Origin: Microcaldota archaeon
GTDB taxonomy: Archaea > Micrarchaeota > Micrarchaeia > Micrarchaeales > Micrarchaeaceae
DNA length: 34,068 nt
Direction of reading: 5' to 3'
Assembly: GCA_030037495.1 (NCBI GenBank)
Contig: JASHRG010000032.1
Span: 1 to 34,068 of the forward strand
The translations under genes and the position numbers were made by a program. The notes beneath the pieces were generated by a model that saw only the letters and a list, made by a program, of their open reading frames with translations, made no database searches and was not told the origin of the DNA. Below, one piece after another: positions 1 to 34,068 of the stretch (position 1 is its first letter; every line of letters begins with the position of its first letter).

Positions 1-945
1 AACGACATACCTGAAAAGAGCAAGCCCACGCAGCCGCATCCCCTTGGTTTGTCAGTAAATGACCTTCTGGAATTTGCGCATGTGAGCCAGAGCAGGAAGA
101 TTTCATCCTTCCTTGTTGAAACATTTGCCAGGACGACATCGAACAAGGTGGGAGAGCTCAAGGAAACTGCAAAGAGCTTCGATTTCGAGAAGTCGCCGAA
201 GGAGATGACCTGGGCCGATGCAGAAGAGCTTGTGAAGGCGATAAAGGCACTGAAGTGGATAGCGCCTGACGCAACTTCCATAATACCTATCGGAGAAGAG
301 CGGATAAAGATAGCGCTGAAGAACATACTTGACCCTGAGTTCATGCACGTGATTGAGAGGAGGCCGCGCGTGTTTAGGGGAGGTGTCCCGTTTGTCGTCG
401 AGGCCGCCGTAGCCTATGGCGGAAGGGCGGGCTACACCACCCAAGACGGCTCTTCTGGGGCAATCCTCAGGTTTGCGAATAGGGTTCCATTGCTCTTCGA
501 TGCGGGAAACTGCGCGATAACGGAGGCGACAAAGAGCATAGACTGGAAAAGGTACGGAATAGACATGGAGACTCAGCCGTTTAGCGTGTTCGTCAACCTC
601 TCATCTGTGCACGTGCCATACGCAGGAGTCGGTAAGGAGGCTGTTGCAAAGGAAGACGAGATAATTGAGGAGATAAAGCTGGCCGTGATGGAGGCTGCAA
701 GAGGGGTCCAGAGCTTTGTTAGGGGAAAGCAGCACGCAACATTCGAAGCAGGTAGGTACAAGACTACGATGAGGTATTCGAGACAGTTGGCAAAGGACCT
801 TGCCGAGCTTACTGGAGAAAATGAGGACAAATTGTTTGATGAGCTGGAAAAGCTGGTTGCAAAGCATTATCCGCATTTAAAGAAAGCTGAAGAGGAAGAG
901 GAGAATGGAAAAGAGACTGCAAGCGGCGAAGAAACAGAAGAGTAA
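1..945 (+). CDS. top6B: DNA topoisomerase VI subunit B, C-terminal portion (5'-truncated by window edge)
   Basis: The frame is open from base 1 (NDIPEKSKPTQPHPLGLSVNDLLEFAHVSQSRKISSFLVETFARTT...), so the ORF-track TTG start at 49 is an edge artefact. Topo VI-B-like segments include 'RRPRVFRGGVPFVVEAAVAYGG' and 'RFANRVPLLFDAGNCAIT', with an acidic Glu-rich tail. Confidence 0.93.
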   Translation, partial: NDIPEKSKPTQPHPLGLSVNDLLEFAHVSQSRKISSFLVETFARTTSNKVGELKETAKSFDFEKSPKEMTWADAEELVKAIKALKWIAPDATSIIPIGEERIKIALKNILDPEFMHVIERRPRVFRGGVPFVVEAAVAYGGRAGYTTQDGSSGAILRFANRVPLLFDAGNCAITEATKSIDWKRYGIDMETQPFSVFVNLSSVHVPYAGVGKEAVAKEDEIIEEIKLAVMEAARGVQSFVRGKQHATFEAGRYKTTMRYSRQLAKDLAELTGENEDKLFDELEKLVAKHYPHLKKAEEEEENGKETASGEETEE

Positions 946-2253
946 TCACACTTTAATAGAGGTTGAATTTTGTTTGAGGGTGTCCACCCCCATTATCGTA
1001 GATTCTTCCCTGCGGGAAAGTGCCTGCGCGTCAGGAGGGCGCCTACCGTAGCTTTGTTGTGTTTCCTCAAGATAATTTTTAAATAGAACCGAGAGCCTTT
1101 GTTCTGACCTGACCGCTTGGGGCACTCGGGCCGCGCTTAATGTGCATGCCAAATGTGCTCCTGGCTCCAGGATCAATTCATAAAACCTGTGCCCGTGTTC
1201 AAGCGCCCATATGTTAGATTTTTGCTTAGCTGCAATCCCCCTTGCCCTGCTCAGAAAACCAACATCGCTTAGCTGAATGAGTACTTCAGTTGCAAGCCTG
1301 CGCGCATTGCTGTATCCAAAATGATACTTTGCCTTAAAGAAATTTGCGAAACCATCTATAGTGTAAGGCTCATTCAGATGTGAGTTCACGTAATCTATCG
1401 CATCTAAGTAGTAAATTAACGGGTTTTTGTGTTTTGCACGAGAGCGTGCCCTGTTTGCGATATCTTCCTTTGAAGCGCTTGTTTCCAGGCGAGTATAATG
1501 GAGGACTCGCTTAAGAGGCTCATTTGCTGTTCTGTCTACTGAGGCGAAACCTAAGATGCCTGCATCGGCAAGGGTATCAACGATGTGGTGTATTCTTGGC
1601 ATGCTCACTTCTGGGCGTACCCCTCTTATAGCAGACACGAGTTGTCGTTTTGAGAGCGGGCCGTTCTTCACAACCTCCTTTGTAACCTGATATACTACAC
1701 TGTTGTCTCTGGCTCTAACAAAAAGCCTTGCCATGGAGTCATATTGCGGCGGGTTTTCGTTAGCTCTTGAGAGATATACAAAATTTGCTACAGACCAAAT
1801 TAGTGGAATGACCAATCTTCTTGCAAACCCGGTAATGGAATATGTAGGTACAGCGCCAGGCTCCGGAACACTCATCTGTACAAGACCCTCTGCAAGCAGG
1901 TCTGGGCCTATCCTACCAGGTTTTTGCTTAAGGTAGCCTCGTATCACCTTAGCGCTAAGCACTTTATCAGGGTGTATGTCCCTGTATTCGGGATGACCTT
2001 TTCTTAAGATATCGATAATGGTGCACCGCGTTTGTTCTACAGTTGTTGGGGTTTCTGACATGGTAGCGAGAGTGAGCGCCCTTGGTTCGGGAGAAGCATA
2101 AGAAAGCAAAGAATCCAATGCGGCTGTTTGGCTATAGCCATTTTCAGTAGTGTGGGCTGAGACGAAGGGCATGCAGCGCTCCACCACGCTTACAGGCAGG
2201 TTCAGCTGCGAGGCTACCCTCCTTGGCGAATTTAACGACCTGAATTTTCCCAT
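946..2253 (-). CDS. Hypothetical protein with several winged-helix-like segments; possible DNA-binding regulator
   Basis: 435 aa. HTH-like stretches such as 'SPRRVASQLNLPVSVVERCMPFVS', 'KEVVKNGPLSKRQLVSAIRG...IVDTLADAGILGFASVD' and 'ARRLATEVLIQLSDVGFLSRAR'. Its stop codon directly abuts the top6B stop (TAA/TCA at 943-948). Confidence 0.6.
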   Translation of the reverse strand: MGKFRSLNSPRRVASQLNLPVSVVERCMPFVSAHTTENGYSQTAALDSLLSYASPEPRALTLATMSETPTTVEQTRCTIIDILRKGHPEYRDIHPDKVLSAKVIRGYLKQKPGRIGPDLLAEGLVQMSVPEPGAVPTYSITGFARRLVIPLIWSVANFVYLSRANENPPQYDSMARLFVRARDNSVVYQVTKEVVKNGPLSKRQLVSAIRGVRPEVSMPRIHHIVDTLADAGILGFASVDRTANEPLKRVLHYTRLETSASKEDIANRARSRAKHKNPLIYYLDAIDYVNSHLNEPYTIDGFANFFKAKYHFGYSNARRLATEVLIQLSDVGFLSRARGIAAKQKSNIWALEHGHRFYELILEPGAHLACTLSAARVPQAVRSEQRLSVLFKNYLEETQQSYGRRPPDAQALSRREESTIMGVDTLKQNSTSIKV

Positions 2254-2289
2254 GGCTCTCCTTCTGTAATGCCAGATATTTATTACTAA

Positions 2290-4689
2290 CTATGTGAGTA
2301 TACCTTCTGGATTGTCTGCGTCCACGAGCACCACGTTACCTGAAGAGACGTACATCTTTAGCTCCTCAAGACTGCCCGAGGTTGACATGTAGAGGCCGAG
2401 TTTGAATTCCTCCAGTTTCTCCGCGTTCAGGAATGCAAGGTAAGTCTTTATCGGCGGTTGTATTGGTATCTTGTTTATGAACCTGCTCGTCTTAGAGTAT
2501 ATGACTATGAACGCCTTCTCGTTGTGCAGCGTGGTGACTATGTCTGCAACATCGCTCTTGTCCATGTCAGTGAATATGTGCGCGTTGCTCACCAGGTACA
2601 CCCTCATTTTCTTAAATGTCGCAAGGTACTCTATGTCGTGCTTGCTCTGCTCTATCCATGCCTTTGGCGCATACAGGCCATCTATTCCCACAAGAAGGTC
2701 TTTCGCTGTAAGGCTGTCCAGCAGCACGTCTATGTTGTTGTACGTCAGTGTAACAGGCATGTTGGCTATTCTTAGGTTGTTTGACACCGCGAACCTGAAC
2801 TCTGTGTTTGACAACGGCATGTACCTCCAGTGGTAATAGAGGTTGAGCTTGTCGAACACCCCCAGCAATTCGTTTGACTTGAGCTTTATGTTTGCCTTCG
2901 CGGGTTCTGGCATGCTCGGCACATCTATGTAGAACTCGTCCCTTGTTGGGGCCTTTACAAGCGTTATCTCAAGTATGACTATTATCACTGCTATGACAAA
3001 CTCGATGTATTGCTTGTTTATGGTTATGCTAGGCGCAGTATAGAATGTGGTGTACACATACGACTGCTTGCCTATATTGATGCTAAAAGTCAGGTTTCCT
3101 GTTGGAGGCGAGGTCCCTATTGGCAGGGAGTAGGTGAACGATCCCTGATTTATTGATACCTGTGACTTGTACTGGCCGTTTACGCTTATGTTTGCAGTGG
3201 TGTTGGACACTGGCTGCGTGGCAGCATAAGCCGAGAACTGGTACGTTCCCTCAGAGAAGTTGACTCCCTGCAACGAGAACGTTATACCTGGGACTGTGAA
3301 GTATGCCGCACCGTAGTGTTGCCCAAGGAAACCGTTGAGCTCTGCCACGTAAGAGCCTGGGCCTAGCAGGGGGTTGAACACTTCCAGGAATGTGTAGTTG
3401 CTGGTTACGCTCTTTGTGAAGAATGGCGCAAGAGAAGTTACAAGGGTCAGGTTTGAGTTGAATATGTCTATGTGGGGCTCCACCTCCTGGGTTCCTGGCA
3501 CATATACGGACATTGTGGACGAGACCGGCTGCCCTGGGAACAGGACGGATGGGATGGCTATGGTGCCGTTCACCTGGTACATGGGCGTGAAATACACTAT
3601 GGTATAGCTCGTGCCTGACGGGCTTGAGAAATGGTTATTGGAAGACTCAATGACAACGCGCCCCTCATAAGAGGAGAGCACCGAGCTTATCTGCCTTGTG
3701 CTTGTAAGGAATCCAGAATTCAGGACTAAACCAGCGCTGCTTGATGAGCTTGAATAGTTGTTTATCGCAACAGATGTTGCGCCTGAGGTAACCTGCGGTA
3801 TCCAGAATGACTGGAATATCACAGCTGCTATGTCTGACGCTGCCTTGCTGGGACTGGGCCATGAGTTCATGAAGTTGGCGAATGCGATTATGTGGCCCCC
3901 GAACACGCTCTCGTAGCTTATCGGCCCGTATGATGTTCCTTGCGCGAAAGTGAAAGTGGGCTTGTTGAACGAGTAGGATGAACCCTGCGTATAAGATATG
4001 ACAGGGTTTGTGTTGAGGAACTGCGGCTGATTCGAATCAGGGATGACTACGTCCTGCGCACTGATCAGCCTTGAGAAGTTCTTGCCTATGTATATGATGG
4101 AGGTGCCCTTGTTGAGCAGCGCCTGCATCGTAGTGTTGCTGGCGCCTGCGCTTGATAGCATGAAATCGGGAAGGTATCCGTTTGGTATGATTAAGACTGA
4201 GTTCTGCTTTATGCTTGAGAGGCCGCTTGCAGATACTATCTGCACCCTTGCGAAGCTGCTGTTGAACACCGAATAGTTATACAGATCGGAGTTGAGCGCC
4301 ACTATGAACTGGGTCATGTTTATGCAGCCTGAGCACTGATTGGACCAGTTCAAAATGTACACCGTTGTGGGCACAGGTTGTGTGTATATCCCCCCCGAGA
4401 CCAGCAGCGATGTGGCGTTCCTGCTGTGGTAGTCGAACAGCGCATAGGGCAGGAGCTGCGAATTGTTGTTGTATGACAATAGATTCTGCTGGATGAGCAC
4501 TGCGCTGACGCTTGGCTTGCCAGTGGACACCGCGTGTGGCCCGGTTTGCGCGCTCTTCAGCAGGAATGATAGGTAGTAAGCAAGCGAACCAAAGACTACT
4601 ACCAGTATGACTATTGCTAGCAGCGCGATTGTCTTCAACTTTGGCCTTTTTCTTTCGGCCTTCTTGTCAGAATCTGCCATTGGCTTCAC
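2290..4689 (-). CDS. Large bitopic membrane protein: N-terminal TM, ~530 aa ectodomain, second TM, ~200 aa cytoplasmic domain
   Basis: 799 aa. TMs 'TIALLAIVILVVVFGSLAYYLSFLL' and 'YIEFVIAVIIVILEITLV'; many N-x-S/T sites between them. GTG start at 4689 or ATG at 4680. Confidence 0.7.
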   Translation of the reverse strand: MKPMADSDKKAERKRPKLKTIALLAIVILVVVFGSLAYYLSFLLKSAQTGPHAVSTGKPSVSAVLIQQNLLSYNNNSQLLPYALFDYHSRNATSLLVSGGIYTQPVPTTVYILNWSNQCSGCINMTQFIVALNSDLYNYSVFNSSFARVQIVSASGLSSIKQNSVLIIPNGYLPDFMLSSAGASNTTMQALLNKGTSIIYIGKNFSRLISAQDVVIPDSNQPQFLNTNPVISYTQGSSYSFNKPTFTFAQGTSYGPISYESVFGGHIIAFANFMNSWPSPSKAASDIAAVIFQSFWIPQVTSGATSVAINNYSSSSSSAGLVLNSGFLTSTRQISSVLSSYEGRVVIESSNNHFSSPSGTSYTIVYFTPMYQVNGTIAIPSVLFPGQPVSSTMSVYVPGTQEVEPHIDIFNSNLTLVTSLAPFFTKSVTSNYTFLEVFNPLLGPGSYVAELNGFLGQHYGAAYFTVPGITFSLQGVNFSEGTYQFSAYAATQPVSNTTANISVNGQYKSQVSINQGSFTYSLPIGTSPPTGNLTFSINIGKQSYVYTTFYTAPSITINKQYIEFVIAVIIVILEITLVKAPTRDEFYIDVPSMPEPAKANIKLKSNELLGVFDKLNLYYHWRYMPLSNTEFRFAVSNNLRIANMPVTLTYNNIDVLLDSLTAKDLLVGIDGLYAPKAWIEQSKHDIEYLATFKKMRVYLVSNAHIFTDMDKSDVADIVTTLHNEKAFIVIYSKTSRFINKIPIQPPIKTYLAFLNAEKLEEFKLGLYMSTSGSLEELKMYVSSGNVVLVDADNPEGILT

Positions 4690-4695
4690 TTGTTC

Positions 4696-4836
4696 TCAGA
4701 GCTCCTCCTTTTTCCTTGGCGCGAATATCCTAAGGAATATCTTTGTCATCAGGTTCACGTTGCCGCTGGTCCTCTTTACTACTGAATAGATGTGCACGTT
4801 CTTCACTCTCCTGTTTATCCTTACAGAGTATCTCAT
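4696..4836 (-). CDS. Small basic protein, 46 aa, absent from the supplied ORF track (below its length cutoff)
   Basis: Translation by hand: MRYSVRINRRVKNVHIYSVVKRTSGNVNLMTKIFLRIFAPRKKEEL*. ATG at 4834-4836, a few nt after the upstream stop at 4840-4842; TGA at 4696-4698, 6 nt before the downstream GTG start. Confidence 0.5.
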   Translation of the reverse strand: MRYSVRINRRVKNVHIYSVVKRTSGNVNLMTKIFLRIFAPRKKEEL

Positions 4837-4839
4837 CCA

Positions 4840-5568
4840 CTACCCCTTAAGCTCTATATAGCCTAGAGAAACCATCTTGTTCAGTATCTGCTCGACCCGC
4901 GGAGGCGTAAGCTTGTAGTTCTCGGCAAATTCGTTCACGTCTATTGAGCCTCCATGCGAATCTATCCATTCTTCTACTATTGACATCAGGGACTCATCCG
5001 TGTATGTCTCGAGAGTCTTGAGCCTTCCCTTTAGCTCATTGCTCTCCGACTCAAGCAATGATGCCTGAACAGACAGGTTCTTGTTGGAGTTGACCAGCTC
5101 TATGTTCAGCCTTTTCAGCTCCCTGTACTTGTTGAAGAGCGAGTCGTAGTTGTTGAACAATGCCGAATAATCCTGTGTTAGGGACCCGAGCACGTCGTCT
5201 ATCGCGGAGTCGAGGTGCTGGAGCAGGTCTGTGTTGTCTGCTTCGTACACGTCTGTTATCAGGGAGAGCACGGCAATCAGGCTCTTGAGCACATAAAGCC
5301 TCCTTATTTTCACACTGGAATCAAATCCGATGGAGTAGTTGAGCTCTATCCCGTTCTTGTCAAATTTGAATATCATAAAAAGGAAAGGCTTCTTCTGTAT
5401 GTTCCTGCTCTCAACCCTTACTAGGGTTAGGTCGTTCTGCGTCGCCTTTATGGAGAACATCTGCAGCGTTGACAATCTGCTGGAAATTACGCTGAAAGCA
5501 CCGAGCAGCGTGCCTTTTATCCTTATGCTCTCTATGTTCGGCTCTATGTTAGTCGCTTCTCCAGCCAA
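4840..5568 (-). CDS. Soluble coiled-coil protein with C-terminal winged-helix-like domain
   Basis: 242 aa. Central heptad-rich segment 'YDSLFNKYRELKRLNIELVNSNKNLSVQASLLESESNELKGRLKTLE', then 'DVNEFAENYKLTPPRVEQILNKMVSLGYIELKG'. Confidence 0.6.
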   Translation of the reverse strand: MAGEATNIEPNIESIRIKGTLLGAFSVISSRLSTLQMFSIKATQNDLTLVRVESRNIQKKPFLFMIFKFDKNGIELNYSIGFDSSVKIRRLYVLKSLIAVLSLITDVYEADNTDLLQHLDSAIDDVLGSLTQDYSALFNNYDSLFNKYRELKRLNIELVNSNKNLSVQASLLESESNELKGRLKTLETYTDESLMSIVEEWIDSHGGSIDVNEFAENYKLTPPRVEQILNKMVSLGYIELKG

Positions 5569-5659
5569 TATACCATGCCTCAGCTACAAATGCAGCGCTG
5601 ACTGATAATAAATCAGGCTAATTCTATAAATACTTTTGTATGGCGCCGTGAGCCCCTGT

Positions 5660-6052
5660 CTACGACGCTTTTTCTTGCTCGGCTGGCCCTTTTGCCCCGC
5701 CAGCAGCAATGGGAACCTCAAGCTCAGGCATGTATGTAAGCAGCGATAGCAGGAACATGAATAGTATTACCAACATACCGTACAGAATCGCAAGCGGCTT
5801 GTCCACAGAGGCGTATACAAGAACGGCTGCGAAGACAACCCCGAGGATCAGATAGAGGAGCTGCCTGTTCTCAAACTTCTTTCTTGCCTTTGCGTATTTT
5901 GGATAGCAGCTCTTGCACACAACCAGCGCGTATCCTCTCTCATTTTTTGTGACATTTTTCTTGAACCATCTTATCGCCTGGATCATGTAGTCCTCCCTAA
6001 CGCTGAGCCCGTTCTTCTTCTCGCCGCAGATTATGCATCTATCATCCTTCAT
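5660..6052 (-). CDS. Putative zinc-binding, 2-TM membrane protein
   Basis: 130 aa. Paired Cys motifs 'CIICGEKK' and 'CKSCYPKY' followed by two TM segments; 4 nt downstream of the 102-aa gene. Confidence 0.6.
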   Translation of the reverse strand: MKDDRCIICGEKKNGLSVREDYMIQAIRWFKKNVTKNERGYALVVCKSCYPKYAKARKKFENRQLLYLILGVVFAAVLVYASVDKPLAILYGMLVILFMFLLSLLTYMPELEVPIAAGGAKGPAEQEKAS

Positions 6053-6056
6053 CGCA

Positions 6057-6365
6057 TCACTGGAAGTCTATTATTGCGTTGAAAAGCCTGCCCGTCTCAG
6101 CCATTATCTTCTGCTCATCAACCGTTGTGAGTATGCTCCTTATGGTAAGGTCGTCTATGCCGAGCCTCCTCAAGACGTTGCTTATGCTCTCCCTGTCAAG
6201 GCCTGCTTTCTCCAGCAGGCCGGAGAACGCTATCACGTTCACGTGCCTGTGCGCCCTCTCCAGGCCTGAGAAAAGCATCTCTATCTTCTTTTCATTCACT
6301 CCAAATGCCGTGAGTATTCTGCGCAGCTCCTGCCTGCTTATCACAAATGTCTCCAGCTTTGGCAT
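6057..6365 (-). CDS. Standalone helical protein paralogous to the C-terminus of the adjacent VirB4-like ATPase
   Basis: 102 aa. Residues 12-81 align without gaps to the last 70 aa of the 499-aa ATPase; about 18 identities by eye, including 'hLFS' and 'DDL.I..I'. Confidence 0.7.
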   Translation of the reverse strand: MPKLETFVISRQELRRILTAFGVNEKKIEMLFSGLERAHRHVNVIAFSGLLEKAGLDRESISNVLRRLGIDDLTIRSILTTVDEQKIMAETGRLFNAIIDFQ

Positions 6366-6369
6366 GCGG

Positions 6370-7869
6370 TCACTTTGATATTATCCTTGTTATGAGTAAG
6401 TCATCGAGGCTCATGCTCTTCAGGAACGACACTACTATTGAGTTTGGCACTCCGCTGTCCCTGAGTTCGTGGAGAAAGTCCACAACCTTCATGCTCCTGC
6501 CCTGCGAATCCATCCTTGAGAATAGCAGGTCTATGTTTTCCGTAGAGATGTTGAATTCTATAAACTTGTTCTTCAGTTCCTCCTTCTCAAACTGGTAGTC
6601 CCTCTGTATGAGCCCTGCTGAGAGTTCGCTCTGGGTGAGCACATCTGACAGGTCAATGGTGTAGACATACAACGGCTCTTCTCCATGTATCCTCTCAAGT
6701 ACAAATGTTTGCGGGAACCTGAGCGCAGTCTGGAACGCCATCTCAACAGCAGCTTGGCCGACTCCGAAGTTACTTATTTCGCTCCTTATGAAATTGGAGA
6801 AGTTGAGCGATCCCTGTAAATAGTTGAGGAACTTCTCGAACCTTATCCTTAGTATGAAGCTGGTGCCGACGTTTGAGAATATGGCTTCGTTTATGTCTGT
6901 CGGGTTCTGCGAGGCAACTATAAGGCCGAATTGGTACTTTCTGCCTTCCCTTACTATGGTTATGGCATCGCTCTTCTCATCGCTTGCAACCTTCCAGGCC
7001 TCATCAAGCACCACTAGGGCCTTGAGGCCCTTGGTTTCGCTGAATCCCTGCGTTCGCATTTTTTCCTTTAGGGTCTGCAGTATGAAAAGCGCAGCAAGCG
7101 TCCTGAACCTTTCATCAGGAAGCGCAGAAAGGTCTATGTCGACAAGGCCTGAGTCAACTATTCTTGCGAGGTCCAGCGTGCTCTTCCTTGCGAAGTAGTC
7201 TTCTCCCTCTCTTGCAAACTGCCTCAATCTATAGACCGAGTTTTCCAGTTCGGCTGGGTACTCATATGTTCCTTCCTGGAGTTTTTCTTCAAGCAGCGCT
7301 ATCACGTTCTTTAGGGTCGGTGCGTCCTTGCCCTGCTGTGGCTTTTCTGACACCCTAAAGCCCAGGTTTATGTATGATTGCTCTATCGCCTCTTCTGTAA
7401 GCCTCTTTTGTTCAGGATATGTGCCTATGTCTGTCAGTATATCTAGCGAGTTCATTATCTGCTTGACCCTGTCGAGCGGTTTCATACCCGCAAGATCAAG
7501 TATGTTCAGGTAGTCCCCCTTTGCGAATGCGACAACTGTCCCTCCCGTCTGCTTCACCCACGCCTTGTACTCCCCAGCCCAGTCTATTATTATTGCATTG
7601 GTATTCCAGATGTAGCTGGCCCTTATCAGCAGCGTCTTTACAAAGTAGCTCTTTCCTGCGCCTGTAATGCCGACAACTGATATGTGCGGATTTGTCAGGT
7701 TCGCAAAGCTCCAGCTAAATGGTATCTTGAATATTTTTGTTGTGCCGACGAATATTGACTGTAATGGATCGTTTATCAGCACTTCTGCCGGAGGCTCGGG
7801 GGGCCTGGTCAGGAAGGCCCTCTTTGCTATCTGGCTGCTCATTATGTGCTGCAGTTTCAGTAGTGACAT
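6370..7869 (-). CDS. VirB4/TraC/CedB-like (HerA-FtsK superfamily) secretion ATPase
   Basis: 499 aa. Walker A 'GITGAGKS', Walker B 'LKALVVLDEAW', 'ASQNPTDI' motif and 'IIIDWAGEYKAW'. Lacks the long N-terminal domain of bacterial VirB4. Confidence 0.85.
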   Translation of the reverse strand: MSLLKLQHIMSSQIAKRAFLTRPPEPPAEVLINDPLQSIFVGTTKIFKIPFSWSFANLTNPHISVVGITGAGKSYFVKTLLIRASYIWNTNAIIIDWAGEYKAWVKQTGGTVVAFAKGDYLNILDLAGMKPLDRVKQIMNSLDILTDIGTYPEQKRLTEEAIEQSYINLGFRVSEKPQQGKDAPTLKNVIALLEEKLQEGTYEYPAELENSVYRLRQFAREGEDYFARKSTLDLARIVDSGLVDIDLSALPDERFRTLAALFILQTLKEKMRTQGFSETKGLKALVVLDEAWKVASDEKSDAITIVREGRKYQFGLIVASQNPTDINEAIFSNVGTSFILRIRFEKFLNYLQGSLNFSNFIRSEISNFGVGQAAVEMAFQTALRFPQTFVLERIHGEEPLYVYTIDLSDVLTQSELSAGLIQRDYQFEKEELKNKFIEFNISTENIDLLFSRMDSQGRSMKVVDFLHELRDSGVPNSIVVSFLKSMSLDDLLITRIISK

Positions 7870-7908
7870 ATGATCATTTTCTCGTTTTGTTGCTTTATAT
7901 CTTGTGCA

Positions 7909-8742
7909 TCATTGTTGAACATCAAAGTTTGCCGTCATCGCCTGGTACTCTGTGGGCAGCGCAAAGCTGTACTTGAACAGGACATATAGTTCCCTGCCCA
8001 CAACCCTTAGCATCTGAACATCAAGGGAGCTTGCCGCAATCTGAAGCTGTTTGATTTGAGCTGCTAGGGTGTCCAGCGCAGCCTTCTCGCTGACCCCAAC
8101 TGCGGTTGTCTCGAAGTACATTATGGTGGCGATTGGCTTCTCTCCCTGGGAAATCCTGTCTATCTGCGTCTGAATCACGTTTATTTTCCTTTGGATGTCG
8201 CTTATCACCACCTCATTCGAGGTCTTGCTGTTCAGCGCCTTTGACATCTCGAATTCCTGATATGATCGCTTGCCCTCAAGCTCATCCCTGACGTTCTGCA
8301 CGTCACGCGCGGCCGATATAACATGGAACTTGAACGAGAATGGTATGCTCATCACCACCTTCTCCCAGACGTCAACAGCCTGCACCTGCTTTACGTCCTG
8401 GCCCTCCTCTTCCCTCTCTGCCTTGAATACAAACGCAAATAGGTTTGCAGTTGTGAACCCTGTTGCGTAGTAAAGCCCGTTCACATTTTTAACCACGGCT
8501 TCCTGGTTTCTTGTTATCTTGTAGTCCTTGTATGGCTGGAACGTTATCCCAAGAATCCCCATTATCACAGGGAAAAGCAGAAAGTCTGCAAAGTTCATAG
8601 CAAACAGGAACGCTATCTCAAGCGCTGCCAGTATGATTACAAAGTATGGCAGGAAGCCGCCTCCAAAGGCTGAGAGGTTTGCTATGGCTATGACAGGTAT
8701 GATGGACGTAAATACAAGGTATATTATTGCTTCTTCGTCCAT
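7909..8742 (-). CDS. 2-TM protein with cytoplasmic domain resembling VirB3/PrgI plus the VirB4 N-terminal domain
   Basis: 277 aa. N-terminal TM hairpin, then 'FQPYKDYKITRNQEAVVKNVNGLYYATGFTTANLFAFVF...DVWEKVVMSIPFSFKFHVISAARD' and a long helical stretch. Confidence 0.55.
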   Translation of the reverse strand: MDEEAIIYLVFTSIIPVIAIANLSAFGGGFLPYFVIILAALEIAFLFAMNFADFLLFPVIMGILGITFQPYKDYKITRNQEAVVKNVNGLYYATGFTTANLFAFVFKAEREEEGQDVKQVQAVDVWEKVVMSIPFSFKFHVISAARDVQNVRDELEGKRSYQEFEMSKALNSKTSNEVVISDIQRKINVIQTQIDRISQGEKPIATIMYFETTAVGVSEKAALDTLAAQIKQLQIAASSLDVQMLRVVGRELYVLFKYSFALPTEYQAMTANFDVQQ

Positions 8743-9584
8743 CAGATCACCTCTTCCCTTATTGACTTCGTTATCTGCTCTGTTGCTGTCGAGTATGGTA
8801 TTAGGTATTCGGGTTCGACAAATCTGAGTATTGCCTCTCCGGTTATCACGCTTGGAGAAATCCCGAATACGGCTGCGATCGCGGACATCATTTCGCGCGC
8901 CCTCTGCTGCGCTGCCGCTATGGCCTCAAATTCCTTGATGCCAGAGGCAGACACCGAAACATAGTTGACAAGCTCCAGCGATATTGTCCTGCTGACGTTG
9001 TCAAGCATGTGGTGCCACATGCTGGACTTGCCCCTTATCCTGTTTACCTCTGTATCGGGGGCGCTCCGTGACAGAAGCCCCGCCTCCTCGGATTCTGATG
9101 CGCTGGCCGTGCCCCTGAGCGTGCTTATGTATTCATCCTTGTTCATTATGTGGAGCTGGCTTGTGAACCTGGCTGGGCTTGAGCTGGAGCTCACTATTCT
9201 TGCTATCTGGTTTGTGAACTCGAATTTCTCCTGGTCTGTCATCTCGGTTCCAGACCTGTATAAAGGGACCTTGATGAACACTGTTGCAATGTAGTCTTCC
9301 CCCTCTTTGTGTATTATAGAGTCTGTGCTTGAGGAGAGCCAGTACGCCTCCTCAGAGTTCAGCACAACGTTGCGCCTCCTCTGCTTCAGCATTGGCATGA
9401 AAAGATATGAATAGAACCTTGTTGAGAAGGCAAGCGAGTCAAAGAAGAATGCCACGATAAGGAGCGCAAGCTTCTCGATCGGCGACATGTAGTCCAGGGG
9501 CACTGATATTATCACTATTAGCACTATTATTGAGAGCGCGAAAAGCCCCAAGAACATGAATATCCTGTTGTCCATCTGTCTCAA
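8742..9584 (-). CDS. Second 2-TM protein resembling VirB3/PrgI plus VirB4 N-terminal domain
   Basis: 280 aa from TTG 9584; the ATG at 9575 (MDNRIF...) is likely the real start. Same layout as its downstream neighbour; 1-nt stop/start overlap at 8742. Confidence 0.55.
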   Translation of the reverse strand: MRQMDNRIFMFLGLFALSIIVLIVIISVPLDYMSPIEKLALLIVAFFFDSLAFSTRFYSYLFMPMLKQRRRNVVLNSEEAYWLSSSTDSIIHKEGEDYIATVFIKVPLYRSGTEMTDQEKFEFTNQIARIVSSSSSPARFTSQLHIMNKDEYISTLRGTASASESEEAGLLSRSAPDTEVNRIRGKSSMWHHMLDNVSRTISLELVNYVSVSASGIKEFEAIAAAQQRAREMMSAIAAVFGISPSVITGEAILRFVEPEYLIPYSTATEQITKSIREEVI

Positions 9585-9651
9585 CTACAGCTGCGGGTTC
9601 CGCCATGATGCATGAAAGATATAGCATAAAACCTTTTTAACCTGTTGCACA

Positions 9652-10851
9652 TTATATGAAGCCGGTCCTGAGCCTGGAGCCCATTATAGGGGAGGCGCCT
9701 ATGAAGGTGGCTAGCTGCGTTATGAAAGTGTAGGTTATGGCTATCACCAGTATGGGGAAGAATACTGCCTGGAGCCAGAGCCCCGTAAACAGCGAGCTTA
9801 TGGTGAAGAAGAAGGAGCATGTTGGAGGAGGGCTTATGCCAGTGCATGCAAGGTTGACCAGTGTGTTCTCCGTTGTGACCGCATACGGGTTGATATTTGC
9901 AGAGTAGAGGAATGATATGAGCGTTGGCGCTACTATATAGAAGCCTATTCCCACAGCGATCAGCATGCCGCCCATCGGCCTTAGCGGGAACACTGCCCTT
10001 AGTATCACGCCTATCACTATGAATACGGGGCTCACGAACGAGAAGAAGTACAGCAGATACTGCAGGCCCCAGAGCACAAGAAGCCCGTCTATCACAAAAA
10101 CCGTAACCTGTATTTCCGGGAATATGTACTGCACGTAGTAGTTGAATTCCTCACCGATAAGCAGGGATTCAGCCGAAGTGGCGACTATGGGCTCGTTGTA
10201 TATGCCTATTTCAAGAGACTGCGAGAGGTAATCTGATAGGAACACAAAGTTGTCGCTTGTGCCCACAACATCCCCTGCCTTTATTGGGCATGTTTGCAGG
10301 GTTTCGCCGCCCGGGCCCAAAGGTATGTAACTCTGCGTGTTGCCGTTGAACACGCAGTCATACTCATACTGCAGCGCGTTAACTGTATTCGATATTGCTG
10401 TCGTTGCGGTGAAGTACGGATCTGTAACTGGCACCACTGTCGTGGAGCCTCCTGCAGATCCCAGGCTCCCTGTAACAGAAGCAGGTATAGTCTGGAGCAG
10501 CAGTCCCGCTATTATAAGGAAGGAGCCCACTATAAGCGCGGTTGCTATCGCCTCATAGATCTCCCCTATGCCGAAGTTCCTTATCCTGTCGCTCTTTATT
10601 GCTGTGCCTATTATGAATATGAACGCGCCTATCGTGAAGGAGAGCATCACCGCTACTATAGCTATGGGCATGAAGTATGCCCAGCTCGTGCATATCTGGC
10701 CCTGTATTCCGCTCTCCTCGCCTGGCAGGCTAAGCGTCTCAGAACCAACAGAGCAGCTCTGTGCGCCTGCCTGGTGCGGCACGATTGAGATAAGTATAAG
10801 TGCGACTAGCAAGAACTTCGCAATTCCCCTGATTGCTCTCTTTGTTTTCAT
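9652..10851 (-). CDS. VirB6/TrbL/CedA-like polytopic membrane protein, paralog 1
   Basis: Signal-peptide-like N-terminus; 'IRNFGIGEIYEAIATALIVGS'; 'VILRAVFPLRPMGGMLIAVGIGFYIVAP' signature. Confidence 0.65.
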   Translation of the reverse strand: MKTKRAIRGIAKFLLVALILISIVPHQAGAQSCSVGSETLSLPGEESGIQGQICTSWAYFMPIAIVAVMLSFTIGAFIFIIGTAIKSDRIRNFGIGEIYEAIATALIVGSFLIIAGLLLQTIPASVTGSLGSAGGSTTVVPVTDPYFTATTAISNTVNALQYEYDCVFNGNTQSYIPLGPGGETLQTCPIKAGDVVGTSDNFVFLSDYLSQSLEIGIYNEPIVATSAESLLIGEEFNYYVQYIFPEIQVTVFVIDGLLVLWGLQYLLYFFSFVSPVFIVIGVILRAVFPLRPMGGMLIAVGIGFYIVAPTLISFLYSANINPYAVTTENTLVNLACTGISPPPTCSFFFTISSLFTGLWLQAVFFPILVIAITYTFITQLATFIGASPIMGSRLRTGFI

Positions 10852-11954
10852 ACTATCCCTATGAGCAGCGAGAAGAAGTCAAGCCTCTCGCCTATGGCTT
10901 TTGAGAAGTCTATCACAAAAGCGTTCACTATTGTGAAGTTCAGGAACGGGATGAATGTGAGCCCTGCTATGCCCATACCAAAGCCTATTATCCATGTGCC
11001 AACAAACGTGGTTCCCTGGCCAAAGACTACCTGGAGTATAGTAGATATGAGATTTGCAGCGATGTTGACAGGCATTGATTCGTTGCTCAAGAAAAGTGAT
11101 GTGTTCACGAATCCATATGTCAGGCACGTGACAAGCGGGTATACCAGGCCAAGGCCAAGTCCCATGGCTATCATTGCACCGCCGAATGTCCTTGTGAAGC
11201 CGAATGTCCTTGCTATAAGGCCAAGCGAAACGAAGAATCCCAGCCATAGAAGCGAAGCGGAAAGCAGCAGTGTTTGCACCTGGTTTACCAGCACAAGGGT
11301 GAGCAGCGCTGCAAAAGCAAACACCAATGCGCTGTCTATGTCATAAGGGATAAAGCTTGGCAAGCCTGTCGAGCCCGTGTATTTGGTGTTGCCGACAGCG
11401 TATCCCACAGAGACTGAGAACCCGGGGGTGTATCCAAGATATGTTGTGGTGTAGTAGAGCGCGCCGAAAAGGCCAAACGCAAACTGGTTGAAAGACGCCA
11501 CATTGCATGTTGCCAGCTCAAAGACATCGTATGCATAAGAGCAACCAGGAGAAACCAGCGAGACAGAGCTCAGCGCACCCTCCGCACTATAGAAGAATAT
11601 CCCTATGAACAGAAGGAATATTATTATGAATATCACAGAGAGTATCCCTTCGTAGATCTGCGACCTTGCCCAGGCCCTGGCGTTCGGGGAATCTATAAGG
11701 CCAGCAAGCATATAGACTATGACTGCAATCGCGATGAGTATAAGTATAACAAGCGCAGCCACTGCGTACCAGGTGACTGTAGAAGCAGGGAGCGTTGCCG
11801 TCGGAGTTATGGGGAGCTGGAACGCGAAATAGGTAGAGCTTCCGAAGACCACTGGGGACAGAATCAGGGCTGCAAGCAATACTATGAATGTAAGCTTGGC
11901 TGCGCTGGAAAGGACCAGTCTCTTTTCCCTGTTCTTCTCTGTCTTGTTGCTCAT
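10848..11954 (-). CDS. VirB6/TrbL/CedA-like polytopic membrane protein, paralog 2
   Basis: 'ARAWARSQIYEGILSVIFIIIF'; 'GLIARTFGFTRTFGGAMIAMGLGLGLVYP'. 4-nt overlap with each neighbour. Confidence 0.65.
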   Translation of the reverse strand: MSNKTEKNREKRLVLSSAAKLTFIVLLAALILSPVVFGSSTYFAFQLPITPTATLPASTVTWYAVAALVILILIAIAVIVYMLAGLIDSPNARAWARSQIYEGILSVIFIIIFLLFIGIFFYSAEGALSSVSLVSPGCSYAYDVFELATCNVASFNQFAFGLFGALYYTTTYLGYTPGFSVSVGYAVGNTKYTGSTGLPSFIPYDIDSALVFAFAALLTLVLVNQVQTLLLSASLLWLGFFVSLGLIARTFGFTRTFGGAMIAMGLGLGLVYPLVTCLTYGFVNTSLFLSNESMPVNIAANLISTILQVVFGQGTTFVGTWIIGFGMGIAGLTFIPFLNFTIVNAFVIDFSKAIGERLDFFSLLIGIV

Positions 11955-13042
11955 ATAATATTCCTCAGGGTATGCGAGGAGCTCAGGCTGGGCGCCCCGA
12001 GCAGGTCTCCAACCGCTTCCATGAAATCAAATGATATTGAAAGCGAAAGCACAAGCGCAAACAGAATGTACATGACCTGCGGTATGACTGTGCCCGTGAA
12101 CGCTATTATTATTCCGGCTCCTGTGTCGGCGTAGCTTGGCAGGACCGGAACCTTTGGATTGAGCCCGCTCATCAGGTCCTGCAATGACGGAACCGTGACT
12201 ATCACGTTGCTCACGCTGGTCTGCGAAACCAGGAGGTATATCAGCAACGGGAACAGCACGTAGAATGCTATGAACATGCCAAGAAACGCGCCTCCAGCTG
12301 CCCTTGTGAACGGGAGTGTCCTTAGCAGTATCCCAAGGAAGAGGAACACCGGCGCTATGTAGTAGAACAGACCGAGGATTATTGCACCGGCAAATGGCAC
12401 GCTTATGAGCGCGAACAGAACGGCTGTTATTGTACCGTATGCCGTTGACGCCATCTGCATGCCTGTAAGTGGCGCGTCTGACCAGCCGAAGTCAGACCAT
12501 GTAAATGAGAAGCCCTGCATGGCTGCCAATAGGCTATAGTCCTGTGCTGTGTAGAGGTACGCCAGGTCGCCTATTATTGTCAATCCTCCGGAAGCAAGGT
12601 TGTTGCAGTCGCTCCAGAATACGCTGCTGCCGGAAACAACAGTATTGCTTATAGCTACGTAGTTGCCTGGCGGCGGCAGCGGCAGAGTGTTGCTTACCTG
12701 GAACACTCCCAGGAATATCAGGACTATCAGTGCTGTGAGCGCAACCTCGCCTATTTCTGTCCTTCCAAAATTTGCAACGCGGCTTATCCTGAACGCTGAC
12801 CCTATCAAATACGTTAGAGCAGCTATGCTCAGCATGAGCAGCATCACCAGCAACGAAAGCCCGAGTATGGCGTTTGCCGAGAGAGGGGTAATTCCCTGTT
12901 GCTGCGGCAGGCCAAAGAGGCTTGAGCAGAAGCTCCCTGACCCAAACGCTGCGCCAGATATGTTTGGAAGAATCATCAACAGAAGCAGGGCTAGCGAAAA
13001 CAGCTTGATGCTTTTTATCTTCAACAGTTTCTTGTACACCAT
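11951..13042 (-). CDS. VirB6/TrbL/CedA-like polytopic membrane protein, paralog 3 (start revised)
   Basis: ORF track starts at TTG 13075, overlapping the upstream gene by 26 nt. ATG at 13040-13042 gives MVYKKLLKIKSIKLFSLALLLLMILP and an 8-nt gap. Signature 'ILLRTLPFTRAAGGAFLGMFIAFYVLFP'. Confidence 0.65.
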   Translation of the reverse strand: MVYKKLLKIKSIKLFSLALLLLMILPNISGAAFGSGSFCSSLFGLPQQQGITPLSANAILGLSLLVMLLMLSIAALTYLIGSAFRISRVANFGRTEIGEVALTALIVLIFLGVFQVSNTLPLPPPGNYVAISNTVVSGSSVFWSDCNNLASGGLTIIGDLAYLYTAQDYSLLAAMQGFSFTWSDFGWSDAPLTGMQMASTAYGTITAVLFALISVPFAGAIILGLFYYIAPVFLFLGILLRTLPFTRAAGGAFLGMFIAFYVLFPLLIYLLVSQTSVSNVIVTVPSLQDLMSGLNPKVPVLPSYADTGAGIIIAFTGTVIPQVMYILFALVLSLSISFDFMEAVGDLLGAPSLSSSHTLRNII

Positions 13043-13049
13043 GCAAACA

Positions 13050-14633
13050 CTACACGAACCTTGACAAGCCTGCAAGGTCGACGTCGCCGCCTAACAGTCC
13101 CGATATCCCTATTATCGATGCTATGGTCATGATCACGTTTATTATCGGTATAAAGTATGCTGAGACTCCTATAACTCCATAAGCCTGTGCTATGCCAAGC
13201 GCCATGCCCTCCCCTCCTGTGCCCTGACCCGTGTTGGTGTTGTAACTACCAGTGGGGCAGAAGGGCACGCCTGTGCTTGACAACTCTGACTGGAACTGGT
13301 TTGGCAGGCTTGGAAGGCTGTTGAACAGGTTCTTGCCGCTAAGTGCATCTGACAAAAATGTAGGTATGTAATACGCCCAGAAAGCCGGTGGCACTCCTGG
13401 AATGTCATAACCGGTGAGCGCGCTCAGCGTCTGCGACTCGCCGTAGAGAAGGCCTCCGCTTGGCCAGCATCCGCAGTCCTGCGCTATTGCGCTTATCTGC
13501 GGCAGCACAAAGAAGTTGACATAGTACTGCGGCGTGCCGCAGTAGCTTATTGGCGTGCTTTCAAGCGCCGGGAACAGGTCAGGGTTGCTTGCTGTGAGGT
13601 ACTCTATGCCAAAGAAGGTCGGGTATATGAATATCGCGCCTATTGCCACAGCTATGAAGAGCCCTCCGATCTTCCTTGTGAAGAAAAGGCCGCGCAGTGC
13701 AAGGCCTATGAAAAGAAGGTATGGCCATGCGTACATGAAGAAGTTCATGAATATCAGCTGCGCCACAAACGCAGCCGTGGATGTGTAGAGCAGCGTTGTG
13801 ACTGTCGGGACCATTGTCTTTTCTATGTAGTCGAGGCCGTTCAGCGCTGGGAACCTGTACTGTGTGAATGATATGTATGAGGGTGCGAATGGCAGCGGTA
13901 TTATTCCTGCAACCGGCGCTCCTGCGCATGACCAACCGGAGCCTATGCACACTGAAACCGTTGCCCAGAGCCATTTCTGGAAGTTGAGATAAGCGTCGAT
14001 TATGAAGACATCAGATAGATCGCCCGCTACCTGGTTTGTCAGGTTTGCATTGACAACAGTTGCCGTGGCAAGCGGGTAATCCATCAGTGCAGTCGGGTCT
14101 ATTGCGGTTGCTCCTGGCGCGGTTGCGACATCTTGCACTATGCCGCACACGCTCGGCGTCTGCGGGTATGAGACTCCTGTGGCGGTGGGCTGCTCGCTGA
14201 GGAAGCTTGTTGTCACTGCCTCTTGCGCAAAGTACAGGTTAACGTTTGTTGATTCTAGGTTCGTGCATACTCCCATCACGCTTGCAGGGTTCAGTACGCT
14301 TGGCAGGGCTGCTGGAGGTGTCGATACAGCTATGTTGTAGTAGATTGTGCCGAACACAAGCAGCATTGCCATGAGGATTCCTGCTATCAGTGCTGTGCCG
14401 AATACCTGTATTGCCTCGCTCCTTGCCCCCGCTTTCACGCTCTGGTTGTTGAGTATTGCCCCTACCATGTACCAGAGTGCGGCTATCAGCGCGTCTATCA
14501 GTATTGCCAGTATTATGAACGGGGCCACACTCTGCGGCGGCGCAAACGAGCCTATGGGCGGATTCGGCACAGCCAGAATTACGCCGCTGTGCATGAGGTT
14601 CGTGAGGCTTGATGCAAATATCGTGTTTGTCAT
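13050..14633 (-). CDS. VirB6/TrbL/CedA-like polytopic membrane protein, paralog 4
   Basis: 'GLALRGLFFTRKIGGLFIAVAIGAIFIYP'; C-terminus 'LGGDVDLAGLSRFV'; Cys-containing external loops. Confidence 0.65.
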   Translation of the reverse strand: MTNTIFASSLTNLMHSGVILAVPNPPIGSFAPPQSVAPFIILAILIDALIAALWYMVGAILNNQSVKAGARSEAIQVFGTALIAGILMAMLLVFGTIYYNIAVSTPPAALPSVLNPASVMGVCTNLESTNVNLYFAQEAVTTSFLSEQPTATGVSYPQTPSVCGIVQDVATAPGATAIDPTALMDYPLATATVVNANLTNQVAGDLSDVFIIDAYLNFQKWLWATVSVCIGSGWSCAGAPVAGIIPLPFAPSYISFTQYRFPALNGLDYIEKTMVPTVTTLLYTSTAAFVAQLIFMNFFMYAWPYLLFIGLALRGLFFTRKIGGLFIAVAIGAIFIYPTFFGIEYLTASNPDLFPALESTPISYCGTPQYYVNFFVLPQISAIAQDCGCWPSGGLLYGESQTLSALTGYDIPGVPPAFWAYYIPTFLSDALSGKNLFNSLPSLPNQFQSELSSTGVPFCPTGSYNTNTGQGTGGEGMALGIAQAYGVIGVSAYFIPIINVIMTIASIIGISGLLGGDVDLAGLSRFV

Positions 14634-14640
14634 TCTACCA

Positions 14641-15990
14641 CTACAGGCCTGACCAGAACGATGCCGCGCCCTCTATCCCTGAATCAAGCACTTTTGTGAG
14701 GCCTAGCGCGAACCCAACCGTAACCGTGACGTTTATTGCAAACATTACCACAACGGTGAACAGGAATTCGGCGAGCTCAAGCGTTATTCCCTGAACGCTG
14801 TATATCACCTGATCTACGGAATAGCACGCCACCTGGGTGTAAGCCCCTCCTAGTATTGACCCTACAAGGGTGCCGCCTCCGCATGAAATAAGCGTTGCGC
14901 TTGTCCCATAAGAGGATATCGCCTGCTGCAGAAGCTGGCCTAGTAGGCTCTGCACGCTTATTGTAATCTGACCCTGCGGGCTGCCCTCAGCGTACAGATT
15001 AAGGTTGCAGGTGCTTGCCCCCTGCGCGCAGGGATCAACGCCCTGGAATGGCGTCAGCTGGTATGTGTCCATAAGGTAGGTTGCTGATGGGTTGCATACC
15101 GAGGTTGGAAGCGTGGAGCCGCCCGCGCCATTGCATCCGGTGAACATCCAGTTCAATGCGTATGAATCAAACACCACCATTACTGGGTATATTATGTAGA
15201 GCCCTATTGCTATGGCCAGCATAGCGTTTGCAGCCCTTCTTATCAGGCCTCCTGAAAACGCAACAGATCTTAGTATCAGAGCTATTGGCAGCAGCAGCGA
15301 GAACGCGACAGCGCTGGAAATCACCAGTATCAGGTATTGGCCAAGCATTATGCCTATGCCAAGAACTGTAAGCGGCGAGTATATGTCTATGAACTCGCTG
15401 CTAAGGGTTCCCAGGGGCGCGCCAAGCTCAATGCTCGGAGAGCTGCTTGCACCCACGACAACAGGCCCGATCTGCTTGTTGGCCAGAAGGTTTTCTGGCA
15501 GCAGGTCGGCAACGAGGTTGCCAAGCTGTGTCCATATTCCTGAAAGCACGCCGAACGCATACGAGTAGGAGTATATCTGTATGCCTAGCTGCGGGCCTAT
15601 GTTGAATGCGTAATCACCCACATAGCTCTCAGCATAAGAGAATGGATCCTGAGTTGCTGCGCCAGATATTGTGGGCTGCTCCAGCGCTGGGAAGGGCTGC
15701 CCTGCCGCGTATGTTGGCGGCTTCCCACCTGCATATTCAGCGGCTATTGAGTTGCTGACAGCGCCGGTTATCGCACAAAGCGATGAGGTGACCGACAAAA
15801 GTATCATCAGTATGAATATGCTTATGAATATCTGTGTCAATTCTACCTTTGTTACCCCGGTGAGCCTTCCCTTCACGTTAGAAGGGAGGCTCCTGCTAAG
15901 CAAATAGACAAATGAGACTATGAGAAGCATTGTGAGCACTACCAGAGCATTGATCCCGAGCCAGTCAGTTCCATAGTAACATGTCAACAT
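14641..15990 (-). CDS. VirB6/TrbL/CedA-like polytopic membrane protein, paralog 5
   Basis: 'VTKVELTQIFISIFILM'; 'ALILRSVAFSGGLIRRAANAMLAIAIGLYIIYP'. Confidence 0.62.
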   Translation of the reverse strand: MLTCYYGTDWLGINALVVLTMLLIVSFVYLLSRSLPSNVKGRLTGVTKVELTQIFISIFILMILLSVTSSLCAITGAVSNSIAAEYAGGKPPTYAAGQPFPALEQPTISGAATQDPFSYAESYVGDYAFNIGPQLGIQIYSYSYAFGVLSGIWTQLGNLVADLLPENLLANKQIGPVVVGASSSPSIELGAPLGTLSSEFIDIYSPLTVLGIGIMLGQYLILVISSAVAFSLLLPIALILRSVAFSGGLIRRAANAMLAIAIGLYIIYPVMVVFDSYALNWMFTGCNGAGGSTLPTSVCNPSATYLMDTYQLTPFQGVDPCAQGASTCNLNLYAEGSPQGQITISVQSLLGQLLQQAISSYGTSATLISCGGGTLVGSILGGAYTQVACYSVDQVIYSVQGITLELAEFLFTVVVMFAINVTVTVGFALGLTKVLDSGIEGAASFWSGL

Positions 15991-15999
15991 GGATTCACG

Positions 16000-17340
16000 C
16001 TAAGCAAGCTTGAGCTTTCCTATACCGAGCCTTATGTTGCCTCCAAGGACCCTTGCCACGTTCATTGCTATGACTATCCCTATTATCAGGTCAAGCACCA
16101 AGAGTATGAACTGTATCACAACAGGCACAGCGAAATCAAACATAGAAGAGAGCGCAGGCGACAGGTTGCTGTCGAAAAACGCAGCCTGCGCTGCATCGAA
16201 TCCGTACTGCCATGCTAGCTGGTCGTTTTCTCCCGGATAAGGGTTTGCCTGCAGTCCCGAGAAAACCAATGGCGGATAGCTTTCATAAGCCGGAAACGGA
16301 GAGGCGACGCACCATGAGAAGTCGCCGCATGTTGCGGGATACGCAGCATTTGCATCATGGTATGCGTTGAGGTACAGCGGGGAGAAGAAAAGGTTTATCG
16401 GAGTGTCAAGAAATGCAAGCAGCGCCGGGTAGACTATTATTGCTGTTATGGCAAGCGCTATGAGAGTGCCGCCTATGTTCCTCAAGAATGGCGTTGCCCT
16501 GAATATTAAGCCAAGCGGCAGCAGTATGCCCATTCCTATCTGGACAAGAACTATGAAAAGGTAGAGCTGCGTTCCGACAGCAATCAGCATTGGAACAACC
16601 AGGAATCCGGTAGTCTCCTTTAGCATTGATGTAGGGGTTGCAAGCCCTGTATCTAGTACTCCGTAGCTCCAGAACGGCTGGTAGTCTGCGCCGACGTCAA
16701 GGCTTCCGAATACAGGGACGCCAGGAACTGGCACTGGTGGAAATGGAATTGTGAAATACGAGTTAACCTTGAAGCTCTTGAGGAGTTCTGCGCCTGTGGA
16801 TAGCCCAAGCAGGTTATTGTAAGACTCGTTTACAAGGGCTATGGCCCCAGGAACCAGCGACCCTCCAGAGGGGTTTGGCGTGGCCGGGTTGCTGCCTGCC
16901 AGATAACCATACGCTGCCTGGTACATGAAGTCAAAACTTGTAACAGATCCTGGCGCAGATGCGCTGCAATTGCAGTTTGGCAGTGCTGTGGCAAGCTGCC
17001 CGAATATTATTATCACTGAGAAAATCGATGCTGCAATGATCAGGCTCTTTATCGCCTCCCAGAGCTCCCCCTTATACCAGCCCTTGAGCGACTGTATGCC
17101 CAGCACTTCCCCAAACAGATACGCAAGCGCGACCATTGCGAAGGATATGAGCAGAGCTATGATCACGTATGGTATAACATTGTTGATGCAGGCACCGAGA
17201 TTTGCCACTACTGCTGCTCCGGTTGGAGAAGTTGCGCAGTACAGGTTGGTAAAAGGAGATGTGTAAGCAGCGTTCGCAAGGGGCAGAACGATTGCAAAAA
17301 TAACGACAGCAAACAGCGCAAACCCCACTTTCGGAAGCAT
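16000..17340 (-). CDS. VirB6/TrbL/CedA-like polytopic membrane protein, paralog 6
   Basis: 'LKGWYKGELWEAIKSLIIAAS'; 'GLIFRATPFLRNIGGTLIALAITAIIVYP'; C-terminus 'LGGNIRLGIGKLKLA'. Confidence 0.65.
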   Translation of the reverse strand: MLPKVGFALFAVVIFAIVLPLANAAYTSPFTNLYCATSPTGAAVVANLGACINNVIPYVIIALLISFAMVALAYLFGEVLGIQSLKGWYKGELWEAIKSLIIAASIFSVIIIFGQLATALPNCNCSASAPGSVTSFDFMYQAAYGYLAGSNPATPNPSGGSLVPGAIALVNESYNNLLGLSTGAELLKSFKVNSYFTIPFPPVPVPGVPVFGSLDVGADYQPFWSYGVLDTGLATPTSMLKETTGFLVVPMLIAVGTQLYLFIVLVQIGMGILLPLGLIFRATPFLRNIGGTLIALAITAIIVYPALLAFLDTPINLFFSPLYLNAYHDANAAYPATCGDFSWCVASPFPAYESYPPLVFSGLQANPYPGENDQLAWQYGFDAAQAAFFDSNLSPALSSMFDFAVPVVIQFILLVLDLIIGIVIAMNVARVLGGNIRLGIGKLKLA

Positions 17341-17395
17341 AGTTGTTATTGCTTAGACAAGGTATTTATACTGTTTTATTGAGGAATTTTCAGAA

Positions 17396-18127
17396 TTATC
17401 TCTTCAAAAGCCCGAACCTTCCCATGTATGCCTGGCTCTGCAGAACAACAAGGAATGGCATTATGAAAAGCGAGTTGAAAACAAGTATGAGGTAGCTTGA
17501 AAGCGTTGTGCCGCCAATGGTTATGAACAGTGTGTCAAATACGCTGAGCAGCACTATTGCAAGGATGAACCAGAGCACAATGTAGCTGAACCTTGTGAAG
17601 AAATACTTTAGGCTCTGCCTCATTGACCTAGCTATGCCCTTGTCATCTATCACTATTGCTGCAGGTGCATAGAAGAAGAACGGTATTATCAATAGGGAGA
17701 CTATTGCTGGGAGCAACGTTGTTATGCCCAGAATGTAGCTGAGTATGTCAAAAGACACAACTATTACTGTATAGATCAGCAGGGTTATGAACACCTTTGC
17801 TGTGTACCTCTCAAGGCCGTCCCTGACCTCGCTGGTTATCGACGTGTGCGTCCTGCTGTGCTTGACTATCACGTTTATCGCGACTATGGCGAAGCTCAGG
17901 AATAGCAGCGATAAAAGTATAGAAAATGTTATCACCGCTGTTGTAAAAGGAGTAAGGTTAAGGAAAATGCTTGATAATCTAAGGAATATGGCACCTATGT
18001 CATTGTATGTTGGAAAAGATGCGAAAATGGGTATCAAAAATGCTATTATGAATGATATTGAAAAGAGCAGTATTAGCGGAAGGTGCGTAAGGTAGACCTT
18101 CCATGAATATTCCAGAACGTTTGTCAT
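17396..18127 (-). CDS. Polytopic membrane protein of unknown function
   Basis: 243 aa with about six hydrophobic segments; lacks the 'hRxhhFxRxxGG' signature of the six upstream-encoded paralogs. Confidence 0.6.
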   Translation of the reverse strand: MTNVLEYSWKVYLTHLPLILLFSISFIIAFLIPIFASFPTYNDIGAIFLRLSSIFLNLTPFTTAVITFSILLSLLFLSFAIVAINVIVKHSRTHTSITSEVRDGLERYTAKVFITLLIYTVIVVSFDILSYILGITTLLPAIVSLLIIPFFFYAPAAIVIDDKGIARSMRQSLKYFFTRFSYIVLWFILAIVLLSVFDTLFITIGGTTLSSYLILVFNSLFIMPFLVVLQSQAYMGRFGLLKR

Positions 18128-18192
18128 CCTATCACTAAGCTCTTAGATGGCAAAGAATAAAAAGCGGAGCCTTTGCAAAACAGGAAAAAGCC

Positions 18193-18603
18193 TTATGCGC
18201 ACTTACCGTTTGCTGCGATGTTAGCTGCGTTGACAACCTGTGCAGTGGTGTTGCCCGTTATTATCTGCAACAGGAATGGGGCCAGCACTGCTATTATCAC
18301 ACCAATTATGCCTCCTACTAGCATGCCCATTCCGTAACCTTGCATTGCTCCCCTCTGCTGCGATGGAAGAAGGTGTGCGCCAGCATATAGCGCGCCTCCC
18401 AGTATCATCAGCATCAGGCCTATTATGAAAACTGCGGCAGCAACGTCCTGGTATAGTGTCACTATTGAGCATATGACATTGCCTGGCTGGGCCTGCGCCA
18501 TTACCGGACTGACAAGCACCGTGAGCACTGCAAGCATTGATAATGCTACTCTGCACCTGCTTGACATGCTGGTGGAAAGCAGCCTGTAGCCCATGTTTCT
18601 CAT
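18193..18603 (-). CDS. VirB2/CedA1-like two-helix pilin 1
   Basis: 136 aa. Signal peptide '...LAVLTVLVSPVMAQAQ', then 'CSIVTLYQDVAAAVFIIGLMLMILGGALYAGAHLLPSQQRGAMQGYGMGMLVGGIIGVIIAVLAPFLLQII...C'. Confidence 0.75.
   Translation of the reverse strand: MRNMGYRLLSTSMSSRCRVALSMLAVLTVLVSPVMAQAQPGNVICSIVTLYQDVAAAVFIIGLMLMILGGALYAGAHLLPSQQRGAMQGYGMGMLVGGIIGVIIAVLAPFLLQIITGNTTAQVVNAANIAANGKCA
18371..18423. repeat. 53-nt exact direct repeat, copy 1 (within pilin 1)
   Basis: aggtgtgcgccagcatatagcgcgcctcccagtatcatcagcatcaggcctat, identical to 18984-19036. Confidence 0.9.
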
Positions 18604-18640
18604 ACATGCACCTTGGTTAACTAGAGTATGAAACTGTTCG

Positions 18641-18653
18641 TTTAAATATCTAT
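18641..18653 (-). promoter_or_regulatory. Candidate TATA box of pilin 1
   Basis: 'tttaaatatctat', about 40 nt upstream of the ATG at 18603; same motif upstream of pilin 2. Confidence 0.5.
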
Positions 18654-18754
18654 TTGGCAGGGCCTTGCACTGCTTAAAAGGCTTCCCATTGCAGGACTTG
18701 CGCTGGGAAAAGAGAAGGAAAGAGAGCTGTATTCAAAAACCAATAAAAGAAATT

Positions 18755-18778
18755 ATGCAAAGCCTTCAGGCTTTGCAT
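18755..18778 (-). terminator. Candidate hairpin terminator, attenuator or 3'-stability element after pilin 2
   Basis: Perfect inverted repeat atgcaaagcc-ttca-ggctttgcat (10-bp stem, 4-nt loop), 30 nt after the pilin 2 stop. On the - strand it is followed by AATTTCTTTTATTGGTTTTTG. Confidence 0.55.
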
Positions 18779-18808
18779 GCGTCTTGCAGCCGCGTTGCGC
18801 CATCTTTG

Positions 18809-19219
18809 TTATGGGCAGCCGCCAGCCACTGAGTTTGCTGCACCTACTGCAACAGTCACGGAGTTTCCAGTTATTACCTGGAGGATGAATGGTGCAAGTA
18901 CGGCGATTATTATTCCAATAACGCCTCCAAGGACCATACCCATTCCGTAACCTTGCAACGATCCCCTCTGTTGCGAAGGCATCAGGTGTGCGCCAGCATA
19001 TAGCGCGCCTCCCAGTATCATCAGCATCAGGCCTATCACGAAGATCGCAGCGGCAACATCCTGATAGAGCGTGATTATTGAGCAAATCACGCTGTTCGGC
19101 TGCGCCTGGGCCATTACTGGTGTTACAAGGAAGGTCAGCACAGCGAGCATTGCAAGTCCAATTCTGAGCTTGTTCGACATGCTAGCCGCCAACAGCTTGT
19201 ACGTTAGGTTCTTTTTCAT
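18809..19219 (-). CDS. VirB2/CedA1-like two-helix pilin 2
   Basis: 136 aa, close paralog of pilin 1: 'CSIITLYQDVAAAIFVIGLMLMILGGALYAGAHLMPSQQRGSLQGYGMGMVLGGVIGIIIAVLAPFILQVI...C'. Confidence 0.75.
   Translation of the reverse strand: MKKNLTYKLLAASMSNKLRIGLAMLAVLTFLVTPVMAQAQPNSVICSIITLYQDVAAAIFVIGLMLMILGGALYAGAHLMPSQQRGSLQGYGMGMVLGGVIGIIIAVLAPFILQVITGNSVTVAVGAANSVAGGCP
18984..19036. repeat. 53-nt exact direct repeat, copy 2 (within pilin 2)
   Basis: Identical to 18371-18423; encodes the first pilin helix region. Confidence 0.9.
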
Positions 19220-19259
19220 TTCTTACACCTATCTTTCAAAAGAGTATGATTTGGTTATA

Positions 19260-19272
19260 TTTAAATATCTAT
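19260..19272 (-). promoter_or_regulatory. Candidate TATA box of pilin 2
   Basis: 'tttaaatatctat' upstream of the ATG at 19219, in a context matching pilin 1. Confidence 0.5.
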
Positions 19273-19307
19273 CCATTGGGGTTTTAGCCTATTTAAAAGG
19301 CTACTGG

Positions 19308-19742
19308 TCATCTGCCCGAGAATTCGTGCGCTAGCGCCGCACCGACTATTGCAACCATGGCGGTAATGAACCAGATTGTTATTGCTGCATTGAGCACAGG
19401 CGAGCTTGATGATATGCCTGTTTGCCCCGTATAGACCTGGAAGCTCTGGGACCAGACACTGAGCCCGGTGCTCGCAATTACGCCAACAAAGCCCATTATT
19501 ATAAGAAGAATTACAGCGCTGAGCATGCTGACCCATAATTTGTTGAATGCTTTGGATGCCCTCTTTCCAACCCATATGCCGAACAGCATTGCTATGAATA
19601 TTGAGCCGTTCCCAAGAAGCATCTGAGTCGATATATCCACGTAATTGGTAAAACCTGCTATGAACGATATTATGTCAAAGATTATCCATGTAGCTATCGG
19701 GTATTTTAATATTTCGTAGTAGCTTTTCTGGGCCATTGCCAC
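19308..19742 (-). CDS. Small polytopic membrane protein (about 4 TM)
   Basis: 144 aa, four hydrophobic segments. AT-rich 'gatttaaaata' about 27 nt upstream of the ATG suggests a leaderless promoter. Confidence 0.6.
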   Translation of the reverse strand: MAMAQKSYYEILKYPIATWIIFDIISFIAGFTNYVDISTQMLLGNGSIFIAMLFGIWVGKRASKAFNKLWVSMLSAVILLIIMGFVGVIASTGLSVWSQSFQVYTGQTGISSSSPVLNAAITIWFITAMVAIVGAALAHEFSGR

Positions 19743-19784
19743 ACCGGTATTAACTGTTAGTATAGATTTAAAATACTTGACGCT

Positions 19785-22727
19785 TCAGGCAACCCCCACT
19801 GGGATGTCTGATGATGTGTACGGTATGCTGCACCCTATAGGCAGCAGTATGCTCTGCACAGGTATGTTGGCTATTATAGACACAGCAACTGCTGACAGGC
19901 CCACTATTACTGCCCCTGCTATGCCTCCCATTATCATGCCCATGGCGTATCCCTGCATTGTTCCGCGCAGCTGCGATGGGACAAGGGTTCCCGCTTCGTA
20001 GAGCACTGCGCCTATCAGCAGTATCAGGAACGAGAACACAAGAAGGGACTGGCTTATAAGCGAGTAGACGCTGCAAAGCTCTGTTGTGAGCGGCACCACA
20101 ATCACATTGCCCCTGTTTGCCTCTTGTTGGCCATTGCCCAGTGCAACAACATTAAGGAAACCTCCTGCAACAAAGCCCCCGTTATAGGTCTCGCAGTAGA
20201 GGTACTGCTCTGTCTGCAACGGATTCGGCTGTATTAGCTGGTCTGCATAAGGGCTGTTTGTCGATATAACGCATGAGTCGCCAGGCGGCTGCGACAGCAC
20301 AACGGTTCCCGTGCCTGAGCTCCCGCCTGAGCAGGTTATGACCCCTGTGTTTGGATCTGCGGTGCAGCTTGATGGGCATGTGACCTCGTCAGGGCCAGGC
20401 CCTGCGGTGCATCCAGGTGGCACGTAGCCAGTTACGCATGAGCATGATGTCCCTGTTAGGTATCCCGTATCTGAGCCAGCAGTCTGCACGCAGTTTCCTG
20501 GCACAGCATCTGATGTTGTGTCTGGCAGGAAGCTCATGTAGCAGCCGGCATCGCCACCGTCTGCTGCTGTGCCGGTGCACTCGTTTGTGACAGATGAGCC
20601 TATTTCACTGCATGCTGTGGCGAAGTTGACAAAAGATGTTGACGAAGAGGTGAATGGTTTTATGTAAAGGTCAACCGGGTTTGAGACTCCGTTGGCATCT
20701 GCCAAAACGTTTGAGTTCTGTGTGCTGGTTGATGACCACTGCAGGGTTGACGGGGCAATTGAAATGCTGCCTAGCGCTGTCTCCTGGTAAGAGCTTGGTG
20801 TTGTTGTATAGGCTGGCTCCTGCTGGTCGCTTACTCCCACTGTACATGTGCCTGAGCTGTCGCAGATTATGTTTGCGCTGGCAAAGAACACTGAGAGCGG
20901 GGCCTGCTGTGGCTTTGATGATAGGAAGTTCTTGGCCTTTGTGGGATAGGTTGCGTTAAGGTAGTAGTAAGCGCAGACAACGTAGCTGTTGCTGGGCTGG
21001 AAGAAGCCTCCAAGCGGCTGGAGCCGCGCAGAGAACCCATCTGCTGTTGGAAGCGGCGTGCCAGTCTGTTCAAGCAGGCATGGAAGGTTTGTGCTGACAG
21101 CAGGGTTGCAGTAAGGCAGCGTGGCGCTGCCTGTAGTTATGCGCGTGCCGCCCCCAGACCCGCCAAGGAAAGGCGCGAATTCCGGGTATGTGGGCGCAAC
21201 ACAGCCATTGCCTGGAGATGCAGAGGCAAGCTCCATAAGGCATAGCCCATTTGCAGATAACATGTTGCAGAAATTCTGCGATGCCGGCTCCTGCACGCCT
21301 CCTCCGGAAGAGTAGAAATCCGTAAATGGAGACCCAGAAGCCATGTTTGCCACTGCTGAAACCTCCATGTCTGCTCCTGGGTTGCTGGCAGGGAATGTGC
21401 TTGAGGTGTTTGTTATGTACATGCCGTAGCTTGGCCCCACTATGTCGTTGGCTGTTATGTTGAGGTAATTCACAAATGGGGGAGGCAGGGAGCCAACTGG
21501 ATAAGGATTACCGTCTTGGTCGTATGCTATTGGCTGATAGTAGGCGCAGACAGAATAGTTGCCCAACGCAAGAGTCTGGTTTGTATAATAGGCTACGTTG
21601 CAGTAGGACTGCAGGCCTGCCTGGGACTGGCCAAGCCATGCTGTGTCTGCAAGGCAGGCTGGCCATGGGTACTGCGCACCGCTCACATATGTTGCGTAAG
21701 CAGAACTGCGAATGGTATTATAGGCGATTCCTGGCGCGTAAAGCTGCGAGTATGAGTAGTAGTCGCCGTATGTGCCTGCCACAGATCCTGGTATCCCGGT
21801 TGGCACTATGCAGCTGTTCTTTGTATAGCCATGACTAGTGTAGCACGAGTACCCGCCGCCGTCCTTCAAAACGCCTGTGAGGTCCTCATTACAGTATGCG
21901 CTGACCGAGCCCTGGGCAAAGAGCGACACGTATGACAATGAGTCTGGGGGCAGGCAGGATGAGCCAGGCGCAGATAGCTCTATGAAAGTCTCTGAGTTGC
22001 ACTGCAGGCCAGAATAGAGGAAGTTGAGATATGCAGAGGTGCCTGGCAGCGCCATGAAAGCGTTCTCGTTCTGCGACACCGGCGCAATACCTGGCGCAGT
22101 GGTGGGGCCGCCGATGGTGAAGTATGGCGCAGCAGCCTGCACAGCAACAAGTATGCCTTCGCCTGCAACGCACTGCGGCTGCGATGATCCCGTGTAAACG
22201 CCGGCGCAATTCCCTGAGGAATCCTCTGCAAACACCGCGTAGTAATAATTACCTGGAGTTGTGTACTCAGCTGTTGATGCGGTAGGATTAGTGACAAGCG
22301 TGCAGTCGTTGTAATCGCTTGGGTCTATGACAGAGCAGTACGACCATCCTGTAACAGTGTTTGCTATGCATATGTTTGTCGAGGGGTCAACGCTGGTGCA
22401 GCTTGGATAGTCCGGCCATCCTGCAGCAGACGATATGTCTACAGAATCGCTCTGCGGGTATGAGACCAGCTCAATGTTGCATGTTGCGCCTGAGCCGAAC
22501 GCAGCAACGCACGGCAGCTCGCTCAGGGCGCCAATATGGACAGCAACCTGGTCCTGCGAGTTTATCTCTACTGTAGGAGTCTGGAATGTTACCCAGGCGT
22601 CGCCGTATTGCTGGCATCCTTGGTCGGTTGCGGGGCAGGTCTCCTGCGAGTATGCAACGTGGGAAAATGCCAGGGCAAGCGTGGCGCTAAGCAGGAGTGC
22701 AAGGAGCACAAGCGCGTGTTTCTTCAT
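19785..22727 (-). CDS. Giant secreted Cys-rich protein with C-terminal VirB2-like pilin module
   Basis: 980 aa. Signal peptide ending 'HVAYSQ'; Cys-rich repeats; last 98 aa (19785-20081): 'LCSVYSLISQSLLVFSFLILLIGAVLYEAGTLVPSQLRGTMQGYAMGMIMGGIAGAVIVGLSAVAVSII...GC'. Confidence 0.75.
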   Translation of the reverse strand: MKKHALVLLALLLSATLALAFSHVAYSQETCPATDQGCQQYGDAWVTFQTPTVEINSQDQVAVHIGALSELPCVAAFGSGATCNIELVSYPQSDSVDISSAAGWPDYPSCTSVDPSTNICIANTVTGWSYCSVIDPSDYNDCTLVTNPTASTAEYTTPGNYYYAVFAEDSSGNCAGVYTGSSQPQCVAGEGILVAVQAAAPYFTIGGPTTAPGIAPVSQNENAFMALPGTSAYLNFLYSGLQCNSETFIELSAPGSSCLPPDSLSYVSLFAQGSVSAYCNEDLTGVLKDGGGYSCYTSHGYTKNSCIVPTGIPGSVAGTYGDYYSYSQLYAPGIAYNTIRSSAYATYVSGAQYPWPACLADTAWLGQSQAGLQSYCNVAYYTNQTLALGNYSVCAYYQPIAYDQDGNPYPVGSLPPPFVNYLNITANDIVGPSYGMYITNTSSTFPASNPGADMEVSAVANMASGSPFTDFYSSGGGVQEPASQNFCNMLSANGLCLMELASASPGNGCVAPTYPEFAPFLGGSGGGTRITTGSATLPYCNPAVSTNLPCLLEQTGTPLPTADGFSARLQPLGGFFQPSNSYVVCAYYYLNATYPTKAKNFLSSKPQQAPLSVFFASANIICDSSGTCTVGVSDQQEPAYTTTPSSYQETALGSISIAPSTLQWSSTSTQNSNVLADANGVSNPVDLYIKPFTSSSTSFVNFATACSEIGSSVTNECTGTAADGGDAGCYMSFLPDTTSDAVPGNCVQTAGSDTGYLTGTSCSCVTGYVPPGCTAGPGPDEVTCPSSCTADPNTGVITCSGGSSGTGTVVLSQPPGDSCVISTNSPYADQLIQPNPLQTEQYLYCETYNGGFVAGGFLNVVALGNGQQEANRGNVIVVPLTTELCSVYSLISQSLLVFSFLILLIGAVLYEAGTLVPSQLRGTMQGYAMGMIMGGIAGAVIVGLSAVAVSIIANIPVQSILLPIGCSIPYTSSDIPVGVA

Positions 22728-22739
22728 TGTCTTCGCTTC

Positions 22740-24611
22740 CTATGTTGGTGCAGGGCAGCTGTTCAGCGTGTAAAGTATGTAAGGAACATTGTAGCCTGAA
22801 ACAAGGGTGAGCGCGTATATTGACACTGCAGCAATTATAAGGCTTGCAACCCCTGCTATGACAAGACCAAAGCCATACGCCTGTATAACCCCCCTTGTCT
22901 GACCTGGAAGTGTGTTTGCCGTAGCGTACAATATCCCTCCTATGAGCATGAGCGTAAGTGCAAGTATTATTAGTATCTGGTTTGCAGCCAGATAGAGCGA
23001 GCATGCTTCAGCCTGAATGCTGCTTATGCTTAGCGGAGGAGGGGCTTGCACGCCTGAGAAAGTACTGCAGGTTGGATCGTATGGCGGGCATGAAAGCGTG
23101 AATGTGTTCATTGTAAAGAATATCTGCGCCGGGTCTGCGTTGTTTGATGGGTAATCTCCCTCATAGCCGCACACGGTGTAGACGTTTGCAGTCAGCAACC
23201 CTGTTTGTATTATGGCTGTGTTGGAACTTGCAGCAATCGGGTATATGCTGTCAGGTCCTCTTGTATAAGATATCACGCATGGTAGAATGCCGGGGCTAGG
23301 GTTCTGCCCACATAGAGGCAAACCGCTTACAGCTCCTGTGCCTGCGGCGCCTGCCAATCCGGAATATGTGCCGCCCTGCTCGCAGTTGTCTATTCCAGGA
23401 GAGGAGAGCTCCATGTACAATGGGTACTGGCCTATTACACCCTGATCATTGCTTATTGGGGATCCGGTTACGGTGAACGTGGCGCTGTTCGGCCAGGTTA
23501 TCTGCTGCGTGGGGTCGCCCTGCGAGTCGGTTATGCTCAGGGAAAGCGGCTGCTGTATATAGTAGTTGGCGTTCTGCGCGCCATTGCTAAGGTTGCGCAG
23601 CACATTCGCATTTGAGGATATGAATGGAGACACAACGTAGTTTGCTACAGCGCCTGACCAGCCATATATGGTGTATTGGCAGCTAACCTCAGCCGGGGAG
23701 TACTCGCCGCCGTTCACTGCATCCACCTTCATGTAGAAGCACAGGTCGTAGGCGCCGGGCTGCTCTGTTCCTGGAGTATACGCAAAAACGCTGGAAGAGC
23801 TGCTGTAGAGGTTGCACGGATTTCCGCCAAAAGTGCCGGACTCTGTGCTGCAGTAGCCTGAGACATAGTCCAGCGTTGACACAGGGTTCAGCGGCGGGGC
23901 CTGCGTGTTTGCCTTGCACGGATAGAACGTTACAGGGCATGTGCTCGAGTAGAATGTTCCGTATGAAGACTCGCCGCATATGGCCCATCCCTCGTACTGG
24001 TTTGACAGGTCTATGTTTATGCTGAATGAGACGGGGTCAAATGCCCCCGGCTGTATGGTCTGTTCTTGGGGCACAAGCGAGTAGCTTGATAGAGTGAGCG
24101 CAGGGCAGGTGCATCCTGCTGTGGTCGGAGAGCCTGGGATTGCGCAGCTCTGGCCGCTCCCTGTTATCTTCACGTACGGCGAGGCCCCCGTCGTTATTGA
24201 CAGGGTTTCAGGGCTTGATACGCTTGATCCGGCGTATGCGCAAAGCGTGTGGGTTACTGTGCCTCCTGATGAGCTGGACACCTGCTCTTGGCCGTATGTC
24301 GATGTCCCGGAAGAGGAAGAGACAACGCATGGAGTTGGGGTTGTGGCTATGTCGGTGTAGCTGCAGTCTGGAAGCCCTGATGGGACTGTAGTCTGGCACG
24401 TGCCTGTCCCATAATCAATTATGTTTGACGGACCAGCGCATGTGCCTACGCAAGCTGATGAAAAGGTGATGGTAGAGCCAGCGCGCGCTGTGCCTGGGCT
24501 TATTGTGAGTGTTGTGCTCTGCCCAGATGCCTGATGCGCCAATCCGGAGAACATGGCCATGCATGCGATTATCAGTACAAATCCGGCGCCTACAGTCCTC
24601 ATCATGAACAC
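22740..24611 (-). CDS. Secreted Cys-rich protein with C-terminal VirB2-like pilin module
   Basis: 623 aa. Last 89 aa (22740-23009): 'ACSLYLAANQILIILALTLMLIGGILYATANTLPGQTRGVIQAYGFGLVIAGVASLIIAAVSIYAL...NSC'. Confidence 0.75.
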   Translation of the reverse strand: MFMMRTVGAGFVLIIACMAMFSGLAHQASGQSTTLTISPGTARAGSTITFSSACVGTCAGPSNIIDYGTGTCQTTVPSGLPDCSYTDIATTPTPCVVSSSSGTSTYGQEQVSSSSGGTVTHTLCAYAGSSVSSPETLSITTGASPYVKITGSGQSCAIPGSPTTAGCTCPALTLSSYSLVPQEQTIQPGAFDPVSFSINIDLSNQYEGWAICGESSYGTFYSSTCPVTFYPCKANTQAPPLNPVSTLDYVSGYCSTESGTFGGNPCNLYSSSSSVFAYTPGTEQPGAYDLCFYMKVDAVNGGEYSPAEVSCQYTIYGWSGAVANYVVSPFISSNANVLRNLSNGAQNANYYIQQPLSLSITDSQGDPTQQITWPNSATFTVTGSPISNDQGVIGQYPLYMELSSPGIDNCEQGGTYSGLAGAAGTGAVSGLPLCGQNPSPGILPCVISYTRGPDSIYPIAASSNTAIIQTGLLTANVYTVCGYEGDYPSNNADPAQIFFTMNTFTLSCPPYDPTCSTFSGVQAPPPLSISSIQAEACSLYLAANQILIILALTLMLIGGILYATANTLPGQTRGVIQAYGFGLVIAGVASLIIAAVSIYALTLVSGYNVPYILYTLNSCPAPT

Positions 24612-24630
24612 TTGTTTGGTATTGCGAAGC

Positions 24631-26598
24631 TCATTTACATAAACCTATTACATTTGCTATCGGCACGTTGCCTGATACGGAAAGCAGCCACACAGACACT
24701 GTTGCTATCACAAGCGCAACAATGCTCACAAGAAGGAATCCTAGTGCATAGCTCCTTGCTATCTCCCTGCTCTGGCTGGGCAGCACGCTTGACCCTGCGT
24801 ATATGGCTGCAGCAAGCAGCATCAGCACCATAGCGAATATCAGCAGTATGTCGCTTATACCGCCGTACAATCCACACGCAGTGTTTTGGAACGTGTTCAA
24901 CTGTATTGAGCTGAACTCATTAATGCCGCCGTTCACTACGCCAATGCCGCAGCCCCCAGTAGGGCAGGTCACCGCTATGTAGGGAAGCGATGTCCCTGTG
25001 ACAGTGCAAAGAAGCGCGTTGCACGAGACAGTGCCTGTCGCGAAGAATGGCGATACCAGCTCATTGCCGTTTACAACAAAGCCAATGAATGGCTCTTCTG
25101 ATCCTGTGGGAAGGAAGTTTATTGGCATGTAGTCATATGCGCAGAATTGGTAAGTGCCAAGTGGCAGGTATTGCGTGTTCATGTATTGCGTGTAGCTGCC
25201 GTTGACCTGGTTCTGGTACGTATCTGGCAATGTTGTGAGCAGGCACGGAGGGCTGTTGGCCGGACCTGAATAGAGAGGGTCGCCCAGGTAGGGCATTAGT
25301 GCCCCGTTTGCAAAAGTGCAGTTAAGGTTTGGCGGGGCAATTGGGCCTGCTGCACCCGGAGGATTGCTGCCCCAGCCAAGGTTAATGAATGATGCGCAGG
25401 CCCTTGACTGAGGGGCAGAGCCCGCTTCTCCTGCAAACTCTATGCCGCATACCTCGCCATTGCCTGTGTTGCACATGCTGAGAGGATACTGCGCTGAAGA
25501 AGATGAAAATGGCGGCGTTGTCTCTATCTCTATCGGCGCCGGGCTTCCAGGATAGAACTCTGTTGGGACAACTGCAAGGCCAAAGCTGGGCGCATTGCTG
25601 GTTATCTCAAATGGCGCGTTTGCCAGGTTAACCGCATTTACCAGGTCTCCGGTATTTGTGAAATAGGCGCATGCAAGATAGCCTGTCTGCGCCTGCGTGC
25701 TTGCCACATCGTTTGCCATGAACGCCGGGGTATAGTTCATTATTGCACATGTGGAGGTGCCGGCACTGCACGATGCGGTCTGCACTGGATATTGGGTGTA
25801 GCAGGAGAAACCATCAGAGTAGTAGTTCCCATCGCATTGGGCCCAGGGCACGCCCTGCGGAGTGGGAAATACAGGATTTGTGAGCTCGGCAGCGTCAGGG
25901 CACTGGAGCGAAGTTACTGGGGTGTCTGTTGTGAAGTTTGATACATAAGCAATGTATATGTCATTCTGGTAGTCGCTTGCGGTCAGGTCAGTGACACCGC
26001 TCATCTGAACAACTATGTTGGCAGATGCGCCCGGCGCTATTTCACTTATCCCGCTTGAAAACTGGCTAGGCTCTATTTGGACATACGATGAGACGCTTGA
26101 CCCAGGAACCACGTTTAGATTCGCGGTTGCGCCTGCTTGATTGAAGCCGCTTGGCCCTGTGAACGGAGGTGGCTCTGGGCTGCTGTAACCGCAGAAGTTA
26201 TATGTGCCAGTCTGTAGATTGGAAGCCGTTGTTGCGCTCAGCGTGCACGTTCCGCCAAGCGCACCTGGCGAGCACTTCTGCGTTGCCATTACGCATGGAT
26301 ATGTTGTTGGCGGGTTACCGCTGCACGCTGGCACTGAAAGCGATGCACAGCCCCCTGTCGGGCTGCCGCTTGGAGTTGTGCAGCTTGCTCCTGAAGTCAT
26401 TTCTATAGCCAGGCAGTCGACCGGGCCTGGCTCGGATAGGCTAAGCGTTGCGGTCGCTGTCTGCGATCCTATTCCCTGCACTATTAGCGACGGGGATATG
26501 CTCATAGTTTGAGAACTTGCACTAGATGCAAGAACAACGAATACGAGCAATGCCGCAATGCACGCCACGAGAGGCGCGTTTGCCTTGGAAGGCGCCAT
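24631..26598 (-). CDS. Secreted Cys-rich protein with C-terminal VirB2-like pilin module
   Basis: 655 aa. Last 83 aa (24631-24882): 'ACGLYGGISDILLIFAMVLMLLAAAIYAGSSVLPSQSREIARSYALGFLLVSIVALVIATVSVWLL...GLCK'. Confidence 0.73.
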   Translation of the reverse strand: MAPSKANAPLVACIAALLVFVVLASSASSQTMSISPSLIVQGIGSQTATATLSLSEPGPVDCLAIEMTSGASCTTPSGSPTGGCASLSVPACSGNPPTTYPCVMATQKCSPGALGGTCTLSATTASNLQTGTYNFCGYSSPEPPPFTGPSGFNQAGATANLNVVPGSSVSSYVQIEPSQFSSGISEIAPGASANIVVQMSGVTDLTASDYQNDIYIAYVSNFTTDTPVTSLQCPDAAELTNPVFPTPQGVPWAQCDGNYYSDGFSCYTQYPVQTASCSAGTSTCAIMNYTPAFMANDVASTQAQTGYLACAYFTNTGDLVNAVNLANAPFEITSNAPSFGLAVVPTEFYPGSPAPIEIETTPPFSSSSAQYPLSMCNTGNGEVCGIEFAGEAGSAPQSRACASFINLGWGSNPPGAAGPIAPPNLNCTFANGALMPYLGDPLYSGPANSPPCLLTTLPDTYQNQVNGSYTQYMNTQYLPLGTYQFCAYDYMPINFLPTGSEEPFIGFVVNGNELVSPFFATGTVSCNALLCTVTGTSLPYIAVTCPTGGCGIGVVNGGINEFSSIQLNTFQNTACGLYGGISDILLIFAMVLMLLAAAIYAGSSVLPSQSREIARSYALGFLLVSIVALVIATVSVWLLSVSGNVPIANVIGLCK

Positions 26599-26668
26599 AA
26601 ACTACCATGATGACTTACAAAGTAGATTATGTTTCTCTATTTAAATAATTATTGCATTTCTGAACCGG

Positions 26669-28069
26669 TCATGTTGAGCAGATCGCGGTTATTGCATTAG
26701 ACGGCGCATTGTAAACTATCGATAGTATGAACGGGGCCAGCACCGCGATTATTGCTCCGGCAACGCCTCCCATTATCATGCCCATGGCGTAGGCCTGCAC
26801 CTGGCCGCGCGCCTGCCCTGGAAGTATCTGCGCTCCCGCGTATATTGCGCCTCCCAGTATCATCAGGGTCAGCGCAAGTATGAACACGATTACGTTTACT
26901 ATAGTGTACACGTTGCATATTGCCTGGATTGCGAGGTTTGCGCCGATGCCTCCGCTTGCGCCGCCCCCGCCTCCGGTTGCTGCGCTGGTTTGCAGCGTTG
27001 CGGATTGCGCCACCCATCCTGCTGATGCAGTATCTGCATAGAAGCACAGTGGATAAGACGATGCGCTAGCTCCGCCGAATGTATAGCCACCTCCTGAATA
27101 TCCTGAGATGGAATTTGCTATAAGGCATGGGGCTGCGCCTGACGTGCTGCATAGAGGCAGGGCCAAGGAATCCGGATCTGTCCCGGAAGAGCACGATGTG
27201 TCCCAGGTTATAGCGGTGCATGTGCCGCCGCTTGAGCACGGACACGTTGAAGCCGTGCATGTGAGCGAGAATGTGTCCCCTTCCCCGCCTGTGGCGCTGG
27301 CAGTGTCGCCGCTTGGAACAGAAACCCCGTTTATATAATCAGTGAACGAGTCGGTTGGCGCAGGCTCAGATATTGAAAGCGTTGTAGATCCGGCCAATGG
27401 CTGACCTGTTGTAGCTGTTGAATAGCCGCATATATTGTCAATGCCACCTGCCGCACTTGAAACCGTGTCCAACACGGTTAGGGCGTCGCCAGATGTTGTG
27501 GCTACCAGGCAGGGCGTTGTAACTGGCATTGTGTAGGAACCTGTGCCGCACGAAGCTGGCAGCAGAGCAGGCATAGACGCCGGGCATGCGCTTGCTCCCT
27601 CGTCTATGATGCTTGTTGCGCCGCTTGAAGTGCATCCACCTCCTATGCAGGACGCCTCAAACTGGACGCTTGTGGGGCTGGTGCATGATGCATCGCTGAT
27701 GCAAGTTGCAGAAAGGTCAAGCACAGCAGATGAGGGGTTCACTTCGCAGGTTGGCTGCGGGCTCAGCAATGTGCCTGACAATCCAGAAGCAGCGCAGAAG
27801 AAGCCCTCAACGCCGTCTATGGAGCCAGCGGAGCAGGTCGTGCCGCTTGAGAGTGTGACCTGAGAGTATGCAACAGACCCGGCCTCGCAGCCCGAACACT
27901 CGGTTGAACTGGAGGTCTCGCATATGTCTGTAGCAATCGTGAACGAGAGCGGTGAGCAGGTTGTTCCTGAGGATTCTGTGCAGGTCTGCGAGTGTGCCAC
28001 CTGCATTAGCTGAGGAATGAATGCAGAGATCACCGCAGCAAGCACCACTAGCCTGAAAAAATTATTCAT
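26669..28069 (-). CDS. Secreted Cys-rich protein with C-terminal VirB2-like pilin module
   Basis: 466 aa with about 26 Cys by hand count. Last 84 aa (26669-26923): 'ICNVYTIVNVIVFILALTLMILGGAIYAGAQILPGQARGQVQAYAMGMIMGGVAGAIIAVLAPFIL...ICST'. Confidence 0.75.
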   Translation of the reverse strand: MNNFFRLVVLAAVISAFIPQLMQVAHSQTCTESSGTTCSPLSFTIATDICETSSSTECSGCEAGSVAYSQVTLSSGTTCSAGSIDGVEGFFCAASGLSGTLLSPQPTCEVNPSSAVLDLSATCISDASCTSPTSVQFEASCIGGGCTSSGATSIIDEGASACPASMPALLPASCGTGSYTMPVTTPCLVATTSGDALTVLDTVSSAAGGIDNICGYSTATTGQPLAGSTTLSISEPAPTDSFTDYINGVSVPSGDTASATGGEGDTFSLTCTASTCPCSSGGTCTAITWDTSCSSGTDPDSLALPLCSTSGAAPCLIANSISGYSGGGYTFGGASASSYPLCFYADTASAGWVAQSATLQTSAATGGGGGASGGIGANLAIQAICNVYTIVNVIVFILALTLMILGGAIYAGAQILPGQARGQVQAYAMGMIMGGVAGAIIAVLAPFILSIVYNAPSNAITAICST

Positions 28070-28102
28070 CTTAATACCACGATTATTACTTGATGCATAA
28101 CC

Positions 28103-28112
28103 CTTAAATATA
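28103..28112 (-). promoter_or_regulatory. Candidate TATA box for the 466-aa pilin-module protein
   Basis: 'cttaaatata' about 36 nt upstream of the ATG at 28069. Confidence 0.4.
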
Positions 28113-28139
28113 TGCCGTTTGCCTTTTGCGCCGGATCTT

Positions 28140-29204
28140 TTATACAGCTGCCTTTAGCAGGTTGCCTACTATGCTCTGGTAGGCTTCGCACGATGTCCAC
28201 TGCGCTGGCTCTTCGCCCTTCTTTATCGCGTCCCTGACCGCTTGCGCCTCCCCGCCCCACCATATGTTGTTTAGGTCGAACCCTATGTCACGCACATTTG
28301 CAATCTTTTTGTCCCACATTATCGAAGGGTATATGTTTCCCCAGCTGTCAAGGAAGAGCGATGCCTCGAGGCTCCTGCTCCTCATCGGCTGCTTTCCAGT
28401 TTTTGCAAATGAGAGCAGTTTCTTGAGAAACGCTGTTTCCACAATCTGTATAGGGTCCAGCTGCTGCGTCCTCATCTCAATGAATTGCCCAAGCTCAGCG
28501 ATAACGTCGCTGCTTGCTGCGCCCACGTTATTGTTCTGGTTATGGTAGTAATTTGATGAATTCTGCGCCAGGTTTATGTGGAAATCGTTTGGCGTTATGC
28601 CTGGAAGCTCCTTCATGACCTCATCAATAGTCTTTACCAGTTGTCCCTCATTGAATTTGGTTATGGTGTAGCCGAAGAAGAAAGAGAACCCGGTATGCTC
28701 CTTCTTCAGTTCCATGAACTTTCTTGCAAGAGCCATGACCTTGTCGAAGTTGCCAGGAACGCCCCTGACCCTGTCGTGCACTTCTCTGTGGCCGTCAAGG
28801 CTCAGCGTTATTACAACTCTTGGTATGCCAAGCCTTAGTATCCCTGCCAATCTGCTCGCCACAAGCTCATTGCTGCACAGTGAGTTTGTTGGCATTGTCA
28901 GTACGTATAGCTCTTTTGAATTCTCCTTGAACGCCCTGGCTATCTCGACTATGTCACTTCTGAGGAATGGCTCCCCGCCTGTAAGCTCAATCCACCTGAA
29001 TGATGGATTCTTCTTTGCGAATTCCCTTATCTCCTCTATTGCCAGTTCTCCAGTGGGCTTCAGCTGCCATATGTTGCAATGCAGGCATCTTGATTGGCAT
29101 TTCATTGTTATTGCAAAGTTCAGTTTATATGGTAGCCTAAGCGTTGAGAAGTTGCTTCTCAGTGCCATGGCGGCGAGGCCAACCAGCTTGTTTACCCTGC
29201 TCAT
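28140..29204 (-). CDS. Radical SAM domain protein
   Basis: 354 aa. 'CQSRCLHCNIW' (CxxxCxxC) and 'IELTGGEPFLR'. Confidence 0.88.
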   Translation of the reverse strand: MSRVNKLVGLAAMALRSNFSTLRLPYKLNFAITMKCQSRCLHCNIWQLKPTGELAIEEIREFAKKNPSFRWIELTGGEPFLRSDIVEIARAFKENSKELYVLTMPTNSLCSNELVASRLAGILRLGIPRVVITLSLDGHREVHDRVRGVPGNFDKVMALARKFMELKKEHTGFSFFFGYTITKFNEGQLVKTIDEVMKELPGITPNDFHINLAQNSSNYYHNQNNNVGAASSDVIAELGQFIEMRTQQLDPIQIVETAFLKKLLSFAKTGKQPMRSRSLEASLFLDSWGNIYPSIMWDKKIANVRDIGFDLNNIWWGGEAQAVRDAIKKGEEPAQWTSCEAYQSIVGNLLKAAV

Positions 29205-29293
29205 TGAATCCTCTTTTTATTGGCAGATAAGCCTATGCCTTTACATATATTTATATTGGTGCTTGTGCCTAGTTAGATAGAAATCGTGCGTGC

Positions 29294-29980
29294 ATGAGCA
29301 CTCCATATTTATCCATAATAATCCCGACGCTGAATGAGGAGAGGAACATAGGCAGGCTCCTTGCAGAACTAAGAACGGTGGCTCGCAGCCACACCCATGA
29401 GACAATAGTGGTTGATGGAGGCAGGGACGGGCCTTCCTCAGACAATACTGTAAAGATAGCAAAAAAATACGGGGCCAGGGTGCTCTACGACAACATGGGC
29501 AAGGGCTCTGCCCTGATAAGAGGGTTCGACGCAGCAAAGGGCAAAATCATAATATCAATGGACGCTGACCTGTCTCACAGCCCTAATGAGCTTAGGCTCC
29601 TTGTCTCAGGCATAGAGACCGGATACGACATTTGTGTTGGCTCAAGGTTCATAAGCGGCGGTGGCTCGTCCGACATGCCAGCTTTCAGAATCTTCGGCAA
29701 CAAGCTCTTCGTGGTGCTTGTCAACGCGATCTATGGGACAAGCTACACTGACATGTGCTACGGATACAGGAGCTTCACAAGGAAGGCGCTGAAGAAGATG
29801 AAGCTCAGCGAAACAGGCTTTGGCATAGAAACAGAGATAAACATAAAGGCAAAAAAAGCGAACCTCAAGGTGCTGGAGGTCCCCAGCTTTGAGAAGAAGA
29901 GGGTTGACGGCGAGGGCAAGCTCAGGAGCTTCAGGGATGGCTTTGTCATACTGAAGACTATACTTGGCAATGTGTTCTAG
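29294..29980 (+). CDS. Family 2 glycosyltransferase, dolichyl-phosphate mannosyltransferase-like
   Basis: 228 aa. 'LSIIIPTLNEERNIGRLL', 'IIVSMDADLSH'-type DxD (IIISMDADLSHSP) and 'VGSRFISGG'. The only + strand gene after top6B. Confidence 0.88.
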   Translation: MSTPYLSIIIPTLNEERNIGRLLAELRTVARSHTHETIVVDGGRDGPSSDNTVKIAKKYGARVLYDNMGKGSALIRGFDAAKGKIIISMDADLSHSPNELRLLVSGIETGYDICVGSRFISGGGSSDMPAFRIFGNKLFVVLVNAIYGTSYTDMCYGYRSFTRKALKKMKLSETGFGIETEINIKAKKANLKVLEVPSFEKKRVDGEGKLRSFRDGFVILKTILGNVF

Positions 29981-31738
29981 CTACTTCACTGTTGCGTAGT
30001 AGAAACTGAACTGCTTGCCCATAGGTGCGTATGTGGCATTCGCAATTGGCTTCAGAGAAACCACGCTGTTTAGGTTCTGGCAGAGATTGTCCGGAGTATA
30101 GCACCAGTATCCGTAGTCTACAACAAGGCAGCTGTACGCGCTTGTTACGTTGCTGAGCTCCTTCGCATTGTATATGTAGCTCATCTGAAGCGCGCTCCTG
30201 TTGTTTATGTTGAACAGCGTTGGGTCGTATGTAAACACTATGCAGTCGCTTGGTATTAGATGTGAGTCATTATACACGAAGTTCTCGTAGAACCTTGCAT
30301 CGCCAGCCTGCATTATGTTTGATGGCTGTACTGTCAGCTGCGGCACCATCAGGTATATTGAGTAGAGTATCAGCAGCACAAGTATCGTTGCTGCGACCAT
30401 GGCAACAATCATCTGTGCACCTGGCCCTTTCCTGTAGCGCCTGCTTCGCATCAGCTTTTCAAACGAGCCATTTGCAACCTGTATTATTCCAGAGCAGCCG
30501 AACCCCGCGAAGATGCTAGCCTGTGCTACAAGGCTGAGCATGTACCTCCAGTCAACCCCGTAAGTTACTCCTCCAGCATAGAATGCGGTGTACAAAAGGA
30601 AGAAAGCTAGGAACCATATTCCAAGCGCCGCAAGCTCCCTGCGTTTCTCAAATACCATCAGTACCGCACCCAGCACTGCAAGCACGGTGAAAAGGGGCGG
30701 CTGCATTATGTACTGAGTTTGGAACTGGTCAAGCCAGAAGAGGGAGTTTGCGCATATGTTGTACTCGAAATAATTTAAGCCAAAGTTGCCTGTTGCGGTG
30801 ATGCTTCCACTGCCGCAGGTGTTCTGCACTGTTGTGCCCTGTGCACCATATGATGCGGTCGTATACTGCGCGTACACGTAGAATATCTCCGGTATTAGGG
30901 ATATTGTCAGAACTGTGAATATTATGAGGCACGCGTTGCTGCTCAGCGCCTTCTTCGCCAATGTCATGTTCCTTTTCAGTGACCGTGTAATGGAACGATC
31001 GTCAAGTACCAGGTACATCACCGCTATGATGGGCAAGAACACGAGTGCCTCAACCTTCATGTATGAAACCACAACCAGCGATGAGGCCAGCATTGCAAAA
31101 GTATACACGCTCTTTTTCCTAATGAATACGAGCATTGCAAATATCGCTATAAGCGAATATGTCAGCATTGGCATGTCGGAGCTTGTTGCCCTTGCCCAGA
31201 CCAGCACAACCGGAGTGATGCCGAACATAAACTCTGAGAAAAATGCTGCCCTGATGTCATTGAGCAACAGCAGTGCAACGAAGAAGGAGATGAACACTGC
31301 AATGGCAGACAGCGCAAAACCTGTGTCGAATGCCGCATCTTGGTTTACTCCAAGCAGCGCAAACCCTATTGCAAGATTGAACGATGTTCCTATTGGTTCG
31401 TGAAATATCTCCCCTATGTAGCATGTGTTTGGAGTCCCGAAATCGCACATCCATGCCTGGCCTGTATGGAGAAGCTGCTGCGCCATAGCCTGGTATATCG
31501 CGTCATCGAAGAAGAGCTGCTGGGTTGGCTGCACAAGATAAAGCTCTGCACACGCGAACACTAACACTATTATAACGACGAGTGCTATGTGCCATTTCCT
31601 TAATTTGCATTGAGAAAAGACTGACAGCATCTGCTTCTTCCCAAGGGCAATTGAAACAAGCAGCGTGATGAAAGCTATGAGCAGCCCTATGGTCATCGAG
31701 TATTCAGTAAGGCTCTGCGCAGCCACAAAAGCGCTCAT
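29981..31738 (-). CDS. GT-C fold (PMT/ArnT-like) membrane glycosyltransferase candidate
   Basis: 585 aa, many TMs. 'FFDDAIYQAMAQQLLHTG', 'HEPIGTSFNLAIGFALLG', 'WARATSSDMPML'. Confidence 0.7.
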   Translation of the reverse strand: MSAFVAAQSLTEYSMTIGLLIAFITLLVSIALGKKQMLSVFSQCKLRKWHIALVVIIVLVFACAELYLVQPTQQLFFDDAIYQAMAQQLLHTGQAWMCDFGTPNTCYIGEIFHEPIGTSFNLAIGFALLGVNQDAAFDTGFALSAIAVFISFFVALLLLNDIRAAFFSEFMFGITPVVLVWARATSSDMPMLTYSLIAIFAMLVFIRKKSVYTFAMLASSLVVVSYMKVEALVFLPIIAVMYLVLDDRSITRSLKRNMTLAKKALSSNACLIIFTVLTISLIPEIFYVYAQYTTASYGAQGTTVQNTCGSGSITATGNFGLNYFEYNICANSLFWLDQFQTQYIMQPPLFTVLAVLGAVLMVFEKRRELAALGIWFLAFFLLYTAFYAGGVTYGVDWRYMLSLVAQASIFAGFGCSGIIQVANGSFEKLMRSRRYRKGPGAQMIVAMVAATILVLLILYSIYLMVPQLTVQPSNIMQAGDARFYENFVYNDSHLIPSDCIVFTYDPTLFNINNRSALQMSYIYNAKELSNVTSAYSCLVVDYGYWCYTPDNLCQNLNSVVSLKPIANATYAPMGKQFSFYYATVK

Positions 31739-33441
31739 ACTCCACCCCTGTTTGTCACAAAGAGCCCGTTGATGAACATGTGCTTGGTTTTCGTGGCCTT
31801 CATTATAGACACAGCATCCTCAGGCGTCATCACTATGGGAAATCCATGGAGGTTGAAGCTGGTGTTGAGCACAATTCCATCGCCAGTGCTCTTCTTTACT
31901 TTCTTAAGCAGCTCAAGGTATCCTGGGTTCTCATCGCCAACCATGTGAGGCCTTGCTGACCCGTCTACATGGGTCACAGCTCTGGTTATGTCCCTCTTTG
32001 ACTCCCTTGTCATGTAACCCATTGTCATGAACTTGTCTAAGCCCTTCCCATCATAGTCAAGGATCTTCGGCACGTCCTCTTCAAGTATTGAGGGTGCAAA
32101 AGGCTGGAACCATTCCCTTTTCTTTACATAGATGTTGAGCCTTTCCCTTGTGTCCACTGAATCGCTTGCAGATATTATGCTCCTGTTGCCTAGAGCCCGT
32201 GGCCCGTACTCCATCCTGCCCTGGAACCACATCAGGTAATTGCCATTGCCAAGCAGCTCGGCCGCGTGTGAGGCTTGTTCCTGAAGGCTCTGCTTCTGGT
32301 ACTGCAGAGACCTGTCGCTTTTCACTGCACTCTCAGTTTCCTCTTCGCCGTAGTCGTTTCCAAGGTATGCGCTGAACCTGTAGTCGGTCTCCCCTGTCTT
32401 CATGTAGTTTGAGTATAGGGCGCTGCCAAGCGCTATGCCGCCGTCGCCCATGTGCGGGAAAATATACCAGCGCTTGAGGTGCTCAAGCTTCCTTATGTAC
32501 ATGTTGGCCTTTATGTTTGCGAATACGCCTCCCGCAAACACCACGTCGGTTATGCTGAACCTGTCTATAAGGTTGCTCACATATTTCAGCAGAACGTTCT
32601 CCAGTGCCTGCTGCGCCATGTACGCAAACTGCTCCTTTGGCAGTCTGAAGAGCACGTTCCTTAGCATATCGTACTGGGTCCATGGGCCATACCTCGCCCT
32701 GATTGATGTGCCCACTACCTTGAAGAAGTCCTTGAGCAGGTTCTCTTCATATGAATAAGGATATGAGTAGCACGCCATCGCCATGACCTTGCCCTCATCC
32801 TCGAGCTCGCGCATTCCAAGCAAAGTGGTCACCTGCTCGAAGAATACGCCAAGCGAGTCCCTAGCGGCTATGCCAAGTCTTCTCTCAAGCTTTCCGTTCT
32901 CAAGTATGCTTACGCTTCCGCACAGGCCATCGCCAAGCCCGTCAAGCGTTACGACCAGGGATTTCTTCAACCCTGAAGTGAACGCAGCCGTTGCTGCGTG
33001 GGCGGTGTGGTGCTCCACTACGTTTAAACTGAAGTTCCTGAAGCCCATGCTTCTTAGGCTTCTTGAGACCTGCGATTTGCTTATCTGATTGCAGAGTGGA
33101 AGAACCCCTACCTGTGTCACAAGGTACTTCCTCTTGTGGAGCACATGTTCGAATCTTGGCCTTGGCCTTTTCCTCCTTCTTAGCAGGTAGTACTCCTCCT
33201 TGAAGAACGGGAATACCCTTTCAACTGTCTTTGATATCTCTGTTGTTGTGAAGGCAACGTTCTCTATTTCACTGTGCTTCAGCCCCGCGTATGCAAGCGC
33301 TGCGTTTATGGAATGAACTGGGAACTTCACTTCCAGTTTTCTCTTTGTGAACCTCTCCTCGTTTGCCGCATAGACTATCTTGCTGCCCTCTATAAGCGCA
33401 GCCCCAGAGTCGTGCCCGTCCCATATGCCAAGAGTGTACAT
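31735..33441 (-). CDS. Carbamoyltransferase, NodU/CmcH family
   Basis: 568 aa. 'GIWDGHDSGAAL', 'VEHHTAHAATA', 'TLDGLGDG', 'FAGGVFANIKAN', 'GRMEYGPRALGNRSI', 'LNTSFNLHG'. 4-nt overlap with the downstream GT-C gene. Confidence 0.92.
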   Translation of the reverse strand: MYTLGIWDGHDSGAALIEGSKIVYAANEERFTKRKLEVKFPVHSINAALAYAGLKHSEIENVAFTTTEISKTVERVFPFFKEEYYLLRRRKRPRPRFEHVLHKRKYLVTQVGVLPLCNQISKSQVSRSLRSMGFRNFSLNVVEHHTAHAATAAFTSGLKKSLVVTLDGLGDGLCGSVSILENGKLERRLGIAARDSLGVFFEQVTTLLGMRELEDEGKVMAMACYSYPYSYEENLLKDFFKVVGTSIRARYGPWTQYDMLRNVLFRLPKEQFAYMAQQALENVLLKYVSNLIDRFSITDVVFAGGVFANIKANMYIRKLEHLKRWYIFPHMGDGGIALGSALYSNYMKTGETDYRFSAYLGNDYGEEETESAVKSDRSLQYQKQSLQEQASHAAELLGNGNYLMWFQGRMEYGPRALGNRSIISASDSVDTRERLNIYVKKREWFQPFAPSILEEDVPKILDYDGKGLDKFMTMGYMTRESKRDITRAVTHVDGSARPHMVGDENPGYLELLKKVKKSTGDGIVLNTSFNLHGFPIVMTPEDAVSIMKATKTKHMFINGLFVTNRGGV

Positions 33442-33516
33442 AAGCCCACAGAACCCAGATTGGGATTGCTACTCTATTTTAGGAAGAGGATTTATTAAAC
33501 TGTGGAGTTCTTCTAC

Positions 33517-34059
33517 TTATTTCGTATCTGGCTCGTCTTTGGGCTTCTTCTTGGATGTCCTTCTTGCCCTCGGCGTTGCGCTCTCTGATATGTGAGCCTG
33601 CCAATCCATGTGTGCCTTCTCGTCCTGCTGCCTCTCCTTCTCGAGCTGCGCCTGGTGCTCCTTCTCTTTTGACTGCTGTTCCTCCCAGTCCTTTCTTTCC
33701 CTTTCGCGCACCACAGATTCCTGTTCGCCTGCCCTTTCCTGGCTTCTTGCTATCTCCACTTGCCTGTGCTGGAGCTCCTCTCTTCCATGTCTGTCCTTTT
33801 CCCAGTCTGCCCTGGCCTTCCTTCCCTCCTCTGCCAGCTTAGCAGCATACGCTACGCGGAATTCCTCGCTGCTCTTGAGCGCGTTCTTTATCCATTCCCT
33901 GTCTGAGAGCTCGTGGGCGCGTGCGCGGCCCTCTTCCAAATAATCGGAGGTATACTTTTCGTGGCTTCTGCGTGCGCCCTCTCTCATCTGTCTCCATGAT
34001 GGAGCGCTGTATTTTGGCCTTTCGGTCTCTTCGTCGATCTTTGCATAGCTGCTAAGCAT
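33517..34059 (-). CDS. Highly charged helical/coiled-coil protein of unknown function
   Basis: 180 aa, E/K/R/Q-rich, basic C-terminal tail 'RARRTSKKKPKDEPDTK'. Frame stays open upstream of the ATG to the window edge, so the start is uncertain. Confidence 0.55.
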   Translation of the reverse strand: MLSSYAKIDEETERPKYSAPSWRQMREGARRSHEKYTSDYLEEGRARAHELSDREWIKNALKSSEEFRVAYAAKLAEEGRKARADWEKDRHGREELQHRQVEIARSQERAGEQESVVRERERKDWEEQQSKEKEHQAQLEKERQQDEKAHMDWQAHISESATPRARRTSKKKPKDEPDTK

Positions 34060-34068
34060 AATGCCTGG

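Follow-up and report, generated by a model that had tools for sequence, protein, structure and literature searches.

The window, a 34,068-nucleotide stretch of DNA from a Candidatus Micrarchaeota archaeon with 298 ORF segments, carries a fixed chromosomal type IV secretion (T4SS) operon in which four large proteins end in a pilin module (Table 1). The best reading of these proteins, to which we give somewhat better than even credence, is that they are FimH-like adhesin pilins serving in attachment to a host, which would be incorporated into a conjugation-type pilus or cap it, as the preliminary description had proposed; that proposal is supported in part. The homology of the tails to pilins, the operon context, the pattern of conservation, the recurrence of the architecture and the specificity of an associated domain are shown by the data, from which topology, disulfide, co-assembly and adhesion are inferred. 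As the preliminary description had surmised, the architecture appears to be new: the literature outside subscription journals and preprints yielded no description of it.

A profile built from the two stand-alone pilins alone retrieves all four tails (E-values from 1.7e-25 to 2.2e-12), and the next best of the 298 ORF segments, the transmembrane-rich VirB6-like proteins included, scores E = 0.5. This bears out the earlier proposal that the tails are pilin-like. BLASTP comparisons of tails with pilins agree (E-values from 9e-24 to 4e-10; 32-59% identity), and the six sequences (four tails and two pilins) are identical at nine columns of the module. A generic C-terminal transmembrane anchor was rejected as the sole cause of the similarity because the multi-transmembrane VirB6-like proteins show no match to the pilin profile. 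Also as described earlier, each of the four ORFs begins with a signal-peptide-like segment, as judged by eye, and each protein is Cys-rich, with 25-40 cysteines. Pfam gives no match for any of the fused proteins. In the AlphaFold model of the 655-aa protein, the tail forms a two-helix hairpin with pLDDT of about 80-90.

Table 1. Features of the type IV secretion operon in the window
Feature	Coordinates	Strand	Basis or remark
102-aa protein	6057..6365	-	similar to the last 75 residues of the VirB4-like ATPase (25% identical to its residues 425-497)
VirB4/CedB-like ATPase, 499 aa	6370..7869	-	family-profile and PDB matches
Two membrane-anchored proteins, between VirB6-like block and VirB4	7909..9584	-	possible counterparts of VirB3 and the VirB4 N-terminus
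Six consecutive polytopic membrane proteins	9652..17340	-	VirB6-like by topology and position only
243-aa polytopic membrane protein	17396..18127	-	adjoins pilin slot in every case
Stand-alone pilin A, 136 aa	18193..18603	-	source of the pilin profile together with pilin B
Stand-alone pilin B, 136 aa	18809..19219	-	TrbC/VirB2 E 3.5e-5, under cut-off
144-aa small membrane protein	19308..19742	-	found together with the pilin-slot expansion in several species of this genus
980-aa fusion with signal peptide, Cys-rich ectodomain and pilin module at the C-terminus	19785..22727	-	
Pilin module of 980-aa protein, residues 883-968	19824..20081	-	profile E 4e-15
Juxta-pilin Cys-rich domain of 980-aa protein	20835..21368	-	motif LPxC..PCLL..GxYxxCAY
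623-aa fusion with pilin module at the C-terminus	22740..24611	-	
Pilin module of 623-aa protein, residues 535-621	22749..23009	-	profile E 7e-17
655-aa fusion with pilin module at the C-terminus	24631..26598	-	AlphaFold model
Pilin module of 655-aa protein, residues 573-655	24634..24882	-	profile E 2.2e-12; helical hairpin in model
Juxta-pilin Cys-rich domain of 655-aa protein	24997..25566	-	
466-aa fusion with pilin module at the C-terminus	26669..28069	-	closest to stand-alone pilins
Pilin module of 466-aa protein, residues 383-466	26672..26923	-	profile E 1.7e-25

The description of these modules as VirB2-like stands in part. The small pilins display the hallmarks of VirB2/TrbC, namely a signal peptide (assigned by eye) and then a hydrophobic hairpin of two helices whose short loop is polar and positively charged, and they are encoded alongside VirB4 and other T4SS genes. 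However, their Pfam scores remain under the cut-offs, with 24.4 bits against the 27.9 required for TrbC (PF04956; E = 3.5e-5) and E = 9e-4 for T4SS_pilin (PF18895); at E <= 0.01, VirB2/TrbC is matched by five of 10 pilins. The label reflects sub-threshold matches of the small pilins taken together with the T4SS operon context, with a putative family membership lying under the curated thresholds. A search of the PDB with the pilin sequence profile found no chain, hence no solved pilin by sequence. The pilin is found in approximately 80% of the genomes of the phylum.

The operon combines the VirB4/CedB-like ATPase and six polytopic membrane proteins with the pilins. Across the family, VirB4, the pilins and an rSAM/GT/carbamoyltransferase block follow each other on one strand with short gaps, and the fused genes occupy the pilin slot. 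In most genera this slot holds one to three small pilins, whereas in this genus large fused proteins form an array there. The best NCBIfam matches of the ATPase are CedB and CedD (E = 3e-19), far under the equivalog cut-off, and its matches in the PDB are HerA and VirB4-like. The two membrane-anchored proteins beside it might be counterparts of VirB3 and the VirB4 N-terminus. The six polytopic proteins have no family matches in Pfam or NCBIfam, and no profile confirmed a VirB6 identity for them; among relatives, the pilin profile picks up one VirB6-like protein at its N-terminus (E-values from 1.7e-8 to 4e-4), and a like resemblance is reported for CedA and CedA1 (PMC9905601). The 144-aa membrane protein is without a Pfam or NCBIfam family. 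VirD4 (PF02534) and the MobA-type relaxase (PF03432) gave no matches in 14 genomes of the genus, which would be compatible with DNA import or a non-DNA use, and a tblastn search of plasmids with the 466-aa protein found nothing.

Neither Pfam nor NCBIfam recognised a VirB5-, VirB8-, VirB9- or VirB10-like gene in the operon. This, along with the large, Cys-rich ectodomains co-encoded with the machine, would suit an arrangement in which the fused proteins, docked by their pilin modules on the VirB6-like platform, build a sleeve or channel outside the cell that guides the pilus across the archaeal envelope, thereby substituting for the absent outer parts VirB5/7/8/9/10. We regard such an arrangement as improbable: most genera possess the T4SS machine without fused proteins, which are therefore dispensable to it, and the fast divergence and variable number of the latter favour a partner-facing over a machine-facing role.

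The pilin-fusion architecture is more widespread than the preliminary description could show: it recurs across the genus and is present in other genera and one other family, with several divergent fused paralogues per genome. Relatives furnish further forms, such as pilin modules flanked by ectodomains on both sides, pilin-first giants with Ig repeats and poly-pilins, i.e., single ORFs with 4 or at least 7 tandem pilin modules, found in two species. An assembly artefact was rejected as the source of the poly-pilins, given their presence in two species and the 39-65% mutual identity of the modules within one ORF; in one of them (L013) the N-terminus is on the far side of a scaffold gap. The single-chain AlphaFold model of a poly-pilin (pTM 0.35) does not settle the subunit packing, and Foldseek returned no significant match for it. 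As the ectodomains may occur on the N side, the C side or both, and the modules may be in tandem, the simplest arrangement would place both ends of the hairpin outside the cell, and every observed architecture fits a pilin module so disposed. Fusion types cluster in a tree of the modules, although with 76 columns and 6 of 91 inner branches starred the alignment is too short to resolve fusion events.

The modules retain a distinctive pattern of conservation. A cysteine lies downstream of the hairpin in 95 of 95 modules and upstream in 94 of 95, and 51 of 54 stand-alone pilins have exactly two cysteines. The loop K/R is found in 100% of the stand-alone and poly-pilin modules and in 93% of the fused ones. 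Entropy per site is correlated between stand-alone and fused modules (rho = 0.72, or 0.56 within hydrophobic columns), values that are inflated by shared ancestry. The proposed membrane topology, the cysteines on either side, the charge of the loop and the constraint at each site all fit a pilin able to occupy the same filament. On the other hand, mean identity is 37% among fused modules versus 53% among stand-alone ones, and the fused modules have lost the conserved Pro in TM2 and some Gly, with several of the affected residues being near-invariant in stand-alone pilins; this lower conservation also suits a relaxed, non-polymerising use. Some fusions of other genera, L070 and L067 for example, are encoded at a distance from the T4SS operon. 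Both observations favour the main rival explanation, in which the pilin hairpin, once duplicated, serves only to hold surface adhesins or S-layer-like proteins in the membrane; these would be located near the secretion machine or across the cell and would never become part of a filament. We consider this rather unlikely, as a plain anchor need not retain the loop P-x-x-x-[RK]-G, the Tyr/Gly pattern and the Cys pair, and as it leaves unexplained both the 4 or at least 7 complete modules per poly-pilin chain and the position of the genes in the pilin slot.

The ectodomains diverge fast, with about 25-27% identity over long stretches, against 37-62% for the modules and 50-62% for the solo pilins. 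Within them, the juxta-pilin Cys-rich domain is a new domain: its profile was validated on held-out species, it is conserved across species, and its matches in 85 genomes fall exclusively in pilin-fused ORFs. The fold of the 655-aa protein's ectodomain is modelled with low confidence, and Foldseek gave weak Ig/MG-like matches only, from this low-confidence region. In relatives, the ectodomain partners over Pfam cut-offs include InlB B-repeat and Ig_7, and from these domain types we infer the putative adhesin character. The multiple divergent paralogues per genome would also agree with a library of alternately expressed surface proteins, varying the surface against viruses or the host with no special adhesive function, and VirB2 arrays of Bartonella and Anaplasma are so interpreted (PMC12102498, PMC12857230). 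Given the conservation of the juxta-pilin domain across species and the adhesin-type domains in relatives, we hold this to be very improbable here.

Returning to the adhesin-pilin reading, the locus would encode a type IV secretion pilus of the conjugation type, Ced/Ted-like, chromosomal and domesticated, whose pilin gene would have been duplicated in place, with the copies then joined to surface domains. Signal peptides would export the fused proteins, which would insert as two-helix hairpins with both ends outside, each probably closed by a disulfide between the conserved cysteines. They might then enter the filament as minor subunits or at its tip, each showing a large ectodomain made of the shared juxta-pilin domain and hypervariable Ig-like/beta domains that would serve, by FimH-like logic, as an attachment head for the host or partner cell. 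The poly-pilins of two relatives would supply several filament subunits per covalent chain. Micrarchaeota of this group are tiny, probably host-attached archaea, and their pilus probably carries built-in gripping heads. Only tentatively, and with somewhat less than even confidence, do we extend this to a Micrarchaeota pilus built partly of adhesin-bearing pilins and covalently concatenated poly-pilins (each chain with 4 or at least 7 subunits) that recognises host archaea and connects to them.

Pili-like and filamentous connections of DPANN archaea such as ARMAN/Micrarchaeota have been imaged (PMC4110969, PMC11329633). For the means by which these archaea hold their hosts and exchange material with them, the locus offers a concrete candidate in a phylum-wide T4SS pilus with lineage-specific ectodomains. 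In published conjugative pili, joined pilin termini lie at the pilus surface (PMC13031515). The architectures described here predict a lattice tolerating large fusions at both pilin ends as well as pre-linked subunits; if true, this would be a class of filament whose lattice subunits come pre-linked and carry their own receptors.

Among known systems, FimH-type tip adhesins of chaperone-usher pili likewise combine an adhesin and a pilin domain in one polypeptide, but with unrelated fold and assembly, making this an analogy only. With VirB2/TrbC (PF04956) and T4SS_pilin (PF18895) the Micrarchaeota pilins share the signal peptide, two hydrophobic helices, positive loop and T4SS operon; they differ in falling under the curated cut-offs, in the flanking Cys pair and in their fused and concatenated forms. 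The Ced/Ted archaeal DNA-import pili (CedA1, TedC; PMC9905601) have a comparable reduced T4SS with a VirB4-type ATPase, polytopic pore proteins and small two-helix pilins, TedC also having an N-terminal signal sequence as in the Micrarchaeota pilins; also Ced/Ted-like is the chromosomal location of the Micrarchaeota locus, in which no relaxase was found. The described Ced/Ted pilins are single small proteins, and ectodomain fusions, poly-pilins and a Cys pair go unmentioned in the passages covered; the Micrarchaeota locus further differs in its six VirB6-like genes, and sequence similarity to CedA1/TedC was not detectable with the tools used.

VirB2 arrays are reported to be essential or host-linked in Patescibacteria and Bartonella (PMC12102498, PMC12857230). 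The Bartonella Trw system resembles the present one in its amplified, sequence-variable pilin genes, with multiple TrwL/VirB2 and TrwJ/VirB5 copies and a proposed host-specific binding, but its pilins are small and unfused, and VirB5 shares in adhesion (PMC12857230). The arrays of Patescibacteria are bacterial and made of separate pilins, with large ectodomains and single-chain poly-pilins unreported in the passages covered of PMC12102498 and PMC12857230. Their bearers are reduced, host-attached cells, as the Micrarchaeota probably are, with a pilin array by VirB4, divergent paralogues and mostly no relaxase, and an array that is essential in one cultured epibiont. By analogy, and in a different lineage, the Micrarchaeota too have several divergent pilin paralogues beside a relaxase-less T4SS, and this parallel suggests convergent reuse of conjugation pili for epibiosis in both domains.

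A profile built solely from the two stand-alone pilins recovered the C-terminal tails of all four fused proteins (E 1.7e-25, 7e-17, 4e-15 and 2.2e-12), with the top unrelated ORF of the window at E 0.5. This confirms the pilin homology claimed in the preliminary description; hydrophobicity alone as its source is ruled out because the six polytopic membrane proteins did not match the profile. The motif proposed there also held, with Y, Y, P, Q, R, Y, G, I and C invariant in all six modules. The VirB2-like label fared less well: T4SS_pilin matched at E 9e-4 and TrbC/VirB2 scored 24.4 bits, below its 27.9-bit cut-off, and the family assignment is accordingly softer than the tail-pilin homology.

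Across 95 modules a Cys follows the hairpin in every case and one lies just upstream in 94, while 51 of 54 stand-alone pilins have exactly two Cys in this region. The flanking pair suggests a disulfide closing the hairpin at its outer face. Such a bond would in effect do chemically what peptide-bond cyclisation does in some bacterial pilins, leaving the ectodomains outside the closed loop. The main rival to co-assembly into a pilus is that the hairpin of the fused proteins serves as a membrane anchor only. The reduced conservation of the fused modules favours this, as at the TM2 Pro (43% versus 94% in stand-alone pilins); however, besides the Cys pair they retain the K/R of the loop in 93% of cases, Pro in 90%, and both the post-loop Tyr and key Gly in 97%. 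Column entropies of the two sets correlate at rho 0.72 (0.56 for hydrophobic columns only), part of which reflects common ancestry.

The fused architecture is real and recurrent and, as far as the accessible literature shows, undescribed. Relatives display, besides the ectodomain-pilin form of the window (a), ectodomain-pilin-ectodomain (b), pilin-first (c) and poly-pilin (d) forms, the last with several tandem modules in one ORF. Each module of a poly-pilin has its own Cys pair. Within a chain the modules are 39-65% identical, which points to old duplications and rules out assembly collapse. The existence of poly-pilins also counts against a mere anchor. The simplest account of all four forms is that both hairpin ends lie on one side. 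Because the proteins have signal peptides and the loop is positively charged (the positive-inside rule), that side would be the outside. Solved structures of conjugative pili likewise have the joined TrhA termini at the surface of the filament (PMC13031515).

Features of the window and of loci of relatives (L handles)
Feature	Position	Strand	Remarks
Topo VI B gene	1-945		PF09239, E 1e-51; long minus-strand run begins beside it
799-aa protein	2290-4689		predicted ectodomain, cytoplasmic-looking C-terminal part; no family match
Coiled-coil/wHTH protein	4840-5568	-	then two small proteins
102-aa protein	6057-6365		resembles stand-alone copy of the C-terminal 75 residues of the adjoining ATPase
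VirB4/CedB-like ATPase	6370-7869	-	499 aa; CedB E 3e-19, CedD E 4e-19
Two membrane-anchored, six polytopic and one 243-aa membrane protein		-	follow ATPase
Pilins, 136 aa each	18193-18603, 18809-19219	-
144-aa membrane protein	19308-19742	-	no family
Four fused proteins		-	form (a)
Radical SAM, two glycosyltransferase-like, NodU-type carbamoyltransferase genes	28140-33441
Form (b)	L017:16229-20000		>1250 aa; module 578-662
Form (b)	L019:6346-9543, L019:9751-13296, L020:7708-11166
Form (b), other genus	L071:3873-5558
Form (c)	L067:1-5657	-	>1,880 aa, stop-free frame 2014 aa; N-terminal module, then many Ig-like repeats (Ig_7 above cut-off)
Form (c), different family	L068		573 aa
Form (d)	L014:8313-10211		632 aa; signal peptide, short ectodomain, four complete modules
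Form (d)	L013:3241-5586		at least 781 aa; at least seven modules
VirB6-like protein, N-terminus matching pilin profile	L069:6546-7754, L071:9073-10254, L072:2395-3507		E 1.7e-8 to 4e-4

The window corresponds to contig C3 of a 93% complete genome of 870 kb, and gaps in its minus-strand run are below 100 bp, except for 205 bp between the pilins. The pilin is present in 240 of 301 Micrarchaeota genomes; relatives identified by pilin similarity are labelled Candidatus Micrarchaeota, a few Candidatus Micrarchaeaceae, one Candidatus Mancarchaeum and, in a few cases, Marsarchaeota. Of 60 genomes sampled from the class, the great majority have a conserved VirB4-like ATPase (~52-80% identity), adjoined in several relatives by small ORFs like the 102-aa one. 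Gene order is fixed: radical SAM/glycosyltransferases/carbamoyltransferase, pilin slot, 243-aa membrane protein, six VirB6-like proteins and the VirB4 end. As neither VirD4 (PF02534) nor a MobA-type relaxase (PF03432) was matched in the 14 genomes of the genus, in a search that did detect its controls, the locus is a resident chromosomal system rather than an evident mobile element. Most genera have one to three small pilins in the slot; in the window's genus it has become an array, and pilins were found in 10 of 14 genomes, all ten with fused forms (among them proteins of 251 aa in genome G004 and 264 aa in G009). The presence of the fused genes in this fixed slot again argues against a simple anchor; another rival would make them a scaffold of the secretion machine. 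In several of the genus's species the 144-aa membrane protein is found next to the expanded slot, and it is a possible accessory to the fused pilins. The radical SAM-to-carbamoyltransferase genes, whose position by the slot is kept family-wide, possibly modify the surface of the pilus or envelope. The pilin-like N-terminus of one VirB6-like protein in relatives echoes the relation reported for CedA and CedA1 (PMC9905601).

Most fused proteins across seven species share a Cys-rich domain (LPxC..PCLL..(30-45)..GxYxxCAY), usually towards the pilin module, with no Pfam family match. In leave-one-species-out tests its profile recovered most of the proteins held out (E 1e-25 to 1e-4; one at E 0.95, a few without a hit), against at most 14 bits for shuffled decoys. 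In 85 family genomes it gave 14 matches in 13 ORFs, all pilin-fused. Outside this domain the ectodomains diverge: the closest inter-species pairs are ~25-27% identical over long stretches, compared with 37-62% for their modules and 50-62% for stand-alone pilins. AlphaFold gave the 655-aa protein a confident helical hairpin and low-confidence, Ig/MG-fold-like beta domains, and in relatives the ectodomains include InlB B-repeats (E 6.5e-11) as well as Ig-like domains. The ectodomains are fast-evolving and, in relatives, of adhesin-like type; a further rival would see in the fused proteins a surface-variation library.

What sequence comparison establishes is that the tails are pilin homologues, co-encoded with a pilin machine and retaining most pilin-specific constraints. 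Under pilus co-assembly, the most likely reading, the fused proteins would be exported, cleaved of their signal peptides, inserted N-out/C-out and closed by the Cys pair; a VirB4/VirB6-like machine would then extract them into the pilus, displaying at the tip or along the filament an ectodomain that may bind a host cell. With a poly-pilin, a single chain would bring in several subunits, which might form a cap, a ring or a reinforced segment. Pili-like links have been imaged between ARMAN cells and Thermoplasmatales (PMC4110969), and thin filaments on a Micrarchaeon were noted in a study that attributed the larger nanotubes to the host (PMC11329633); we hypothesize a link, with the locus as a testable candidate for these filaments. 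Of the systems closest to this one, namely Ced/Ted (PMC9905601), Bartonella Trw (PMC12857230) and the patescibacterial VirB2 arrays, in which 2-11 pilins are encoded by separate genes (PMC12102498), none shows ectodomain-fused or concatenated pilins in the text consulted. The proposed logic is that of FimH, an adhesin joined to a pilin, here executed with a conjugation pilin.
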